A DNA stretch of 64,000 nucleotides, taken from assembly GCA_018003015.1 (NCBI GenBank), contig JAGNEZ010000001.1, positions 202,808 to 266,807 of the forward strand. The letters are read 5' to 3'. Origin of the DNA: Phycisphaerae bacterium. Its GTDB lineage: Bacteria; Planctomycetota; Phycisphaerae; UBA1845; PWPN01. Below the pieces are notes generated by a model that saw only the letters and a program-made list of their open reading frames with translations, had not been told where the DNA came from and searched no databases. A program made the translations under genes and the position numbers. Of the stretch, positions 1-64,000 are shown piece by piece (positions within the stretch are counted from its first letter, which is position 1; each line of letters begins with the position of its first letter).

Positions 1-140
1 CCCGCCGGACACGTACCCATGTGAATCCCGGCGCTGATCAGCGCGGTCCCCGGGCTCGCCTCGCCCAGGGCAAACGGATCAGCCGACGCGTCGAGGGCGT
101 CACGGGGACTCTCCCGCAACCTTGGCGTTTGTTCCAGCAT
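1..140 (-). CDS. N-terminal part of an unrecognised protein, cut by left edge
   Basis: An open frame starts at the ATG at 138-140 behind a good Shine-Dalgarno (AGAAGGAGAAAGCG then ATG) and stays open to the window edge, giving about 46 residues beginning MLEQTPRLRESPRD. It begins 48 nt downstream of the stop of the ClpA/B-like AAA+ gene on the same strand, so it is probably the next gene of the ubiquitin-like operon. Too little is visible to assign a family. Confidence 0.55.
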   Translation of the reverse strand, partial: MLEQTPRLRESPRDALDASADPFALGEASPGTALISAGIHMGTCPA

Positions 141-188
141 CGCTTTCTCCTTCTGGTTCTGGTTCCACATCCGAACCCGGCACAGGTC

Positions 189-1445
189 TCATTCCATGAG
201 CTCATCGAAGTCCACGCCTGCCTCGAGCGAGTCCGCCGCGGCTACGTCATCGGGCGTCACCACGGTGCCCCCGCGCCATGTGGTGGCGGCGATGGCCGCG
301 GCGAGCAGGCTGGCCGCCGCCCCCGGCTGGGCCTGCCCGTGCTGGGCGGACAACCGCAGCACCATGCGCCGGGCCGCCGGCTCGACTTCAACGCCACTTG
401 CCGAAGCGTGCGAGTCCAGTGCCCGGGCCAACGCATCGCCCACCGGGGTCTCCAAGGGCGTCAGTACGAGCCGACGCCGCAGAGCACTGTCAGCCGCGAT
501 CCGCCGGAGCGAGACCGAAGGAGCCTTGAGCGTGCCGAATAGCCGTAAGCCCCGATCCAGCCCCGCGGCCAACAGGGCGTGACTGATTGGCGTCCCGAGA
601 AGCAGATCAATTCCCTTCACCAGGAACAGAGACCCGACCTGCTCCTGCATCTCGGTCAGCATCGTCATCAGAGCGGCGTCGCGGTCGGTCTCGAACATCG
701 CGCCGGCCGCGACCACCGCCGCCTCGATTCGGAACACACGGCGCACGACCCTGCGCTCCATGAGCTGGTTCGCAGCGGCGACCATCACCGTGTCCTTGCC
801 TGCCCCCGCAACCCCGATCACGATGGCCGCATGGGGCGGCTCGGGACGGGCCGCGATCATGGCAAGTTGTTCGGCCTGATAGGGCCGGATGCAGCGCTGC
901 TCAGCGGCGGCGGCGTCCTCTTTGGTGATGACTTCGGCTCGAGCCAAGACCCGTCCGGTCGGCGATTCGTCTTCCGCCGGTGAAGCCGCGGTTTCCCGCT
1001 CCACGGCCTCCCGGACCCCTGCCAGACAGGACGAGCCGAACAGCTCGAGAACCTCTAGAAGAACATCTAAAACTCTATCGCCTGGTACCGGATCCAGGTC
1101 AAGTCGTCGCCAGCGGCGGCGACAGGGACCGCGGCGAAGCAGATCAGCCAGGCCGGGCGCGTCGCCACCCCGATACTCCAGATCGTCGTCCACCATGACG
1201 ATCGCGCCGCCGCATGCCGCCTGCCCGAGCACCAGCACGTTCGTTGCACCCTTGTTGAACCGCTCATTGGTGGGAACATCGGTGAACAGGACCATGCGGG
1301 CACTGCACATCTCGATGCCGATGCCGTAGGCCGCGAGCACGCCGACCAGCGGCTCGCCGACGTGGGCGAATCGGCCTGGGGGGCATCGGCCGAACCCGAC
1401 AGGAGCGTGGGCAGAACCGTCTCGGATTCGTGGGGGGGTGGTCAT
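189..1445 (-). CDS. ClpA/ClpB-like AAA+ ATPase with degenerate Walker B
   Basis: 418 aa. An N-terminal region of about 200 residues has no recognised domain. A single AAA+ module follows, with Walker A GVAGAGKDT at residues 211-219. The stretch around 296-335 (LDRGLRLFGTLKAP, then DSALRRRLVLTPLETPV) matches the sensor and arginine-finger region of ClpA/ClpB-type D1 domains. Where that family has FIDEIH, this protein reads FLVKGID (about 274-280), so the usual Asp-Glu pair is missing and hydrolysis may be weak or absent. The start overlaps the stop of the upstream ARC-like ATPase gene (ATGA), implying translational coupling. A role as a partner or regulatory ATPase of the ubiquitin-like pathway is inferred from position only. 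Confidence 0.75.
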   Translation of the reverse strand: MTTPPRIRDGSAHAPVGFGRCPPGRFAHVGEPLVGVLAAYGIGIEMCSARMVLFTDVPTNERFNKGATNVLVLGQAACGGAIVMVDDDLEYRGGDAPGLADLLRRGPCRRRWRRLDLDPVPGDRVLDVLLEVLELFGSSCLAGVREAVERETAASPAEDESPTGRVLARAEVITKEDAAAAEQRCIRPYQAEQLAMIAARPEPPHAAIVIGVAGAGKDTVMVAAANQLMERRVVRRVFRIEAAVVAAGAMFETDRDAALMTMLTEMQEQVGSLFLVKGIDLLLGTPISHALLAAGLDRGLRLFGTLKAPSVSLRRIAADSALRRRLVLTPLETPVGDALARALDSHASASGVEVEPAARRMVLRLSAQHGQAQPGAAASLLAAAIAATTWRGGTVVTPDDVAAADSLEAGVDFDELME

Positions 1446-3205
1446 GACGCGGCCCTCAGCAGTTCATGGCTCGAAACGATCGGGGATTGCTCAATCAGGC
1501 GGACGTCGCTGATCTGGCCGGCCCCGACATCCACGTATCCCGTGATATTGCCGCGATTGCACATCTCCGCAACATCGCGGATCTGCCGATCCAACGCGCC
1601 GAGAAGGACGCGGGTGGTGATTCCGACCTCCCGGCCGGTCTTGGCCTCCTGCCGACGAACCCTGCGCGCAGCCTGTTCGACCGCCTTGGCAACAATCGCC
1701 GGCGTGAGCATCTGGCGACGGTAGATGATCATCGGCGTGCTGCTGCCGACAAGGTAGACCTGGAGTTGCCCGGGATCGCCGTTCGGCGCGAACAGGAATG
1801 CCTCAGCCTCCGAAACCAGGCGCTGTCGTGCGGCCTTCTCGCCGGGCTCACCCTGGAGCGCGACCGGCAGCCTGCCGAGATGTTTGGCGATCACCGAGCG
1901 GAAGTGGTGCCGGTCGAGATGGCCAAACCGCGTGACCTGGAAGCGACGGGTAAATGCACTGTCCAAGGCCTCGACCAGGTTCGTCGTGGCGATCACGATC
2001 AGGTGCTTGTCAGCAAGGTCTTTCCGCGTCGGATCGACCTTGGCCAGCAGGCCGCTGCACAGCCGTGAGTACACCGCCTCGTTGTCGGCGTCGTTCACCG
2101 AACGCCGTCGGGCAAGGGCATCTATCTCCTCGAGTATCACGATGCAGGGCAGATGATAGAACTTGCCGTTGAGTTCCACGGGCTCGCCGGCCATTTGCTC
2201 GGCCTCCGAGAACAGCCGGTCGATGTTCTTGTCGGAGACCCCCAGCAGGTGGCTCAAGGTGGAAGCCGCATTCAGACGGAAGCACCTCGGGGGGAGTTCC
2301 TCCGAGGGAACGCCGCTGATTGAGGCGATCCGATCATAGATGGCCCGGTGCAGAGCCATCAGGCTGTACGTCTTGCCGGTCCCGGTTCCACCCTGCAGCA
2401 GGAGCGTCGTGAGCAGCGGCGCATTCCAGCGCTTCCGCAGCCATTCATGCCGGTCGCTCAACGTCAACTCAACATCTTCAAGGATTTCGAGAATATAGCT
2501 TGGCGGATCGCCAAGATCGTCGACCGTCACCGTGGGCACAGGTTCTTTGGAGAGGAACTTATAGTGCTCGAACTTGCTGCCGGCCCCGGGGAGGGCGTAG
2601 AACGCCATCTCCTGCCGGGCGCTCACTACGATCTTCGCCCCCGGTTCCACCTCGCCGGCCTCGATCTGATCGGTCAACCGCTGAGAAGCGAGGAAATGCT
2701 GGCCTTCCTGCTCACGGAGGGTCACGTCCACGTAGTCCCCCACGCGCTTGCCGAGGATGGCGATCTCCCCCGAGCGATCGCCACACGGCTGCGAGCCGAT
2801 GATGGCCTTGCCCTCCCGGTCGATCTCGACCGAGTCGCCCCGACGAAGCGCTTCGGCAAGCTTCTCGTCGGGAACGGGTAGCGTAATCGCCATGCCGTCC
2901 TGCAGCCGAACATGGGCCCGGCGCATCCCGCCTTTCTCTTCGGCATGCTGTAGGAATACACCGGATCGCGTCGATCCGCGCTGCATCTCCTCAAGCCTCT
3001 CCCGGTACTGCGCAGCGAGCTTCTTCGCCTGCTCGTTCGCCTTGGCGGCGGTCCCCAGTTCAATCAACATGCGAATCACGCTCAGACCCTGTTCGGGATC
3101 GTGGGTGATGATCTGATGAATCAGCACGGCCTTGTGCTCGTCAGGAACACCGGCCTCCATGATCAACTGCTTGAGTTCCTCGGTCCCAGCCTTGTTCTTG
3201 GCCAT
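1442..3205 (-). CDS. ARC/Mpa-like (proteasomal ATPase-type) AAA+ ATPase
   Basis: 587 aa. Layout: a charged helical/coiled-coil region (about 50-78), beta-rich segments compatible with the tandem OB domains of ARC/Mpa (about 80-205), then the AAA+ module. Walker A is GGTGTGKT (272-279); Walker B is IVILEEID, with Glu in the usual Asp position followed by the catalytic Glu (360); sensor-1 is ATTN (407-410); the arginine finger is FTRRF (418-422). Proteasomal ATPases thread tagged substrates into a protease. Here the C-terminus (LLRAAS) lacks the HbYX/GQYL-type tail that docks on 20S proteasomes, and no proteasome subunit is in the window, so the protease partner is unknown. Start fixed by AAAGGAGG 8 nt upstream. 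It lies 114 nt after the JAMM gene and is coupled to the next AAA+ gene. Confidence 0.82.
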   Translation of the reverse strand: MAKNKAGTEELKQLIMEAGVPDEHKAVLIHQIITHDPEQGLSVIRMLIELGTAAKANEQAKKLAAQYRERLEEMQRGSTRSGVFLQHAEEKGGMRRAHVRLQDGMAITLPVPDEKLAEALRRGDSVEIDREGKAIIGSQPCGDRSGEIAILGKRVGDYVDVTLREQEGQHFLASQRLTDQIEAGEVEPGAKIVVSARQEMAFYALPGAGSKFEHYKFLSKEPVPTVTVDDLGDPPSYILEILEDVELTLSDRHEWLRKRWNAPLLTTLLLQGGTGTGKTYSLMALHRAIYDRIASISGVPSEELPPRCFRLNAASTLSHLLGVSDKNIDRLFSEAEQMAGEPVELNGKFYHLPCIVILEEIDALARRRSVNDADNEAVYSRLCSGLLAKVDPTRKDLADKHLIVIATTNLVEALDSAFTRRFQVTRFGHLDRHHFRSVIAKHLGRLPVALQGEPGEKAARQRLVSEAEAFLFAPNGDPGQLQVYLVGSSTPMIIYRRQMLTPAIVAKAVEQAARRVRRQEAKTGREVGITTRVLLGALDRQIRDVAEMCNRGNITGYVDVGAGQISDVRLIEQSPIVSSHELLRAAS

Positions 3206-3319
3206 GTGGCTTCCTCCTTTCGCAGGAGCAACTCCGTGTGGTTCCCCCGAGCTGGCAACCGCACCGGGCCGCCCCTACACCCGGCAATCCCGGCCCTCGC
3301 TCCCAGGGCGAGGCGCCGA

Positions 3320-4483
3320 TCAAGCCGACCCGATGCATCCCGCCGTGTAGAGCCCCGGATCGAAAGCCTCGATGACGTAGTACGGTCGCTCCGCAAGCTG
3401 GCCGTCGCGAAGCGTGAAGCAGCCATGCCGCGGTCCACGGCGGTCAAATCCGTAAATCAGACAAACCTGAAACGGCAGACGGCCTCCAAAGACGGCGCGA
3501 TGCCAGTCTCGATCATCCGGCGAGGGTGCCACGTTATGCCGGCTGCACGGGTGGGACGTATCGGCGCAGTGCTCGCAGGGGGGCGTCTCCAGAAACAGCA
3601 CTCGGTCAAACGGGTGGCCGTGGCACTGACCGATGAAACGCTCGGCAGGGCAGGCCTCCTGCCTTCGCCGAATGACCTGCTGGATGCACGCCCATGTGAC
3701 CCCGGAAAATGCGAGCCGGGCGGCCTTGGACTCGACATCCCAGAGCTTCAGACACTCCGTGATGACCACGCCGAATTCCCCAGTCTCCGGACACCGCACG
3801 GGACAGCCCAACAGGGCCGCGCCGGTCTCGATCGGCGGCTTCTCGCCGGCTCCGCGACGGGAATAGGTTTCACATCGGGCGAGGACCGCCCTCGGAAAAA
3901 AGACCGGCGCGTCCGTCGACCCATCCGCCGTCTCCGCGTACCCGTCGACTCGCTGCGCACCTTCGATGAGTCCTTTCATCGGCACCTCCAGGTATCGCAA
4001 CGGCGCTTCCGCCACACTCACCCGGAAGGAGCCATCCGCCTTCGGCTCAACGCCCGGCCGCCCGTCCGCTACCCGCCGGGCATGAAGCTCGTACGCGTGG
4101 CTCGCGGCCCGCTGGGGCTCGACGCGAAACGCGATCCGGCGGGCCACGTGTCGTATCGCCGTGAGCGTGAACCGCCGCTCGGCTTCCTGTCCGGCGGGAT
4201 CCTGCGAACGCAAGGAGAAGCCCGAACACCGACCGCCCTCCTCGGCGATGTGCGGCACGAGCTCCGACACGACCGCATCGAGCGGAAGCAGATGGTTGCG
4301 GCGAAGAAACGCCTCGAACCATAACTCCGATCGATGGTCAGCCAGATCCATGAACGGATCGATGTAGTCCCAGCCCGTGCTGACCGACCCGTCCTGGCGC
4401 CGCACCGCCACGTTGACCGTCAGTATCCACTTCGCCGCGCCGACCCGTCGGCCGGAACGCCCCCCGAGAGTCCTGCTCACCAT
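3320..4483 (-). CDS. JAMM/JAB-domain metalloprotease (deubiquitinase-like)
   Basis: 387 aa. Residues 1-190 are unassigned. A C-terminal JAB/MPN-like domain follows: the catalytic Glu is E219 in PPIETGAALLG, the zinc-binding H-x-H-P is at 288-291 (CHGHP), and SPDD at 321-324 supplies the S-x2-D element. Together these make the JAMM signature of enzymes that cleave isopeptide or C-terminal bonds of ubiquitin-like proteins. About 30 residues separate HxHP from SxxD, against about 7 in the classical motif, and the insertion holds C303, C306 and C313, a possible zinc knuckle. Start chosen at 4483 because GGAGG lies 7 nt upstream; an ATG six codons earlier has no ribosome site. It follows the ubiquitin-like gene by 117 nt, so deconjugation of that modifier is likely. 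Confidence 0.8.
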   Translation of the reverse strand: MVSRTLGGRSGRRVGAAKWILTVNVAVRRQDGSVSTGWDYIDPFMDLADHRSELWFEAFLRRNHLLPLDAVVSELVPHIAEEGGRCSGFSLRSQDPAGQEAERRFTLTAIRHVARRIAFRVEPQRAASHAYELHARRVADGRPGVEPKADGSFRVSVAEAPLRYLEVPMKGLIEGAQRVDGYAETADGSTDAPVFFPRAVLARCETYSRRGAGEKPPIETGAALLGCPVRCPETGEFGVVITECLKLWDVESKAARLAFSGVTWACIQQVIRRRQEACPAERFIGQCHGHPFDRVLFLETPPCEHCADTSHPCSRHNVAPSPDDRDWHRAVFGGRLPFQVCLIYGFDRRGPRHGCFTLRDGQLAERPYYVIEAFDPGLYTAGCIGSA

Positions 4484-4600
4484 GATGCGGCCTCCGAACA
4501 CCTGCCATGCAGCATCCGCTGCCGAGTGCGAACCAGACGGCGTTGCGGGTGCACACCATCAGGGCATGCCCCCGCCCCGCCGCGCCCGACCCGATGTGTT

Positions 4601-4927
4601 CTACCCGCCCCGCGGGCCCCAGCAGCCCAGATGTGCGTTCGGCACCACCGTGAGTTCCTCCTGCTGCTCGGCCCCGACCGCCTCTCCAATGGTGGCGTTG
4701 GGGGGCACCAGCCAGGTGTCGTCCCGCCGGAGACTGACCGGTTGGTTCTCGGGGATCCCGAGCTCCCGCGCAGCCGCTCGCAGGACCCGCGCCGCGGGTG
4801 CGTCCGGCCGCACCTCGCTGAGGTTGACACGGCGGCTGCCGGTCACGTCGACAAATCTCAGGTTGAGAAGCTGCGGCCCCGCGCCGCTCGGCGCCTCCGC
4901 CGGCAATGTGACCAGATCGTCTTTCAT
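4601..4927 (-). CDS. Ubiquitin-like beta-grasp protein ending in Gly-Gly
   Basis: 108 aa. After a 19-residue flexible lead, residues 20-96 follow a ubiquitin-fold pattern: a strand pair (LLNLRFVDVTGSRRVNL), a helix (ARVLRAAARELGI), then short strands ending in EELTVVP. The protein ends GCWGPRGG and then stops, so the diglycine needed for E1 adenylation is already exposed, as in pre-processed ubiquitin-like modifiers. The start ATG overlaps the preceding stop (ATGA) and has AGGAGG at good spacing; an in-frame extension to 5053 lies inside the upstream gene and was rejected. Position between the E2/unknown genes and the JAMM gene supports the role of conjugated modifier. It does not resemble the disordered Pup or UBact proteins. 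Confidence 0.85.
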   Translation of the reverse strand: MKDDLVTLPAEAPSGAGPQLLNLRFVDVTGSRRVNLSEVRPDAPAARVLRAAARELGIPENQPVSLRRDDTWLVPPNATIGEAVGAEQQEELTVVPNAHLGCWGPRGG

Positions 4928-5760
4928 GGGATGTACCTCCTCTCGAAACGTACGAAACCCGCCGGGATCAATTCCAACGCCTCGCTCCGCACGCGAGCGT
5001 CGGCAATCAAGGTCGCCACGGGCACTATGTTCGCGACCACGCGTCGCAAACACGTGAGACTTCGTATCAGCAGAAATGCTTCCAGAAGATCATGCTCCGC
5101 CCTGGTGAGATCCACCTCCGCATAGCAGGCGGGTGCGGTGCTGAGCCCCCAGTGGATCCGCACCAGGCGATACCGCGTCTGAGCGTCAACGAGGAAGTGG
5201 CGCAGCCATCTCCGCCGGTTCTCAGATAGATCGTCGGGGATGATCCGCAGGATCTCGAATCGAAGGGCGAGCCGGCCGCGATCGACTGTGTGCACGATTT
5301 CGCCCTGGCAAACGTGCCCGTCACAGCAGACCGTGAGGGCGTCCTTCGGCATCCACCCCTGCACGACTTCCAGCGGGGGTGGCAGCCACCGGGCCCCGGG
5401 GCGCTCGTTCTTGGCCGTCTCCAGGGCCCACAGAACCGTCGCTTTGAGGTACTCAGCATCGGCACCTCCCAATACCCCCGCCGCGGAAAGGTCGGGCAGC
5501 GGGATGTCCGCGATCAGACGCGCTGCCTCACCCTCACAAATCAGCTTCCAGGGCCCCGGGGGGCTCGTTGGCTCTAGAACATCTCCAACCTGAGAACACC
5601 CTCGTGAAACCAATGTTGCCCACATGCCATCCAAACACAGGTGAAGGCCGTTTCGTTCATAAGCCGCATGCTCGCCGGCGGAGCCATGGCCGTCGTGGAC
5701 CGACCGGGCAAAGCCCATTGCCTCAATCACCGCGTCCAGCGGACACTGCAGCGCTTTCAT
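4924..5760 (-). CDS. Unrecognised protein encoded between the E2 and the ubiquitin-like modifier
   Basis: 278 aa, no family recognised. No signal peptide or membrane segment is obvious. It has several Cys/His residues (for example CCDGHVCQG near the middle) and a C-terminal hydrophobic/helical half (DLLEAFLLIRSLTCLRRVVANIV). Both ends are translationally coupled: its ATG overlaps the E2 stop (ATGA) and its stop overlaps the ATG of the ubiquitin-like gene (ATGA). Such tight packing suggests a stoichiometric partner, perhaps a substrate adaptor or conjugation cofactor, but that is inference. The 62 extra in-frame codons upstream of 5760 lie inside the E2 gene and were not used. Confidence 0.7.
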   Translation of the reverse strand: MKALQCPLDAVIEAMGFARSVHDGHGSAGEHAAYERNGLHLCLDGMWATLVSRGCSQVGDVLEPTSPPGPWKLICEGEAARLIADIPLPDLSAAGVLGGADAEYLKATVLWALETAKNERPGARWLPPPLEVVQGWMPKDALTVCCDGHVCQGEIVHTVDRGRLALRFEILRIIPDDLSENRRRWLRHFLVDAQTRYRLVRIHWGLSTAPACYAEVDLTRAEHDLLEAFLLIRSLTCLRRVVANIVPVATLIADARVRSEALELIPAGFVRFERRYIP

Positions 5761-6419
5761 GGCGTCGCTCCTCCACCGTATTCCACCGGGGCGAGGAACG
5801 GCGTACGATCCAGAGGCACCTGATCGCGGTGGGCCAGCCAGTATTGGGCGGCTTGCGGGTTCGCGACCCGGAGCGGATCTTCGGGGTCGATGGTGACGGT
5901 CTGCAGCTGCAGGATGGAGTAAAGCAGCAAGACCAGCTCGGCACAACCCAACGCGGCCACAGGCATCGACACGCTGGCATCACCGAGGCATAGCCCTTGG
6001 ATCGGAAGCCCGCCGGGGGGGGCCGCGTTTGAATGAAAGAGCGGCGGAGCGAAAACGAGCACCGCCACACTGTCTTTGGCGCCTCGGAGACAACCGTCCG
6101 TCAGAATGATGCCGAGTTCCGCCTGATCGGCAATGTAGATTTGACCATCCGGTCGCACCGCGGGGCATTTCACCCGCAGAGCCAACGCGATGCGGAGCGC
6201 TTCGCTGGCGTCGATTGCCCTGATCACCATTCGGCCAGGCGGGGCAAGCTGGTCGAGCCTCAAGAGGTTCTTGACCTCGGCTGGCTTTCGCCGGCCCCAC
6301 GGCGTGTTCCGGTCGTCAGGGCACGCTTGAACAATGTGCTCCAGGGCAACCTGTCGATCGGGACTCAACTCCATGGACCGCAGCGATGACAACCGCCGCC
6401 GAGGGTCTTGGCTGGTCAT
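5757..6419 (-). CDS. E2-like ubiquitin-conjugating enzyme (UBC fold)
   Basis: 220 aa. The C-terminal half follows the eukaryotic E2 pattern. FHSN (128-131) sits where HPN occurs, followed 13 residues later by GLCLGD with the probable catalytic cysteine C144. Next come a helix CAELVLLLYSILQLQ and the DPEDPL...NPQAAQYW block (178-194), matching the E2 sequence after the active site (LLSIQSLL, DPLVP, A..Y). The enzyme would take the modifier from the E1 as a thioester. Residues 1-60 are an extra N-terminal region of unknown role. It overlaps the E1 stop and the downstream start by ATGA junctions. No E2 outside this pattern was considered more likely, but similarity was judged by eye. Confidence 0.82.
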   Translation of the reverse strand: MTSQDPRRRLSSLRSMELSPDRQVALEHIVQACPDDRNTPWGRRKPAEVKNLLRLDQLAPPGRMVIRAIDASEALRIALALRVKCPAVRPDGQIYIADQAELGIILTDGCLRGAKDSVAVLVFAPPLFHSNAAPPGGLPIQGLCLGDASVSMPVAALGCAELVLLLYSILQLQTVTIDPEDPLRVANPQAAQYWLAHRDQVPLDRTPFLAPVEYGGGATP

Positions 6420-7684
6420 GATTCACCTACCCCTTCAGCGTCCTTCCAAGAAAGCCACGTGCCCGCTCCGTGGTGACGAATCAGTGCCCAGGACGCGCTC
6501 GTCGCCCCCAGAGTCGCGACTCGCTGATCGAGCTGAGGGCGTAACACGCTCAGCGGAACCGCGTCGAAAGTGTGAAACGAATTCGTGCGGAGCTCGGCGC
6601 CACAACGGCAGCGCCGGTTTCGGCGTTTGCTCCAGAACCGCCCGATTGACCGTGGGCCGCAACGGGGGCATTCCGCACGAACCACGTAGCGGAAATCGTC
6701 GCCAAGACCAAGCACGGCATCGCCGCCGTCGCTGCTCATGCCGGAGACCTCCAGCAGTTCGCGAATCGCATGCCCGCGAAGCGGCTTGGCGAGCGGACGA
6801 CACCGCCACCGAGAATGGTCTTCGACGCAGTCTTGGTTGCGACCAAGCGGAATGACCGCGGCGTACCCGGGCCGGATGAAAGTCCCCTCCACTAGGCAAC
6901 TGTTTGGCAGAGGTTGGCCCAGACGGAGGGTGACCTTGTTCATCAACAGTGCGCCCATGTGCCCCGCCAGCGCACAGAGCGCAGGAATGCTCCGCGTGAC
7001 CGGTTCCTCTCGGCCGGCCTGATCCCTCTCTCCGACCATTTCGCACGAGAAGCCCGGCCCGTCGTCCGCAGCCATGCGCAGCTCCGCCGGTGTCATGTTG
7101 CACGCAGGGCAGGCATCTTGTGGGTCGCTGTTCGCGAAATACCGGATCTGGTATAGGCCGCTCGAGCCCTCGACGTTGCAGTAAATGACCGGGATGCCCA
7201 GATGCATCGCCGCCCGGGCCACATGCAGCTCCGCCGCCATCCGGTCCGTGCAACAGAAGATGAAGTCCACGCCCGCTACGCGCGTGAGGGGCAAATCCTC
7301 AAAGCCGCCAACAAAAGCATCGACCCGAGTGCTGCGGCTGACCTCAACGCAGCACTTCGCCACGTGGTCTGCCTTCCACCGGCGCAGGTCCCGCGGGAAG
7401 ATCACGCTGTTCGTCAACAAGGATTCGGGCTTGTAGGGTTTCGGATCGGCAATGATAATCGCTCTCGGATCCTGCCGTGCAACGCTCAGGATGCACGGCC
7501 CCCCTACGGAGCCCGCGCCGGCGAGAATGACCTGCAACCGTCCGAGCACCCGGTCCGGATCGACGTCCGGCCGTGAGCCCGAGAAGGCCGGCATGCGGGC
7601 AACCCGCTCAGGGGCGGCCACCGCCTTGACGCGGGACAACCGCTCGAGTCTCCTGAGCCTCGGTCGGTGCTCGGCCACGACCAT
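6416..7684 (-). CDS. E1-like ubiquitin-activating enzyme (ThiF/MoeB/Uba superfamily)
   Basis: 422 aa from the ATG at 7682-7684, which follows GGAGGAG and overlaps the RING gene stop by 1 nt (TGATG). Rossmann ATP site: GAGSVGG (56-62), an acidic residue ending strand 2 (IIIAD, D80), K104, and CTDR (145-148) for Mg-ATP. The structural zinc site is CPAC (192-195) paired with CPRC (339-342) or CRC (359-361). The catalytic Cys is probably C214 (GFSCEM) or C237 (ALCALAG). The enzyme would adenylate the Gly-Gly tail of the neighbouring modifier and pass it to the E2. The C-terminal 90 residues, with a second Cys pair, extend past the ThiF core and may be an E2- or modifier-docking region. Confidence 0.88.
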   Translation of the reverse strand: MVVAEHRPRLRRLERLSRVKAVAAPERVARMPAFSGSRPDVDPDRVLGRLQVILAGAGSVGGPCILSVARQDPRAIIIADPKPYKPESLLTNSVIFPRDLRRWKADHVAKCCVEVSRSTRVDAFVGGFEDLPLTRVAGVDFIFCCTDRMAAELHVARAAMHLGIPVIYCNVEGSSGLYQIRYFANSDPQDACPACNMTPAELRMAADDGPGFSCEMVGERDQAGREEPVTRSIPALCALAGHMGALLMNKVTLRLGQPLPNSCLVEGTFIRPGYAAVIPLGRNQDCVEDHSRWRCRPLAKPLRGHAIRELLEVSGMSSDGGDAVLGLGDDFRYVVRAECPRCGPRSIGRFWSKRRNRRCRCGAELRTNSFHTFDAVPLSVLRPQLDQRVATLGATSASWALIRHHGAGTWLSWKDAEGVGES

Positions 7685-8343
7685 CACTCCTCCTCCGACG
7701 GTATCCAGATCAGCCCGGCATTCGTTCGAATCGGCTGCTGGCACACCGGGCACACGCCCGAGAGCGTCAGGCACGCGTAACCTTCGCCCTCCGCGTCAGC
7801 CGAGTCCGGTTTGGCGTTGTGAACCACCGCCGAGCAGACCGCACACTGCCAGACTTCCTGACCGGCGGAAGTCACGGTCTTGCACACCGGGCAAGTCTCG
7901 CCTGCCAGGGCTTTCCCAGCCAAACCCATGACTGGCTGCTCAAAAAGCGAAACGAACATCGGGTGGGCATCGTTGAATGCAAGCACATCCCGCATCGCCG
8001 CAATGGCCACGCGCGACACGGGCTCGCCGTTGATGCTCAGCCGCTGACCGGGTGGTAGGAGGATCAAGAGCCGCGGCGAGCGACCGCCATCGAGAAAGAG
8101 TGACTCAACGACGACGGTGTCATCTGACCACTGTGTCGCACCCCTGGCCAGGACGGCGATCTCCTGCGAATGCGTCTGCAGACACACCGGGCCATCGGAC
8201 GGCAGATCGATGCGGCTCCAGGCCCAGGCCGCCCCCGACCCGCCTGCACCTTCAACCGCCTCTAAGTCCGAATCCCCGGCCGAGGTCGGCGCGGCGGAGA
8301 CTTCATTTAGTAGACTAAGCCATCTTTTAGAGTGTCTCACCAT
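7684..8343 (-). CDS. RING/treble-clef zinc protein, candidate E3 ligase
   Basis: 219 aa. The N-terminal 140 residues are beta-rich (VCLQTHSQEIAVLARG; LLPPGQRLSINGEPV) and could be an FHA-like or other beta-sandwich module. The C-terminal 70 residues contain eight evenly ordered zinc ligands: C151xxC154, C167xxC170, H175, C191 and C198xxC201, the pattern of binuclear treble-clef (RING/PHD-like) domains. RING proteins have been described beside E1/E2 genes in prokaryotes (Burroughs, Iyer and Aravind), so an E3-like role is plausible. Its stop overlaps the E1 start. The start at 8343 uses AGGAGG 12 nt upstream; an in-frame ATG at 8376 is possible, giving 230 aa. Confidence 0.72.
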   Translation of the reverse strand: MVRHSKRWLSLLNEVSAAPTSAGDSDLEAVEGAGGSGAAWAWSRIDLPSDGPVCLQTHSQEIAVLARGATQWSDDTVVVESLFLDGGRSPRLLILLPPGQRLSINGEPVSRVAIAAMRDVLAFNDAHPMFVSLFEQPVMGLAGKALAGETCPVCKTVTSAGQEVWQCAVCSAVVHNAKPDSADAEGEGYACLTLSGVCPVCQQPIRTNAGLIWIPSEEE

Positions 8344-8531
8344 TGTCTTCGGCGTCCTCCTGCGGTACCATCCCATTCTCGTGTTCGGTGTCCAGTACGC
8401 AAGGAACGGTGGCGAGAAACTTGCCTTGACACGATCGACGATGAGATCGCGGAAAGATGCGTTGAACTACAGGCGGAAACGCGGCCCGCGCACTCGGCCG
8501 GGGGGGCGTCGTCACACATCGCCCCGGTCAT
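8337..8531 (-). CDS. Possible small Cys-containing ORF between membrane-protein and RING genes
   Basis: A 64-codon frame lies in the otherwise empty 234-nt gap between the membrane-protein gene and the RING gene, starting MTGAMCDDAPPAECAG. Its stop overlaps the RING start by 7 nt, the same coupling style seen elsewhere in this operon. Codon bias is good only in the first third, the ribosome site is weak, and the C-terminal part (Arg/Ser rich) looks non-coding. It may equally be untranslated spacer. Confidence 0.2.
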   Translation of the reverse strand: MTGAMCDDAPPAECAGRVSACSSTHLSAISSSIVSRQVSRHRSLRTGHRTREWDGTAGGRRRQW

Positions 8532-8577
8532 CTCATTCCCGGCGGGGCAAATCGCCGCCCAGAGCCGACACCACTTC

Positions 8578-9159
8578 TCAGCAGTCTCTAAGGCCAGGAA
8601 TCGTAGCCAGCGCCTCTCCGCTGGCCGCCGTGCCCGGCCTGCGTTCGATGAACGGCGCCACGGCCGTATCGTCGACGACCTCGACCGGCACCAGAAGCCG
8701 GCGACCACGCCTCGACGAGCCAACAAGAATATCGGCACCGCGACCGGGCGGGCTGGCCTTGCTCAGAATCGTCTTGAGGAGCGAAGCGTAGCGAGCAATG
8801 GCCTCCTCCTGCGGGCCCTTGAGCTTCTTCGCAACCGGCGAAAACCGGGCCGCCAGTTCCGATGCGATCCGGGCATCCCCCATCAGGCCCCGCAAGACAG
8901 GGTCGAAGCCTTGAGCCGTGTCGGACTCCATCTGGTCACTCAACAGGAGCAGAAGGCGGTGCAGGAAGCGGGGAATCTCCTGAACAGGCCCAGATCGTTG
9001 ACCGTTTGAAACCGATACGTACCCCAGCTTCTCGGGGCCGTTGGGCAGTCGCAGGGTGATGTGCCATTTCCGAACGCGGGGAGTCGTTCGGTCAGGACGC
9101 GGCAAGGCATAGAGCGTCAGGTACCCAATCAGGCAGTACACTGCGATGATGGTCAACAT
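8578..9159 (-). CDS. Small N-terminally membrane-anchored protein, first gene of the ubiquitin-like operon
   Basis: 193 aa from the ATG at 9157-9159, which has AAGGAAGGAGG 10 nt upstream. Residues 1-20 (MLTIIAVYCLIGYLTLYALP) form one hydrophobic segment; the remaining 170 residues are soluble, basic and helical (LHRLLLLLSDQM; EEAIARYASLLKTILSKA), with a beta-containing C-terminus (RRLLVPVEVVDDTAVAPF). No family recognised. As first gene of the operon it may anchor the conjugation machinery at the membrane or be its substrate receptor; this is inference from position. Its leader contains the interleaved repeats at 9181-9239. Confidence 0.68.
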   Translation of the reverse strand: MLTIIAVYCLIGYLTLYALPRPDRTTPRVRKWHITLRLPNGPEKLGYVSVSNGQRSGPVQEIPRFLHRLLLLLSDQMESDTAQGFDPVLRGLMGDARIASELAARFSPVAKKLKGPQEEAIARYASLLKTILSKASPPGRGADILVGSSRRGRRLLVPVEVVDDTAVAPFIERRPGTAASGEALATIPGLRDC

Positions 9160-9760
9160 GGGGAGTATTCCTCCTTCCTTGTGTCGCGATGAGGCCGTCA
9201 TACCGCACATACCGCACGACACCTTTCGGTCGCCTCATCCATCCGCATACCACATGCATACAGGAGCTACGTGACGTGCAACCCACTTCTCGAAGGGGCA
9301 TCCTGCTCACCTTCGATATTGAATTAGATGATACCGCGCTGCCGAAAGCGCTCGCGTGTTGACGTGCGCGTTGGCGCACGCTGATCACATGCCGCCCAAA
9401 GACGTGCAGAACGAAGTTGCCGCACGCTCCGACGAACGTCGGCAACGACACGACCATGAGGAGCCACTTCGGAGTCGCCTGAGCCATACGCCGATGGAGG
9501 CCCTTCGCGCCGCAGGCAATCCGCCTCTCCCAACATCATGATTGCTCTGAGGATGCGTGCCGCAGCGACGGGCACGGATGGGCACTACCACCCCAAATCA
9601 CGATGCGCCGCTGTTTGGCCGCCCGGAGTTCTTGCCATTCCGGCGAAGCGCGGCTATCAAGTAGTCTAGGAACACACCTCGACCCGGTCAGGCGCCGCAT
9701 GGGGTCAGCCCTTTGGCCGGACGCGGTCGGATGCACCTCGGTCGGGATAGGAGCAGGAAG
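9160..9760. other. Divergent intergenic region between the ubiquitin-like operon and the plus-strand gene
   Basis: About 600 bp with no convincing gene. It holds the structured leader at 9181-9239, an AT-rich patch near 9315-9336 (GATATTGAATTAGATGATA) that is a promoter candidate for the minus-strand operon, and a perfect 7-bp hairpin (CGTGCGC, loop GTTG, GCGCACG) at 9363-9380 without a T tract. A minus-strand frame from 9487 opens with a hydrophobic stretch (WLLMVVSLPTFVGACGNFVL), but it lacks a ribosome site and runs into the next gene out of frame. Confidence 0.5.
9181..9239 (-). promoter_or_regulatory. Structured leader: interleaved inverted repeats with tandem 9-mers upstream of the operon
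   Basis: Read on the minus strand, the order is GATGAGGC, GTGTCG, two copies of TGCGGTATG, GCCTCATC, CGACAC, followed within 1 nt by the Shine-Dalgarno AAGGAAGGAGG of the first gene. Arm 1 (9232-9239) is the perfect complement of 9188-9195 (8 bp). Arm 2 (9217-9222) is the perfect complement of 9181-9186 (6 bp). The helices cross in order, so they can form only as alternatives or as a pseudoknot. The tandem 9-mers (9199-9207, 9208-9216) could instead be a protein-binding DNA site. Confidence 0.4.
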
Positions 9761-10867
9761 ATGGCCCTTGACCTGAGCAGCCTGATCCGGTTCATTATCA
9801 GCGACGGGAAAGAGGCCCAACTCGTCCGGGCCGTCGATGACGCGGCTCGACGTCGAAGCCGGGAGGCCGGCTTTGACAACATCGACCACTACCTCGATCA
9901 CATGCAGCTGCGGGGCGAGTACCGCCGCGCCGTCAGCTTGACAGCCCGCACGGTCACGGACATTGACCGGCTGGTTCATTTCATCCGACGCCTGCCGGTC
10001 CCCGTGGAGGCGATCTTCCAGGTGAGCCCCCGTTTGCCGCCGTGGGAAACCTGGGAACAGGGTTCGGTGTTCGCCGTTGTGGTGGGCGAGCGCCAAGTCC
10101 TGATTCCCGAGGTTGCCGGCGATCTGCCCCAACGCGCCGTCGGGGCCCGCGATGCCGAGGCACTCGCCGAGCTTGTCCACGGCCTCAGTGGTTTTCGGAT
10201 TGAGTGTCGAGTGGAATTGCACCTGCTGCCGTCTGAATTGCCTGAGGAGCGTGCCCAGGCGCGTCTCGACGATTTGAGGAAACGACCGGAGGTTGGCGCC
10301 GTGGTCGTCCTTGGCTCGCCGGTCGTCAATCCCATGGCTGACCCGATCGCCCGCATCATGCTGGACAACCGACCTTCCGGGGAGCTCCCTGCCCGCTTCC
10401 GATGGTCGATCAAACTACCGAAGATGCCCTACCTCTCCGAGCCCCTCCCCTGTGCTCCGAACGAGCAGGGAATCGTCCTGAAAGGACATGGGCTCACCAC
10501 GTATCGCCGAGACTCCGCCCCGGCGATCGCCCATGCGATCGCGAAGGACCCACATCCGCACAAGACGTTTGACGACTGCAGCATACTCATCCTCGACGTC
10601 CGCACGAGGCCCTTGCTCGTATTGTGCGCCGGCCACGGGGGCTGGGGCACCATCGTCGCGGTGCGGGCACTCAAGCACCAGTACCACATCGAGGAACGGA
10701 TCAGGCACTCCTATGACCCGGCAGAGTCGATCCTTGGACGAAGCGGAGAAGGCCGCGTGTTCGCCGTCACCTGGGCCAAGCGGAAGAAGCCCCCCTCTCA
10801 CGACAAGGTCGACGACCTCGTCCTCACCGACGACGCCATCAATCAGGGATGGGGATTTGCCTTCTAG
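9761..10867 (+). CDS. Soluble protein of unknown function, divergent from the ubiquitin-like operon
   Basis: 368 aa from an ATG preceded by AGGAGCAGGAAG. No catalytic family recognised. Residues 1-175 are mainly helical (RAVDDAARRRSREAGFDNI). The C-terminal part alternates strands and helices, with VVVLGSPVVNPMADPIA at 181-197, DCSILILDV at 272-280, and CAGHGGWGT at 289-297. This G-S/G-P-x-x-N plus late A-G-H-x-x-x-G-T arrangement resembles a Rossmann-like nucleotide or ligand site, but I cannot name the family. It may be a regulator or effector linked to the divergent operon, or unrelated. No signal peptide or membrane segment seen. Confidence 0.72.
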   Translation: MALDLSSLIRFIISDGKEAQLVRAVDDAARRRSREAGFDNIDHYLDHMQLRGEYRRAVSLTARTVTDIDRLVHFIRRLPVPVEAIFQVSPRLPPWETWEQGSVFAVVVGERQVLIPEVAGDLPQRAVGARDAEALAELVHGLSGFRIECRVELHLLPSELPEERAQARLDDLRKRPEVGAVVVLGSPVVNPMADPIARIMLDNRPSGELPARFRWSIKLPKMPYLSEPLPCAPNEQGIVLKGHGLTTYRRDSAPAIAHAIAKDPHPHKTFDDCSILILDVRTRPLLVLCAGHGGWGTIVAVRALKHQYHIEERIRHSYDPAESILGRSGEGRVFAVTWAKRKKPPSHDKVDDLVLTDDAINQGWGFAF

Positions 10868-11120
10868 CCATCCCGCTTCCCCAGGGGCCTCCTTCCCCTC
10901 GCCGTCCCGGAGGGCCGGAGGGCACCTGCCGAGCATCCTCGACAGCCTCCATCGGAACTTCATAGCCAGCGGACCCGACTCGACGAGCCGATGATGGACT
11001 TGATCACCGTAGAGCAGCCAGAGGCGGCCCCAACCCCGCTCGCCGCGAGGGTGCGTCGCTGCGCTTAGGGCGGGGAGCGGAACCGGTGCCGTCGTTGCCG
11101 TACGTGCCGCTGAGCCTCCG

Positions 11121-14100
11121 TCAGCCGTCTGCCACCTTCGCCGCGGTCTTGGATCGCGACAATCGACCGGCCAAGCCCTGAAGAACAGCGTAAAACACCG
11201 GGGTCAGCAGCAGGCCACAGATCGTCACCCCGAGCATGCCGGCCAGCACCGCGATGCCGAGAGTCCGCCGCATCTCCATCCCCGCGCCCGTAGCCGTCGC
11301 GAGCGGAACGACCCCGAGAATGAAGGCAAACGAAGTCATCAGGATCGGACGCAGCCGCAGTCGCGACGCCTCCACCGCGGCATCTCTCGGCGGCTTGCCG
11401 TGCTCATGCTGCTGCTTGGCGAACTCCACGATCAGCACTGCGTTCTTGCACGCCAGACCAACCAGGACCACGAATCCGATCTGGACAAAAATGTTGTTGG
11501 AGATCCCGAAGTATGAAACCCCCAGCAGGGCGAACGAAATGCTCAACGGCGCGATCAGGATGATCGCCAGGGGCAGCAGCCAGCTCTCATATTCGGCCGA
11601 GTGAGTCAGGAACACGAACAAAACGCACAGCGGGAAGATGAACACCGCTGTGTTTCCAGCCAGAATCTCCAGGTAGGTCAATTCCGTCCACTCCGCCTTC
11701 ATCGAGGGAGGAAGCTCCTCGGCCGCAAGTTGCTCCATGATCTCGATCGCCTGACCGGAGCTGAAACCTGACTGTGTAGCCCCGTTGATCGATGCCGCGG
11801 GAAACATGTTGTACCGATTGATCATGACCGGGCCGCTGGTTTCCTCGACCTTGGCCACTGCTCCGAGAGGTACCATGTTGCCGGTGGCGTTGCGGACCTT
11901 GAGCTGAGCGACGTCTTCCGGCCGGCTGCGGAAGGAGGAGTCGGCCTGGATATTGACCTGCCAGGTGCGATCGAACTGGTTGAAATCGTTCACGTAGAGC
12001 CCGCCCAGATTGGCCTGGAGGGTGTTGAACACGTGGTTCAGGGGCACGCCCAGCGTCTTGCACTTGACCCGATCCACATCGACATAAAGCTGTGGAGTAT
12101 TCGCCCGGAACATCGAGGACACGCCGGCCAGACCCGGTTGCTGGTTGGCCCTGGCGACCAGGTTGTCCGTCTGCTCCTGCAGAGCCGCCAGCCCATTGCT
12201 GCCTCGGTCCTGGAGCATGATCTTGAAGCCGCCGGCCGTGCCCAGCCCATCGACCGGGGGAGCCCCGAACACGCCTACCATCGCGTCCTGAACCTCGACA
12301 AAAAAGGTCCTCCGCAGCTTCATGGCGATGACCTCCGAGTACAGCTCACGGCCAGGGCGGTTCTCGAAGTCATCCAGAACGATGAACAGCGAGCCGAAAT
12401 TAGAGCCGTTCGCCCCCAAAAGGAACGACTGGCCCGCAACGGCCACGGTGTGCTTGACCCCCTTGGTGCCACGGACGATCGCGTCCACCCGGGCCATGAC
12501 GTCCTGGGTGCGCTGAAGCGAGGCCGAGTCCGGCAACTGCACACTGGCGATCAGGTACCCCTTGTCCTGCGTGGGAATAAAGCCGGTCGGCACGGTCACC
12601 AACCCGTGGTAGGTCGCATAGAGCAGGCAGCCGAACGCCAGCAGAGCCACGACCGCGCCTCGAATCACGAATCGCACCGTATGCCCGTAGCCGGCGGTCA
12701 TCCATCCGAACATCCAGTTGAAGCCCTTGAAGAACCAACCCAGAGTCAGGTTCATGACCCGGGTCAGGATGTCCCGCTGCTGATCGCGCGGCTTGAGCAG
12801 GAGCGCCGCCAGCGCCGGGCTCAACGTCAGCGAATTGAACGCCGAGATCAGCGTCGAGGTGGCGATTGTCAGGGCGAATTGCCGGTAGAACTGCCCGCTG
12901 ATCCCGCTGATGAAGGCCGTCGGGATGAACACCGCACTCAGACCGAACGCAATGGCGATCACCGCAACGGTCACTTCCTCCATCGATCGGTACGCCGCTT
13001 CCCTGGGTGACAGGCCGTGTTCGATCCAGCGTTCCACGTTCTCGACCACCACGATGGCATCATCAACCACCACGCCAATCGCAAGCACCAGCCCGAACAG
13101 GGAGAGGTTGTTGAGGCTGAAGCCCAGCAGAGCCATCACCGCGAACGTACCGACCAGCGACACGGGCACAGCGATCAGTGGAATCAGCGTGGAACGCCAG
13201 TTCTGGAGGAAAACGAGAACGACGATCGCCACCAGGATGAAGGCGTCGCGGAGGGCTTTCCCGACTTCGTGGATGGACTCGCGGACGAAAGGCGTCGTGT
13301 CGTAGACGATCGAATAGTCGAGGCCCTCCGGGAAACCCTTCTTGAGTTCCTCCATCTTCGCCCGGAGCCGGTCGGCCGTGGCCAGGGCATTCGAGCCGGG
13401 CGACTGGAAGATCGCAAGCCCCACGCTGGGCTTGCCGTCCAGCGAGCAGGACTGGTCCTGGCTCTTGGCTCCCAGTTCAATCTCGGCGATGTCGCGGAGG
13501 CGGCTGATCTGGCCCGAGGATCCGGTCTTCACGATGATCTCGCCGAACTGCTCGGGATCGGTCAGCCGGCCAAGAGTGCTCATCGTGTACTGGAAATCCT
13601 GGCGGTGCTTGACGGGCGGCTGGCCGATCTGACCCGCAGCCACCTGTACGTTCTGCTCCTTCAGGGCGCTGGTCACGTCGTCGGCAGTCAGGTTGCGGGC
13701 GGCCAGCTTCTCCGGATCAAGCCAGACCCGCATGCTGTAGTCCTGCTGACCGAAGAGCGTGACGTCACCGACGCCGTCCAGACGAGCTAAGTGATCCTTG
13801 ATTTGCGTTGTCGCATAGTTGCTCAGATAAAGCTGATCGTAGCGTCCATCGGGCGACAACAGGTTGACCACCAGAAGGACGCTCGGGCTCTTCTTCTTCG
13901 TGGTCACGCCCGTTTGCTTGACGACGTCCGGCAGCACCGGCAACGCCAGGGACACGCGGTTCTGCACCAGCACCTGGGCCATATCCAGATTGGTGCCCAG
14001 CTTGAAAGTCACGGTGAGCGAGTACACGCCGTCGTTGGTGCACTGCGAGGACATGTAAAGCATGTTCTCCACGCCGTTCACCTGCTGCTCGATGGGGGCG

Positions 14101-14288
14101 GCGATGGTCTCCGCCACCACCCTCGCGTTCGCGCCGGGATAGGCACAGGAAACCTGCACCGTCGGGGGGGCGATCTCAGGGTACTGGGCGATGGGCAGCG
14201 TCGTGAAGGCCGCGACGCCCGCAATAGTGATGACGATCGAGAGCACCGCGGCAAAGATCGGTCGATCGATGAAGAAACGCGAGATCAC
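11121..14288 (-). CDS. RND multidrug efflux transporter (HAE1/AcrB-like)
   Basis: 1055 aa, normal for HAE1 pumps. The N-terminus ISRFFIDRPIFAAVLSIV is the classic first transmembrane segment; porter repeats and twelve membrane segments follow. TM4 carries the proton-relay Asp pair (GVVVDDAIVVVENV) and TM10 the Lys (CKNAVLIVEFAKQQ). A GTG start at 14288 is preferred: GGAGGGCAGCCT precedes it and it begins exactly at the conserved N-terminus, whereas the ATG at 14378 would overlap the adaptor gene. The gene lies 13 nt downstream of the adaptor gene, so the two form an operon. No TolC-type outer-membrane gene is adjacent, so the third component must come from elsewhere. Substrate unknown. Confidence 0.95.
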   Translation of the reverse strand: MISRFFIDRPIFAAVLSIVITIAGVAAFTTLPIAQYPEIAPPTVQVSCAYPGANARVVAETIAAPIEQQVNGVENMLYMSSQCTNDGVYSLTVTFKLGTNLDMAQVLVQNRVSLALPVLPDVVKQTGVTTKKKSPSVLLVVNLLSPDGRYDQLYLSNYATTQIKDHLARLDGVGDVTLFGQQDYSMRVWLDPEKLAARNLTADDVTSALKEQNVQVAAGQIGQPPVKHRQDFQYTMSTLGRLTDPEQFGEIIVKTGSSGQISRLRDIAEIELGAKSQDQSCSLDGKPSVGLAIFQSPGSNALATADRLRAKMEELKKGFPEGLDYSIVYDTTPFVRESIHEVGKALRDAFILVAIVVLVFLQNWRSTLIPLIAVPVSLVGTFAVMALLGFSLNNLSLFGLVLAIGVVVDDAIVVVENVERWIEHGLSPREAAYRSMEEVTVAVIAIAFGLSAVFIPTAFISGISGQFYRQFALTIATSTLISAFNSLTLSPALAALLLKPRDQQRDILTRVMNLTLGWFFKGFNWMFGWMTAGYGHTVRFVIRGAVVALLAFGCLLYATYHGLVTVPTGFIPTQDKGYLIASVQLPDSASLQRTQDVMARVDAIVRGTKGVKHTVAVAGQSFLLGANGSNFGSLFIVLDDFENRPGRELYSEVIAMKLRRTFFVEVQDAMVGVFGAPPVDGLGTAGGFKIMLQDRGSNGLAALQEQTDNLVARANQQPGLAGVSSMFRANTPQLYVDVDRVKCKTLGVPLNHVFNTLQANLGGLYVNDFNQFDRTWQVNIQADSSFRSRPEDVAQLKVRNATGNMVPLGAVAKVEETSGPVMINRYNMFPAASINGATQSGFSSGQAIEIMEQLAAEELPPSMKAEWTELTYLEILAGNTAVFIFPLCVLFVFLTHSAEYESWLLPLAIILIAPLSISFALLGVSYFGISNNIFVQIGFVVLVGLACKNAVLIVEFAKQQHEHGKPPRDAAVEASRLRLRPILMTSFAFILGVVPLATATGAGMEMRRTLGIAVLAGMLGVTICGLLLTPVFYAVLQGLAGRLSRSKTAAKVADG

Positions 14289-14301
14289 AGGCTGCCCTCC
14301 G

Positions 14302-15519
14302 TCACTGTACGGGGTGGGTGGTTGCTCGCTCCACAGTGGGCCCGCTGGCCGCGGCGGGCCGGGTGCCAGTATCCACAAAGGCCTCCATCGACGCCCGTTG
14401 AACGTTGACTCTCACACCCGGTTTCGCCCGCTGGATGCCGTTGACGATGACCCAGTCACCCTCGGATACGCCATGAGTCACCACACGCATCCCATTCTCC
14501 AGCGCCCCCACCTGCACGCGGCGGTACTCGACAGTCTCGTTGTTGGCTACGAGCAAATAACGCTGCCCCTGGTCAAATCCCATCGCCCGCTCCGCGACCA
14601 TCAGCACGGGGCGAGGTACGCTGACCGGAATCCGCACCCGAACAAACAGCCCGCCCATGAGGCTGCCGTCATTGACAAACCTGCCGCGGACCTCTTGTGT
14701 GCCCGTGCTGCTGTCCATCTGGGGCGCCCAGTAGTCGATCGTGCCTTCGTGCGGGTGGCCTTTCTCATTCATCAGTCCCACGAAGACCCGGAGCCTGTCT
14801 TTCGGAATCTCCTTGTCCGCCGCCAGATTCGGGCGCGACCGCCGGAGTCTCAGCACGTCCGCCTCGCTCAGGTTGAAGTAGGCGTACACGATGCTGTCAT
14901 CAACGATTGTGGCCAACTTGGTCTGACTGGGGTCGATCAGCGCCCCCACGCCGGGGACGTTCCGGCTCACGCGGCCGTCCAGCGGGGCCAGGATCCGCGT
15001 ATACGCCAGGCTGTGCTCAGCGGCGTCCACCCGGGCCGTGGCCAAGTCGATCGAGGCCTTGAGGCGATCCCGATCCGCCCGCTGCTGAATGACTTCCAGC
15101 TCGCTGACCGACCGTGACTTGAAAGCATCCTCCAGGCGCGCGAGCTTCGCCTCTGCGAAGGCGTGCTCCGTCTTGGCTACTTCGAGGTGGGCCTTCGCCT
15201 GGGCCAGTTGGTCCTCATACGGACGCGGATCGATCTGGAAGAGCAAGGTCCCCTTCTTGACCATCGCTCGCGGTTGGTAGTTGACGCTCTGCAGGTAACC
15301 CCCGACCTGGGCCCGCAATTCGATCTCCTCCTTGCTCGTGGTCGTCCCGGTTGCCTCGATCGTGTCAGTGAACATCCGTGTCACCGGCTGGGCAATCGTG
15401 ACGTTCGGCGGAGGCGCAGGCACGCTCGTTGGCTTGCGGCGCTCACACCCATGGATCGCAGCGCCAAAAAGCAGGGCCATGGTGATCGTCCACGCTCGGA
15501 TTGCCGCTGGCTGACTCAT
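14302..15519 (-). CDS. RND efflux periplasmic adaptor (membrane fusion) lipoprotein
   Basis: 405 aa. A signal sequence with lipobox (AAIHGC, C25) is followed by the biotinyl-lipoyl half-motif (ELRAQVGGYLQSVNY), a long alpha-hairpin (about 100-170), the second lipoyl half (ILAPLDGRVSRNVPGVG), a beta-barrel (VFVGLMNEKGHPHEGTIDYW) and the membrane-proximal domain. This is the AcrA/MexA/HlyD layout. Start at 15519 has AGGGGACG upstream and places the signal peptide correctly; the ATG at 15573 adds 18 non-signal residues. It should bridge the inner-membrane pump encoded immediately downstream to an outer-membrane channel. Confidence 0.93.
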   Translation of the reverse strand: MSQPAAIRAWTITMALLFGAAIHGCERRKPTSVPAPPPNVTIAQPVTRMFTDTIEATGTTTSKEEIELRAQVGGYLQSVNYQPRAMVKKGTLLFQIDPRPYEDQLAQAKAHLEVAKTEHAFAEAKLARLEDAFKSRSVSELEVIQQRADRDRLKASIDLATARVDAAEHSLAYTRILAPLDGRVSRNVPGVGALIDPSQTKLATIVDDSIVYAYFNLSEADVLRLRRSRPNLAADKEIPKDRLRVFVGLMNEKGHPHEGTIDYWAPQMDSSTGTQEVRGRFVNDGSLMGGLFVRVRIPVSVPRPVLMVAERAMGFDQGQRYLLVANNETVEYRRVQVGALENGMRVVTHGVSEGDWVIVNGIQRAKPGVRVNVQRASMEAFVDTGTRPAAASGPTVERATTHPVQ

Positions 15520-16088
15520 CCCAACGTCCCCTGGAGTGTTCTCCGAATGCCAATCAACCGACTTGTCCCCCATGGCCTTGGCCGGCTACGCCGCCGGGCC
15601 GGGGTCCGCTATTGTACCAGCACCCCCACCCGTCACGCCCGCCTTAATTTCAGATCTTTTCGGCCTGCGGTCTGAAACGACCTTGATCCACTTTGGATGG
15701 TACAGATGGCCCTTGCTCGCGGAACAACACATGACCCTCAACGCGAGCCTGCGGACTGAATCGCCTGCCGCCTTCAGCGCCCCGTCCAGGAAATCCGCGC
15801 TGAGCTTCCCCGGTTCGGGCTCCAACTCGCCCCACGCCCGGCAGGCGCAGTGAGCGGTCGAAAAACTGCCTCTGTGAACCCGCTGTTCATGGCCCGCCTG
15901 CGCCGGTCCCGTCAGCCCGCTCACAGACCACAGGTCATGATAGGCCCAAACCCGCGGGTGTCGAGGCTGGGTGCACGCTTGCCAGGAAGATGACGAGTCT
16001 CGCCTCCGCGCCTTTCACCATGCAGACTCTCCATCGGTGACCCTGAAGACAGCTCATCCCCCCGGCGTGGTCTGCGGCCATGTCTGCT
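15520..16088. other. Intergenic region, no supported gene
   Basis: About 570 bp between the adaptor start and the end of the LRR lipoprotein gene, both on the minus strand. It must hold the efflux operon promoter. A minus-strand frame at 15586-15924 (112 codons) has no ribosome site or recognisable domain and is not called. No repeat or hairpin stood out. Confidence 0.4.
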
Positions 16089-18161
16089 CTATTGCCTGTC
16101 GCAGGTCGCGTGAACTTCCGCGATACCGAGCAATGGCGGCTCCGTCCCACAGCTGCTGCGGTCACCCCAGATGATCGTGGCCCCCGCACTCTTGAGCTGG
16201 TTCATCAGATCGCACTGGGTCGTCGAGCCGGCATCCGGGTCACAATTCGTATCGATCGGGCAGCACGTGACGTCGATCGAGGGTCGGTTGGCAAGAAACG
16301 TGGCCCCGATCAGACCCGACAGGCTGTTGATGGGATTCTCCGTCAACCGAAGCGCCCTCAGGTTCGGTAATCCGGTCACACCGGCATAGCCGCTGATGTC
16401 ATTGTGCGTTGCGTTGAGCGTTTGCAGCGCGGTCAGCCCTGCCACGGGTGCCAGGCTGGTGATCGAGTTGCCGCTGCACCCAAGCCACTTCAGTTTGGCC
16501 ATGCTCTGAACGCCGTTGAGACTGGTGATCGCCTTGTTCTGCTGCCAATCCACCTTGAGCGTCTCCAGGCGGGTCAAACCCGACAGCGACGAAATGCTCC
16601 CGATGAAGTTGTGCATCACATCCAGCGACTTGAGCGAAGTCATCGGCGCCAGGGGCGCAACGGACCGGATCTTGTTGTCCACCATGTACAGGTTTTCCAG
16701 CATGGTCAGTTCGGCCAGCGGCGACAGGTCCTCGACCTCATTCGACAACAGGTTCAGCGTCTTGAGATTCGTGCAACCCTGAATCCCGGCGAGCGTCCGA
16801 ATACCCACGTTCATCGCCTCGAGGTAGGTCACACGCCCCAGGTCAGCCGAGGTCAGTTCGGCGTCGTCAGCCAGCCCGAGTTGCCGGCGAATCGCGCCCG
16901 CCAGACAGGGATCCATCGCCTCGGGTTTCTCCCAGAGAATCAGGTCCCCGTTGCCCTTGGCATGAAGACGCACAGTCACGGTGATCGGATTGCCGTTCGC
17001 GTCTTCGTCCTGACGGGCGTATTGATGCGGAGCGGAGCGGTACCAGGCGCGAAGGTCGACGGGGGTGTCGAGCGCGGTGTTGCCCAGGGCGTTGTACATC
17101 TCCTCGGCCCAGGCGACGTTTTTCTTCGTGCTCACCACCCAGCTCATGCTCAGTGCCGCCTGAGCGTGTCCCGCCTCCACGATCTTGTCCTGGAAATCGG
17201 CCCGGTAGCTGTGGCAGAAGCCCAGATACACCAGGCTCTTGCTCTGACTGAGGTCATTGTATTGGGTGAGAAAATCCGCGCTGATCACATAAACGGGCTT
17301 GCGCGTGTTCTGATCGAGATAGGGGGTTCGGACGTAGCCGACCTTGTGCGGCACGAGGTCCCGGCTTCGCATGAAGGCCAGACTCTTCGGCGTTGCGATG
17401 TGGCCGGTCATGACGTACACGCGTTGGGCGTTGTGCTTGCTGGGCCACGCCAATCCATGCGAGTAGATGTGCACGATGCCGTAGTCGCTCAAGTGCATGA
17501 ACTTGGCAATCCTGCATTGCTCGTCCTTGTAGACGACGAAGTCGTCGAAGCCACACTCCCGGAACCGCGTGTTTGCCGTGGCGATCAGATGGTCGGTGAG
17601 CGGCTGTCGCTCCCAGTAGTGCGGATTGAGCAGGATCGTCTTTTTGGACTCGACGAGGTCGGGCGACTTCATCGTTCGTGAGGTCTTCGCCGGCAGGAAG
17701 TCGGACCCGTCAGCGACGTCGCCGCCGCCGTCGACCATTCCAGGCGGGTCGTCGTCCTCCAGATTAAGGGCGATTCCCGTCTCTGTTCCGTCGGTGTACT
17801 TGATGGCGATCCCGAAACTGCTGGCCTGAGCCCACTCGACAGCAGGGTTGCCGCTCAGCCTGTTGACGACCTCTGCCTTGGCCGCCTCCTCGTCCCCCGT
17901 AGTCGCCAGCAGGGACTGCAGGTCTTCATCCGCCTCAGCCAGAGTGGCCAGGCTGGCCTCTGCTTCCGCCTCTTGAGCCGCTGTCACATCGGAGAGGCTG
18001 CCACCCAGTGCTTCTGCTAGCTCCCGATCTGCTTCCACCGGGTTGCCGGGCAGATCGACGGGAGGACCGTTCGCCTCCTGTGGAGCACATGCCTGGCCCA
18101 GGAGGCAGAGTAGGACAAGAGCACACAACGGCCACCAGCGTTTGGCGCATCCCACAATCAT
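16089..18161 (-). CDS. Lipoprotein with caspase/CHAT-like His-Cys domain and leucine-rich repeats
   Basis: 690 aa. The lipoprotein signal is LLCLLGQAC (C25), followed by an acidic Ala/Glu-rich linker (about 40-105). Residues 170-400 resemble a clan-CD peptidase fold: VHIYSHG (H235) and VYLGFCHSY (C316) lie at the ends of two hydrophobic strands, as the catalytic dyad does in CHAT/caspase-like enzymes. Residues about 450-640 hold around eight short internalin-type LRRs (TNLKTLNLLSNEVEDLSPL and similar), ending in a Cys-rich tail (CCPIDTNCDPD). It is probably an outer-surface protein whose LRRs select partners and whose peptidase may cleave them. Start at 18161 is set by AAAGGAG and the signal peptide. 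The peptidase call rests on motif context only. Confidence 0.78.
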   Translation of the reverse strand: MIVGCAKRWWPLCALVLLCLLGQACAPQEANGPPVDLPGNPVEADRELAEALGGSLSDVTAAQEAEAEASLATLAEADEDLQSLLATTGDEEAAKAEVVNRLSGNPAVEWAQASSFGIAIKYTDGTETGIALNLEDDDPPGMVDGGGDVADGSDFLPAKTSRTMKSPDLVESKKTILLNPHYWERQPLTDHLIATANTRFRECGFDDFVVYKDEQCRIAKFMHLSDYGIVHIYSHGLAWPSKHNAQRVYVMTGHIATPKSLAFMRSRDLVPHKVGYVRTPYLDQNTRKPVYVISADFLTQYNDLSQSKSLVYLGFCHSYRADFQDKIVEAGHAQAALSMSWVVSTKKNVAWAEEMYNALGNTALDTPVDLRAWYRSAPHQYARQDEDANGNPITVTVRLHAKGNGDLILWEKPEAMDPCLAGAIRRQLGLADDAELTSADLGRVTYLEAMNVGIRTLAGIQGCTNLKTLNLLSNEVEDLSPLAELTMLENLYMVDNKIRSVAPLAPMTSLKSLDVMHNFIGSISSLSGLTRLETLKVDWQQNKAITSLNGVQSMAKLKWLGCSGNSITSLAPVAGLTALQTLNATHNDISGYAGVTGLPNLRALRLTENPINSLSGLIGATFLANRPSIDVTCCPIDTNCDPDAGSTTQCDLMNQLKSAGATIIWGDRSSCGTEPPLLGIAEVHATCDRQ

Positions 18162-18689
18162 CACTGAGCTCCTTTCTCGCAGAATCAACTCCCTCGCAGA
18201 GGTGTCTTGTTACCCCACTTCGTGGCCCTGACTCTATTCTATCAAAATCGGCCAACAAAATGAACCTCTAAGTTGTGACCCACCAGCGGTAGTTGCGGAG
18301 GCCCATCATGACCGCTGGCAACGACGAATTGAAACGGAGACCCCCCAACCATCCGTCACAGCATCCTCGACCACAGGGTGACGACCCGGGGGGAGCCAGC
18401 TATACTGTCGCCGGCTAGATCCCTTCCTTGGTGAGCACGCCCGCACGAGGATCGGGCAAGAGGAGCCCAGACCGCCCCCAGCTCGCCCGGAAGGCCGCCC
18501 AGCACCCCGTCCCGGCCCGGTCGGCGGCCAGTACCGCGCATCCGGCGCCGCGATGGGCGCGACTGAACCAGCCTCGGGGCGAGCGGAGGATCTCCATGGC
18601 CGCTAACCCCAAACGCGCATGAGCCGGCCGGTGGCGGAACCGGCCGAGATCATCGGGAAGACCTCGGACAAAGAGAAAAAGGGGCCGCA
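18162..18689. other. Divergent intergenic region
   Basis: About 530 bp between the minus-strand LRR lipoprotein and the plus-strand SGNH esterase. The AT-richer stretch around 18228-18275 is the likeliest promoter region for the lipoprotein gene. Long frames here have no ribosome sites and read as shadows of GC-rich sequence. Nothing else recognised. Confidence 0.4.
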
Positions 18690-19469
18690 ATGAAGCTCTC
18701 TGCGTGCATCCGTCGTTCGCTTGGCATTCTTGTCCTGGTAGCCGCAGCCTCTGGGGCCGGTTCGGGTTGCCGCGTAACAACGCCTGGCGATCGTCAAGAA
18801 GACGCACGGACCGGCGAGGCCCACCCGACGCTGAGCGTCGCAATCGTCGGGGACTCGACGGTAGCCGACTACGCGGACAGTTCTGACAGACGCGGCTGGG
18901 GCCAGATGCTCCCCCCGTTCTTCACCGAGAATGTCCGTTTCACCAACTTCGCTCGCAGCGGTCGTAGCTCGAAGAGTTTCATCAGGGAAGGTCTGTGGGC
19001 AAAGGTGTTGGCCGCCAAGCCGGACTATGTTCTCATTCAGTTCGGCCACAACGATTGCCCCGGGAAAGGAGAACGATCCACCGATCCTGCGGGCGATTTT
19101 CAGGATTACCTGCGCCGCTACATCGACGACAGCCGATCAATCGGTGCGACACCCATCCTGACTACGCCGGTGACGCGGAGGAACTTTGGCTCGGATGGCC
19201 GGATCCGCACCACCTTGACACCGTACAGTGATGCGATGAAGAAAGTGGCCTCCCAGAAACACGTGGACCTGGTCGATCTGCATGCCGAAAGCATCGCGCT
19301 GCTCAATCGGTTGGGCGACGCAGGCAGCGCTCACCTGAACTGCAGCCCCAAAGACCACACCCATTGGTCGCCGGAAGGGGCCCGCGTGATGGCTGAGATC
19401 GTCGCCCGGGCTTTGCCGCCCGATGGATTGGGACGATATGCACGCGTCCGGCCGCCATCGCGCCGGTAA
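18690..19469 (+). CDS. SGNH/GDSL hydrolase, rhamnogalacturonan acetylesterase-like (CE12 type)
   Basis: 259 aa with lipoprotein-type signal (AASGAGSGC, C27). SGNH blocks are present: GDST with nucleophile S56; GHND at 119-122 (block III, Asn121); and DHTH with D222 and H225 as the acid-base pair. Order, spacing and the WGQMLPPFF and GRSSKSF stretches match the CE12 rhamnogalacturonan/xylan acetylesterase family, which removes O-acetyl groups from plant or algal polysaccharides. The start has AAAAAGGGG upstream. It lies 306 nt ahead of an alpha-galactosidase-like gene on the same strand, and the two probably act on the same decorated glycan. Confidence 0.88.
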   Translation: MKLSACIRRSLGILVLVAAASGAGSGCRVTTPGDRQEDARTGEAHPTLSVAIVGDSTVADYADSSDRRGWGQMLPPFFTENVRFTNFARSGRSSKSFIREGLWAKVLAAKPDYVLIQFGHNDCPGKGERSTDPAGDFQDYLRRYIDDSRSIGATPILTTPVTRRNFGSDGRIRTTLTPYSDAMKKVASQKHVDLVDLHAESIALLNRLGDAGSAHLNCSPKDHTHWSPEGARVMAEIVARALPPDGLGRYARVRPPSRR

Positions 19470-19775
19470 CGCCAAACGGCGATTGCCCAGCGAGGACCCC
19501 CCGGGGGCGAGTCCATCGGTCACTGTAAACACATGTAAAAAAGCTACTTACGTGAGATTCGGGGCCCCTCTTGGCGTTGGCTGGGCGAGAAACGCCCGTC
19601 CCGCTTCGTCACCCCCGATTCTCCTGCGACCCTACTCATCGCTCCGAATCCCCCGCCATCCGTCACGACCTTGCCGCCCTTGCCTCCCTGCAGCATCAAC
19701 ACAACTCGACGGCGACGGCCATGTGGCCCAGCAACCCCTTCTGCAGTATCCTCCCAATGGACCTCTGGAACTACG
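19470..19775. other. Intergenic region with AT-rich promoter candidate
   Basis: 306 bp between the esterase and the glycosidase. An AT-rich island near 19522-19555 (containing TGTAAACACATGTAAAAAAG) suggests an independent promoter for the downstream glycosidase gene. No gene or clear hairpin recognised. Confidence 0.35.
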
Positions 19776-22052
19776 ATGCACCACCGGCACTCGCTCTTCA
19801 CGACCAGACTGAACGCGGTCGCCGCAGTGTGCGTTCTGTGCGCCGCCGGCGGCAGCCGGCTACCCGCCGCCGAGCAGAAGCTGGATGGCTCGGTAATCCA
19901 GAACCTCGGCGAGTGGCGGATCGAGTTCCGACCGGCAGACTCGACCCTTGTGTGCGTGCACGCCGCTTCGGGTGCAGAGATCACCGGCGCCCTTTCGTTT
20001 GCCGCCGAAATCGAAGGGAAGCGACAGCTCTGGTCGATCGGGCGGGCCCGCGATTCGGCTTCCGGGCGACTGTCGCTGATCGACGCGGCTGGCGATGTGC
20101 AGGGGTACCTGACCTTCAGCGGTTCCGGGGCACTGCTGAACGTCACCATCGCCCACCGCTCAGCCCAGTCCTACAAGGGTGAACTGGTCTTTCGCGCAAC
20201 CGCTCGGTTTGGAGACCGCAGTTTCGCCTGCCGCACCCGCCCCCCGGTCGGCTCGCGCGTGGTCCAGATGGCCTCGGGACCGGCGGACAGCAGCCTGAAC
20301 GACTCGCTGTTCGACGTCGATACCGACATAGCTCTGCGCCTGACCGGTCGAACCCTGGCGATTCACTCGCCGGCGGACCAGATCGGACCGCGTCGCTTTG
20401 AGCTGGTGATGAGTGCTTCACCCCAGGCAGCCGATGGCGCCACCCTCGCGTTCGAACTCCTCCGCGATTACTACCGTTCCCGTTATGTGCCGTCCTATCG
20501 TCCGATCGACAGGAAGAGATGCCCCTCGTCCCCCACTGGTTGGATGTCCTGGAACGTCTACTTCGACAAAGCCGGTGAGGAGGACAACCTGGCCGAGGCA
20601 CGGCTCGGGGCTCGCTGCCTCAAGCCGTTCGGACTGGAGATCTGGCATATCGAGTCGTGGCAGGACAACTCGGACCGCTTGCCGGTCCGCAAGTTCCACA
20701 ACCTGACGCTGCGGCCGGATCCGCGGAAATTCCCGCACGGAATGAAGTGGCTGGCGGATCGCATTCGGGAACTCGGTTTCCGGCCGGGCATCTGGACGGT
20801 TCCCTTCGGCACCGGCGACCGGGCATTCTACGACACCCACAAGAGCTGGTTCCTGCACCGTCCTGACGGAAAGCCCATGCAGAACTGGTGCGGCCACTAC
20901 GTGCTGGATCCCTCCCTGCTCGCCGTCCGCCAGCACATGGAAGATACCCACCGGATCATGTCCCAGGAATGGGGCTACGAATACTTCAAGATCGACGGGA
21001 TGTCCGGCCGCGGCCCGAGTTACTCCGCCCATTTCTATGAGCGTCCGGAGGTCCGGGCGGCCTTCAGGGAATCCTGTGAGGGTCCCTTCCGCTTGTGCGT
21101 GGAGGCCCTGCGGCGGGGACTGGGCCCGGATCGAATCTGGTTGGCCTGTCAGGGCCATTACACCGGCCCCGAAGTCGGCCAGGCCGACGCCGCCCGGCTC
21201 GGCGCGGATATCGTCAGTCCCAACGAGCCGCCCCACTGGGCCAACTACCTGCATCAGGCTCAAACCATTCTGAACCAGCTTTTCGTTCATAACATCGTCT
21301 GGTACAACGACCCCGATACCCTCCTGGTCGGTGAGGCGGCCCCGCTGAATACGGCCCGCATCGCCGCCACAGCGGTCGGCCTGCCGGGCCAGGTGATGTT
21401 CGCCGGCGACAGACTGGCCGTTCTCCCGGCCGAGCGCATGCGCCTTCTGCAGCAGTGCTTGCCAGTGTGCGATGTCCGGCCGCTGGATCTGTTCCCCCTG
21501 TTCGAGCTGCATCCGATCTGGACGCTGAAGATCTCCCGGCCGTTCGGCACCTGGGACGTGGTATCGCTCTTTAACTGGAAGGACGAGCCTGCCGAGCTCC
21601 GCGTGAGGTTTGACGAACTCGGCCTGCCCGAGGACCGCAACCACCTGGTCTATGACTTCTGGGGCCAATCGTTCCTGGGGAGCTTCCGCGAGTCCCTCAG
21701 CATGCCCCTGGCCGGCCGGTCGAATGCTCTGCTGGCGGTGCATCCCGACACCGGCCGACCGCAATTCCTTTCGAGTGACCGGCATATCACCCAGGGCGGC
21801 GTCGAAGTGGAGCAGGTTGCCTGGGACGAAGCCCGGAGCAGACTCTTCGGCCGCGTACGGCTGGTAGAGCACATGCCTGCGCGCCTGACCTGCCTTCTAC
21901 CCCCGGGCTACGAGTTCGCCTCGGCCAAGGCCGGCGCTGGCGCTAAACTCAGGGCCGAGAGCCGGCCAGATCGCACCCTAGTCGTCACCCTGGAGGCGGC
22001 AGCCTCAGACACGGTGGCCTGGGAGATTGCCTGCACCCATCTGAACCCGTAA
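19776..22052 (+). CDS. Secreted alpha-galactosidase-like glycoside hydrolase (GH27/GH36 clan)
   Basis: 758 aa. The signal peptide ends near PAAEQ. Residues to about 240 form a beta-sandwich. The TIM barrel begins at PTGWMSWNVYFDKAGEE, a typical GH27/GH36 opening. Further clan features are LKPFGLEIWHIESWQD, LGFRPGIWTVPFGTGDR and YEYFKIDGMSG, whose K-x-D Asp is the expected nucleophile. The C-terminal 200 residues are beta-rich (WDVVSLFNWKDEPAELRVRF), as in melibiase C-domains. Start at 19776 gives a clean signal peptide, although the ribosome site is weak; an ATG 35 codons upstream yields a non-signal leader. It is separate from the large alpha-galactosidase cluster at 36-48 kb and differs in sequence from those enzymes. 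Confidence 0.85.
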   Translation: MHHRHSLFTTRLNAVAAVCVLCAAGGSRLPAAEQKLDGSVIQNLGEWRIEFRPADSTLVCVHAASGAEITGALSFAAEIEGKRQLWSIGRARDSASGRLSLIDAAGDVQGYLTFSGSGALLNVTIAHRSAQSYKGELVFRATARFGDRSFACRTRPPVGSRVVQMASGPADSSLNDSLFDVDTDIALRLTGRTLAIHSPADQIGPRRFELVMSASPQAADGATLAFELLRDYYRSRYVPSYRPIDRKRCPSSPTGWMSWNVYFDKAGEEDNLAEARLGARCLKPFGLEIWHIESWQDNSDRLPVRKFHNLTLRPDPRKFPHGMKWLADRIRELGFRPGIWTVPFGTGDRAFYDTHKSWFLHRPDGKPMQNWCGHYVLDPSLLAVRQHMEDTHRIMSQEWGYEYFKIDGMSGRGPSYSAHFYERPEVRAAFRESCEGPFRLCVEALRRGLGPDRIWLACQGHYTGPEVGQADAARLGADIVSPNEPPHWANYLHQAQTILNQLFVHNIVWYNDPDTLLVGEAAPLNTARIAATAVGLPGQVMFAGDRLAVLPAERMRLLQQCLPVCDVRPLDLFPLFELHPIWTLKISRPFGTWDVVSLFNWKDEPAELRVRFDELGLPEDRNHLVYDFWGQSFLGSFRESLSMPLAGRSNALLAVHPDTGRPQFLSSDRHITQGGVEVEQVAWDEARSRLFGRVRLVEHMPARLTCLLPPGYEFASAKAGAGAKLRAESRPDRTLVVTLEAAASDTVAWEIACTHLNP

Positions 22053-22094
22053 GCCGGTCGGATGATCGGGTGGCTGACGCGGCGGCCTCTTGGC

Positions 22095-22832
22095 TCAGAA
22101 GCCAGGCTTCATCGCGGCGACTTCGTCGCGGATCTCGCGCAGCACCGCGACGTGCTGCCCGGACCAGCGGTTCGGTGCTGCGGCGAACTCGTGGAGATCG
22201 TCACCCAGCCCGGCAGTCCGCGAGTGACGAAGCCGGCCGAGGAGCGTCTCGCGAATGCGGTCCGGATCGGCGATACCCTCGATCACCCCCCGGTGGCCGC
22301 TCTGCGATCCGGGCTGGCTCGGATTACCCCCGCCGCCGGCCGTCTCGATGATCACCTCGGCAATACCATAGTACCGCTGCAGCGGCCCCTGCCGCACTTC
22401 GACGTTCTGGATGTTCTCATAGGTGATGGTTACCTCCTGAATGACCCAGATCCCCCGCCGGATGCGAAGGCTGCGGTCGGTCATCACGTAGCGGGTGGTG
22501 TCAAAGCGAAGGTGAAGGGCGATGTAGACCACGATGTCGGGCAGGACCGCAAGGGCGAAGGCCGGCACCGCCAGCAAGAAGCCGGCCGGCGGATAGGCGA
22601 CGGTGATCGCAACCCAGGCAATCAAGATGATGAGGTCCACGGGCAGCAAGCCCAGCCAGAACCAGAACTTGAGATAGCGCAGGAAAGCCGGAGACGGCCC
22701 GAAAGACTCGATCAGGCCGCCGGCCTGGACCGGGAGCGTGGGCGGCTCGGCGGGAACGCGGAACCAATCCACCAGCACCGCCCAGATGCCGCGGTAAACC
22801 CAGGCACTCGCCCGCTGTGTCGCGTCGTTCAT
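22095..22832 (-). CDS. Bacterial PH-domain membrane protein (YdbS/YdbT-like), second of pair
   Basis: 245 aa. Two adjacent transmembrane segments (about 50-100: FWLGLLPVDLIILIAWVAI; LLAVPAFALAVLPDIVVYIA) are followed by a bPH2-type PH domain. That domain carries the family signature Y-V-M-T-D-R-x-L-R-I-R-x-G followed by ITYENIQNVEVRQGPLQRYYG. The C-terminal tail is charged. Its start overlaps the stop of the partner gene (ATGA), so the two are co-translated and probably form a complex. Function of the family is poorly known; envelope stress or membrane roles are proposed. Confidence 0.88.
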   Translation of the reverse strand: MNDATQRASAWVYRGIWAVLVDWFRVPAEPPTLPVQAGGLIESFGPSPAFLRYLKFWFWLGLLPVDLIILIAWVAITVAYPPAGFLLAVPAFALAVLPDIVVYIALHLRFDTTRYVMTDRSLRIRRGIWVIQEVTITYENIQNVEVRQGPLQRYYGIAEVIIETAGGGGNPSQPGSQSGHRGVIEGIADPDRIRETLLGRLRHSRTAGLGDDLHEFAAAPNRWSGQHVAVLREIRDEVAAMKPGF

Positions 22833-23356
22833 GAGTTCGTCTCGCGCTCGATTCGCAGCCGGCGCAGCTGGTCACGGATCTCGACCAACACCGCGAGGGC
22901 TTCATCCTTCGGTTCGGCGGGACCGGTTTCCGCGTGCCCCTCGGGAAGATCACCTTTCGCCCCGCGCATCTGGGCGTAGAGGAAGTCCCGCAACTGCTCG
23001 ACCTCGCGGATGCCCTCGATGGCCATCTCCGCTCCCGCCGACCCGGAGGCCGTCTGGACCGAGATCGTCGCCAAGCCCAGCCAGCGGTGCAGGATGTTTC
23101 GGGTGACGTGAATGTCCTGGATCCGGCGGTAGGTCAGATAGATCTCGCGACGGAAGAGAACGCCCCAGGACATGGACACGCCTTTGTCGTCGAAGCGATA
23201 ACGCAAGGTGTGATACTTGCACAGCAGGACGGTCAGGGCGATGGGGAACCCCGGAAGCGTCAGGATGGCGACGAGCACGTAGTAGGTCAGCAGCACCGGA
23301 TCGGGACGGGTGATGGCCCGAGGATCAAAGGCAGGTGGGCTTCGGTCATCGCTCAT
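22829..23356 (-). CDS. Bacterial PH-domain membrane protein, first of pair
   Basis: 175 aa. One or two membrane helices (PVLLTYYVLVAILTLPGFPIALTVLLC) precede a bPH2 domain with YRFDDKGVSMSWGVLFRREIYLTY and RIQDIHVTRNILHRWLGLATI. The last 40 residues are charged and helical (EALAVLVEIRDQLRRLRIERE), similar to the tail of the neighbouring protein, which suggests ancient duplication. It is coupled to the next gene by ATGA. The start has GGGAG upstream. Located 42 nt from the stop of the oxidoreductase gene upstream on the same strand. Confidence 0.85.
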   Translation of the reverse strand: MSDDRSPPAFDPRAITRPDPVLLTYYVLVAILTLPGFPIALTVLLCKYHTLRYRFDDKGVSMSWGVLFRREIYLTYRRIQDIHVTRNILHRWLGLATISVQTASGSAGAEMAIEGIREVEQLRDFLYAQMRGAKGDLPEGHAETGPAEPKDEALAVLVEIRDQLRRLRIERETNS

Positions 23357-23398
23357 CGATATGGCTCCCGTACAGACCGGAAACGGTTCATCGTTCGG

Positions 23399-24733
23399 CT
23401 AGGATGCTGTCCTGGTGGCCGGGTCCCAGGTGATCTTCTTACCCCTGCGATAGGCGAGGTTGGCCAGGTGCGAAGGCAAGAGGGAACTGACCCCAAGCTG
23501 CACCGGGGCGTTGGGCTTGGCTCCAGCCCGCAGGCAGTCGATCCAGTTGTGCTGGTGCTCGATGCCCGCGGCCGGAATGTGGATCTGGGGCTTGGCGCGC
23601 GAACTGTCGGCCCAGACCTTGACGTCGTTGCCTCGAACCTCCATGGTTGCCTTGGTACCGTAGAGGATGAAGCCGTCGCCGTCGAAACCATTGGTGAAGT
23701 TGCCGATGAACTCCAGGCTGAACTCGCCGTAGTCGACCACCGCGTTGACCACGTCGGGGGTTTCCCAGTACTTAGTGGCATAGACGCTACCGTTGGCGAC
23801 CGCGGATTTGGGCACCGGCTCGCCCATCAGCCAATGCACGTTGTCGATCACGTGCACGCCGACATCGGTCACCAGCCCGCCGGCATAGTCCCAGTACCAC
23901 CGCCAGGCGGTATACCGCAGGGGTTCGAACGGCACCTTGTGTTTGCAGGGCTCCTGGAACTGGTCCCAATCGATCTTGGCGGTCGCGTAGTCGAGCTGTC
24001 CCACGGTTCGGGCGGCGGTCGCCTCGGGCGTGAACGGGTCCTCGCCGGCAATGTAGTTGCGGCAATCGAAAGCCCGAATGTGGCTGACCTTGCCGAGCAA
24101 GCCGTTGTCGATGAGCTTCTTGGCCTCGGCGTAGTGGCCCTGGCTGCGACGCTGGGTGCCGATCTGGATAACCAGGGTAGGGTTGTCCTCCGCCGCGGCG
24201 AGCATGGCAAAGCCCAGGTCGATGGTGAAGCTGAAGGGCTTCTCCTGATAGATGTGCTTGCCTGCCTGGCAAGCGGCGATGAACGGTTTGGCATGCCAGT
24301 GGTCCGGGGTGGCAATGACCACGGCATCGATGTCCTTGCGATCCAGCAGCTTGCGGTAGTCGCCGTAGCGGTCGATCTGGACGGCGGCATGGCCCTTTCG
24401 GGCCATCGTCTCGGTGAGGACCTTGGTGGTGTAGTCCATGCGGAACTCGGCCACGTCGGCCAGGGCCACGCAGACCACGTTGTCCTTCTGGCAACAAAGG
24501 TTGGTGTCGTGCGTACCCTGCCCACCACTGCCGATCAGTCCGAGCCGGATCTGGTCGTTGGCTCCGATCCTGCGAGCGGCGGCCGACGCGGTGCGAGTCT
24601 CTGTTGTCTTCCGTCCGGGCATGCTGCAGCCGCTGAGGGCGGCGCCTAAGACGGCCGCTCCGGTGGCCGCCTTACCGGACGAGGCCAGTAACTCGCGACG
24701 GGAGCACGTCTTCTCCGACTGCTTCAGGGCCAT
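23399..24733 (-). CDS. Gfo/Idh/MocA-family oxidoreductase, exported
   Basis: 444 aa. A twin-arginine-like leader (CSRRELLASSGKAATGAAVLG) ends in a possible lipobox (ALSGC). The NAD(P)-binding motif GLIGSGGQGTHD is followed by the family marker EKPFSF after HIYQ, and then the C-terminal dehydrogenase-like domain (HNWIDCLRAG near the end). These secreted planctomycete members act on sugars or sugar derivatives; the substrate cannot be deduced. Start at 24733 uses GAGGG 8 nt upstream and keeps the Arg pair near the N-terminus; in-frame ATGs lie 2, 5 and 39 codons upstream. An inverted repeat lies about 140 bp upstream. Confidence 0.9.
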   Translation of the reverse strand: MALKQSEKTCSRRELLASSGKAATGAAVLGAALSGCSMPGRKTTETRTASAAARRIGANDQIRLGLIGSGGQGTHDTNLCCQKDNVVCVALADVAEFRMDYTTKVLTETMARKGHAAVQIDRYGDYRKLLDRKDIDAVVIATPDHWHAKPFIAACQAGKHIYQEKPFSFTIDLGFAMLAAAEDNPTLVIQIGTQRRSQGHYAEAKKLIDNGLLGKVSHIRAFDCRNYIAGEDPFTPEATAARTVGQLDYATAKIDWDQFQEPCKHKVPFEPLRYTAWRWYWDYAGGLVTDVGVHVIDNVHWLMGEPVPKSAVANGSVYATKYWETPDVVNAVVDYGEFSLEFIGNFTNGFDGDGFILYGTKATMEVRGNDVKVWADSSRAKPQIHIPAAGIEHQHNWIDCLRAGAKPNAPVQLGVSSLLPSHLANLAYRRGKKITWDPATRTAS

Positions 24734-24873
24734 GGTCATATCCCTCATCCCGAAGAGGAGGGGCTCCAGGACCGGCGTCGATGTGGCGGAACAGGTCGAG
24801 AGGACGGTTCCTTGAACGAGCCTGTAAACAGGAGCCCAAAAAAGAACCACAATTGCTTAAGTACGGAGTCGGC

Positions 24874-24895
24874 ATGTACGAAACATAGGGTACAT
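24874..24895. repeat. Inverted repeat ATGTAC-N10-GTACAT upstream of oxidoreductase gene
   Basis: Perfect 6-bp arms at 24874-24879 and 24890-24895 lie in an AT-richer stretch between the minus-strand oxidoreductase gene and the plus-strand receiver gene. Arms two helical turns apart are typical of dimeric repressor sites. Function is unproven and arms this short can arise by chance. Confidence 0.3.
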
Positions 24896-25013
24896 CCCCC
24901 GGTACTGTGCGGTCAAGCGTCCCGGGGGCCTTCCTCGGCCGCATGTCGAGGCAGGACAGACGATATCGAGGCGGAAAAGACGGGAACAGTGGCTCGATCG
25001 GGGGTCTCGATTC

Positions 25014-25598
25014 ATGGCTCGCGATTTGGCGTCGCTGGCGGAGGAGTACTCCGCCCATCTCAGCAGCGCTTGCTTGTGCCATCTGCATCACGGCACGGAT
25101 CTCCCCTCCGATTGCACGATGCCCGACCACCCATTGGAAGTTGGGGGCCAAACCGGGTGGTCTCTGGAACAAGTGGAAGGTACGGACCGTCCGCGTGGCA
25201 GAGATCGGCTCAGGCTCATGGTCATCGACGATTGTGCGTTGATCCGGAGCATCACCCAGCGGATCGCCCAGCGGCTGGGCTTCGACACGCTCCCCATCCA
25301 CGACGGCGCTTCGGCGCTCAAAGCCCTGGGGCAGTACCGGCCCGATTTCGTCGCTCTTGATCTGGAGATGCCGGGGATGGACGGGCTGACGTGCCTGCAA
25401 GCGATTCGGGCGGCTCAACCGGAGACACCGGTGATCATTCTCTCGGACACCCTGGACGAATCGAGTCGGAAGCTGTGTATGGATCTGGGAGCCGCGGACT
25501 GCATCAGCAAGCCGTTCACGGTGCCCGAGTTGGAGAGCCATTTTCATCGTCTGCGAACAATGCGGGCAGACCGCGACGAGATCATCCCGCCTACGTGA
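25014..25598 (+). CDS. Single-domain response regulator (CheY-like receiver)
   Basis: 194 aa as drawn. The receiver domain occupies about residues 66-190: acidic pocket MVIDD, phospho-acceptor Asp in DFVALDLEMPGMDG, and conserved Lys in CISKPF. There is no output domain, so it probably signals through protein contacts or belongs to a split system. The first 65 residues are not part of the fold and the start is uncertain; ATGs at 25119 and 25218 also lie in frame, and none has a strong ribosome site. No histidine kinase is adjacent. Confidence 0.82.
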   Translation: MARDLASLAEEYSAHLSSACLCHLHHGTDLPSDCTMPDHPLEVGGQTGWSLEQVEGTDRPRGRDRLRLMVIDDCALIRSITQRIAQRLGFDTLPIHDGASALKALGQYRPDFVALDLEMPGMDGLTCLQAIRAAQPETPVIILSDTLDESSRKLCMDLGAADCISKPFTVPELESHFHRLRTMRADRDEIIPPT

Positions 25599-25739
25599 TT
25601 GAGTCCGGCTGCTAGCTGGTGCGTGTCGTTCACCCACATCTCTCTGTCGTCCCAAGCCGGCACGCACCAGCTTATCCGCTTTCCCCGCCCGTTTGCCCCG
25701 CCATTGACGCCTGAGGGACTCTTCGCCACGATATCCGGG

Positions 25740-27311
25740 ATGAGAAACGCAACACTTCTGGGCTGCCTGAGCGGGCTTGCGGTTGTGGGCACGGTTCAAG
25801 GCGCCGACCCGCCTCGGTCGCGGCCCAACATCATCGTCATCATGGCCGACGACATGGGTTTCTCGGACCTGGGCTGTTACGGCTCGGAGATTGCCACGCC
25901 GCATCTGGATCGGCTGGCCTCTGGCGGTCTGCGGTTCACGCAGTTCTACAACACGGCCCGCTGTTGTCCGACCCGAGCGGCGCTGTTGACCGGCCTGTAT
26001 CCGCACCAAGCGGGGGTGGGCCACATGGTGGACGATCGGGGAGCGCCGGCGTATCAGGGTTACCTGAACGATCGATGCGTGACCATTGGAGAAGTGTTGG
26101 GTCAGAGCGGTTACCGGACGCTGATGGCCGGCAAATGGCATGTGGGCGAGCGGCGTCCGCACTGGCCGGTGGACCGCGGCTTTGATCGCTACTATGGTCT
26201 GGTCAGTGGCGGGAGCAACTACTTCCGGCTGGATCCAGGCCGGATCATGGCCCGGGACGATCAGCCCTGCAAGCCGGAGGGGGAGCGGTTCTACGTGACC
26301 GACGCCTTCACCGACGCGGCCATTTCGTTCCTCGAGGAGGAGCGTTCGTCCGGCAAGCCGTTCTTCCTGTACCTGGCGTACACCTCGCCGCACTGGCCGC
26401 TGCATGCCTGGCCGGAGGACATTGCCAAGTACCGTGGGCGATACATGATTGGCTGGGATGCTGTGCGGCAGAAGCGGCTGGCGCGGATGGTGGAGTTGGG
26501 GATTGTCGATCCGCGTTGGGGGCTGACGTCGCGTGGCCAGAAGGCCCCGGCCTGGGAGGAGGTTGAGGACAAGGAAGCCCGCGACCTGAAGATGGCCGTC
26601 TATGCTGCCCAGATTGATCGGATGGACCAGAACATTGGGCGGGTGCTGGCCAAGGTACGCGAGTTGGGCGTGGAGCGGAAGACGCTGGTCCTGTTCCTGG
26701 CGGACAACGGCGGGTGTGCGGAGGAGATTGACCGGGGCGTGCCGGGGGTTCCACCGGGTGGCAAGGACTCGTTTCTGAGTTACGGACTGCCTTGGGCGAA
26801 CGCGAGCAACACGCCGTTCCGGCTGTACAAGCACTGGGTGCATGAAGGCGGGATTTCGACGCCGCTGATTGCCTTCTGGCCGGAGGTGATCCACAAGGGT
26901 GGTGGGCTCACCGACCAGGTTGGGCATCTGGTGGACCTGATGGCCACCTGTGTGGACGTAGCCGGAGCGATCTATCCGGTGACCCACAGGGGGCACGAGA
27001 TCACCCCGCTGGAGGGCAAGAGCCTACTGCCCATCCTGGAGGGCAGGCACCGTGAAGGTCACGCGGCGCTCTACTGGGAGCACGAGGGCAACCGGGCTGT
27101 GCGGCAGGGCAATTGGAAGCTGGTTTCGCGGCATCCCGGCGGCTGGGAGCTGTACGACATGAGGGCGGACCGGACCGAACTGAACAATCTGGCCACGTCC
27201 CATCCGGAGAAGGTCAAGGAGTTGTCCGAGTTGTATACCCGCTGGGCCAAGCGAGTCGGGGTGCTGACGCCGCAGGAACTCGGTGAGATCAAGAAGAAGA
27301 AGCAGAGCTGA
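25740..27311 (+). CDS. Secreted arylsulfatase (formylglycine-dependent, S1 family)
   Basis: 523 aa. The signal peptide is followed by the alkaline-phosphatase-fold start PNIIVIMADDMGFSDLGCYG (Asp pair for Ca). The maturation motif C-C-P-T-R is at 75-79, where C75 becomes formylglycine, with the following ALLTGLYPHQAGVG typical of the family. GKWHVG and LFLADNGG provide further active-site residues. It hydrolyses sulfate esters, probably of sulfated polysaccharide. Start at 25740 gives a normal signal peptide; the frame is open to 25599 but those residues are not signal-like. It lies 8 nt before the next gene, so the two may be co-transcribed. Confidence 0.93.
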   Translation: MRNATLLGCLSGLAVVGTVQGADPPRSRPNIIVIMADDMGFSDLGCYGSEIATPHLDRLASGGLRFTQFYNTARCCPTRAALLTGLYPHQAGVGHMVDDRGAPAYQGYLNDRCVTIGEVLGQSGYRTLMAGKWHVGERRPHWPVDRGFDRYYGLVSGGSNYFRLDPGRIMARDDQPCKPEGERFYVTDAFTDAAISFLEEERSSGKPFFLYLAYTSPHWPLHAWPEDIAKYRGRYMIGWDAVRQKRLARMVELGIVDPRWGLTSRGQKAPAWEEVEDKEARDLKMAVYAAQIDRMDQNIGRVLAKVRELGVERKTLVLFLADNGGCAEEIDRGVPGVPPGGKDSFLSYGLPWANASNTPFRLYKHWVHEGGISTPLIAFWPEVIHKGGGLTDQVGHLVDLMATCVDVAGAIYPVTHRGHEITPLEGKSLLPILEGRHREGHAALYWEHEGNRAVRQGNWKLVSRHPGGWELYDMRADRTELNNLATSHPEKVKELSELYTRWAKRVGVLTPQELGEIKKKKQS

Positions 27312-27319
27312 GGTCGCCC

Positions 27320-28159
27320 ATGGCGTCGCCTGCGATCTTGGATGATCTGTTCTGCCCGGTCTGCGGCTACATGCTTCGCGGGCTGACCGAGTATCGTTGT
27401 CCGGAATGCGGGCGTCCGTTCGATCCGGCGAAGATGGTTCCGGAGCCGATCCCCTGGGTGCAGCGGAACCGGCTGGGCCGGATGCGCGCTTACCTCCACA
27501 CGATGGTGATGACCACATTTCGCGTTCATCGACTCGCTGAGCAGGTCCGGCGACCGGTGAGCTACGGCGACGCTCAGCTCTTCCGATGGGTGACGGTTGT
27601 CGCTGCCTACGTACCTTGCGTGCTGATGATCCTCGCCTTTCGCCCCTCGAGCGGTTCGCGCCTTCTGTTTCGCAGTCTGTATTCCGGGCCGCCGACGATG
27701 GATCCCTGGACGGCGACGAGCGTGTTTGCGGCCGCGCTGCTGGCGCTGGTGGTTGCCACGGGCGTGCCGAGCTACTTCTTTCATCCGCGATGGCTGGACA
27801 TTGAACTGCAGAATCGGGGCATTGCGATCAGCACGTACGCCTGTGGTCCGATGGGCTGGACCCCCGTGGCCTGCGTTCTCGGTTACGTCATTGCGGCACT
27901 TGTGGCGATGACCGGGGCGGCAAGGCTGGAGGATGCCGCGCGGGTTGCGGTGGCGAGCCTGCTCGTTGTTGAGCTCCTGTTGTGGTGGTTTGGCCTGGTT
28001 TACCTTTCGCGGCACATGACCGGGCGCGGTGCCGTGGGGGTATTCGTGGTGGCGCTGGCTGGTCCGCTAGTCTGGCTTCTGGCTGTCGGCCTGACGGTGG
28101 TGGCGGTGAGGTTCCTGGTTGTGTTCCCGGGGCTGATCTACCACAGCCTACGAGGATGA
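27320..28159 (+). CDS. Zinc-ribbon multi-pass membrane protein of unknown function
   Basis: 279 aa. The N-terminal zinc ribbon (FCPVCGYMLRGLTEYRCPECG) is followed by about five or six hydrophobic segments (for example VFAAALLALVVATGVPSYFF and VASLLVVELLLWWFGLVYL). This ribbon-plus-membrane layout is common among planctomycete proteins without known role. Only 8 nt separate it from the sulfatase gene. Its last codons overlap the 3-prime end of the convergent gene at 28148-29569 by 12 nt. Confidence 0.8.
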   Translation: MASPAILDDLFCPVCGYMLRGLTEYRCPECGRPFDPAKMVPEPIPWVQRNRLGRMRAYLHTMVMTTFRVHRLAEQVRRPVSYGDAQLFRWVTVVAAYVPCVLMILAFRPSSGSRLLFRSLYSGPPTMDPWTATSVFAAALLALVVATGVPSYFFHPRWLDIELQNRGIAISTYACGPMGWTPVACVLGYVIAALVAMTGAARLEDAARVAVASLLVVELLLWWFGLVYLSRHMTGRGAVGVFVVALAGPLVWLLAVGLTVVAVRFLVVFPGLIYHSLRG

Positions 28160-29569
28160 CTTTGCTCCTTCCGAGGCGGATTCCGGGCCCGCCGACCGGC
28201 CGTTGAGGTAGAGGGTTGTCTTCGCGTCCGGATCCGGCCCGGCGAAGGACACCTGGGGCACCGCTCCCTTTTTTTGATAGTATAAACTACTATCAAACTC
28301 CAAAAGCGGACTGCTCGGCAGGTAGGGCAGGTAGTCAGGGACCAGGGCCTGAAGGGTTGCCGGCCGCTCACCATGGTCCAGCTCATACATCCGGATGGCC
28401 AGGACGGTAGCGGCCAGTCGCGCCCGGGCCAGTTGGTAGAAGCAGGTACGATGTAAATCGCGGGAAGACAGCACCGAGCCGCCGCCGAAGCCGTAGGCGG
28501 TCCGGCTCTGTCCCGGTCGCGGTGAGGTTTTCAGCCCGGGCGCGACCTGGGAGAAACAGGCTGCCTTGGCACCGGTGATCAACCCGCGATCGAATTGCCG
28601 CAGTTTCCTGCAAGTCGCAAGGACGAGCATTGGACGGACCATGGACAAGTACGCCCGTTCCAGATGGCTGATCGGCGGCGGGGCCAGCTGAAAACTCACG
28701 GTCCGGTCTTTCCCGCTGCTGAGCCTGCGGTCGGCATCGAAACTGACGGCCCTTTCGGCGTAGACTGCCCAGAGGAAGGCTTCCCGAATGGGGCGTTCAT
28801 CCAGGAGCCGGTTGATAAGTTGTTGGCCGTGCTGTCGCGACGCGTGTCGAGTCGGAGCGGCTGTTGGTTCAGGTCCGGAGAAACGCAGGGTGGGGCTGAG
28901 ATTCTCGATCGCGTTGGTCACGGAGTCGATGGTGCCCAGTTGAAGCCAGGCCACCGTGAGGGTGCGGTAGTGGGCGACGTGGGCCGCCAGACCGAGGGCG
29001 TCCTGCAGCGACCGGATGGCCTCGAGGTCGTCCCCCTGGAGATGGGCCACGTAGGCGGCGGTGACGATGCAGTCGCTGAGATCGTGGAAGTTGGAGAAGG
29101 GAGCGGCGCGGATCAGGGATGGGCCGGGGAACCCCCAATCCACATCGGGGAGTGCTCCGGCCTGACGGACCCACGAACGGGCTGCGGTGGTAGCAGCCAT
29201 GAGCTGATTGAGTTCTGAGAGATGCTGGGGGACATCGGCCTTGTATCGGCCCAGGGACTTGAGGAGTCGGGTTTGGCCCTGGTTGAGTACCCATGCCTGC
29301 GTTGCCTTGACCAGCAGTGGAGCCGCGTTTTGATCCTCGGGCACGGGCGGCAGGAGGAAGTCCTCTGGGAAGAGCGGCTCGTCGGCGGCTTTGATGCGGG
29401 CGACTTCGGTCTCGTAGATGTGCCAAGCCTTGGCACTCCACCACCAGCGGGCGGCGGCCACAGCGAGGACGATCAAGCCGGCGGCGATGGTAATACGTCG
29501 GAGCCACCAGAACCGCGTGGGGATGGGTTTGACGAGGGTGCTGGCGTGGACGGGGGGTTGGGAGGACAT
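28148..29569 (-). CDS. Membrane-anchored protein of unknown function
   Basis: 473 aa. One transmembrane helix (about 28-46, ITIAAGLIVLAVAAARWWW) is followed by a large extracytoplasmic region, largely helical (LQDALGLAAHVAHYRTLTVAWL). The C-terminal 90 residues (LARARLAATVLAIRMYELDHG then LPYLPSSPLLEFDSSLYYQ) resemble the tail of planctomycete proteins that echo type-II pseudopilin ends. No enzyme motif seen. Start at 29569 lacks a strong ribosome site. An AT-rich 10-bp perfect inverted repeat sits inside the coding sequence near the 3-prime end. Weak linkage to the sugar locus 69 nt upstream. Confidence 0.72.
   Translation of the reverse strand: MSSQPPVHASTLVKPIPTRFWWLRRITIAAGLIVLAVAAARWWWSAKAWHIYETEVARIKAADEPLFPEDFLLPPVPEDQNAAPLLVKATQAWVLNQGQTRLLKSLGRYKADVPQHLSELNQLMAATTAARSWVRQAGALPDVDWGFPGPSLIRAAPFSNFHDLSDCIVTAAYVAHLQGDDLEAIRSLQDALGLAAHVAHYRTLTVAWLQLGTIDSVTNAIENLSPTLRFSGPEPTAAPTRHASRQHGQQLINRLLDERPIREAFLWAVYAERAVSFDADRRLSSGKDRTVSFQLAPPPISHLERAYLSMVRPMLVLATCRKLRQFDRGLITGAKAACFSQVAPGLKTSPRPGQSRTAYGFGGGSVLSSRDLHRTCFYQLARARLAATVLAIRMYELDHGERPATLQALVPDYLPYLPSSPLLEFDSSLYYQKKGAVPQVSFAGPDPDAKTTLYLNGRSAGPESASEGAKSSS
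28273..28297. repeat. AT-rich perfect inverted repeat inside a coding sequence
   Basis: TTTGATAGTA (28273-28282), loop TAAAC, TACTATCAAA (28288-28297): a 10-bp perfect palindrome with a 5-nt loop, in a roughly 40-bp A+T-rich island within a GC-rich gene. The T run lies on the 5-prime side for the plus strand, so it does not fit an intrinsic terminator in either direction. It encodes in-frame residues of the minus-strand protein. Confidence 0.6.
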
Positions 29570-29638
29570 GGTTTCAGCTTACCGTTTGGCACGGCAGCTG
29601 GACAGTGTCTGACGAAGCCGATTCCCTTCCAGGGTATC

Positions 29639-32600
29639 TCAGTAGCCCAGGGACTTCAGGTGCGAGTCGAAGTCGGGTGGCACGGGGGCGATCGGTTTGT
29701 CGGCATCGTGGGCGGCGTAGCGGAGCATGTTGCGTAGCAGGCGTTCGGCGGTGGGATCCTGGCCAAGGGCCTGGCGGACGCGGAGGGCGTTCAGGATGAA
29801 GCGGCCCTGGCCGAGCTTGTAGACCGTCAGCATCAGTTCGGCGCAGTTGTAGCCCATTCCGGTTCGGAAGGCGCCGGCCACGGCCTCGTCGGGCGTGTCC
29901 TGACCGGTGTATCTGAGGTCAGGAATGATCTCGCGGTAGAAGACGTAGTCCATCAGGCCGGTTGGCAGGCCGTCGAAGATGGGGTGCCGCTTAGCCCACT
30001 CGTCGCGGATGTAGACCTGAGGGAAGCGGTACTCGCTGACCAAGCCCATTGAGCCCTTGTTAGCCAAGGGGAGCCAGCCGAGCGGATTGCCTTTCTTCTC
30101 AAACACGTCCAGGGCCAGGAACACGGCCGTAGAGCCGGCGGCTATTCTCTCGACCAGTTCGCGCCATGCCTGGGCATCGCCGGCGCCGGCGGGCACCGCG
30201 GGCACGAGGATGACTTCTCGCCTGGCCGGTTTGCCGGGGGCAAACGGATGCGTCTCGATGCCGTGGTTTCTGAGCCATTGGGCGAGTTCCCGGTCCTCAC
30301 CCCAGCGCGTGATGACGGTTTTGACGGTAGGCATATCGTGCGGATCGGTGACGTAGAACTCGACGGACTCGCCGGTGGCCGGGCCGCCCTTCAGGAGTCT
30401 CGCGACGAACCGGCACTTGCCCGACGGAGCGTCCACGGGCAATTCCTCGGAGAATACCGGGATTGCATAGGGTGGTTCGACGTTGCCGGTCTTCGCGGGA
30501 ATGTTGACGGTGATGTTGCGTTCGATGAGGCGCTCCTCACCGGGGCCCAGCACCTGGAGCAGGGCTGGGTAGTTGCCCGGCTGGAGCACGTCTTCGCTGG
30601 AGAGGACGGCCTCGAACTTCACCGTGTCCCCGCGATAGACACTGACGGGTTCGGTGAAAAGGCACCAGCGCAGGGGGGCGAAGACGTCGCACATGGCGTC
30701 GAAGGTTCCGAGTTTATGTTCGCGGAAGGCGGTGATCACGCCCTCGGAGTAGGCCTCGGCGGTGTCATGGGTGCCGGTCAGGTTGTAGCCGACGATGGCC
30801 GGATTGGACCGCAGGGCGTTGATGCCCATGGTGCGGAGGCCAGCCATCCTGGCGAGGCACTTGTCGAAGAAATCTTCCGGGCTCGGGAATGCCTCTCCGA
30901 GTTTCCACCGATTCCAGTCGGCCATGAACCTGGCGAGCATTTCCTGGTAGCTCTTCGCCCCGGGGTAGGATTCCTCGCCCAGAGCCTCGTAATGGCGGAG
31001 CATTCTCGGGAAATGCGTCCCGCTGCCCATGCCGTATTCGGCGAGCAGGAGGGGGCGGTCGATGTAGGCTACGGTTCGGAGTCGCTCGATCTCGAGTCTC
31101 CGGTGCGGTGATCTCGGATAGGTGTGCAGGTCGCCCAACACGTTTTCCCACTCGCTGGAGCCGGGGTTGCTGATGCCTCCGATGTTGGGAGCGTTGAGGA
31201 TCTCGCAGTTGGGATAGGCGGCGAAGGTCGTGGTGTCGGGCGACTGCCCGGGTGCGAGTGAGCCGTAGCACCAGGGGCCGTTGGGGTTGTGGGCGTTTGA
31301 GAAATCGGCGGCCAGGTCGAATCGGGCACCGCTGGACGACTGGATGGTTGCGTGGACTTCGGTGGTATCGGTCCAAGGTGCGAGCCCAGCCGCATCGGGG
31401 GCATAGCCTCCACCCCAGCCCACGATGAAGTCGAGGGTATCGCCGGCGGCGAGGTTGAGAGTGGCGGAGTGATTGCATTGGTCGCCCCAGCCACGGATAT
31501 TGATGAAACCCGCATAGATTGGTTTGCCCGCGTGGAGCACGTGGACGTCGGTCGTTGAGAAGCTTCCCGTTCCTCTGAATTGGGCGGAGACGGTGTAATC
31601 GCCAGCCGCGGGCGCGGTCCAGCGGGCGACGCTGTACTCACCTTTGGTGCCGGGATTCAATGACACGGACTTAGCCGGCCAGAGCGGAACGTGATAGATG
31701 GCGTAGGGTTTGGAGTTGAAGAGGACGTTAGGTTGAGTCTCTTTGGCGGGCTTCCAGAGCTCCAGGCCGTTGAGGTAGGCGGATACGGCGTCGAAGCGCC
31801 CGCTGCCCAGCATCACCACGCGGGTTTCATCAAGAGCTCGCAGGAGGGGCAGGGCCTTCACCGCCTGGCGGAAGACGGGACCCTCGCCGGTTTCGTTCAG
31901 GAGTCCCCAGATCACGATGGCGGGATGGTTCCGATCGCGGCGGGCCATAGAAGCGACCTGCCGGTCAAAGCGTTCGGCCATGTTTGGGGAATCATAGAAC
32001 ATCCACGAGCTCGGGTTTTCCTCGTAGACCAGGAGGCCGATCTCGTCGGCCATATGGAGCTGGTTGCGCAGGGCGACCCGGCCGATGAACCGGACCATAT
32101 TGAATCCCATGGCTTTGCAGCTGACCAGTTCGCTGCGTAGCACGCCCGGATCGCGCGGGAGGCAGTGTCCGACCGGCGCTTCGGCGGCCGTGTGCGAGGA
32201 GCGAAGGAAGATTCGCCGGCCGTTGAGGCGGAAGAAGCCGTTGTCGAACCTGAAATCCCTGAAGCCGCAGCGGGTGGAGGACTCGTTGAAGATGGGGGAG
32301 TCGGGCGTTGTCACTCGGACGGTAACGCGGTAGAGGATGGGATCGTTGAGATCCCACAGTCGCGGGTTGGGGACCTGGAGTTCGCCTTCGATCAGGGTGT
32401 CACCGGAGGGCGTTTCACGGGAGATCGTGATGGCGTCAAGCGTTTCACCGCTGGTGGCGGGGGAAACAGTGAACTCGATGTTGCACTTACGGGTGTTTGT
32501 TGTGGCGTTGCGGAGGTTGACCTGGGCGCGGATTCTGCCGGTTTTGGGATCGGCCCGGACGAAGAGATCCTCGACGCGGACTGCCGGCGTCAGCAGCAAC

Positions 32601-33139
32601 TCGACGCTGTCCATGATTCCGCCGGTCTGGGTGAAGGCTGCGCCGCCATGCGGTGTCTGACGAAATGTGAAGCCCTCGATTGGCGTGTCGCCGGGGAGGA
32701 GGACGCGCACGGCGAGGCGATTGTCTGATCCGGGCTTGACCACGGCCGTCACGTCGAAGATGAATGGAATCATGGCTCCCTCGTGCGAGCCGACGTGGGT
32801 TCCGTTGACCCAGACGTCGGCCAGGTAGTCCACATCCCAGAAGCGAAGCAGGTAGCGGCCATCGGGGCATGGATTGGCTGGCATCTCGAGACTGCGCCAG
32901 TACCAGAAGACGCCGCAGTAGCCCGGGAACGTATCGCCGATGAACCAGGGGATCCTCGCGGGCTTAGCTTCGGGGCGAGGCTGCTGCCACCACTTCTCGG
33001 CGACGCCGACATTCGTCGGATCGATGGCAAGTTGCCAGCCGTCGCCGTCGAGCGAGATGACCTGACTGGCGATCGACGTTGTACCGAAAGCGGAGGCGGT
33101 CAGTACGAGCCACAAAGCGATGGTTGTTGAGGGCCGCAC
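29639..33139 (-). CDS. Secreted GH2-family glycoside hydrolase (beta-galactosidase/glucuronidase-like) with internal insertion
   Basis: 1166 aa. The signal peptide is followed by the GH2 sugar-binding jelly roll (FWDVDYLADVWVNGTHVGSHEG, about 100-120), the immunoglobulin-like domain, and a TIM barrel. The acid/base is E416 in WGLLNETGEG and the probable nucleophile E701 in LLLAEYGMGSG. Between them, about residues 460-650, lies an extra beta-sandwich-like segment with GDYTVSAQFRGTG and AGDTLDFIVGWGG that looks like a carbohydrate-binding or lectin fold. C-terminal beta domains and a region resembling a ThuA/glutamine-amidotransferase-like fold follow. It is the last gene of the eight-gene glycan operon, 38 nt after the M23-like gene. 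Confidence 0.87.
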   Translation of the reverse strand: MRPSTTIALWLVLTASAFGTTSIASQVISLDGDGWQLAIDPTNVGVAEKWWQQPRPEAKPARIPWFIGDTFPGYCGVFWYWRSLEMPANPCPDGRYLLRFWDVDYLADVWVNGTHVGSHEGAMIPFIFDVTAVVKPGSDNRLAVRVLLPGDTPIEGFTFRQTPHGGAAFTQTGGIMDSVELLLTPAVRVEDLFVRADPKTGRIRAQVNLRNATTNTRKCNIEFTVSPATSGETLDAITISRETPSGDTLIEGELQVPNPRLWDLNDPILYRVTVRVTTPDSPIFNESSTRCGFRDFRFDNGFFRLNGRRIFLRSSHTAAEAPVGHCLPRDPGVLRSELVSCKAMGFNMVRFIGRVALRNQLHMADEIGLLVYEENPSSWMFYDSPNMAERFDRQVASMARRDRNHPAIVIWGLLNETGEGPVFRQAVKALPLLRALDETRVVMLGSGRFDAVSAYLNGLELWKPAKETQPNVLFNSKPYAIYHVPLWPAKSVSLNPGTKGEYSVARWTAPAAGDYTVSAQFRGTGSFSTTDVHVLHAGKPIYAGFINIRGWGDQCNHSATLNLAAGDTLDFIVGWGGGYAPDAAGLAPWTDTTEVHATIQSSSGARFDLAADFSNAHNPNGPWCYGSLAPGQSPDTTTFAAYPNCEILNAPNIGGISNPGSSEWENVLGDLHTYPRSPHRRLEIERLRTVAYIDRPLLLAEYGMGSGTHFPRMLRHYEALGEESYPGAKSYQEMLARFMADWNRWKLGEAFPSPEDFFDKCLARMAGLRTMGINALRSNPAIVGYNLTGTHDTAEAYSEGVITAFREHKLGTFDAMCDVFAPLRWCLFTEPVSVYRGDTVKFEAVLSSEDVLQPGNYPALLQVLGPGEERLIERNITVNIPAKTGNVEPPYAIPVFSEELPVDAPSGKCRFVARLLKGGPATGESVEFYVTDPHDMPTVKTVITRWGEDRELAQWLRNHGIETHPFAPGKPARREVILVPAVPAGAGDAQAWRELVERIAAGSTAVFLALDVFEKKGNPLGWLPLANKGSMGLVSEYRFPQVYIRDEWAKRHPIFDGLPTGLMDYVFYREIIPDLRYTGQDTPDEAVAGAFRTGMGYNCAELMLTVYKLGQGRFILNALRVRQALGQDPTAERLLRNMLRYAAHDADKPIAPVPPDFDSHLKSLGY

Positions 33140-33177
33140 AAGAAGGTCCTTTCGTTGAGACTAAAGTCGGCAGTGGT

Positions 33178-34656
33178 TCATTCCGGCGAGGTCCCGGTCA
33201 AAGGTGGTTGAAGAGCAGGCGTCACAATGACCTTCATTTTCTGCGTGATCGGTTTCCCGTCGGCCTCGCATCGTGCGGTGACGATGTGGATACCAGCGGG
33301 GGTGAAGCGATGAGACAACTCTGCGTAGGACGGGTAGTTTGTCACCTTGGTGCCGTCGTCGAACTCGATGGTGATTGGGCCGCTATCGCCGCCCTGGAAC
33401 CAGAGTCGGAAGGTGACCGGCTGGTTCGGGCGGATGTTCTCGGTGGGCGAACAGGTCATGAATAGGTGGGGCATGCCTTTTTCAGGGTTGAGCTTCGAGT
33501 AAACCTTGATCTGGCAGAAGTCTACGTCTTCGTTGCCCTGGCTGTCCTTAACCCAAAGTGCGGCGACATGGGCGCCGGGCTTGTCGAACACCTTTTCCAC
33601 TTTGGATTGTCTGACCGTCTGTCCGTCGGGAAAGGCCCATTGCCATTCGACGATTCTGGCGCCGCCCCAGGCCAAGGAGCACGAGCCATCAAGGGTGACT
33701 TTCTCGCCGGCCATGGCGATCTGATGCGGCCGGGCCACGGCGAAGAGTCCCTTCGGATGGCGGGCCTGGTAGGCGGTAATCAGCCATGGATAGAGGTTGA
33801 GTCCACGGTTGGGTCTGTCGGCGGCGATGTGGCTGCGGGCCTCGTAGGATCCCACATGCAGGTGGGCGAAGTTGCCGGACGGCCCGGTCCGGCCGAGCAG
33901 TCCGATCTTCTGGCCCTGCCGGACCGACGCGTTCAACACGATGTCCGGCTCGACCGAGCTGAGATGGGCGTATTCCCAGAACAGGCCGTCGGGATGTCGG
34001 ACGACAACGGAGCAGAGGTCCTCGCGGCTGGGCCAAAACAAGACGATCTGGCCGTCGGTGGCGCTGATCACCTCGTCGCGACCTTCGAAGCCGGCGGTAT
34101 CGAAGCCGTAGTCGTGGTAGAAATGGTTGCCGCCGGGGTCGTCGTCGCCGAGGCCGAGGTGTACGGGTTCATTGTAGCATTGGGTGCCGTGGGAGAACAG
34201 GTGATGGTGGCGAAGCGGGTAGCGAAAGTGTCTGGTGTTGACGATGGGATCGGCGGCGTCCCAGATTGAAAGCCGGGCGGTCTTGGCGGTATTGCCCCAG
34301 CCGCTCGTGGAATCCACTTGAACGCGGAGGCCGGCGACTTCGGTTGGCATGACGTAGGGCATGCAGACCAAGTCGAGCGGCCGGCCGTCGATCTCGGCGC
34401 GGACTTCGGCTCGGCGCATCAGGTTGACCACGCTGTCGCGGTGTTCCCGGATGGCGAGAATACGGAGGGTTCGCTCGGCGCCGCTCCTGAGCTTGAAGGT
34501 GAAGGGTTCGTTGAGGTCGAGTTCGACGATCTGTTGCGAGGAATACGGTCGGATGAGCTGGTTGAGATCGATGCCCGATTCCTCGGCGTAAAGCGGGGCG
34601 GCGGCCGTGGTGATCAGCGACAGGGTCGACAGCAAGGTATGGCATGTTGGGTGCAT
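33178..34656 (-). CDS. Secreted M23-family peptidase-like protein with PKD-type domains
   Basis: 492 aa. After a signal peptide and a beta domain comes an M23/LytM-like core: H-x3-D within NHFYHDYGFD, SATDGQIVLFWPS, VVRHPDGLFWEYAHLSSV, GQKIGLLGRTGPSGNFAHLH. This gives the HxxxD and HLH zinc ligands expected of lysostaphin-type enzymes. Two PKD-like beta domains follow (GSCSLAWGGARIVEWQWAFPDG and the ARCEADGKPI region). Start at 34656 is set by AGAGGAGGAGCC. An M23 enzyme among glycosidases is unusual: it may cut peptide cross-links in a glycoprotein or cell-wall substrate, or use the fold only for binding. It lies 37 nt after the preceding gene. Confidence 0.8.
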   Translation of the reverse strand: MHPTCHTLLSTLSLITTAAAPLYAEESGIDLNQLIRPYSSQQIVELDLNEPFTFKLRSGAERTLRILAIREHRDSVVNLMRRAEVRAEIDGRPLDLVCMPYVMPTEVAGLRVQVDSTSGWGNTAKTARLSIWDAADPIVNTRHFRYPLRHHHLFSHGTQCYNEPVHLGLGDDDPGGNHFYHDYGFDTAGFEGRDEVISATDGQIVLFWPSREDLCSVVVRHPDGLFWEYAHLSSVEPDIVLNASVRQGQKIGLLGRTGPSGNFAHLHVGSYEARSHIAADRPNRGLNLYPWLITAYQARHPKGLFAVARPHQIAMAGEKVTLDGSCSLAWGGARIVEWQWAFPDGQTVRQSKVEKVFDKPGAHVAALWVKDSQGNEDVDFCQIKVYSKLNPEKGMPHLFMTCSPTENIRPNQPVTFRLWFQGGDSGPITIEFDDGTKVTNYPSYAELSHRFTPAGIHIVTARCEADGKPITQKMKVIVTPALQPPLTGTSPE

Positions 34657-34693
34657 GGCTCCTCCTCTCACGGGTTTTCGGCCTGGTATGGCG

Positions 34694-36361
34694 TCAGGGT
34701 CCGGTCTTGATGAGCCCGCTGACGACGCGATGGGCCTCCTCCGCGGCGAGCACGTTCTTTTCAACCAGGAGTCTGGCGGCCGCGGAGGCCACTGCAGTCC
34801 TGTCGCGGGCGTTGCGGTTGGCCCAGTCTGAGAGTGAGGCCATCTGGTCGCCGCGGACGAAGTTCCATGCAAAGCCTTGTTTCTTGTCCCGGTCGAAGAC
34901 GTAGTGATGCGTTTTCCACCAGCCGACGAGGGCGGCCGTTCCGTCGGCCACGCGGCGGGCGCAGTCGTGGTCGTCGCGGGCCGGTCCGTTGATGGCGGTC
35001 AGCAGGCCGATTCGGGCGGTTGTGTGGGCCGCGAGGATGTCGAGGTAACGTTGGGGTCCGCCGGGAATGCAGCGGGCTGCATCGCCGGTCAGGGTGGTGC
35101 CGCGGAGGCGATCCGGGAGGTCCCTGGGCAGGCGATCGAGAGGCAGGGTGAGGGACTGCCATGCGGGGAGCAGGAGGTCGGCGGGGCCGCCGAGGAGCTG
35201 GGCGAAATCGCGGAGCACTTCTTCATCGCCGCGATCCAGGTAAGCCGGGTCCCAGGCGCCGCGGGCGAAGAGGTAGACATTGGGGAGGACCATGATCGGT
35301 TGTTGGGCGTTGCCCATGACGCCGGCGGCTTTGGATGCCAGATGCATCTCCTCCTTGAGGATTCGGCGTATGGCGTCGAACTGAAGTGTGGCGGCCGGAG
35401 GCGAAGGTTCGAATTCGATGGCTTCGTAGCAGAGGATCATGGAGCGGTCGATGAGATCGAGTTGTTCGGCGAGGGCGACGTTGACCCGGCCATTGCCCCA
35501 GCCCTGGCCGTGGCTGCGGCCGGGGATGATTTGCCAGGGTTCGGGCAGACGCTGTTTAAGGAGGGTCATGGCGGCCTTGGAGAATGGGGTGAGATCGCCC
35601 TGCCAGAGCGGGAGCTTCCTTCCCCATCCGGCCCAGATCCAGGGGATCACCATCTGGTGAGGCGGATCGATGCCCCAGGCGTCCAGTGTCTGGCGGTCTG
35701 CCTGGAAGATGCGAAGGAAGTCTTCGGGGCTGGCGTCTGGGTAACCGCCGGGGTCGCCGTCAATGGTCACATAGGCGTCTGCGTTATTGACGACGCGGAG
35801 CATGGACCGGCGATGGGCCAGGAACAGATCGGCCTCGCCGGGTTTGTTCAGGTGGACGGTCTGGTAGGTTCGGAAGGGATTGCGGTCGGCGAAGGGTTGA
35901 GTGGCGATCTCGGAAGGCGAGGTGAGATTCGGCGTCAAGACCAGCCAGCAGCGGAGCCCGCTGGTGCGGGCGTCGGCAATGACGTCGCGGACGATGCCGA
36001 GCGAGGCCGCGTCCTGGGCGCTGATCGGGGTGGGGATGGCCTCGATCTGCGGCCAGTACATGACGATGTCGAAGCCCAGGCGGCGCAGCAGTTCGAACAT
36101 GCTGCTGAAGTCGGCTCGCGACCAGGCGTGGGGTGCGAAAGGGTGATCGAAGGCCCATCCGCAATGCAGATAGAAGCCACGGTGTTTGAATGCCGGCCGG
36201 CCGGGGAATGGGGCGGGCACGGTGGGCGATGTAGCCTGTGGGGAGAGAAGCTCGACGGGCGGGCGTATGGGCTTGACTTGGGCTGACGAGGTGGTGGGAC
36301 GAACGGCCCCCACTCCGAGGAGCATGGTCAACAGGGACACGGGAATCCGGGTCTTGAGCAT
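34694..36361 (-). CDS. Secreted protein of unknown family, TIM-barrel glycosidase-like
   Basis: 555 aa with signal peptide. The N-terminal pattern (AFKHRGFYLHCGWAFDHP, LRRLGFDIVMYWPQIEAIPT, SGLRCWLVLTPNL, DAYVTIDGDPGGYPD, MVIPWIWAGWGRKLPLW) has the strand-helix rhythm and aromatic/acidic strand ends of a glycoside hydrolase barrel, but I recognise no family. Candidate acidic residues are the D in TIDGDPGG and the E in LCYEAIEFEPS. A helical C-terminus follows (DRTAVASAAARLLVEKNVLA). Start chosen for GGAGAGACTGGCC upstream. Its place inside the eight-gene operon, 15 nt after an alpha-galactosidase gene, suggests a catalytic role on the same glycan. Confidence 0.72.
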   Translation of the reverse strand: MLKTRIPVSLLTMLLGVGAVRPTTSSAQVKPIRPPVELLSPQATSPTVPAPFPGRPAFKHRGFYLHCGWAFDHPFAPHAWSRADFSSMFELLRRLGFDIVMYWPQIEAIPTPISAQDAASLGIVRDVIADARTSGLRCWLVLTPNLTSPSEIATQPFADRNPFRTYQTVHLNKPGEADLFLAHRRSMLRVVNNADAYVTIDGDPGGYPDASPEDFLRIFQADRQTLDAWGIDPPHQMVIPWIWAGWGRKLPLWQGDLTPFSKAAMTLLKQRLPEPWQIIPGRSHGQGWGNGRVNVALAEQLDLIDRSMILCYEAIEFEPSPPAATLQFDAIRRILKEEMHLASKAAGVMGNAQQPIMVLPNVYLFARGAWDPAYLDRGDEEVLRDFAQLLGGPADLLLPAWQSLTLPLDRLPRDLPDRLRGTTLTGDAARCIPGGPQRYLDILAAHTTARIGLLTAINGPARDDHDCARRVADGTAALVGWWKTHHYVFDRDKKQGFAWNFVRGDQMASLSDWANRNARDRTAVASAAARLLVEKNVLAAEEAHRVVSGLIKTGP

Positions 36362-36376
36362 GGCCAGTCTCTCCAC

Positions 36377-38461
36377 TTATTGAACCGGTCGATACACGAA
36401 AAGTGCGGCTGCAGGACGATCGCCCAGGTTCACGCGTAGGCCTTCGCCCATCAGCTTAGCGCCGGCCGACCTTTGCGTGCTGCCGGTATCGAGGTTCTCC
36501 ACGATGTAATCTGTCCCGGGGGCGAGTCCGTTCAACTGGAACGTCCGTGCGTCATCGTTGGCCTGAGCGCGCCGGAAGGCCTGCACGACGCCTTCGCCCT
36601 GGTCGGGCCGGTGATACTGCCAAGCCATCCACTCGCTGCCCGAGGCGCTGTAGGGGGTCAGCGGGTAATAATCGCCGTTGAGGATGTGGACGCGGAGACT
36701 GCACCACTGATCGAGCAGCTTACGGTGAAGATCGTAGTTGGCCTTCGGGGTGAGGTCCCAGCAGGAAGTGAAGCTGGGCCCCATCTGGCTACGGAAGATG
36801 TAGGGCAGGTCCTTGGGGTCGGAGTGCATGATGCCGGTGCCCCAGAAGGGAATCCAGTCGGCAAGTCCGTAGGTCTGGCACTGCTGGCCGACGGGCTCAC
36901 CCCAGGTATCGCTGCGTAGCAGGGGCACAGACCGGCGCAGCGTCTCCACGTCGTTCCGCCGGCCCCCGGAGGCGCAATTGTCGATAGGCATTTGCGGGTG
37001 CCGCCGGATGAGCTCGTCGTAGTAGGCGAGGAATCCGGTGACGTACTTGATCTCGGTGACGCCCTGACGGTCGGGTGGGTCGTTGGCCCGCCAGAAGATC
37101 AACGGCTCGATGTTGAAGTCATGGCGGTAGTAGTCGATCCCCTGCTCGCGGAGGACTCGGTCGGTGTTGTCCGTGACCCACTTGAGGGCCTCGGGATTCC
37201 CCAGATTAAGGACGGTACGGTTCTTGAGGGGCATGCCCTGGTTGATCTCGGCCTCGTGGCCGGGGGGGGCTTTGAGCAGCCATTCGGGATGATTTTCGAC
37301 GATCCAGTTACCCGGGCCGGGGTAGTAGTGTTCCGGCTCGAACCAGGCGATCAGCTTGATGTGGTTCTGATGGAGGTAGTTGCTCAGCGACTTGAGCCCC
37401 CTGGGGAACCTGACCGGATCGGGGTCATAGAGAGCGTTAAAGACATAGGTTTTGTCATCCAGTGCGAACCAGGACAGGTCGCACCACCAGTAGTCGTAGG
37501 CGATGTTCTCTTCCTGGTAGCGTTGGATCCAGGCTCGCTGGTTCTCTTCGGTGATGCCGAAGTAGCCGAACTGGTTGGCGTTGCAGACGTTGAGCTGAGG
37601 CGGCAGCCGCTTGCCGCCGGGTCGTGGTGAGTTGTGGGTGTTCATCCAGCGGCGCCAGAGGTTCTGGGCGCGTCGATGGTCGCTCTTCCAGGGTTCCAGG
37701 ACAACGAGTGGCGAGCGCAGCTCCTCGCCGGGCAGGAGCTTGAAGCGAGTGATTTCCTGGCCGGCGGTCACGTGCAGCGATTCAGCGTCGTCGCGAATGA
37801 AGGAAGCGGACCACTGGCCAGGCCAGCCGATGGCGATGACCCATCCCCCTTCTGGTGATTGGACGTTGAAGTAGGGAAACTCGGTGCTGCACGGCCGGCC
37901 GCCGTTGGGGGCGAAGCGTTTGGCCTGCCCGGGGGCGAGGGTGATTGGATCCGGCTTGTAGATATCCGCCCCGCCGTCACCGACGGTGCGATGTACGATG
38001 AACTCTCCTGCCGATGCTCGCTTGATGGTCAGGTCCAGGGCCATGACTTCCGAGATCAGGGGCGTGTCGTCCTGGCCGGCGTTCTCGAAGTACAATGTCC
38101 ACTCGATCATTGGCAAATCGGCGTAATCGACGACGACACACCGGACGCTGAGGTTGGTCTTGGGGTCGGTCCAGGTCAGGGTTTGCTGTGTTCGGGCATT
38201 GTCGAGTGTGCGGGTTTCGGCCTTCTTTGGCCACGCGGCCAGCAACTCCGCGGATGGCTGCCCGCCGTAGTTGAAGGAGAACGGCAGCCGGGGTGCCGAG
38301 GCCGAGAAGTACTGGTTGATCCATTGGCTCTTCGGCCGCATTTCGTCGGAGGTGGCGGGCTGGGGTGTCTGGCCGAGGGTGGTCCCGAACGCCGCCGCGA
38401 CCCACAGAGGGAGACACACAGCGATCGCTTTTCGAGTCAGCGGATTCGTCATTCGCGTCAT
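36377..38461 (-). CDS. Secreted GH36 alpha-galactosidase-like enzyme
   Basis: 694 aa. The signal peptide (AFGTTLGQ) is followed by an N-terminal beta-supersandwich (LPFSFNYGGQPSAELL onwards) and the GH36 barrel: IAYDYWWCDLSWF, HIKLIAWFEPEHYYPG, nucleophile Asp in GIDYYRHDFNIEPL, the CASGGRRNDVETLRR substrate loop and acid/base Asp in VPLLRSDTWG. The C-terminal beta domain ends FVYRPVQ. All catalytic motifs are intact. It is closely related to the enzymes at 43280 and 45844 (same loop, same RSD). Start at 38461 follows AAAGGACCAGAA. It lies 70 nt after the NPCBM-GH36 gene. Confidence 0.92.
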   Translation of the reverse strand: MTRMTNPLTRKAIAVCLPLWVAAAFGTTLGQTPQPATSDEMRPKSQWINQYFSASAPRLPFSFNYGGQPSAELLAAWPKKAETRTLDNARTQQTLTWTDPKTNLSVRCVVVDYADLPMIEWTLYFENAGQDDTPLISEVMALDLTIKRASAGEFIVHRTVGDGGADIYKPDPITLAPGQAKRFAPNGGRPCSTEFPYFNVQSPEGGWVIAIGWPGQWSASFIRDDAESLHVTAGQEITRFKLLPGEELRSPLVVLEPWKSDHRRAQNLWRRWMNTHNSPRPGGKRLPPQLNVCNANQFGYFGITEENQRAWIQRYQEENIAYDYWWCDLSWFALDDKTYVFNALYDPDPVRFPRGLKSLSNYLHQNHIKLIAWFEPEHYYPGPGNWIVENHPEWLLKAPPGHEAEINQGMPLKNRTVLNLGNPEALKWVTDNTDRVLREQGIDYYRHDFNIEPLIFWRANDPPDRQGVTEIKYVTGFLAYYDELIRRHPQMPIDNCASGGRRNDVETLRRSVPLLRSDTWGEPVGQQCQTYGLADWIPFWGTGIMHSDPKDLPYIFRSQMGPSFTSCWDLTPKANYDLHRKLLDQWCSLRVHILNGDYYPLTPYSASGSEWMAWQYHRPDQGEGVVQAFRRAQANDDARTFQLNGLAPGTDYIVENLDTGSTQRSAGAKLMGEGLRVNLGDRPAAALFVYRPVQ

Positions 38462-38531
38462 TTCTGGTCCTTTCGAGTCACGCATGGTCCACTGCAACGG
38501 TTCGGAAAGCAACTTGGGTTCGCGTTGCCGG

Positions 38532-41000
38532 CTACTGGCGCCGGAATCGCAGGACTTCGGATTCACCGCGGCCGAGGGGAATCGTCAGGCCGGCCAGTAA
38601 TTCCCGGCCGGCGAGGTTACGCACGTGACTGCCGTCCGTGTGGCTGAGCTTGTACTTCATGTCCGGCTCGATGCCGCAGAGCCGCACCTCCACCGACGCG
38701 TAGGCTGATTCTTGCGGCCGCAAGATCACGAGGAAGCCTTCACCGGTCGTCGGATCGTTGAACTGCCATCCGACCCACTGGGCGAGGTCGAAGGTCTGGG
38801 GGAGGAGCGGGTAGTAATCTCTGTTGAGCAGATGGCGCACGGTCTTGTAGGCGGTGATGGCCTGACGCACGCGATCGCGGGCTGGGGGGTCCAATCGAGT
38901 CCAATCACAGGCGAAGCCCAAGGGACCGGCGAAGAGGCTGTGCAACTCGAAGCAATTCGCCGAAGATGAGGCTGGGAGATTGGTGTTCAGCAGGACGCCG
39001 GGCAGGAATCGGTTGCCGCCTGTCTCTTGCGAGCGGGCCGCGGTCAAGTTGCCCGTTTCATCGCTTTTCCAGTAGGTGTGGGCGCGGCGCATCGTCTCGA
39101 GGTCGATCCGCCGGCCGCCGCTGGAACAGCTCTCGATGAGCAGATCGGGGTACTTGCCGCGGAGGCGATCGAACAGCTCGTACTCGCCTTCCAGGTAACG
39201 AATCTGGGTGAGGCCCCGCGTTTCAGGCTGGTCGGTGCGGTCCCAGCCGGCGAGCGGATCGAAGTTGTAGTCATAGCGGATCCATTGGACGTGTCCTTCG
39301 TCGATGAATCCGCACATCATGTGAAAGAGCCACTGGCGGGCTTCGGTGATTTCCATCTTGACGCGGTTGCCATCGACCCAGTCGGGATGTTCGCGGCAGA
39401 GCCGGGTGCCGGGCTCGGCACGGGCGGGTTCGAACCATAGCCCCAGCTTCATCCCCTTATCGGCGACGTACTTGCCGATCGGGGCCAGGCCGTTGGGGAA
39501 CTTGGCTCGATCCAGGATCCAGTTACCGACGCCGCCGGGAAAACCGCCTTCGAACCAGCCCGAGTCGATGCAGAAGTACTCCAGTCCGAGGTCTGCGGCG
39601 GCATCGGCCTGGCGCTTGAGCATATCCTCACTGACGGCGTTTTCGAAGGTGAACCAGTGATTCCACGAGACCGGCGGCAGCGGCTTCTTGTCCCCCAACA
39701 GGGCGACGTAGCGGTCGTAGAGAATGCGTCGCAAGGCGTTGGAGCCGGTCGGCGGATCGCCTCGATAGAGACCCAAGAGCACACTTGGCGAGAAGATCTT
39801 CTCGCCGGGCGGCAGAGCCAGACTCATGTTCGGCATTTCGATCGTGACTCTCGTGCCATGGGCTGCATCGGGGCGGAAATCTGCCTGCCACTGTCCCGAC
39901 CAGCCAATGCCGACGAAGAGGCCGGTCTGGGCGAGGCCATGGTGAAGCTGAAAGAAGGGAAGGTCCTTAGCGGAGGATCGGCCGCCTGCGGCCGACAGGG
40001 TGACAGGCGACGCGAGGTTCGACTCTGAAATCAGGAACGCCGGGGCCTCGCCGAGAGGCACGAAAGGGCCCGTCAGGCCCCCGGTGCTATGGATCAGTTG
40101 GAAGGAGCGGGCTTCGGAGAGCTGCAGATCGAGGGCGTAGACGCTCGTCAGCGGTTTGGCCGGTGTTTTGCCGCGGTTCTCGAAGAACCAGCGGAAATCC
40201 AAAGCATGGTGGTCCTTGAACACCTCGGCGTGCCAGGTAGCCGCCAGGCCGGTCGGCGATTCCAGCCAGGTGATCTCGTGAATACGGCTGTGCTGTGTTT
40301 CCACCGGCGGCTTGGTCGTTCGCGCCCAGTCCTTGAGCAGGACTCGCGAGGACTGGCCGCCGTAAGAAAACGACGCGGGGGGAGCGTTGGCACGAAGGGC
40401 TCTTACGAGGGCAACGGCGGCACTGAGCTGAAGGGTTTTGCCGCTCGCGTCGATCAGACGGGCATCGCCCCAATCGCTCTGGTCGTAGGAGATCCCATCG
40501 CCGGCGTCGGTTACGATCAGCTCCAGTTGCCGGACGTCAGCAATAGACACCTGAATGTGCTGGGGTGGCTGGCCGTAGCGGCAGACGGGTGTTCGAGCCA
40601 GCTCGCGGTTGTCACCCTTGACCACGAACACGGCGCTGGCCTTGTCGCGCCCGCGCGAGGTGTCGTCGTTGTGGTCGATGCCCACGTCGGCGGCGAATGT
40701 CTCCATCGGCGATTCGATCTGGAAAACGACGCGACCGTTGGCATGAGTCCCGAGGCCGTCCTTGTAAGTTTTTTCACCGATCCGCAGCGGCGTACGTGTG
40801 TGGCAGGAGGCAGCCACCGTCAATGTGCCGTAGTCCTGAACGGCACTGACCATCCACACAGGCAGCGGCAAGTCGGACTGCTCCGACGGCAAGCCGATGC
40901 TCGACAGGAAGTGGTTGAAGTCGCCTGATTCATCGGCCAAGGCCAGGGCGTGATGTCCTGCAAGACACGCCAAGGAGACGGCGATCACACGAGTCATCAT
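38532..41000 (-). CDS. Secreted NPCBM-GH36 alpha-galactosidase
   Basis: 822 aa. Signal peptide, then an NPCBM/NEW2-type carbohydrate-binding domain (about 45-185: GEKTYKDGLGTHANGRVVF, AADVGIDHNDDTS, DAGDGISYDQSDWGDARL). The GH36 supersandwich starts at ASFSYGGQSSRVLL. Barrel motifs: LEYFCIDSGWFEGGFPGGVG, MKLGLWFEPARAEPGT, nucleophile Asp in WIRYDYNFDPLAG, IESCSSGGRRIDLETMRR and acid/base Asp in TYWKSDETG. This is the most canonical GH36 of the cluster. Start follows AAAGGGAG. It should release terminal alpha-galactose; the NPCBM may target galacto-oligosaccharide. It lies 28 nt after the upstream gene. Confidence 0.94.
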   Translation of the reverse strand: MMTRVIAVSLACLAGHHALALADESGDFNHFLSSIGLPSEQSDLPLPVWMVSAVQDYGTLTVAASCHTRTPLRIGEKTYKDGLGTHANGRVVFQIESPMETFAADVGIDHNDDTSRGRDKASAVFVVKGDNRELARTPVCRYGQPPQHIQVSIADVRQLELIVTDAGDGISYDQSDWGDARLIDASGKTLQLSAAVALVRALRANAPPASFSYGGQSSRVLLKDWARTTKPPVETQHSRIHEITWLESPTGLAATWHAEVFKDHHALDFRWFFENRGKTPAKPLTSVYALDLQLSEARSFQLIHSTGGLTGPFVPLGEAPAFLISESNLASPVTLSAAGGRSSAKDLPFFQLHHGLAQTGLFVGIGWSGQWQADFRPDAAHGTRVTIEMPNMSLALPPGEKIFSPSVLLGLYRGDPPTGSNALRRILYDRYVALLGDKKPLPPVSWNHWFTFENAVSEDMLKRQADAAADLGLEYFCIDSGWFEGGFPGGVGNWILDRAKFPNGLAPIGKYVADKGMKLGLWFEPARAEPGTRLCREHPDWVDGNRVKMEITEARQWLFHMMCGFIDEGHVQWIRYDYNFDPLAGWDRTDQPETRGLTQIRYLEGEYELFDRLRGKYPDLLIESCSSGGRRIDLETMRRAHTYWKSDETGNLTAARSQETGGNRFLPGVLLNTNLPASSSANCFELHSLFAGPLGFACDWTRLDPPARDRVRQAITAYKTVRHLLNRDYYPLLPQTFDLAQWVGWQFNDPTTGEGFLVILRPQESAYASVEVRLCGIEPDMKYKLSHTDGSHVRNLAGRELLAGLTIPLGRGESEVLRFRRQ

Positions 41001-41028
41001 ATGCGGCTCCCTTTCGAAAGCTTGACAA

Positions 41029-43221
41029 TCACCGACGCCCGCGCAGCTTCAGCAGCAGGTGTCCTCTGGTCGGGATTGACGCCTTCACGATCACCTCGTC
41101 GCCATCGTGCTGAGCCGGGGCACCTTCGACGTCGATGGGGCCGGCGGGCAGGCCGACCTGGTTAGGCCGGAATCGGATGCTGCGATCCACCGGTTTGTCG
41201 TCGAGATTGAAGGCATTGACGACCGCTTCGCCGAGATCGGGCAGGGTGTGGACGTGGATCATCTCGTCGAGGCCGTAGAAGACGCCCTGGGTATAGAACC
41301 GCTTGAGAGTCTTATATACCTGCATAGCCTTTTTCTGGGCTTCCCAGACCGGGCCGCCGGCCTTACCGCCGACGCCAAGGTGGCGGCAAGTACTGGCGAA
41401 CCACCAGAGGACCAAGGCGTTCTCGTTGTCGGGCTTGAGGCTGACGTGGAGGTAGAGCGGGATGCTGTAGGCCAGGTTGTAGTAATACAGGCTAACGGCC
41501 CGACGCGAGAGGAGATCGTCCATCGAGTTCCACATGAACTCGTGACCCCAGAGGCAGTCGAAGGAGTGGGGCTGGGCATAGCCGTAGTACGAAGGCGTGT
41601 AGTGGATTCCGCTCGGGCCGGTGATGAAGTCGTGCATTTCGATGAGCACGTTGGGGTACTTGGTTTTAACTCGCCGGGTGAGTTCGAGGAGGGCCCGGGC
41701 GTGGTCTTCGCGGGTCGAGGGGATCTGGTGGCCGTGGGTCTTGTCGTAACAGGGGCCGGAGAACTGGTTGCTGTCGAACATGAGGAAGGCGGCGCCGTTT
41801 CTGCAGACTTCGAGCAAGCGCTGCTCCTTGGTGTCCAGGAAGGCCGGTGAGGAGAGGCAGAGCAGGAAATTGGCGGGCTTGCCGTCCTTGTCGACGACCC
41901 GGGCATTGGGGGGACACACGTTGGGGTCGCCGTAGGTTGGCGGCACGCCGGCGAGCGAGCACCACAGGGAGACCGCTTTCAGGCCGTAGTCCTCGCGGAT
42001 CATTCTGACGAATGAGGCCATTGGCCCAAGGCGATCCGTGTCCCAGATCTGTTCGCTGGACCCGACATCCCAGCCGGGATCGAGGTAGAGCGACTCGCAG
42101 CCCAACTCCTTGGCTTTGGCCGCCTCGCCTTTCATCAGATCGAGGCTGTAGAACTCGGCGAGGAGCTTCTTGGTCTGCTGCTTGAACTCCGGTCCGAAGA
42201 CCTCGGCCGGGGGGTGGTTCTTTAGTCGCTGCTCACAGAGCTCACAGGCCTTGAAGTAGTACTGGTTGTCGTAGAGCTCGTTCCAGTGGATGGGCGGGTT
42301 GTAGTCACGGGGTGTACGGCAGCCCTTGGCTTCGAGGTACCCGCGATAGGCGTAGAAGGCCTGCTGCCAGTCACCGATGACGGCCTGGAGTCGGGTTTCG
42401 CCGAAGCGGTAGGACTTGCCCGGTTCGAGGCGGGCGGCGGGTTCGGGATGTCCGTGTTTCCACCGGCCGGCGCCGCCGAATCGCAGGATGGTGTCGGTGC
42501 CGCGTTTTTCTGGTTCCATCAACGACCATTCCATGGAATGGGGGTTGTACTTAGCAAGGAGGAAGCTGGCCGAGCCGTGGCTCCATACCCAGCCTTCGGC
42601 GCCCCAGATGGGCGTGGGCGTTGGTGGTTCGGCCCAGCCGCCGTAGGTGATGCCGTGCTCGGCCACCTCGCGCAAGGGGAACTCCTGCATCTGGCCGTTG
42701 GTTTCGCGTCGATAGGGGATGGGGCAGAAGCGGATCTCGACGTCGGGCGACCAGGTTTCGCCTGCGCGGAGGAGTTTGGCGAAGCCGCACTTGAAGTCGG
42801 CGGTGGCCAGGGGGTTGTCGGTGGCATTGGTGACAGTGAGGTTCTCGAGGATCACGCCCGGCTGGTTAGCGGGTGCGGTGAAGGCCTGCTCGATCTGGAG
42901 TGGGCCGAGTTGGCCCTTGAGAGTGACAGACTGGCTGCCGTCGTCGGATCTTGCGATGTCGGGGCTGCCGATCAGGATGGGGAACGCACCGCCGGGCCAG
43001 GAATAGTCCCGGTCGGCATAGACGATGCCGTTTTGCACGTTGCGGAGCGAACGCGGGTTGAGGCCGGGCCTAGTTTCGACGGTCAGCTGCAATGGGTCGT
43101 TGGTGAGCACCGCTCGTCCTTGACCGGCATCCCAGGTGACGGTCGGTTCGGCGAGAGCCGGCGTGGTCGACGTGAACACCAGCAGCAGCACGGCCCGGCA
43201 GCAGATCCATGAAGGCGTCAT
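41029..43221 (-). CDS. Secreted glycoside hydrolase, distant GH36/melibiase-like
   Basis: 730 aa. The signal peptide (TTPALAE) is followed by a beta-sandwich and barrel: IHWNELYDNQYYF, LGCESLYLDPGWDVGSSE, YGLKAVSLWCSLAGVPPTYG, and AAFLMFDSNQFSGPC, where the Asp after FLMF is the probable nucleophile. Next come VLIEMHDFITGPSG and CLWGHEFMWNSMDD. The CxSGGRxD loop and the RSD acid/base of its neighbours are absent, so it may belong to another melibiase-clan family with a different specificity. The C-terminal beta domain ends LLLKLRGRR. Start at 43221 has AGGAGGAGAGACA. Spacing to neighbours is 28 and 58 nt. Confidence 0.8.
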   Translation of the reverse strand: MTPSWICCRAVLLLVFTSTTPALAEPTVTWDAGQGRAVLTNDPLQLTVETRPGLNPRSLRNVQNGIVYADRDYSWPGGAFPILIGSPDIARSDDGSQSVTLKGQLGPLQIEQAFTAPANQPGVILENLTVTNATDNPLATADFKCGFAKLLRAGETWSPDVEIRFCPIPYRRETNGQMQEFPLREVAEHGITYGGWAEPPTPTPIWGAEGWVWSHGSASFLLAKYNPHSMEWSLMEPEKRGTDTILRFGGAGRWKHGHPEPAARLEPGKSYRFGETRLQAVIGDWQQAFYAYRGYLEAKGCRTPRDYNPPIHWNELYDNQYYFKACELCEQRLKNHPPAEVFGPEFKQQTKKLLAEFYSLDLMKGEAAKAKELGCESLYLDPGWDVGSSEQIWDTDRLGPMASFVRMIREDYGLKAVSLWCSLAGVPPTYGDPNVCPPNARVVDKDGKPANFLLCLSSPAFLDTKEQRLLEVCRNGAAFLMFDSNQFSGPCYDKTHGHQIPSTREDHARALLELTRRVKTKYPNVLIEMHDFITGPSGIHYTPSYYGYAQPHSFDCLWGHEFMWNSMDDLLSRRAVSLYYYNLAYSIPLYLHVSLKPDNENALVLWWFASTCRHLGVGGKAGGPVWEAQKKAMQVYKTLKRFYTQGVFYGLDEMIHVHTLPDLGEAVVNAFNLDDKPVDRSIRFRPNQVGLPAGPIDVEGAPAQHDGDEVIVKASIPTRGHLLLKLRGRR

Positions 43222-43279
43222 TGTCTCTCCTCCTATCGCAGTTGAGGCCACGGGTAATCCCACAACGCCGTCGTGGGCC

Positions 43280-45808
43280 TCATGGCTGGCGACGATAGGT
43301 GAACAGCAGCGCGGTCTGCGGGTTCGCCGCGGTCACTTTCAGTCCGGTTTCGAGCAGCTCCTGGCCCTTGATCGCGCGCGGTTCGGCGCCGTCGATATCC
43401 TGGAACACGTAGCGGGCCTCAGGATCGAGTCCACGGAGCTTAAGGGCGATGGACGAATCCGGGCATGTTTTCCTGCGGAAGGCATGCACGACGCCCTCGC
43501 CGGCGTCGGGCAGGTCGAACTGGTACGCGGCCCACGCGTTGGCGTCCTTGCTGTAGGGCATCAGTGGCCAGTAGTCGCCGAGGTAGCACTTCTGGACCTG
43601 TTTGACCTGCCTGCGGATCTTGCGGGTCAGATCGTAATCCCAATCTGGTTTCCGGGTATCGATGCCGATGCCGACGATCGGCCCCATCATGACGCTGCGA
43701 GCCCAATACAGATCGATGTGCTCGAATCCGGAGCCGTGATAGGGCATCCAGAGACTGATGCCGTGGATGTGGTTCTGCTGGCTGAGCACGTCATAGTTGG
43801 GATCTTTGGGGTTGCCGGCGTAATCGCTTCGCAGGATCGGCACGGCCCGGCGAAGCGTTTCGAGATCGTTGCGCCGGCCTCCGGACGCGCACGAGTCGAT
43901 CCACAGTTTCGGATGCCGCTTGATCAACTCGTCCCAGAAGGCCAGATAACCTTCGACGTGCCGGATTTCCTCGATGCCCTGCCGATCCTCGGCGTCGGCG
44001 GCTCGCCAGTACAGCAGCGGGTCGATATTGAAGTCCTGCCGGTAGAAGTCGATGCCCTCGGAGGTGAGGAGTTGATCGACGCGATCGGTGATCCACAGGC
44101 GGAAGTACGGATCGCCGATCTTCATCAGTCCCCCGCCGGGGCCGCCGTAACACCATCCCGGGTGGTTCTGAGTCAGCCAGGTACCGGCGGCCGCCCTTTC
44201 GGGCTCGAACCAGACGATCTGTTTGACGCCGTGGGCATGATGCCAGTCGCTGGCCTGCCGGAGGCCCTTGGGCCAACGGGTCCTGTCGACTTCCCAGGTA
44301 CCCACGTTCCACCAGCCGTCGCCACAGGGATACCAGCCGGCGTCCTGGTTCCAGTAGTCAGGAAGGAGGTCTTCCCTGGCGTAGCTCTCGAAGAACTGCA
44401 GTTCGGTGGCGGCGTCGGTCTTGAGGCCGGGATAGGAGTTGCCCGTGCAGCCGTAGATGAATGGCTGGAGTACCTTGCCGTCGTGCCGGGGCACGTTGCA
44501 TTCCATCATCCATGACCGCCAGACGTTCTGCGATCGGATCCAATCGCCCTTGTAGAACTGCAGGACGGCCATCGGGCTACGGACTTCCTCGCCGGGGTGC
44601 AAGCGGAAGGAGGTCGCCTCCTGGCCGCCGGTGACGCGGAGGCTGTTGCCGTGGTCGCGGGTAAACTGCGCGGCCCACTGGCCGGACCAGCCGATGACCG
44701 CGATCACGCCGCTGTTCCTGCCTGTCTCGATATTGAAATAGGGCAGATGCGTATTGGTCGGGCGGCCGCCGGCGGTGTTGACGCGTTGGGCGGCTTTCGG
44801 CCCCAGCCGGACTTCGAGCGGCTCGTAGTCGTTGGGCTGACAGGGGCTACCCACGGCGTAGTGCAGCAGGAACTCGCCGTCCTCACCGCGCTCGAAGCGG
44901 GAATCGAGCGGGAGGATCCCCTCGATGATCGGCGTGTCGGCCGAGCCGGTGTTCTTGAAGGCAAGCGTCCATTCGACGGTTGGAAAACTGGCGTACTCTG
45001 TGATGCTGTGGCGTGCGACCAGACCGGTCTTCGGATCGGTGTAAGAGCGGACGCGGGTGGTTTTCCCGGGATCCGACGTGTCGCGATCTTCCCTGAAGGT
45101 CCAGGTGGGCAGCAACTGGTCGGAATGTTGCTGGCCGTAGGTGAAGGAGAAGGGCGGCACGGTACCGAGACGTTCGGCGGTCAGAGCGTCATACAGGGGG
45201 AGATCGGCGATGTAGACTTCCTTGCCGTCGGCCAGTGTGACCTTGGGGTCGCCCCAGACGCCTTGGTCGCTGCTGAGACCGTCGCCGGCGCATCCCACCG
45301 AGAGGATGAACTCCTGGGCCCCGTCCAGCTCCGCGGTGACGAACTTGCCCGCTTCGCCGCGGTGCATGACCGGAGACGAGACAAGCCGCTTCTCGCCGAC
45401 GTCGACAGAGAAGATGACGCTACCGCCCTGGGAAGCGGCGTTGGTGAGAATACCGACCACCGCCGCGAAGGATCTAGCCGGTCCGGGCAGACACACTCGC
45501 ACGCGGCCGGGGGCGTGGCAGAAGAGGCCGTGTTCGAACTTCTGGTCGGCGATCTGCATGGGCAGGGTGGGAAGCTGGTTGCAGAACGTTGGGCCCAGAC
45601 TGGTCCAGGCGGTCAGGCCGGGCTGGGACCGCTTCGCTGATTCAGGCGCCGGCGACAGTCCAGACGATTGGGCGGGGAGGTGGGCGCGTACCCAAGCGTC
45701 GCGCTGGGCCATTTCCTCAACAGTGGGCCGTATTGCCCATGCATGGGAAACAAAGACGCCTGCGACGCAGAGGAGCGTAGCGATTCTCGAGCAACGGGGA
45801 GCCAACAT
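43280..45808 (-). CDS. Secreted NPCBM-GH36 alpha-galactosidase-like enzyme
   Basis: 842 aa. The signal peptide ends near SHAWA. An NPCBM-like domain follows (about 85-205: FEHGLFCHAPGRVRVCLPG, SVGCAGDGLSSDQGVWGDP), then the GH36 core: PFSFTYGQQHSDQLL, LLPDYWNQDAGWYPCGDGWW, VKQIVWFEPERAAAGTWL, nucleophile Asp in IDFYRQDFNIDPL, CASGGRRNDLETLRR and acid/base Asp in VPILRSDYAG. Start follows AAGGAGGCTCAAT. It is a paralogue of the enzymes at 36377 and 45844; the binding domain is the main difference. It lies 35 nt after the upstream gene. Confidence 0.93.
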   Translation of the reverse strand: MLAPRCSRIATLLCVAGVFVSHAWAIRPTVEEMAQRDAWVRAHLPAQSSGLSPAPESAKRSQPGLTAWTSLGPTFCNQLPTLPMQIADQKFEHGLFCHAPGRVRVCLPGPARSFAAVVGILTNAASQGGSVIFSVDVGEKRLVSSPVMHRGEAGKFVTAELDGAQEFILSVGCAGDGLSSDQGVWGDPKVTLADGKEVYIADLPLYDALTAERLGTVPPFSFTYGQQHSDQLLPTWTFREDRDTSDPGKTTRVRSYTDPKTGLVARHSITEYASFPTVEWTLAFKNTGSADTPIIEGILPLDSRFERGEDGEFLLHYAVGSPCQPNDYEPLEVRLGPKAAQRVNTAGGRPTNTHLPYFNIETGRNSGVIAVIGWSGQWAAQFTRDHGNSLRVTGGQEATSFRLHPGEEVRSPMAVLQFYKGDWIRSQNVWRSWMMECNVPRHDGKVLQPFIYGCTGNSYPGLKTDAATELQFFESYAREDLLPDYWNQDAGWYPCGDGWWNVGTWEVDRTRWPKGLRQASDWHHAHGVKQIVWFEPERAAAGTWLTQNHPGWCYGGPGGGLMKIGDPYFRLWITDRVDQLLTSEGIDFYRQDFNIDPLLYWRAADAEDRQGIEEIRHVEGYLAFWDELIKRHPKLWIDSCASGGRRNDLETLRRAVPILRSDYAGNPKDPNYDVLSQQNHIHGISLWMPYHGSGFEHIDLYWARSVMMGPIVGIGIDTRKPDWDYDLTRKIRRQVKQVQKCYLGDYWPLMPYSKDANAWAAYQFDLPDAGEGVVHAFRRKTCPDSSIALKLRGLDPEARYVFQDIDGAEPRAIKGQELLETGLKVTAANPQTALLFTYRRQP

Positions 45809-45843
45809 ATTGAGCCTCCTTCAGGAACTTTTAACCCCCTGGG

Positions 45844-47847
45844 TCAAGGTCGACGTTGATAGCGGTAGATCAGGGCTGCCGGCTGACTGGAGGCGGTGAC
45901 CTTGAGGCCATTTTCGAGCAGGTCCATGCCCGGCATCTGTTGGGGTTCGCCGCCGTCGAAGTTGGTGAGATCGTAGCGGGCCTCGGGATCGAGTCCGCGG
46001 AGCTTGAGCGTCGTTGATGGTTCCGGGCATGCCTCTCTGCGGAAAGCCTGCACGATCCCTCCGCCGGATTCGGGCCTATCGAATTGCCAGGCGATCCAGG
46101 CGGTCTTCTCGAGGCTGTACGCCGTCAGGGGGTAGAAGTCGGCCAGCAGGTACGGCTCGACCTTGCGGAACTCGGCGATCATCTTGTGGAGCAGCGCGTA
46201 GTCGAGGTCGGTTTTGCGGGTATCCCACCCGACGCGTGACGCGGGGAAGATACAGCTTCGGAACCAGTATGGATCGCTGGTTCCCTGCCCGGACCCGTGG
46301 TACGGAATCCACAGCGAGAGGCCGTAGGTTTGGCACTGCTGGGTAATCGTGTCGCCGTAAGCGTCGCTTCGCAGGAGAGGCACGCTTCGCCGGAGGGTTT
46401 CGAGATCGTTGCGCCGGCCGCCGCTTGCGCAGGAATCCAGCCAGAGTCTAGGATGACGACGGAGCAACTCGTCCCAGTAGGCCAGGTAGCCGACGACGTG
46501 CTTGATCTCGGTGACGCCCTGGCGGTCCTCGGAATCGTTGCCGCGCCAGAAGCCGAGCGGGTCGATGTTGAAGTCCTGGCGATAGACATCGACGCCTTCG
46601 CTGACGATGAGGCTGTCAATGCGTTCGACGACCCACTTCCAGGCCTCGGGTTTGCCGAGATTGACGAGCCCCCCGCCTTTACCGCCGAGCACCCAGTCGG
46701 GGTGGTTCTCGGCCATCCAAGTTCCCGCCCAGGCCCGCTCGGGCTCAAACCAGAGCACGAACTGCATGCCGTTGGCCCGGGCATGATCGGAGACTTCCCG
46801 TATGCCGTTCGGGAACCGTGTCTTGTCGACCTCCCAAGTGCCGGTGGTTTCGAACCAGTTGCCTTTGCCCGGGTACCAGCCAGCGTCGATGAAGTAGAAA
46901 TCCAGGTCAATCTTCTCGCGGATGTAGCCGTTCAGTACCGCGAGCTCGCTTGCCGCGTCAGGGTGGAGATCGACGCTCCAGCAGGCGCCGTAGTGTGTCG
47001 GGACGGGTTTGTCGTCTGGCCGGGGGATGTTGTGGGCGACCATCCAGTTTCGCCAGAGGTTCTGTCCGCGCATCCAGTCGCCCTGGTAGAATTGGAGGAC
47101 CACGAGCGGAGAGCGGAGCTGTTCGCCGGGCTGGAGTTTGAAGTGGGTCAGTTCCTGACCCGCGCGGATCCGTAGAGCGGTTTGGCCTTGGCGATCGAAC
47201 TGAGCGAGCCACTGGCCCGGCCAGCCGACGGCCACCATGAATCCGCCGCCTGGCGTGGCGACATTCCAGAACGGGAACTGGCCGTTGGTAGGCCGGCCGC
47301 CGCCTGGAGCCATACGCTTGGTGAAGCCCGGCCCCATGGTCTCGGCGTAGGGTTGGTAGCTGTCGGCCGCACACGTATCGCCCTTGATCGAATGAAGGGT
47401 GAATTCGCCGTCGCCGGAGCGAATGAAGCTCGCGTCAAGAGCCTGGATATTCTCCAGGATGGGGGAGTCGGCGGCGCCGGTGTTCTTGAAGGTCAGGACC
47501 CACTCGATGATCGGAAAGTCGCGGTACTCGACGGTCCGGCAGGTGAGCACCAGTCCTGTGGCCGCGTCGGTGTAGGTGATGGTGCGTTCGGTCCTGGCGT
47601 GGTCGAGTATGGTGGAGCGACGTTCGGCTTTCCAGGACTTGATGCACTCGGCCGCTGGCTTGCCGGCACAGGTGAAGGAGAACGGGGGCTCGGCCGATGG
47701 GATCTTCTCTCCATTGCCGAAGTGGGCAACGGCCCACTCGCGAGCGCGGGCGAGTTCGCCAGGGGTCACTTTCACCGCCCAACAGGGCGGCGGTGCAGAC
47801 ACAAGCACTGCAATCGACGCCAGAACCGCTGCTGAACGCGTGTGCAT
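45844..47847 (-). CDS. Secreted GH36 alpha-galactosidase-like enzyme, first gene of glycan operon
   Basis: 667 aa. The signal peptide ends PPCWA. GH36 features: PPFSFTCAGKPAAECI, IDLDFYFIDAGWYPGKGNWF, MQFVLWFEPERAWAGTWM, nucleophile Asp in VDVYRQDFNIDPLGFW, CASGGRRNDLETLRR and acid/base Asp in VPLLRSDAYGD. No NPCBM. A close paralogue of the downstream enzyme at 43280. Start follows GGAATGAGGTC. It heads a run of eight genes with gaps of 15-70 nt, so the operon promoter should lie in the 412-bp gap upstream. Confidence 0.92.
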   Translation of the reverse strand: MHTRSAAVLASIAVLVSAPPPCWAVKVTPGELARAREWAVAHFGNGEKIPSAEPPFSFTCAGKPAAECIKSWKAERRSTILDHARTERTITYTDAATGLVLTCRTVEYRDFPIIEWVLTFKNTGAADSPILENIQALDASFIRSGDGEFTLHSIKGDTCAADSYQPYAETMGPGFTKRMAPGGGRPTNGQFPFWNVATPGGGFMVAVGWPGQWLAQFDRQGQTALRIRAGQELTHFKLQPGEQLRSPLVVLQFYQGDWMRGQNLWRNWMVAHNIPRPDDKPVPTHYGACWSVDLHPDAASELAVLNGYIREKIDLDFYFIDAGWYPGKGNWFETTGTWEVDKTRFPNGIREVSDHARANGMQFVLWFEPERAWAGTWMAENHPDWVLGGKGGGLVNLGKPEAWKWVVERIDSLIVSEGVDVYRQDFNIDPLGFWRGNDSEDRQGVTEIKHVVGYLAYWDELLRRHPRLWLDSCASGGRRNDLETLRRSVPLLRSDAYGDTITQQCQTYGLSLWIPYHGSGQGTSDPYWFRSCIFPASRVGWDTRKTDLDYALLHKMIAEFRKVEPYLLADFYPLTAYSLEKTAWIAWQFDRPESGGGIVQAFRREACPEPSTTLKLRGLDPEARYDLTNFDGGEPQQMPGMDLLENGLKVTASSQPAALIYRYQRRP

Positions 47848-48259
47848 GACCTCATTCCTTTCCGTTGCCTGGGCGCGGGATCCGCCGAAGCAGCCGGCCG
47901 AGGCTTCGGCGAACGGTGGCCGTTGCGGTCCCGAGCACCCGGAGATCAGCGCCGGCCGTCCTGATCCGGGGAGGGACAGACATCAGTCATCTTACAACTT
48001 ATAGCGCCGGAGTCGATGGACGGACGCACCGGCCCGCCGTTTTCTCGGACGCATGCGCAGGAGGAGATCGCCGGTGCCCTGTCGACCGGAAGCGGTAGAC
48101 AGACACAACTTCATAATAACCAATATGTTAAAGACATCCAGGGCGACGGGGTGTCAGCCGTAGTCTGGTCTTCTTCCCGGGGAGCGTATGGGAGTTGCAC
48201 ACGGGATGGTTACCGCGTCGAGGAGGACGGGGAACGCGGTGTGTGTGGGATGCCACTTG
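47848..48259. other. Intergenic region upstream of the glycan operon
   Basis: 412 bp with no supported gene. Two AT-rich islands stand out in GC-rich surroundings: 47986-48004 (CATCTTACAACTTATAG) and 48104-48138 (around TTCATAATAACCAATATG). Read on the minus strand the second includes a TATTAT-like -10. Either could be the promoter of the eight-gene operon. No clear operator repeat was found. Confidence 0.4.
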
Positions 48260-50275
48260 CTAGGGATTGGCGGTGAGTGGCAGCAGGTTCATGACGCAGC
48301 CACCTCCTGGATCGAGCCGGACACGAATCGGATGGACGTCTTTCACCCTTCTTGATTCGATCTGAACACCGTGGGCTGCGGTTAGCTCGTCCCGATAGAT
48401 CGCTGCGTGGTATCGATCGCCGCCCAGAAATCCAAGGGGGATTTCGATCTCCCGTGCCTCCCGATTCGTCATGGCTCCGATCCACCAGCCGCTACCGGAT
48501 CTGCGGGCTACCACGACATACTCGCCTGGCGCACCGGCCAAGCCTATGGTGTCGTCCCAAGTGGTAGGGATACGGGCCAGTACCGGCGTCAGCGGGTGGC
48601 CGCGATAGGCCGACGGGTAGTCTGCGACCATGGGCAGGTGGTTTTGGAATACCACGTAGCTGGCCAGTGTTCGGCAGGGTGTACCCATGATCAGCGGGGC
48701 CGCGTTGCGCGGCTTGAAGTTGGCGACCGGCACGGTGCGGAATGAACCCTGGTGGAAATCGAGCGGACCGGCCAACATGCGGGTGAACGGGACCATGACC
48801 TCATGCTCAGGAAGCACGCCGACCTTGTCCCACTTGTCGTATTCCAGACTGAGGACCGCCTCGCTGGTGAGCAGGTTGGGGAAGGTACGTTCCAGACCGG
48901 TTGGCTTGGACACGCCGTGAAGAGTGACGGTCAACTGGTTCTCGGCTGCCAGTTTGAGCAGATCGTGCAGGAACCGCACCATCTGCTGGTCGTCGCGATC
49001 CATGAAATCGACCATGACGCCCTCAATGCCCCACTCACGATAGAGGGGGAAAGCGTGGGTCATGTGATTGCGGGCGGCCATCCAGTGCATCCACAAGCGG
49101 ATTCGCACGCCCTTGTGCTTGGCGTGGCGCAGGATTTCAGGAATATCGAGTCCATCCACGGCTTTGGTCGGGTCTGCGCCCTGATAACCGATGGGGCCAC
49201 CGTACCAAGCCAGATCATTCCGGCCATCAAGCGAGTGGCAGGGGATTCCCGCCTCGGCGCAGAAGTCGATGTAGTACTTGGCGGTCGCGGTGTTCAGATC
49301 ACACTTGAAAGGGAGGTTCTCTTCATAGAAACCGTTCCACCAGGGAAACGTCGTCTTTCCCGATTTGATCCAGGAGGTCTCCTTGATTGCGCAGGGGGCG
49401 TTGAGGTTGAGCAGCAGGTCCGACCCGATCAGTTTCTCGGGCTTATCGGCAATCAGGACCACTCGCCAAGGGGAATCGTGGGGCAGGGTGGCCCGCACCG
49501 CGACCTTGGGCTCTTCCGGCAACGGAGAAAGGCGACTGACCAGTGCCGCGCCGGTGCCGGACTGCCGGGCCAAGTACATTCCGGCGTAATCGGTGAGATT
49601 GGCCTCGGTGACCGCGGCCCATGCGGTTCCCGGCACCTCGACCAAGAGTGGAAGGCCCAGCAGCCAATCGGCGGGCAATTCGGCGACGAGCTTGCGCTGA
49701 TAGCGCTTCTCGTACGGCGTCGTAAAGCTGTTCAGCGGGAGGGCGAATGCGATCGTGCCCTCTGGGAAGGCGACTCCGGTGCGTTCGCTCGCAACCACGA
49801 GGGAGTCGCAGCCTTGCTGGCGTGGGAAACGATAGCGAAGCGCGGCACCCTCGTCGTACGCGCGCACAACGAGTTCCCACTTCCGGACGGGTTCTCTGCG
49901 TTCATGCAACGAGATCACCGTCTCGAAACCGTGATCCACAACCCGACTTCGCTTGCCGGGATGCTGGCGGTACTCGGTATCGATGGTTGTCGTCCGCGCG
50001 CCTTCGATCACGGAATCCGATCCGAGCCTCGTGCCGTCGGCGAGGTCAATCTGCAATGGAGAGTCGACAATCACCGGACGTTCTTTGAACGTCACCCGAT
50101 ATCGAGGCACCGCCCCACCTTGGCCAGCCGTATGGAGCGAGATTTGCACGTGAACATGGCCACCGGGCGAGGTCACGGTCACAGGTTTGACCGCATCGGC
50201 TCTCGCCCTGGCGGACACCATTGCGAAGCCGAGCCCCACAAGAACGAACCCCGAAGAGAGGAAGATACGGTGCAT
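48260..50275 (-). CDS. Secreted GH97 glycoside hydrolase, predicted retaining alpha-galactosidase type
   Basis: 671 aa. The signal peptide is followed by the GH97 N-terminal beta-supersandwich (VTSPGGHVHVQISL, VRAYDEGAALRYRF, LPADWLLGLPLLVEV) and the barrel: YYIDFCAEAGIPCHSLDG, GVRIRLWMHWMA, GIEGVMVDFMDRDDQQMV and NLLTSEAVLSLEYDKW. E478 in SLEYD matches the GH97 general acid. D423 in MVDFM is where retaining GH97 enzymes such as BtGal97b carry the Asp nucleophile; the inverting alpha-glucosidases (SusB) lack it. Retaining members are alpha-galactosidases, which fits the neighbouring cluster. It lies 17 nt after rsmA. Confidence 0.9.
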   Translation of the reverse strand: MHRIFLSSGFVLVGLGFAMVSARARADAVKPVTVTSPGGHVHVQISLHTAGQGGAVPRYRVTFKERPVIVDSPLQIDLADGTRLGSDSVIEGARTTTIDTEYRQHPGKRSRVVDHGFETVISLHERREPVRKWELVVRAYDEGAALRYRFPRQQGCDSLVVASERTGVAFPEGTIAFALPLNSFTTPYEKRYQRKLVAELPADWLLGLPLLVEVPGTAWAAVTEANLTDYAGMYLARQSGTGAALVSRLSPLPEEPKVAVRATLPHDSPWRVVLIADKPEKLIGSDLLLNLNAPCAIKETSWIKSGKTTFPWWNGFYEENLPFKCDLNTATAKYYIDFCAEAGIPCHSLDGRNDLAWYGGPIGYQGADPTKAVDGLDIPEILRHAKHKGVRIRLWMHWMAARNHMTHAFPLYREWGIEGVMVDFMDRDDQQMVRFLHDLLKLAAENQLTVTLHGVSKPTGLERTFPNLLTSEAVLSLEYDKWDKVGVLPEHEVMVPFTRMLAGPLDFHQGSFRTVPVANFKPRNAAPLIMGTPCRTLASYVVFQNHLPMVADYPSAYRGHPLTPVLARIPTTWDDTIGLAGAPGEYVVVARRSGSGWWIGAMTNREAREIEIPLGFLGGDRYHAAIYRDELTAAHGVQIESRRVKDVHPIRVRLDPGGGCVMNLLPLTANP

Positions 50276-50292
50276 GGATCATTCTCCGCAAA

Positions 50293-51165
50293 CTAACTCT
50301 CCGTCGCACAGAAACCGGCCAGGGCCACCCACTGGGCGACCCGGATACACTCCGGGCGAAGCGACAGGTCCCACCGGCCATCCTGCTCAGCACGGGTGAG
50401 CTGCCGCTGGTTCAACAGATTTCGCAGGCTCCAGCGGAGGGTCTTGCGGCGATGGTTGAAGCAGCCGTGGACCAGCCGGTTCAGTTCGTTTTGGACCGCC
50501 GGGGAGATGGGCGCATCCGAATGACGGTCGATCCGCAGCATGGCCGAGTCGACCTCCGGCACCGGCCAGAAGGCCTCGGGGGGGACGTTCGCCACCCGCT
50601 CGGTCGTGGCCAAGGCTTGGGTCCTGATACTGACCGGCCCGTAATCCTTGGTGCAGGGGGCGGCCAAGAAGCGGTTGGCGACTTCGGCCTGAACAGTGAA
50701 ACAGAGGGGCGAGACTGAGAGCTCGTGCAGCAGGAGGTTGATAATCAGGGGTGTGGCGACCTGGTAGGGCAGATTGGCGACCAAGGCGATTCTCCCGCCG
50801 AGGATCTGGTGCCTAGCGGCGAGTTCTTTGCCCACGGCCGGTGCGATGCGGTTCTTGCTTTCGAGGACGTCGGTATGGATCAGCGTGAAGCGGTCGCTTG
50901 GACCGATCACTTGGCGGCAGACTGCCTGGAGAGTGTTGTCGATTTCGACGGCGACCACATGGCCCGCGAGGGCCACGAGTTCCTGGGTCAGCGAGCCGGT
51001 TCCCGGGCCGACCTCGAGCACCACGTCGTCGGAGCGGATGCCGGCCGCTGCGACGAGCTTCCGCATCAGGTTTCCGTCGATCAGGAAGTGCTGGCCGAAC
51101 CGTTTGAGCGGCCGGATGCCTGCGGTGGTCAGGAGGGCCTGGATCTGATGTTTGGTCTGGGCCAC
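50293..51165 (-). CDS. rsmA: 16S rRNA (adenine1518/1519-N6)-dimethyltransferase
   Basis: 290 aa, normal for RsmA/KsgA. Motifs: RFGQHFLIDGNLMRKL at the N-terminus, the SAM-binding motif VVLEVGPGTGSLTQELV, the acidic strand VVAVEID, the catalytic NLPY motif (VANLPYQVATPLI), and the C-terminal VPPEAFWPVPEVDSAMLRI typical of the family. It dimethylates two adenines in helix 45 of 16S rRNA during 30S assembly. It is a housekeeping gene in an unusual setting: only 17 nt separate its stop from the GH97 start, so the two probably share a transcript. Confidence 0.96.
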   Translation of the reverse strand: MAQTKHQIQALLTTAGIRPLKRFGQHFLIDGNLMRKLVAAAGIRSDDVVLEVGPGTGSLTQELVALAGHVVAVEIDNTLQAVCRQVIGPSDRFTLIHTDVLESKNRIAPAVGKELAARHQILGGRIALVANLPYQVATPLIINLLLHELSVSPLCFTVQAEVANRFLAAPCTKDYGPVSIRTQALATTERVANVPPEAFWPVPEVDSAMLRIDRHSDAPISPAVQNELNRLVHGCFNHRRKTLRWSLRNLLNQRQLTRAEQDGRWDLSLRPECIRVAQWVALAGFCATES

Positions 51166-51389
51166 GGGGCCACAGGCTACGGCGGTTTCGATGGAGGGAC
51201 AAGCGGCTGGCGATTCGGGCAGGGCTCATGGTCGCTCAGGGCGTGCAGCGAACCTCCGGCTCGCGAGAACGGCGGTACTCGCGGGTCAGCGTTGTGTCAG
51301 CGAACAGCCGATTGAACAGCGGCATCCGAACCCGGTGGCTGAACAGTCGGCAGAAAAGACAGATGGTTGCGGGTGCGTAAGCCAGCCGG

Positions 51390-52547
51390 TCACAGATCCG
51401 TGGTCGAACCGAGGTCCTTCCAGGTGACGACCGAGGGCTCGTAGACGTTTTTCTTGGCGTTGACCATGGCCATGCGGGCCATGATGCACATCAGGCTGCA
51501 GACTCGGCCGGTCTCGACGTTGGCGTTGGGCAGCCGCTTGGCGTCGGTCTTGATGTTGAGCACGAAGTCGGCCAGTTCCTCGGGTGTGCCCCGATCCCAG
51601 GCCTTGCCGCTGGCCTCGCCGAGGTCCTTGTTCTTCTCGTCCCGTCCCCAGTATTTACCTGCGTTGAGGTCTACTGCGCCCTTCTCCCCGAACACGGTGA
51701 GGATTTCGGCGTCGTACTTACCGGGCAGCAGCCAGAGGTGGGTGTAGGAGAAGAGGGTCCCGTCGGCCCACTGGAAGGTGGTCGAGGAGTGGGTCTCGGA
51801 GAAGGAGGGGTTCTTGTCCTTCTGGCTAGAGGCCATAGCGACGCACCGAACTGGGGCGATGTCCTTCATAGCCCAGGCCATGACGTCGGTGTGGTGGCTA
51901 GCCTGCTCGATGAATCGGCCGCCGTCGCAGTCCGAGGGGGCCTCCGATGGGTCGCTGGACCAATGCCAGCCGCCCTGCATGAAGGTGACCTTACCTAGGA
52001 GGCCGTTGTGGATTTCCTTCATGCACTTGAGGTAGGTTGGATGGCAGCGACGCTGGGTACCGATCTGGTAGAACTTGCCCTTCCCCTTCCAGGCCTTGCG
52101 TGCGGCGTGAGTGAGGGCGTCGCAAGCGGGCACGTCCTTGTCCATGGGTTTCTCGGCGAAGCAATGATAGCCGGCCTCGAGGACGGGGATGGCGACCTCG
52201 GCGTGCTTGCAGATCTGGGTGATGCACATGACGCCGTCGATCTTTTCTTTCTCGAACATCTTGCGGAAGTCGAGATAGCCGTTGGGGTTGTCGCGTTTCC
52301 AGAAAGCCTTGGCCTTTTCCATGCGTTCGGGGATCAGGTCGCAGACGCCGACGACCTTGGCGTCGGGCACGCTGTTCATCATATGGTGCATGAGTCCGCT
52401 GCTGCGGCCGCCGCACCCGATCCAGCCGAGCTGGACTTTCTCGTTGGCCGGGAACCCGCGGGCGACTCCGCCGGAGGACAGGGCCGTGATTGTGGCGGCG
52501 GCGGCGGAACTGCGAACGAACTGGCGACGTGTGAGCTTGAGAGCCAT
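51390..52547 (-). CDS. Gfo/Idh/MocA-family oxidoreductase, exported
   Basis: 385 aa. Tat-type leader TRRQFVRSSAAAATITAL, NAD-binding motif VQLGWIGCGGRSSGL, family marker CFAEKPMDKDVPACDAL, and IGTQRRCHPTYL followed by GGRFIEQASHHTDVMAWAM. The C-terminal region (RLPNANVETGRVCSLMCIMAR) is typical of the large planctomycete subgroup that sits with sulfatases and glycosidases. Start at 52547 follows AGAAGGAGATCTTCG; an ATG 13 codons upstream is less likely. It is only distantly like the protein at 23399. Substrate is probably a sugar or sugar acid released by neighbouring hydrolases. Confidence 0.92.
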   Translation of the reverse strand: MALKLTRRQFVRSSAAAATITALSSGGVARGFPANEKVQLGWIGCGGRSSGLMHHMMNSVPDAKVVGVCDLIPERMEKAKAFWKRDNPNGYLDFRKMFEKEKIDGVMCITQICKHAEVAIPVLEAGYHCFAEKPMDKDVPACDALTHAARKAWKGKGKFYQIGTQRRCHPTYLKCMKEIHNGLLGKVTFMQGGWHWSSDPSEAPSDCDGGRFIEQASHHTDVMAWAMKDIAPVRCVAMASSQKDKNPSFSETHSSTTFQWADGTLFSYTHLWLLPGKYDAEILTVFGEKGAVDLNAGKYWGRDEKNKDLGEASGKAWDRGTPEELADFVLNIKTDAKRLPNANVETGRVCSLMCIMARMAMVNAKKNVYEPSVVTWKDLGSTTDL

Positions 52548-52944
52548 CGAAGATCTCCTTCTGACGAAAAGGCGAGGACGAGCCAAAACGGACTTCGTAC
52601 AACGAACGGGCCTATCGTAACCGGGCGGGGCGAGGGCGACAAGCGGTCTGTGGCTTGACGGGCGAGCACCGTGCGGATCTCGTCACCCGTCTCGATGGCG
52701 CCGATCCTGAGCGGATTGCCGGTCGGCTTTGGGTTTCATCCAAGAGTTCAAAATATGCGGATCGTCAACTATCGGAAGAGGGGACGGTCACCCCCCGAGT
52801 GATTGACGAGAAAGGGGGTGCCCGCACATCAGCTGAACGGACCCAATGCAGAAGAGACTGATGAGCCAAAGGGACGGGTGGTCGCTCTCCCTGCCGGGGG
52901 CGGTCACCAGGAGGAGCGGCCGTTTGAAATCCGGGGTACTCCAT
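52548..52944. other. Intergenic region upstream of the second oxidoreductase gene
   Basis: 397 bp without a supported gene. A slightly AT-rich stretch at 52746-52775 is the best promoter candidate for the minus-strand oxidoreductase gene. Plus-strand frames here lack ribosome sites and run antisense into the next gene. No repeats recognised. Confidence 0.35.
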
Positions 52945-54096
52945 TCACGGACGATCTGTCAGGGCCGCGACGAGGTAGGCGAGGCCGCAGAGTTCGCTGT
53001 CTGAGGGCTCGCCCTGGCCGGCTCGATGGCGAGCGTAAGCCAGGAGTCGGTCGCGGACCTGGGGGCTGTGGCGGGCGAGGCGGCCCCAAGTGAAGGGGGC
53101 GTAGGCATAGGTGTTGGTCTTGCCCTTGCCGCTCAAGGTGTCAGAGACGGTGGTTGGGGCGACCATCACCCGAGCCAGAAGAGTCCGGGCGACGCGATCG
53201 ACGTCGGCTTTCTGGAAGACGATCTTGCGTTCGTAGCAGAGGGTGAGGAAGTCGGCGTTGATGGCCGCGTGGGAGACGTCCTCGAAGGCCGTGCCTGGGC
53301 CGTCCAACCCGGGCCAGTAGGCCCACTCGCAGGCCCCGTCGGCGCCGATCCGCAGACGGTTCTTCATGAAGCGGGCCAGCCGGGTTGCGCGTTCGGTGTA
53401 CTGTTTTTCGCCGGTGAGCTGAGCCAGGCGGATCCAGACCCGGGCCGGGGCGTTCTGCTGGTTGAGGGGCAACGGCTTGTCGAGGAACAGGCCGAAGAGG
53501 TAGCTTTCGTCAGGCGCGGGACCTTCGCGGTACTCGTCGTCGTGGACGGCCACGCTTTCGGCGGCGACGCCGGCGAACCGGTCGGCGTCCCCGGCGAATT
53601 GTTCGTGCAGGCGGGCTTCGGCCCGCACGGTGACTGCGAAGTGGGCCATCGGCTCGGCGATCATGCCGGTGTGTACCGCCCACGCGTTCCGCCGGCCCTT
53701 GCTGTACCTGGTGGAACTCCAGGCCGGCACCACTCGCCTGCGCAGTTCGTCGGTCAGGTTGCGGTGATCGTCACGGGCGGCCACGACGTGATCGCCGAGG
53801 CGGGTGAACAGTCCTGCGTACTTGGGGTCGCCGGTGGCCTCGAGCATCTGGGCGAGGGCATTGAGCTGGTAGCTCATCCCCCAGGCGATTCCGCCGGCGT
53901 CGTTGTTGGCTGGCCGGGCAACGGCGGCGTCGACTCGCCTGGTGATCCACGCATCGAAACGACTGACAAGCCATTCCCGATCCGCGGAGGGGGTGCTGGC
54001 AGGCCGGGTGTGGGCGGTCGCGGGACCCGTCTGGCCGCAGAGCACCGTTGCGGACATGGAAAGGGCGGACACGAATACTGGCTGGAGCAGATTCAC
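52945..54096 (-). CDS. Secreted probable alpha/alpha-barrel protein of unknown function
   Basis: 383 aa with signal peptide (VLCGQTGPATA). The body is built of helical hairpins typical of alpha/alpha toroids (GGIAWGMSYQLNALAQMLEA, GDPKYAGLFTRLGDHVVAA, AVHTGMIAEPMAHFAVTV, NAPARVWIRLAQLTGEKQY, FEDVSHAAINADFLTLCY). That fold occurs in polysaccharide lyases, glucuronyl hydrolases and C5-epimerases. The conserved-looking D-V-S-H-A-A element and H-T-G-M could line an active site, but no family can be named. The start is GTG at 54096 with AAGGAAGGAT upstream. It lies 39 nt after the esterase gene, suggesting co-transcription. Confidence 0.75.
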   Translation of the reverse strand: MNLLQPVFVSALSMSATVLCGQTGPATAHTRPASTPSADREWLVSRFDAWITRRVDAAVARPANNDAGGIAWGMSYQLNALAQMLEATGDPKYAGLFTRLGDHVVAARDDHRNLTDELRRRVVPAWSSTRYSKGRRNAWAVHTGMIAEPMAHFAVTVRAEARLHEQFAGDADRFAGVAAESVAVHDDEYREGPAPDESYLFGLFLDKPLPLNQQNAPARVWIRLAQLTGEKQYTERATRLARFMKNRLRIGADGACEWAYWPGLDGPGTAFEDVSHAAINADFLTLCYERKIVFQKADVDRVARTLLARVMVAPTTVSDTLSGKGKTNTYAYAPFTWGRLARHSPQVRDRLLAYARHRAGQGEPSDSELCGLAYLVAALTDRP

Positions 54097-54135
54097 GGTA
54101 TCATCCTTCCTTCAACGATCCTCAGGGTCATGCCC

Positions 54136-56289
54136 TCATTTCCGTTCGCCAATCGGCGTGGGGATCGACGCCAACTCGCGATCGAGCCATGCGTAGATCT
54201 CCTTCAGCGTCTCCGGTGCGATCGCGTGCTTGCCGGGCTTAAGCACGTTGGTCAGCCGCTCACCCTGGTTGTGGAGCCTCCAGCATGCCCGGGCCGCCTC
54301 GCCTGCCTGGTACGCACTTACCGACTCGGTGAAGATGTCATCGTTGAGGGTGTTGTGCAGGTAGAGGGCCCGGGGAGCGACGAGTCTGATGACACAGTCC
54401 CAATCCCAATGAGGCTGGCGGCCTTGAAGGAAGACGGGGCGGAGCGTTGGCATGTAGCTGAACCAATGATCGCGCGCCCAGCGCAGGGGCTCCTTGTCGG
54501 CCTTGAAGGTCGCGAATCCGCAGCTGGCCACGGTTGCTCTGACCTCGGGGCTGAATGCCGCCAGCATCAAGGCTTCTTCTGCCCCAAGCGAATGGCCGAT
54601 AACGCCGAGGCGTGAGGGATCGACTTGGCGGGTTTCGCGGAGCACCTGCAGCCCCTGCTCGGCGTCGAACAGCATCTTGCCCATGGCCGACTGCGTCCCG
54701 TGCCGAAGGTAATGTCCGCGGGTATCGAACGGGCCGTACTTGCCCACGCGTTCGCCGGCGGTGACGGAATCGGGGGACAAGGTGACGTATCCGCGCTCGG
54801 CCAGATCCGAGCCGAACGCCAGAGTTGGCGAACCCTCGAGGCCGACCGATTCCCGTTTTCCCTGCTTGACGGTCTGGTGGAAGACGAGCACGGCCGGCTC
54901 TGGGTGGGCCGCCTGCCGGGGGATGCACAGATAGGCCCTGATCCGGTCTCTGCCGTCGCCGTCGTACTCGATCAACCGGCGTTCGTACCTGGGGAGTTGC
55001 TCAACGGCGAGGGTCTCAAGGTGCAGAGAGGTCTGATTCTCGACAGGCTGTCCGAGCGTTCGCATGATGACGCGCCGGACCAACTCACGTTTCTGTCTCC
55101 AGGTTTTGAGGTCGGCGGGGACTGGATGCAAGTCGCCGATAGGAAAGAACCGCTCTTCCAGCCAGCGATAGGCCTGCGATCGCCCGTGGGGCGGGAAGCT
55201 ATGGGGGCCGTCGAAGGCCTTCCAGGCCAGCTCGTTACCGGCGCCGTACAAGCGATAGGCGGTGACGACATCCTCGAGGACCGCATCGAGGTTGTCGGCG
55301 TGGGGGAAGATCGTGTCCTGGGTAGCGTACCACACGAACAGCGGCCGCGGGGCGATGAGGGCGAGGATTTCGGGCCAATCGAAGGGGATGCTGGCCACGT
55401 CGGGGAGATAGGTGCCCAGTTGGGGCATGAGAGGGGTCAGGTGGGACCAACGTTCGGGCGTCGGGTCGGCGCGCAGGGTGGTGAAGCCGCAGCTGGCGAT
55501 GACCAGGGAGATGCGTGGCTCGAACGCCCCGGCGAAGATCGAGCCGTAGGCCCCGTGTGAATGGCCGATGCAACCGATTTGAAGCCGATCCACGCGGTCG
55601 AGCGTTTCGAGGTAATCGACCACGCGGGAGACGTCCCAGATCATCTTGCCCATGAACGACCACCGGGGATGACGGCGGTAGAAAGCGAGGCTGTCGTGAT
55701 AGGGTTGCGTGCCTGGGGGGATGCGTTCGCCGAAGCCGATCGCATCGGGGGCAATGCACACGAAGCCACGGCGAACCAGTTCGAGGCCGAAAGCCAGGTC
55801 TGGGCTGCCGCTCATCCCGCACGGCTCCTCCTTGCCCTGGGCGACGGTCTGATGCAGACAGATCATGGCCGGCCGTGGAACGTCGGGAGCATCCTTCGGC
55901 AGGAGGAGGTACGCGGGAATCCAGTCATCCTGCTCGCTGTGGATGCGGACGTGTCGGCGCACGTGATCGGGGAGTGTCTCTTCGCTGAGCAGGTCGACCA
56001 CGGGGGGCTCGGACCGAAGGCTGGTCGATTCGCCCATGATTTGCTGAAGGGTCCGACTGATCTCGGCCCGCTTCTGCTCCCAGGCCTTGATTTCGTCGAT
56101 GACCATGCTGGTCTGGCCGCGGATTGAAAGCACGGGGACCAGTTCTCTGCTTCCCGCCTGGTTACAGGTGACATCCGGTCTGGTCCAGGTGGTGATCTCC
56201 TTCCACTTCTGCCAGTCATGGCCCGGCCAAGCGTGGGCGTTCATGGTCGTCATGAGCACGATGATGTAACAGCGGGAATGGACGGTCAT
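54136..56289 (-). CDS. Secreted tandem alpha/beta-hydrolase esterase (acetyl xylan esterase-like)
   Basis: 717 aa, about twice the usual size. Two full alpha/beta-hydrolase units (about 60-380 and 400-715) share sequence: MICLHQTVAQGKEE and LVFHQTVKQGKRE; IGCIGHSHGAYGS (S244) and LGVIGHSLGAEEA (S567); IASCGFTTLRAD and VASCGFATFKAD. Each has a downstream Asp (YATQDTIFP; LNDDIF) and His (GPHSFPP; GKHAI), so both triads look intact. This is an internal duplication of an acetyl xylan esterase/dienelactone hydrolase-like unit. A short signal-like N-terminus is present. It is probably an esterase removing acyl groups from glycans. It diverges from the histidine kinase gene. Confidence 0.87.
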   Translation of the reverse strand: MTVHSRCYIIVLMTTMNAHAWPGHDWQKWKEITTWTRPDVTCNQAGSRELVPVLSIRGQTSMVIDEIKAWEQKRAEISRTLQQIMGESTSLRSEPPVVDLLSEETLPDHVRRHVRIHSEQDDWIPAYLLLPKDAPDVPRPAMICLHQTVAQGKEEPCGMSGSPDLAFGLELVRRGFVCIAPDAIGFGERIPPGTQPYHDSLAFYRRHPRWSFMGKMIWDVSRVVDYLETLDRVDRLQIGCIGHSHGAYGSIFAGAFEPRISLVIASCGFTTLRADPTPERWSHLTPLMPQLGTYLPDVASIPFDWPEILALIAPRPLFVWYATQDTIFPHADNLDAVLEDVVTAYRLYGAGNELAWKAFDGPHSFPPHGRSQAYRWLEERFFPIGDLHPVPADLKTWRQKRELVRRVIMRTLGQPVENQTSLHLETLAVEQLPRYERRLIEYDGDGRDRIRAYLCIPRQAAHPEPAVLVFHQTVKQGKRESVGLEGSPTLAFGSDLAERGYVTLSPDSVTAGERVGKYGPFDTRGHYLRHGTQSAMGKMLFDAEQGLQVLRETRQVDPSRLGVIGHSLGAEEALMLAAFSPEVRATVASCGFATFKADKEPLRWARDHWFSYMPTLRPVFLQGRQPHWDWDCVIRLVAPRALYLHNTLNDDIFTESVSAYQAGEAARACWRLHNQGERLTNVLKPGKHAIAPETLKEIYAWLDRELASIPTPIGERK

Positions 56290-56519
56290 GAGTGATTACC
56301 CCCTGTCGGTCGGTCCTCGCGCCGGCATCGGCTGGCGATAGCCACTCTGCGCTGCGATGAGGCAGGCGATGGACTAGCCGCCGGCCGTCGGGTGAATCGG
56401 TGCCAGAGGGCGGAGGTCCGGCCTGCAGTCTAACGCGCAGTCGGCTAACGGCCAAACAACCCATGCTCGGGCGGTTACCCGTTGTTTCGGGTGGGCGTTG
56501 CTGCTACCGTAGAGGCGCC

Positions 56520-57923
56520 ATGACATTGCGTCATCGCCTGCTGCTGGTTTATCTGATTGTGGTGTTGCTGAGTGCGGCCACCGTGGGGGTGGCCATTTTC
56601 GAACTCGAGGCCGCCCGGCGGATCTACGGGGCACTGCAGCCGCTCGGGGACATTGCCCTGGGCGCCCAGAAGCTTCAGTCCGTTCTTCCTCGAGGGGGAG
56701 AGCCGCTGACCGACGCCGTCGGCGGTGACTTCGAGAACTTGCTGGCCGGTCAGAACATCAAGCTGAGCGAAGTGGCCGATTACCGCAACGTGGATGACCT
56801 CCGGCAGGCTCTGATCACGCTGAGCCTTCGATTCCAGAGGTGGCGGAGTGCTCCGGCCGAGGATGCGGCCGAGCAAGCTCCGGGCGTTCGCGGGGCGTTG
56901 CTGATGTACTCGCAGCTGGTTGACGAGAATCTGCTCCGACTCCAGGGCGAAGCGAGCCTGCAGGAGCTGCGCAAGCAAATTCTGCTCAGTGTGGTGCTGG
57001 TGCTGACCGTGTTACACGTGGCGGTGATCGCGGGGCTGATCAAGCGGTGGCTGCTCCGCCCGATGGAGCGGCTGGGTCGCCAAGTCGAGGCTTTGGCGCG
57101 GGACGAGTCGCCCCGGGAACCGCTGCTGACCTCGCCGCGGGAGATGGCCGCCCTGGCCGAGGCCCTGGATCGCGCCCACCGCTCGCTGAGGGCTATGCGG
57201 CAGCAGCTCATCGACTCCGAGCGGTTGACGACCATCGGTCAGTTTGCCGCCCAGCTGGCTCACAATCTCCGCAACCCGCTGGCCAGCATCCGGGCGACGG
57301 CGCAGCTGACCGCGCGGCACCAGAAGGACGTACCTGAGACCCGGCAGAGGATGGAGGAATTGATTGCCTCAGTGGACCGGATGAATCACTGGATTGCCGG
57401 GCTGATGGAGGTGGCCAAGGAGCGTCCGACGCCTGCCCAGAACATGAACGTCGTGCCGACCCTCGAGCGGGTCCGGGATGCCCTGGCCGCGGAGGTGACC
57501 GCCAAGGAGCTCAAGTTGACCGTGGCAGCGCCGGAGGAGGGTTTGGCGTGCATTCACGATCCGGCCACGCTGGAGCAGGCCCTGGTGGCGATGGTGACGA
57601 ACGCGATTGAAGCTTCGCCGCTGGGTGAGGTGATCGAGGTTCGTGCCGAACGGGTGGGATCGTCGCCGGCCGGGGAGAAGTGCCGAATCACGGTTCGGGA
57701 CCACGGCTGTGGTCTGCCGGCGGACGCTCCCGAGCGGATCTTCGAGTTCTCCTACTCGACCAAGCAGCGGGGCATGGGGCTGGGCCTGGGTCTGGCTCGA
57801 CAGGCCCTGCAGCGTCAAGGGGGTTCCGCCCATGCGGAGAACAACCCCGAAGGCGGGGCGAGTGTGTACGTGGAATTGCCCATGATCGGGAATGGAGATA
57901 CAAAGGGAGGGAGTGGAAGGTGA
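56520..57923 (+). CDS. Sensor histidine kinase (NtrB-like pairing)
   Basis: 467 aa. Two transmembrane helices (about 7-27 and 154-174) bracket a helical periplasmic sensor of about 125 residues, followed by a HAMP-like linker. The dimerisation/phosphoacceptor box is QFAAQLAHNLRNPLASI (H248). The HATPase_c domain has an N-box (ALVAMVTNAIEAS), G1 (VRDHGCGLP), F-box (IFEFSYSTK) and G2 (GMGLGLGLARQAL). Start at 56520 follows GTAGAGGCGCC; the frame is open upstream without signal. The response-regulator gene follows by 153 nt, so the two probably form a two-component system controlling sigma-54 promoters. Signal unknown. Confidence 0.93.
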   Translation: MTLRHRLLLVYLIVVLLSAATVGVAIFELEAARRIYGALQPLGDIALGAQKLQSVLPRGGEPLTDAVGGDFENLLAGQNIKLSEVADYRNVDDLRQALITLSLRFQRWRSAPAEDAAEQAPGVRGALLMYSQLVDENLLRLQGEASLQELRKQILLSVVLVLTVLHVAVIAGLIKRWLLRPMERLGRQVEALARDESPREPLLTSPREMAALAEALDRAHRSLRAMRQQLIDSERLTTIGQFAAQLAHNLRNPLASIRATAQLTARHQKDVPETRQRMEELIASVDRMNHWIAGLMEVAKERPTPAQNMNVVPTLERVRDALAAEVTAKELKLTVAAPEEGLACIHDPATLEQALVAMVTNAIEASPLGEVIEVRAERVGSSPAGEKCRITVRDHGCGLPADAPERIFEFSYSTKQRGMGLGLGLARQALQRQGGSAHAENNPEGGASVYVELPMIGNGDTKGGSGR

Positions 57924-58076
57924 GAGGCGAGAGGCGAGAAGTGAGGTCGAAGGCAATCGGGCTTCGCCGCTTGCGAGGTGTTCCGTTTCCAGGCTCCGGC
58001 GGGTTTCTCACCGGAGTGATGTTCTCTGACGAGCTGGTGTTTCGACGCATGATCTTGGCTTGTGGTGTTGCAGCCT

Positions 58077-59480
58077 ATGCCCCGCGTGCTTGTGGTTGAG
58101 GACGAACAGAGTCTGGCCCGTGCCATGAGTGACGCTCTGGCGGAGGCCGGGCACGAGGTCCAGGCCGTTTACCTGGGTGAGAAGGTGCTGGGCGAAGTCC
58201 GGGCGTTCGAGCCACAGGTCATGCTTCTCGACGTACGTCTGGGCGGCGTGAATGGGCTGGACCTGCTGGATCAGATCAAGCGGGCGACGCCGGACATCGA
58301 GGTCGTGGTGGTGACGGCATACGGCAGCGTCGAGGTGGCCGTCGACGCCATGAAGCGCGGGGCGTCGGAGTTTCTGACCAAGCCCGTGGATCTGGATGTT
58401 CTGACGGTCACGGTGGACAAGCTCTGGTTGGCCTCGCAGGCCCGGCGACGACTGGAGCAGTTTCGCGTCGCCCAAGACGGGCGGTTGCGGAGTGTCCAGT
58501 TCATCGGTGGCTGCCAGGCGATCGCGGCGATTCGCGAACAGATTGCCCGTCTGGCGGGTCGGTCTGCGGCCGCGGCGAGCGGTGGCATGCCCACGATTCT
58601 GCTCACCGGGGAGACCGGTTCTGGCAAGGATCTGCTGGCCACCTACATTCACGCGGCCATGCCGCACCGCACGGGTCCGTTTGTCGGGCTCAACTGCAGT
58701 GCCGTCCCGACCGAGTTATTCGAGTCGGAGCTCTTCGGCCATCAGCGAGGCTCATTCAGCGGGGCCACCGTGGACAAGCCGGGCATGTTCGAGACGGCGG
58801 ACGGGGGCACGCTCTTGTTGGACGAGATCAGCGACCTGCCGCTGAACCTGCAGCCCAAGCTGCTGCGAGCCCTGGAGACGCGCACCATTCGGCGGATCGG
58901 CGACACGCGGGACCGGCCGTTCGATCTGCTGCTGATTGCCGCGACCAACCGTGGTCTGCCCGAGCTTGTGGCCACCGGGCGATTTCGGGAGGACCTTTAC
59001 TATCGGCTTCGGGTGGTCTCGATCGAGCTGCCTCCTCTTCGGCAGCGTGGTGACGACGTGCTCCTGCTGGCCGATCATTTCCTGACCCAGCTTCGGGCCA
59101 AGTACGGGATGGCTAACCTGGCTCTTTCGGAGGCCGCTCGGCAGGCCCTTCGCGGCCACGACTGGCCGGGCAACGTCCGCGAGCTTCAGCATGCGCTGGA
59201 GAGTGCCGCCCTGAGCATCGGCGGTTCGACGATCGAGGCGGCCGATCTGCCTCGTCCGGCCTTGGCCGATCCCATTCGGCGGGCGGAGCGAGCCATTGAC
59301 GCTGATCGCCCCATCGATCTCGAGCAGTTGGAGAGGTCTTTGATCGAACGTGCGTTGCGGCGGACGGGCTTCAACGTGTCCGCTGCGGCCAGGCTTCTTT
59401 CCATCGGGCGGGAAGCAATGCGTTATCGGATGGTCAAGTATGGTCTTTCGACGGAGACTCCGCAGGCCGACGGAGACTGA
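58077..59480 (+). CDS. NtrC-family sigma-54-dependent response regulator
   Basis: 467 aa. The receiver (1-118) has D52 (MLLDVRLGG) and K102 (FLTKPVD). The sigma-54 AAA+ domain has Walker A GETGSGKD (178-185), the sigma-contacting loop GSFSGA (225-230) in place of the usual GAFTGA, Walker B GGTLLLDEI, and FREDLYYRLRVVSIELPPLR. The C-terminal Fis-type helix-turn-helix is ALRRTGFNVSAAARLLSIGR. Phosphorylation by the upstream kinase should license open-complex formation at -24/-12 promoters. Start at 58077 begins exactly at the receiver; a GTG five codons earlier is possible. Confidence 0.94.
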   Translation: MPRVLVVEDEQSLARAMSDALAEAGHEVQAVYLGEKVLGEVRAFEPQVMLLDVRLGGVNGLDLLDQIKRATPDIEVVVVTAYGSVEVAVDAMKRGASEFLTKPVDLDVLTVTVDKLWLASQARRRLEQFRVAQDGRLRSVQFIGGCQAIAAIREQIARLAGRSAAAASGGMPTILLTGETGSGKDLLATYIHAAMPHRTGPFVGLNCSAVPTELFESELFGHQRGSFSGATVDKPGMFETADGGTLLLDEISDLPLNLQPKLLRALETRTIRRIGDTRDRPFDLLLIAATNRGLPELVATGRFREDLYYRLRVVSIELPPLRQRGDDVLLLADHFLTQLRAKYGMANLALSEAARQALRGHDWPGNVRELQHALESAALSIGGSTIEAADLPRPALADPIRRAERAIDADRPIDLEQLERSLIERALRRTGFNVSAAARLLSIGREAMRYRMVKYGLSTETPQADGD

Positions 59481-59640
59481 GCCGGGCGTCCGATCACGGC
59501 CGTTCGACAGCCATGCCCGCCTGGTGCCCCCCTCCAACGACCCTGAGCAATCGTTGAGTCGCTTTCTTGGCACTGCTTTTTGAACACCCGAGACCTGCGG
59601 AGATGGGGCGGGTGGGAGGCGAAGGGCGATGCTCGAGGCC

Positions 59641-59668
59641 TTGACCGCGGGGCGATTGTGGATAATAT
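59641..59668 (+). promoter_or_regulatory. Sigma-70-type promoter for the GntR regulator gene
   Basis: TTGACC (59641-59646) and TAATAT (59663-59668) are separated by 16 bp, close to the consensus spacing, and lie 49 bp before the GTG start of the regulator. This is the most AT-rich spot of the local sequence. The predicted start site falls inside the palindrome that follows. Confidence 0.55.
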
Positions 59669-59680
59669 ATCGTGCACGAT
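59669..59680 (+). promoter_or_regulatory. Palindromic operator candidate ATCGTGCACGAT
   Basis: A perfect 12-bp palindrome starts directly after the -10 box and covers the expected transcription start. Its core GT-GC-AC fits the GT-n-AC pattern bound by FadR/FCD-type GntR repressors, and the gene immediately downstream encodes such a regulator, so negative autoregulation is likely. Confidence 0.5.
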
Positions 59681-59716
59681 TTCCTTTCAGCTTTCCGACT
59701 CTGCTGAGGACCGACC

Positions 59717-60379
59717 GTGGTCACCCGACCAATCCGGCGTGTCAATTTCGTGGACGAGGCGTATGCGGTCATTCGCCGGTTGATTGTCAGCGGCGAGTTT
59801 CCGCCGGGGGCCCAGCTCAAGATCGACGCCCTCGCCCGCATTCTGGGGGTGAGCAACTCTCCGATCCGGGAGGCTTTGCGACGGCTGGAAAACGAGCGCT
59901 GGGTGCAGACGATTCCGTATCGTGGGGCTTTTGTGCGGGCCCTGGACGAAGCGGAGCTGGTCGAGCTGTACGAGCTTCGCGAGTTCATTGAGACCTCGGC
60001 GTTGCGCAAAGCCATGCCCCGCCCCGCGGGGGAGCACCTCAAGGCACTCCGGGAGGCCCAGCGGAGGATTCGAGCTGCCTTGCGGGGCAAGGATCTCGCC
60101 GCGTACTTGGCGGCTGATACCCGGTTTCACCTGATCATCGTGGAGATGGCCGGCAATCGCCGGCTGAGCAAGCTGTTCGCGACCCTCGTCGAGCAAGGCA
60201 AGTGCTTCATGCTCGGCCGGACGCAACGAGCGATGGCCAGATACCGCGACGGTCGCGACCAGCACGCGGAGATGGTGGAGGCGATCGCCCGGGGCGACAC
60301 CGTGAAGGCGCTTGGACTGCTGCAACGGCATTTGCGTATCACTCTGGAACAGGTCCGGCACTTGGCGAGCCGGGAGTGA
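59717..60379 (+). CDS. GntR-family (FCD domain) transcriptional regulator
   Basis: 220 aa from a GTG start preceded by TGAGGA. The N-terminal winged helix is EAYAVIRRLIVSGEFPPGAQL and DALARILGVSNSPIREALRRL, the GntR hallmark, with a wing (WVQTIPYRGAFVRAL). The C-terminal FCD helical domain includes ELYELREFIETSALRKAM, DTRFHLIIVEMAGNRRL and DGRDQHAEMVEAIARGD, with Asp/His metal ligands of the family. Such regulators respond to sugar acids or other carboxylates. The lipoprotein and transporter genes downstream on the same strand are candidate targets; the next gene starts 12 nt after this stop. Confidence 0.94.
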   Translation: MVTRPIRRVNFVDEAYAVIRRLIVSGEFPPGAQLKIDALARILGVSNSPIREALRRLENERWVQTIPYRGAFVRALDEAELVELYELREFIETSALRKAMPRPAGEHLKALREAQRRIRAALRGKDLAAYLAADTRFHLIIVEMAGNRRLSKLFATLVEQGKCFMLGRTQRAMARYRDGRDQHAEMVEAIARGDTVKALGLLQRHLRITLEQVRHLASRE

Positions 60380-60390
60380 GGGTTGTGCGC

Positions 60391-62295
60391 ATGCGTTGGA
60401 CGAGAGTGGCCGAACACCTCGTGCTAGCTCTTGGAGGTTTAGGGCTGGGCGCGGCGGGCTGCGCCGGGCTGGCAGGTCCGGCGGTGGGGTTGAGTGCCGG
60501 CCAGGATGATCGCGGGCCCTGGTGGATGCGCCAGACAGCGATGAGCCGCGATGGTTCGCTGGACCTCCGGAGCAAGCCATGGTGGCCGCGAGCGATGCGA
60601 CTCGGCGTCGGCGAGCGGTTCATGATCGAGGAGAACGGACCGGCTGGCGGGAACATGCTGGTTCGGCGGGAGCGGATCAAGAACCGCAGCAAGGAGGTTG
60701 AGGCTCTTGTCTGGATCCTTGACGATGACACCGACGGCAGCCTTCGAACCGGCGGGGATGAGGATTCGGATTGCTACGTGGCCGACTACGGTTGCGACGG
60801 CGTCCCGGATCGCATGGTGGACTACATGGACGACGACGGGGACGGCGCCGCGGATGAAATGGACATCCGGTACTACGTCGGCGGGCGGCTCAACTACTGC
60901 TGGTTCGGCAGGGATTTTGACGGTGACGGGCGCATGTGGAGCGTGCGCGGCTACGAGTATGGTGGTCCGAGCTTCTTTGAAGCGGACCCGTACGGCGACA
61001 ACATGATCTACATGAACAAGTTCAATCCGGTGAAGGGCACCTGGTCGCCGATCTCGGAGTGTCCGTTCGCCTTCTACGATACCGATGGCGACGGCTACAG
61101 TGAAGTGGTCATCCGGTTCAGCGCCGTGCCGCTGGGCTACGATCCCGGCGTTCATCCGGACTACGCGAACAATCAGTTCTCCGGGTCGTGGGATCCGGGA
61201 ATGGACCGGATGGGCGTGGTGAACATCCGCTACAGCTTTGACATCGACAACCTCAGCGGGAAGGAGACGCCGCTGCACTACGACTGCGGATTCAACCTGG
61301 TCGGGGCGGCGCCGTACGCGTTTGCGGGGATGCGGCATGTCAACCCGAGACGTCGTCCGCCGCAGGTGACGTGCGTGGTTCCGTATGATCGGGTTCGATC
61401 GGTGAGCGATCACTATGCCGCCCGGGAAACGGGTTTCAGCTGGCATGAGCAGCACGACGACACGATCGCGATCGGCTACGGAGAGCAGCAGAAGGACGAC
61501 TGGCGATGGGAGGGCGTCTTCTGGATCTGGGAGCGGCGGTTCATGGAGAACACCGGCGGGCCCTGCCAGCGGTGGAACGTGCGTCGGGAATGGAGCAGCA
61601 GGCCCAGCAACCGCCGGGCGTTGTACTACAGCGCAGTCGACGGGCGGGTTCACCTGTTTGGAGCCGAGGAGGGCTGGATTCAGCGGGGGCATTTCGCGGG
61701 ACTGGGCAGTCTGGGTGAGATCCGGATGTACGACACCGACGGGAATGGTTACTTCGACCGGTGGGAGGTGTACGACGGCCGGGACCCCTTGCCGGTGCGG
61801 GTTTCGACGGTGGGTGACGAGAAGGTCCGACGCCTGCCGTTCGACGAGCGGTGGTTGCGGCGTTTCTACCTGGAGGAGGTGGTTCCGCAGGCGACGGCCA
61901 GCAGTGTCATGCTGCTCGAGGCCATGGGCGAGGTTCACCCTTGGGTCATGCCGGCCGGGCTGGCCGGCGCGACCCGAGCCGGGCCGCCCGGATACCGGCG
62001 TTACGCCCTGGATGTCGCGTGCGAGCTGCACTACCAGTCTCTGCGACGGTCGTTGAGTGGGGTGGCCGGCCAGGTCTTGGCCGGTGCGAGGATGGACGAT
62101 CTGCGCCCCCTGAAGCCGGACCAGCGGGCGGCGACGGCGAATTCGCAGACCGCCTGGCAACTGGTGCGGTCGCTAGAGAGGCTGGATGCGGCCTGGGGGC
62201 AAGGCGATCTTACGAGCGTGAAGGCGGCGATTGCCGAGCTGAAGCGCTCACCGCTGCTGGACCGGACGGAGGGGGGCGGCAAGGCGGAGCGATGA
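60391..62295 (+). CDS. Lipoprotein with Asp-rich Ca-binding-like repeats, function unknown
   Basis: 634 aa. The lipobox region LGAAGCAG gives a lipidated N-terminus. The body contains several D-x-D-G/N-D-G segments (DDDTDGSLRTGGDEDSD, YMDDDGDGAADEMD, RDFDGDGRMW, YDTDGDGYSEVV, YDTDGNGYFDRWEVYDG) like thrombospondin type-3 or EF-hand-like Ca loops, each set in aromatic-rich beta sequence. The C-terminus is helical (QTAWQLVRSLERLDAAWGQ). No enzyme motif seen. Start at 60391 follows GAGGG; an upstream in-frame extension overlaps the regulator gene. Position between a GntR regulator and an SSS transporter suggests a role in binding or handling an extracellular substrate. Confidence 0.78.
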   Translation: MRWTRVAEHLVLALGGLGLGAAGCAGLAGPAVGLSAGQDDRGPWWMRQTAMSRDGSLDLRSKPWWPRAMRLGVGERFMIEENGPAGGNMLVRRERIKNRSKEVEALVWILDDDTDGSLRTGGDEDSDCYVADYGCDGVPDRMVDYMDDDGDGAADEMDIRYYVGGRLNYCWFGRDFDGDGRMWSVRGYEYGGPSFFEADPYGDNMIYMNKFNPVKGTWSPISECPFAFYDTDGDGYSEVVIRFSAVPLGYDPGVHPDYANNQFSGSWDPGMDRMGVVNIRYSFDIDNLSGKETPLHYDCGFNLVGAAPYAFAGMRHVNPRRRPPQVTCVVPYDRVRSVSDHYAARETGFSWHEQHDDTIAIGYGEQQKDDWRWEGVFWIWERRFMENTGGPCQRWNVRREWSSRPSNRRALYYSAVDGRVHLFGAEEGWIQRGHFAGLGSLGEIRMYDTDGNGYFDRWEVYDGRDPLPVRVSTVGDEKVRRLPFDERWLRRFYLEEVVPQATASSVMLLEAMGEVHPWVMPAGLAGATRAGPPGYRRYALDVACELHYQSLRRSLSGVAGQVLAGARMDDLRPLKPDQRAATANSQTAWQLVRSLERLDAAWGQGDLTSVKAAIAELKRSPLLDRTEGGGKAER

Positions 62296-62346
62296 TCTCG
62301 CGCCCGGCGCGAACGGCCGGTGGGTGAAACGAAAGGCGGTAGGTTG

Positions 62347-64000
62347 ATGCTGCTGGCGGCGGGCGAATCGAGTCATCTGGCCGGGCCGGACTACTTCATC
62401 CTTGTCGGGTACTTTGTGATCATGCTCGGCGTCGGGGCGTACTTCTGGGGCCACATGAAGGGCATGTCGGACTACTTCTCGGGGCGTCATCAGATTCCCT
62501 GGTGGCTCTCGGGGGTGTCGTTCTACATGACGAGCTTCAGCGCGTTTCTCTTTGTGGCCTATTCGGAGCTTGCCTTTCGCAAAGGTCTGGTGGCGGTGAC
62601 GGTGGGGTGGGCGGTGGTTCCGGCCGTGCTGATCGGCGCGATCGTTCTATCCGGCCGCTGGCGACGTGCTCGGATCAACAGTCCTGCCGAGTATCTGGAG
62701 GAGCGTTTCGGTCTTGGTCTGCGCCAGACGTTTGCCTGGGCGAACGTTATCGTTCGCATGCTGGATGACGGCCTGAAGGTTTACGCGACGGGGCTGTTTC
62801 TCTCCAAGAGCGTGGGGCTTGGGCTTGGGGAGAGCATTGCCTGCACCGGTTTGATCACGCTGGCGTACACGTTCATGGGCGGCTTGTGGGCGGTGGCGGT
62901 GACCGACTTTGTGCAATTTGTGGTCATGCTGGCGGGAGCGGCGGTGTTGTTGCCGATGGCCCTGGTCCGTGTGGGCTGGCTCGGCGGCCTGGTGCACCAT
63001 GCTCCGCCGGGCTTTTTCAGTCTGACCGCGGCGCCTGATCACAGCTGGTGGTTTCTCGGCGGGTGGTTCCTGCTGCTGGTCTGCAACTACAACACAAGTT
63101 TTGGCCTGGTGCAGCGGTACTACTGTGTGCGCGACGAGAGAGAGGCCCGGAAAGTCGGGTATCTGGTGGCGGTTCTCTGCCTGGTGGGCACGCCGATCTA
63201 CTTCATTCCGGCGATGTGTGCCCGGCAGTTCATGCCCGATGCGGTTCCGGGGAGTATCTACGCGGCCCTGTGCGTGGAACTGCTTCCCGTCGGCCTGCTG
63301 GGTCTGGTTGTGGCGGCGATGTTTTCGGCGACGATGTCCACGCTGAGCGGCGACTATAACGTGGTGGCCGCGGTGCTGACCAACGATGTTTACCACAGGC
63401 TGATTAACCGCCGGGCGTCCGAGCGGCGGCTCGTTGCGGTGGGGCGGGCCTGTACGCTGGTCGTCGGCCTGGTGCCGATCGCGATCGGGCTGTGCATTGC
63501 GTATCTCATCGGCAACGACCTTCTTTTCAGCTGGATGGTCAAGCTATTCAGCGTCGCGTCTCCGCCGATTGCGATTCCCATGCTGGCCGGGATTCTCTGG
63601 CGGCGGTGTTCGAATGCCGGAGCCTTGGCGGGTTTCCTCGGCGGTCTGGGCGTGGGGCTGGGGCTGTTCTTCTGCGGTCTGAAAGACTACCAGATCGCGG
63701 CGGCCACCACGGCCGCCACGCTCATTGAGATGGTGGTGGTGAGCCTGCTGGTGACTCCCAGCGAGCCGGAGCTGCGAGGACGTGACGGTGTGTTTCGCAG
63801 GCTTGATGCGGCGGTCTCTCCGGAGGAACTGGCTGCGGAGAGGGGTGGTCCTTCGCCGTTTCGCATTGTCGGCCTGTCGACGATCGCGATAGCGCTCTTG
63901 CTGTTGCTGGTCATGCCCTTTGTGCCGTGGAGCTCCGGCTGGATCGTCAATCTGCTTATTGCCATTGGTCTTTTCGTACCGGGCGTCATCTGGATGAGGC
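62347..64000 (+). CDS. Sodium:solute symporter (SSS family), cut by right edge
   Basis: The frame opens at the ATG at 62347 (GGTAGG upstream) and stays open to the window end, giving 551 residues without a stop. It has the SSS layout of about 13 membrane helices: DYFILVGYFVIMLGVGAYF, SDYFSGRHQIPWWLSGVSF (the family region after TM1), SAFLFVAYSELAF, LITLAYTFMGGLWAVAVTDF with the conserved GG-W-A-V-x-x-T-D-x-x-Q, and VVAAMFSATMSTLSGDYNV carrying the Na-site Ser/Thr residues. It probably imports a sugar, sugar acid or similar solute using Na. It follows the lipoprotein gene by 51 nt and may share its transcript and the GntR control. Confidence 0.93.
   Translation, partial: MLLAAGESSHLAGPDYFILVGYFVIMLGVGAYFWGHMKGMSDYFSGRHQIPWWLSGVSFYMTSFSAFLFVAYSELAFRKGLVAVTVGWAVVPAVLIGAIVLSGRWRRARINSPAEYLEERFGLGLRQTFAWANVIVRMLDDGLKVYATGLFLSKSVGLGLGESIACTGLITLAYTFMGGLWAVAVTDFVQFVVMLAGAAVLLPMALVRVGWLGGLVHHAPPGFFSLTAAPDHSWWFLGGWFLLLVCNYNTSFGLVQRYYCVRDEREARKVGYLVAVLCLVGTPIYFIPAMCARQFMPDAVPGSIYAALCVELLPVGLLGLVVAAMFSATMSTLSGDYNVVAAVLTNDVYHRLINRRASERRLVAVGRACTLVVGLVPIAIGLCIAYLIGNDLLFSWMVKLFSVASPPIAIPMLAGILWRRCSNAGALAGFLGGLGVGLGLFFCGLKDYQIAAATTAATLIEMVVVSLLVTPSEPELRGRDGVFRRLDAAVSPEELAAERGGPSPFRIVGLSTIAIALLLLLVMPFVPWSSGWIVNLLIAIGLFVPGVIWMR

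Follow-up and report, generated by a model that had tools for sequence, protein, structure and literature searches.

Operons that bring together genes for RING, E1, E2, JAB and ubiquitin-like modifier (Ubl) proteins are known from prokaryotes; as summarized in PMC4197634, those described by Burroughs, Iyer and Aravind (2011) occur in the Actinobacteria, Planctomycetes and Acidobacteria. Iyer et al. (2006) recognized stand-alone Ubls of bacteria in which a single C-terminal glycine is conserved, and predicted that JAB proteins both process and remove bacterial Ubls (PMC1779556). With Caldiarchaeum subterraneum, the JAMM homologue Rpn11 cleaves pro-ubiquitin before its propeptide, CGEPIRRAA (PMC5654768), and in the Bil/Bub anti-phage systems BilC trims BilA, freeing its C-terminal glycine (PMC11354881).

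A locus of this kind lies in the window, the whole stretch of 64,000 nucleotides that was analysed, the host of which was placed as a planctomycete through a named relative, RA.bin145 (Ubl 95% identical). The RING/E1/E2/JAB operon type is already known in the Planctomycetes, and it is represented here with variant features. To the extent that the operons of Burroughs et al. are recounted in PMC4197634, their component list is the same as that of the window locus and the phylum is partly the same, and Prok-RING_1 is present here; by comparison, an ARC/Mpa-like ATPase, a PRTRC-like or Dop/Pup/PafA continuation and a genus-specific tail on the Ubl are described here from the loci themselves.

The C. 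subterraneum operon likewise encodes a pro-Ubl with an E1, an E2, a small RING protein and a JAMM protein, and the propeptide removed by the latter starts with Cys, as does the tail of the window Ubl (PMC5654768). However, C. subterraneum ubiquitin has a conserved diglycine before its propeptide, whereas the window Ubl has a single conserved Gly. The Bil/Bub systems share the E1-E2-JAMM-Ubl logic, including exposure of a C-terminal Gly (PMC11354881), but BilA has two Ubl domains, the Bil E2 carries a CEHH motif, and the four-gene operon was described without RING or ARC ATPase; the window locus, with a single-domain Ubl of 108 amino acids, a His-x-Asn...Cys E2 and both RING and ARC genes, falls outside the Bil type. 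A PADLOC search of the locus returned no specific defence system and no Bil match, the only match being to E1-E2 (9e-4). Type 6d of Iyer et al. resembles the locus in its stand-alone single-Gly Ubl, its separate E1 and E2, and a JAB protein with an N-terminal domain, and differs from it in that the classical His is missing from the 6d E2 and that an alpha-helical protein is encoded alongside, with neither RING nor ARC described (PMC1779556).

Organization and products of the operon

The genes of the window operon run leftwards in the order RING-E1-E2-X-Ubl-JAMM-ARC/Mpa-like ATPase-AAA2. Exact 4-nt overlaps occur at four junctions, E1/E2, E2/X, X/Ubl (the stop of X with the ATG of the Ubl gene) and ARC/AAA2 (the stop of ARC with the start of AAA2). 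The features, in window positions, are as follows.

7684 to 8376, minus strand: RING-type zinc protein, candidate E3
6416 to 7774, minus strand: E1 (ThiF fold) with a C-terminal zinc ribbon
5757 to 6419, minus strand: E2 (UBC-like) with predicted catalytic Cys144 (FHSN...GLCLG)
4924 to 5760, minus strand: X, conserved protein, always between E2 and Ubl
4601 to 4927, minus strand: Ubl, putative ubiquitin-like modifier precursor, 108 amino acids
4625 to 4627, minus strand: codon of Gly101, the invariant glycine taken as the conjugated C-terminus
4601 to 4624, minus strand: tail CWGPRGG (seven residues, genus-specific) plus stop, probable propeptide from loss of a TGA stop
3320 to 4501, minus strand: JAMM/JAB metallopeptidase with an N-terminal extension
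1442 to 3205, minus strand: ARC/Mpa-like proteasomal-type AAA ATPase (coiled coil, OB domain, AAA)
189 to 1445, minus strand: AAA2, second, divergent P-loop ATPase
1 to 170, minus strand: start of Ubl2, a PRTRC-C-like small protein that continues beyond the window and is followed by protein B-like, JAMM2 and ThiF2 genes

The RING protein was recognized through Prok-RING_1 (PF14446), matched by six of the eight orthologues (best E 2e-6), and through its invariant Cys/His ligands; the score of the window protein itself is below the curated cut-off. The E1 matches PF00899 (E 9e-15) with its GxGxxG motif, Asp, Lys and CxxC pairs all invariant, its profile (A6) matches ThiF, MoeB, UBA1/5/7 and the Bub E1, and translation probably starts at a later codon than 7774. 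Against the PDB, the E2 profile (A3) found E2 enzymes only (best E 0.007), with the His-x-Asn and the Cys in alignment; Cys144 and Asn131 are invariant and several members have His-Pro-Asn, the motif of eukaryotic E2 enzymes being HPN...CL. Gene X changes faster than any other component and matches no family: it could be aligned in four operons, the other four having a gene of similar size at the same place that could not be aligned. Its product may be an adaptor dedicated to the system, or may select substrates.

The catalytic positions of the JAMM protein (E225, H294-x-H296, S327 and D330) are invariant in eight orthologues, and three members match the Prok-JAB/JAB Pfam families at E near 1e-6. 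Its identification rests on this motif and these matches because the corresponding profile retrieved a JAMM enzyme from the PDB, STAM-binding protein, at an E of only 0.9. The ATPase profile (A7) aligns with mycobacterial Mpa over nearly its full length (E 3e-85), and the OB domain of proteasomal ATPases was found in five of seven members. AAA2 has homologues at two other loci (L008 and L024) and weak similarity to AAA_30/PhoH.

In the window genome (G000), the only protein of the 20S/HslV family (PF00227) found is HslV-like by sequence, and G247, G211 and G214 yielded none, the assemblies being 90-99% complete; for these reasons, the ARC/Mpa-like ATPase probably functions with no 20S proteasome. 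The ATPases of the window and its orthologues were also seen to have no clear HbYX proteasome-docking end (that of the window ends LLRAAS), which fits with the absence of the 20S particle. Upstream of the RING gene, at 8578-9222, the window encodes a small protein with one apparent membrane segment and no family match; it is 84% identical in the sister species and is a candidate member of the system only.

Distribution

Searching 392 genomes of the phylum with the ATPase profile yielded seven with a match, including the window's own; G152 and G001 were added from searches with the Ubl and from class-wide ATPase searches, giving eight loci besides the window. Searches with a single Ubl or E1 sequence missed most of the orthologues that the ARC profile recovered. 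The gene order is the same in the sister species (G001/RA.bin145; L002, L014), G152 (L008), G254 (L009), G336 (L010, L023, L024), G484 (L025), G247 (L026), G211 (L027) and G214 (L028), the G336 locus being spread across several contigs and many assemblies being fragmented. Gene order is conserved across families and classes, and identity to the window proteins is mostly 19-38% outside the sister species. With this divergence and only eight further loci, the system is judged to be sporadic but old. No further loci came from searches of the classes to which G254, G336 and G214 belong. Comparison of E1 and ARC with plasmids and of E2 with phages by tblastn, and of the ARC profile with viral contigs, gave no matches and hence no hint of a mobile element or phage.

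Identity and fold of the Ubl

The Ubl frame opens with the ATG at 4927 and closes with the stop at 4601, with zero internal stops; its translation reads MKDDLVTLP...VVPNAHLGCWGPRGG followed by the stop, and its C-terminal end, NAHLGCWGPRGG, finishes with HLGCWGPRGG. The sister species also encodes a Ubl of 108 amino acids, 95% identical and with the same last 11 residues. An earlier, sequence-only reading had reported that the protein ends WGPRGG directly before the stop, which is borne out by the translation and by the identical end in the sister species. That reading had also taken the protein for a ubiquitin-like modifier, and this is very probably correct: it is encoded with an E1, an E2, a RING protein and an intact JAMM protein, and orthologous Ubls occupy the same operon position at the eight other loci.

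A beta-grasp fold, which the same reading had put forward for structure prediction, is likely on the basis of context and predicted topology. AlphaFold, given two near-identical sequences (those of the window and L002), produced models of low to medium confidence, with a pLDDT of 47 over the full length and of 64.5 when confined to residues 17-108; in either model the predicted order is strand-strand-helix-strand-strand-helix. With Foldseek, the whole-protein model matched mostly UFM1, ubiquitin and SUMO, none significantly, while the matches of the second model were not mainly Ubls. By VIA, most matches were to ubiquitin, SUMO and UFM1, but the Z values of 3-4 to SUMO, UFM1 and ISG15 (best about 4) were tied with those to GYF domains and phage Dmd. 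The fold proposed earlier is likely, with modest model confidence and with other folds scoring equally well. In sequence, Pfam gave sub-threshold matches to Ufm1 and Rad60-SLD, and the Ubl profile found among PDB sequences just a meaningless glutaredoxin match (E 0.7). Eukaryotic UFM1 is a single-glycine Ubl made as a precursor with a short tail. Its similarity to the window Ubl in Pfam and fold comparisons is weak and far below thresholds, and no UFL1-like E3 was seen in the window system.

The C-terminus of the Ubl

The Ubls of the window, the sister species and the seven divergent orthologues (G152, G254, G336, G484, G247, G211 and G214) were aligned. Five columns are invariant among these nine sequences, Met1, Pro59, Arg67, Gly81 and Gly101, of which Gly101 alone lies towards the C-terminal end. 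The protein stops exactly at this residue in four of the seven divergent orthologues (G152, AHLG; G254, THLG; G336, THLG; G484, ARLG), the tail-less ends being ...TPKAHLG, ...TPKTHLG, ...TPRTHLG and ...PDARLG. With the more distant G247, G211 and G214, a Gly at the same position (DAG) is followed by the unrelated tails ARGPQD, AGGEAR and GRRSALS. The tail CWGPRGG was found only in the window and its sister species. The sequence-only reading had itself named an alignment of orthologous C-termini as a test of its proposal that a pre-exposed diglycine forms the working end, and orthologues without the terminal GG as the refuting result; a terminal GG is lacking in all seven divergent orthologues, and by its own test the proposal is not supported. 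In the window, Gly101 is present and must be cut free to become terminal.

The codon that follows Gly101 is a stop in the four tail-less orthologues, TGA in G152, G254 and G484 and TAG in G336; the window has TGC there and the sister species TGT. Since TGA stands there in three of the four tail-less orthologues, the unusual Cys of the window Ubl looks like a lost stop codon; such a change of TGA to a Cys codon with read-through would explain the Cys-Trp pair better than the earlier suggestion that it serves as a recognition feature. A tree of concatenated ARC, E1, E2 and JAB sequences, which is unrooted and for which the root was placed on the G247/G211/G214 clade, leaves the tail-less G484 outside (window,(G152,G254)) with 100% and 89% support, and is thereby consistent with the tail being derived in the window's genus. 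The simplest history would be that the TGA stop was lost and the frame was extended by seven codons of GC-rich, formerly intergenic DNA; this would be a clean case of propeptide gain through stop codon loss in a modifier. The tail would then probably be a late-added propeptide that needs removal.

That a read-through tail of this kind should end in GG is unremarkable. Glycine accounts for about 9.5% of the last ten residues in long open reading frames here, such that a GG end is expected in about 0.9%, and 0 of 62 long frames of the window's genus end in this way; a Gly-Gly end is uncommon, and on its own unremarkable. Between the window and its sister species, the seven tail codons differ by two synonymous changes and no amino-acid change. 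Because only synonymous differences separate the two species there, the tail is taken to be really coding, and it may be under selection rather than free to drift.

A proposed pathway and its alternatives

It is proposed, with a probability of roughly 0.72, that the 108-amino-acid protein is the Ubl precursor for the adjacent E1-E2-RING cascade and that Gly101 (...NAHLG), one conserved glycine, forms its active C-terminus rather than the Gly-Gly at the very end. Gly101 is taken as the conjugated residue because it is invariant, is the last residue in four orthologues, and is followed in the window by a derived tail. From the genes, their order, their conserved active sites and the conservation of Gly101, a series of reactions may be put forward. 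The precursor would be made with the CWGPRGG tail, which the operon JAMM, or another protease, would cut off after Gly101. The freed Gly101 would be adenylated by the E1 and passed to Cys144 of the E2, as the conserved active sites of both enzymes suggest, and transfer to target lysines would be directed by the RING protein. Finally, the JAMM protein would also remove the modifier, and modified proteins would be unfolded or extracted by the ARC/Mpa-like ATPase. The deconjugating role assigned earlier to the JAMM enzyme is retained in this pathway, in which the enzyme probably serves both maturation and deconjugation.

In an unlikely variant of this pathway, Gly101 would be the conjugated residue but the tail a neutral remnant, cleared by house-keeping carboxypeptidases, leaving the operon JAMM to deconjugate only. 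Stop loss can yield short tails and unrelated ones occur elsewhere, and with four orthologues in need of no trimming, the JAMM protein is not kept for trimming alone; on the other hand, both tail substitutions between the sister species are synonymous, hinting at constraint, and trimming of the Ubl is indeed carried out by JAMM homologues in related systems (PMC5654768, PMC11354881).

A functional Gly-Gly may have re-evolved in the window lineage, and the terminal pair would then be a ready-to-use end in this genus, with the role of Gly101 lost and the JAMM protein acting in deconjugation only. The occurrence of the GG end in both species, the purely synonymous tail changes and the rarity of GG among long frames speak for this reading. 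It is nevertheless quite improbable: no other orthologue has GG there, Gly101 is invariant, the window included, and the window E1, E2 and JAMM do not stand apart from their orthologues that act with a Ubl ending HLG or RLG. Given that four orthologues end at Gly101 and the tail appears derived, the earlier statement that no precursor processing is needed is unlikely to hold, and experiments designed around the terminal Gly-Gly would probably address the wrong C-terminus.

Sulfur transfer is the function of several bacterial E1-Ubl pairs. That precedent, and the PRTRC-like genes that follow in the window lineage, would suit a Ubl that is never conjugated and serves as a sulfur carrier or as a regulatory or adaptor beta-grasp protein of the operon, but this is very improbable with an E2 bearing its catalytic Cys, a RING protein and an intact JAMM at every informative locus, and with no biosynthetic genes seen in the cluster.

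Continuation of the operon into a second module

The genes that follow the ATPases are candidates for a second tagging module. In the window genome, AAA2 is followed by C-like, B-like, second JAMM and second ThiF genes (L029:17028-19901; G000:C1 about 200027-202900). The same PRTRC-like continuation occurs in G152 (L008) and, in part, in G484 (L025), where C-like, B-like and ThiF-like frames lie at the same place. The second JAMM matches PRTRC_A at E 5e-4 in the window genome, below the cut-off, and at 3e-8 in G152; within the window module, the ThiF protein satisfies its Pfam model, and B and C have no PRTRC match.

In G247, G211 and G214, the ATPase gene is instead followed, tightly packed and with several overlapping starts and stops, by a Dop-family gene, a Pup-like gene and a second gene of the Pup-ligase family, the hybrid operon RING-E1-E2-X-Ubl-JAMM-ARC-Dop-Pup-like-PafA-like spanning L028:4097-13844, L026:1185-11049 and L027:5061-14743. 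Each of these loci has two Pup_ligase genes (E down to 7e-102), the Dop-family gene matching PF03136 at E 2e-97 to 6e-102 and, in L028, the NCBIfam Dop model at 8e-86. Between the two are small frames of 64-73 amino acids that end GGE or GGQ, as does Pup. None of these three small proteins matches the Pup Pfam model, and they are designated Pup-like from their position, size, shared RQ-x-GG(E/Q) end and neighbours.

At these orthologous loci, a complete Pup gene set shares an operon, and one proteasomal-type ATPase, with an E1/E2/RING/JAMM cascade. A search of the literature, with Burroughs et al. (2011) outside its reach, found no description of both tagging systems in one operon. Tentatively, and with the balance still somewhat against it, one ARC/Mpa-like unfoldase could serve two tags, both without a 20S proteasome: the Ubl, attached through E1-E2-RING and removed by JAMM, and a second tag, which in one clade would be Pup, with Dop, Pup and PafA in the same operon, and in the window clade a second, PRTRC-like Ubl with its own JAMM and E1. 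Because the operon is shared, the relation of the two kinds of protein tagging, and the role of the ATPase without 20S, can be addressed directly by cloning such operons.

Pup had been reported earlier from Rhodopirellula, with no proteasome genes linked to it (PMC2588565), as was a single-copy Dop/PafA relative in some Planctomycetes (PMC7947786). A lone Dop/PafA-family protein, with an open frame of 628 amino acids, was also observed in G484 (G484:C186:34546-36324; L038), on a contig other than that of its Ubl operon.

Follow-up and report, generated by a model that had tools for sequence, protein, structure and literature searches.

Enzymes of the alpha-galactosidase superfamily are in industrial and medical use, and the rules for their specificity have been derived from few enzymes. 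The closest described counterparts of the locus analyzed here are the GH36 subgroup I enzymes LaMel36A (PDB 2xn0), AgaA/AgaB (4fnr/4fnq), RgAga (2yfn), and BoGal36A. CxxGxxR and GxxLxxxG are described as GH36 motifs (PMC5094572), the contact residues of RgAga are given as W336, D366, W411, R443, K476, and W537 (PMC7688924), and a bulky replacement at the position equivalent to D367 is noted in GH27 beta-L-arabinopyranosidases (PMC5853685). The retaining half of GH97, which includes the alpha-galactosidase BtGH97b (3a24, 5e1q), is marked by (K/M)(I/V)DF and HG motifs (PMC2670981).

The window, that is, the whole 64,000-nt stretch analyzed, was derived from a Phycisphaerae bacterium (Planctomycetota; GCA_018003015.1, contig JAGNEZ010000001.1, positions 202,808 to 266,807). 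Five consecutive minus-strand ORFs were confirmed to run from 47847 to 36377, at the coordinates and on the strand given in the initial annotation:

45844..47847, minus strand: P0005, GH36 protein, 667 aa, with a signal peptide (by eye) and without a CBM; Pfam Melibiase 91.4 bits, GH36C 29.4 bits
43280..45808, minus strand: P0004, NPCBM-GH36 protein, 842 aa; Pfam NPCBM 74.4 bits, Melibiase 60.5 bits, GH36C 30.4 bits
41029..43263, minus strand: P0003, 744 aa as listed, with a predicted GH36 fold and assigned to a family without a name
38532..41000, minus strand: P0002, NPCBM-GH36 protein, 822 aa; Pfam NPCBM 113.3 bits, Melibiase 141.3 bits
36377..38566, minus strand: P0001, GH36 protein, 729 aa as listed; Pfam Melibiase 74.9 bits, GH36C 39.8 bits

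In this order, the genes were separated by 35, 16, and 28 nt, followed by a 35-nt overlap between P0002 and P0001. With translation of P0001 beginning at its likely start, the ATG at 38461, this overlap gives way to a 70-nt gap. The spacing thus appeared operon-like. A scan for promoter-like sites found none, against a mean of 2.1 in shuffled sequences, and the 10 terminator-like sites were no better than the shuffles (mean 9.6). Foreign origin by composition was rejected, as the GC content was 62-65% throughout the window without a step at the block.

Four of the five genes exceeded the curated cut-off of the Melibiase family (PF02065, 27 bits), with 60.5-141.3 bits for P0001, P0002, P0004, and P0005. 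As previously noted, two of them (38532 and 43280) carried an NPCBM/NEW2 domain above the cut-off, related to PDB entries 2vmg/2vmh, which we take to be galactose-binding CBM51. Profile alignment placed the putative nucleophile and acid/base Asp on D478/D548 of AgaB in all 10 GH36 rows from this genome; each of the four window GH36s kept both positions (D and SD), with D425 and D495 as the respective candidates in P0005 (alignment to AgaB/LaMel36A). The barrel of each contained CxxGxxR, and GxxLxxxG was present in P0001, P0004, and P0005 and missing from P0002. The former three, which the initial annotation had called close paralogues, did share RQDFNI/RHDFNI and D[SN]CASGGRRND, so that the quoted motifs YR[HQ]DFNI and CASGGRRND were exact, but the word "close" overstated their mutual identity of 43-51%. 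P0002 carried RYDYNF and CSSGGRRID, and matched 2xn0 with an E-value of 1.7e-44. As candidate relatives of the subgroup I enzymes, the window GH36s had the catalytic Asp pair, the Melibiase domain, and CxxGxxR in common with them, as well as GxxLxxxG in P0001, P0004, and P0005. However, the window proteins were distant from those enzymes, bore signal peptides (judged by eye) and, in two cases, NPCBM, and the four lay together in a chromosomal block.

Further differences were located in the -1 subsite. In the aligned residue table, D366 and W411 of RgAga were retained in all four window GH36s, whereas K476 was replaced by Arg in all four, W537 by Leu in three (P0001, P0004, and P0005; retained in P0002), and the R443 region was not conserved in P0004 and P0005. 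P0002 had the most galactosidase-like pocket of the four. D367, the neighbor of the contact residue D366, was replaced by Ala, Ala, Leu, or Ser across the four. This change need not imply a new sugar, because DAGW-type motifs also occurred in other GH36 rows of the same order and the small Ala/Ser is not the bulky change reported in GH27 beta-L-arabinopyranosidases; as a mark of that activity, only the Leu of P0001 would fit. Likewise, the NCBIfam model for the beta-L-arabinopyranosidase BAD_1528 was rejected, as the four proteins scored 36-68 bits, far below its cut-off of 1100. Since galactose-contact residues were replaced in three of the GH36s, plain alpha-galactosidase activity is uncertain.

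The remaining gene, 41029 (P0003), was of a different nature. Searches of it against Pfam (E ≤ 1) and NCBIfam (E ≤ 0.1) gave no matching family, and our sequence and profile searches found no characterized relative. Nevertheless, its AlphaFold2 model (pLDDT 91.7) matched GH36 in the PDB by Foldseek (E 7.3e-26, TM about 0.6) and superimposed on GH36 structures essentially at full length (Z 27.4, rmsd 4.2, 588 aligned residues) at only 13-16% identity, and hhalign to GH36 gave an E-value of 1.1e-6. In the profile alignment only one Asp, the putative nucleophile D497, aligned with its GH36 counterpart; the acid/base region was ambiguous, with the nearly invariant D569 as a candidate. Members of the family occurred at 52 loci, spread over many phyla, and 38 of its sequences shared 29 invariant columns, including HWNELY, DPGW (in place of the DDGW of GH36/GH27, clan GH-D), D497 (38 of 38 rows), and HGH. 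Neither CxxGxxR nor RxDxN/KWDxN was found in P0003, which has MFD[SG] and IEMHD instead. None of these 38 members matched Melibiase; DUF6259 was touched by four of them (best E 0.0011), although P0003 itself did not match it. P0003 belongs to a separate, unnamed family that is not GH36 by sequence and that the fold and profile evidence places in the alpha-galactosidase superfamily. Five superfamily members had been claimed for the locus; that count held, four by sequence and 41029 by fold and profile. The remark that 41029 lacks the usual loop was an understatement, and the refuting case named in the initial annotation, unrelated origins with different families, was encountered for this gene only, as a separate family within the same superfamily. 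Translation of P0003 probably begins at residue 15, an ATG at 43221, because the ORF of a congener begins at the equivalent of that residue. The stop in the congener match lies upstream of this start, and no stop interrupts the congener gene when it is read from this ATG, so that the idea of 41029 as a pseudogene was rejected.

The block extended past the five-gene span, with a GH97 gene 412 bp upstream of P0005 and the following neighbors:

48260..50275, minus strand: GH97 protein of the retaining type, same superfamily; Pfam GH97 276.7 bits
51390..52586, minus strand: GFO/IDH/MocA oxidoreductase; Pfam 53.3 bits
54136..56289, minus strand: most upstream gene of the run, encoding a carbohydrate-esterase-like protein with two domains; GCE_fung 69.1 bits, DLH 52.2 bits, AXE1 43 bits
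34694..36376, minus strand: P0006, adjoining P0001, with a 91% orthologue in the congener
29639..33139, minus strand: member of this run on its downstream side, a GH2 protein in which Pfam recognizes GH2 sugar-binding, GH2, and GH2 TIM-barrel domains

The GH97 protein carried MVDF and LHG, and its best PDB matches were the alpha-galactosidase structures 3a24 and 5e1q (E 4.5e-97 and 4.3e-96), a likeness to BtGH97b seen at the sequence level. Because most of its counterpart was deleted in the congener, GH97 is dispensable there. P0006, which begins at the base directly after the P0001 stop, gave no Pfam hit above cut-off and no PDB match, and its structure model, built from two sequences, had a pLDDT of 32.4, too low to be of use. 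As for the substrate, a PL4 domain III (rhamnogalacturonan lyase) was fused to all seven long P0003-family proteins scanned, RhaT-family ORFs occurred at 4 of the 52 P0003-family loci, and SDR, RhaT, and DUF6786 genes lay beside GH36 arrays at C24, elsewhere in this genome, and in G016. These RhaT-family transporter, sugar dehydrogenase, and PL4-III neighbors in other genomes hint at a pectic, rhamnose-containing substrate; the link is indirect, because a Pfam scan of 29 proteins of the window revealed neither RhaT nor PL4-III.

Taken together, the locus is an ordinary kind of polysaccharide cluster that harbors a GH36 subgroup with remodelled pockets and one enzyme family that has no name in the libraries searched. 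We consider it probable that its four GH36s, the GH36-fold protein, and GH97, with the GH2 and esterase-like proteins nearby, form a secreted polysaccharide-trimming cluster with divided specificities and some changed pockets, perhaps acting on a pectic substrate. The block enzymes would be secreted, judging from signal peptides assigned by eye, and each would act as a retaining exo-glycosidase, with an Asp nucleophile and an Asp acid/base, removing terminal axially linked sugars. The members would not be redundant copies but would each have specialized on a linkage or a sugar. For P0002 and GH97, the most likely product would be alpha-D-galactose or beta-L-arabinopyranose, which resembles it, while P0001, P0004, P0005, and P0003, with changed -1 pockets, may more likely act on a related or modified sugar. 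The neighbors in other genomes weakly suggest a pectic, rhamnogalacturonan-like or other rhamnose-containing heteropolysaccharide as the likeliest target. We know of no close relative of the block enzymes with known activity.

The proposal of several alpha-galactosyl linkages may still apply: the Asp pair and the galactose-recognition motif CxxGxxR kept in all four GH36s, the adjoining alpha-galactosidase-type GH97, and the NPCBM relationship would all suit plain alpha-galactosidases differing in the accepted linkage or chain length (galactomannan, raffinose-type, arabinogalactan). The replaced -1 contacts and the absence of any GH36 motif from 41029, however, make it rather unlikely that all members are of this kind; if they were, the locus would be a good but ordinary carbohydrate-enzyme cluster. 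That 41029 shares the fold only, being non-catalytic or differently acting, would agree with its missing motifs, its unassigned acid/base, and the lack of a characterized relative in our searches, but its invariant columns, a dN/dS of 0.19, and the PL4-III fusions of its relatives leave this quite improbable. The other earlier suggestion, recent duplications still diverging in specificity, drew on tandem order and common motifs, and such arrays do recur in the group (GH36 trios at C24 and G005 C128; P0003-family trios at L021 and L042). Nevertheless, it was contradicted by identities of 27-51% between the window paralogues against 91-93% between each of the five proteins and its one-to-one congener orthologue. 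In the gene tree the block members stood on deep, separately supported branches, with P0002 deepest of the four GH36s, and the C24 members each had their own sister in other genera. We therefore regard recent duplication as very improbable; the five proteins appear to be old diverged relatives, and dN/dS values of 0.14-0.19 against the congener indicate purifying selection on all five genes.

Beyond the probable trimming cluster, it is possible, if speculative, that 41029 represents a glycoside hydrolase family new to the alpha-galactosidase superfamily, spread over bacteria and haloarchaea, which cleaves a sugar of rhamnogalacturonan-like polymers and, with the remodelled GH36s, supplies an importer of the RhaT family and an oxidative pathway (SDR). 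The GH-D fold would then have been recruited away from galactose, and its new target may be a 6-deoxy or C6-modified sugar. The block bears on whether the alpha-galactosidase fold was turned to non-galactose sugars: one genome holds many diverged superfamily members, at least one family of which is missed by current profile libraries, and the genes appear intact and selected, with orthologues in a relative. None of the titles and abstract openings returned by a literature search described the cluster or the 41029 family.

A further superfamily relative was observed in the window, outside the five-gene span:

19671..22052, plus strand: GH36-like protein of the TmGalA kind, matching TmGalA (1zy9) by phmmer with an E-value of 1.9e-17 but scoring weakly against Pfam Melibiase (19 bits)

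The window was found to contain five consecutive ORFs, neighbouring one another with short gaps or overlap in between, within a longer run of carbohydrate-related genes.

45844-47847, minus strand: P0005, Pfam GH36 (Melibiase) over cut-off
43280-45808, minus strand: P0004, Pfam GH36 (Melibiase) over cut-off, with NPCBM
41029-43263, minus strand: P0003, zero Pfam families
38532-41000, minus strand: P0002, Pfam GH36 (Melibiase) over cut-off, with NPCBM
36377-38566, minus strand: P0001, Pfam GH36 (Melibiase) over cut-off
48260: GH97, 412 bp upstream of the five-gene block, continuing the run
34694-36376: ORF downstream in the run, zero Pfam families over cut-off
33178: M23-PKD protein, downstream in the run
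29639: GH2, downstream in the run

The initial annotation had described five tandem enzymes of the GH36/melibiase superfamily, two of them carrying NPCBM-like domains. Pfam indeed placed NPCBM in 43280 and 38532 and assigned four of the ORFs to GH36, whereas P0003 appears to represent a GH36-fold family of its own. The tandem observation is real and was somewhat understated; the wider superfamily has seven members in the window, six within one run. A KsgA-type rRNA dimethylase gene (50293-51165) also sits within the carbohydrate run, and its dN/dS (0.37) was the highest among nine genes compared. Five long ORFs nearby without a Pfam family over cut-off (34694-36376, 24672-26996, 22934-24649, 28148-29569 and 52945-54096) each have a counterpart in the congener (genome G032), and 19671-22052 (plus strand) encodes a TmGalA-like GH36 whose distant paralogues lie on two other contigs of the same genome (C85 and C69).

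The firmest results are the unnamed P0003 family, of predicted GH36 fold, and the depth of divergence. The AlphaFold2 model of P0003 (pLDDT 91.7) resembled GH36 structures almost from end to end, with Z reaching 27.4 (rmsd 4.2, 588 aligned, 13% identity). Its profile matched that of GH36 with a probability of 91 (E 1.1e-6), and D497 aligned with the nucleophile of GH36. In a Pfam scan of 38 family members the commonest match was DUF6259 (4/38, best E 0.0011), and P0003 was therefore kept apart from GH36. Alignment of these 38 sequences revealed 29 invariant columns. Searching the named genome collection with two peptide patterns only gave 52 loci of the family, which is a lower bound; their record titles include Planctomycetota, Acidobacteria, Armatimonadetes, Paenibacillus, Hydrogenedentota and others; a haloarchaeal plasmid also carries one member, annotated as hypothetical, and the own genome has one paralogue (48% identity). 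The planctomycete MAG UR.bin216 has three tandem members at each of two loci (L042 3501-12196 and L021 5052-11735).

The substrate is the least solid part of the account. An N-terminal PL4 domain III, named for polysaccharide lyase family 4, the rhamnogalacturonan lyases, was present in all seven long family proteins scanned, and tblastn located it at loci L050 and L064 as well. At L041, L043 and L048 the family gene is followed by genes for an SDR and a RhaT-family transporter, which at L042 adjoin the three tandem members; RhaT was found at 4 of the 52 loci, three of them acidobacterial, many contigs being short. SDR, RhaT-like and DUF6786 genes also lie alongside a GH36 array on contig C24 of the own genome and a GH36 pair in genome G016, DUF6786 is near the family genes at L022 and L038, and two mandelate-racemase-type enzymes are encoded near the haloarchaeal gene. 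Taken together, these neighbours suggest that the released and imported sugar would be oxidised, and it may perhaps be a deoxy sugar. Against this reading, the Pfam scan, which covered 29 proteins of the window, detected neither RhaT nor SDR. Two RhaT proteins run against NCBIfam scored below the cut-offs for named L-rhamnose symporters. At L009 (7004-8278), a RhaT-family ORF contains a Poly_export-like stretch mid-sequence.

Recent duplication, or a substrate with several alpha-galactosyl linkages, had been proposed for the block. In a midpoint-rooted tree of 50 rows with ten forks open, P0001, P0004 and P0005 fall within a single 27-row clade with 100/100 support, and P0002 is a separate deep branch. 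The sole partner of each of the three is its congener orthologue, with branch lengths of 0.02-0.09 inside the pairs versus 0.75-1.26 above them, and the clade also takes in an acidobacterium as well as rows from other genera and from another family. The congener retains all five genes in unchanged order (91.4-92.8% identity, dN/dS 0.14-0.19). In the congener's GH97, residues 24-199 and 319-671 are gone, the remnants (residues 1-23 and 200-318) being joined at 4644-5058 of its locus L017, where 4500-5500 contains no Ns; the window copy (48260-50275) is intact.

Melibiase matches numbered 14 in the own genome, 12 in the congener, 1-7 in each of 11 other genomes of the family and 19 in G005, from another family; the lineage is therefore rich in the GH36 fold, not uniquely so. 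Order-wide, 43 of 101 genomes searched had any match (24 over cut-off).

Ten GH36 proteins from the own genome were combined into a profile, which matched the known alpha-galactosidases LaMel36A (E 1.9e-62) and AgaB (E 1.4e-56). The Asp of DFN/DYN aligned with the AgaB nucleophile D478 and that of SD with the acid/base D548, as counted along alignment rows, and both were found in 10/10 rows. According to PMC5094572, CxxGxxR serves galactose recognition and GxxLxxxG is a tetramer motif; the former occurs in the barrels of all four window GH36s and the latter in three. By alignment with the -1 contacts of RgAga, as listed in PMC7688924, D366 and W411 equivalents are retained. Of the other listed contacts, K476 is replaced by Arg in all four, and W537 by Leu in P0001, P0004 and P0005, P0002 having Trp. 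A conserved GH27 Asp gives space for galactose C-6, as stated in PMC5853685. Of the two Asp residues in the DD pair, it is presumably the second that plays this part. The residue following D366 is Ala in P0005 and P0004, Leu in P0001 and Ser in P0002, and W336 is apparently retained in P0002 only, judging by alignment.
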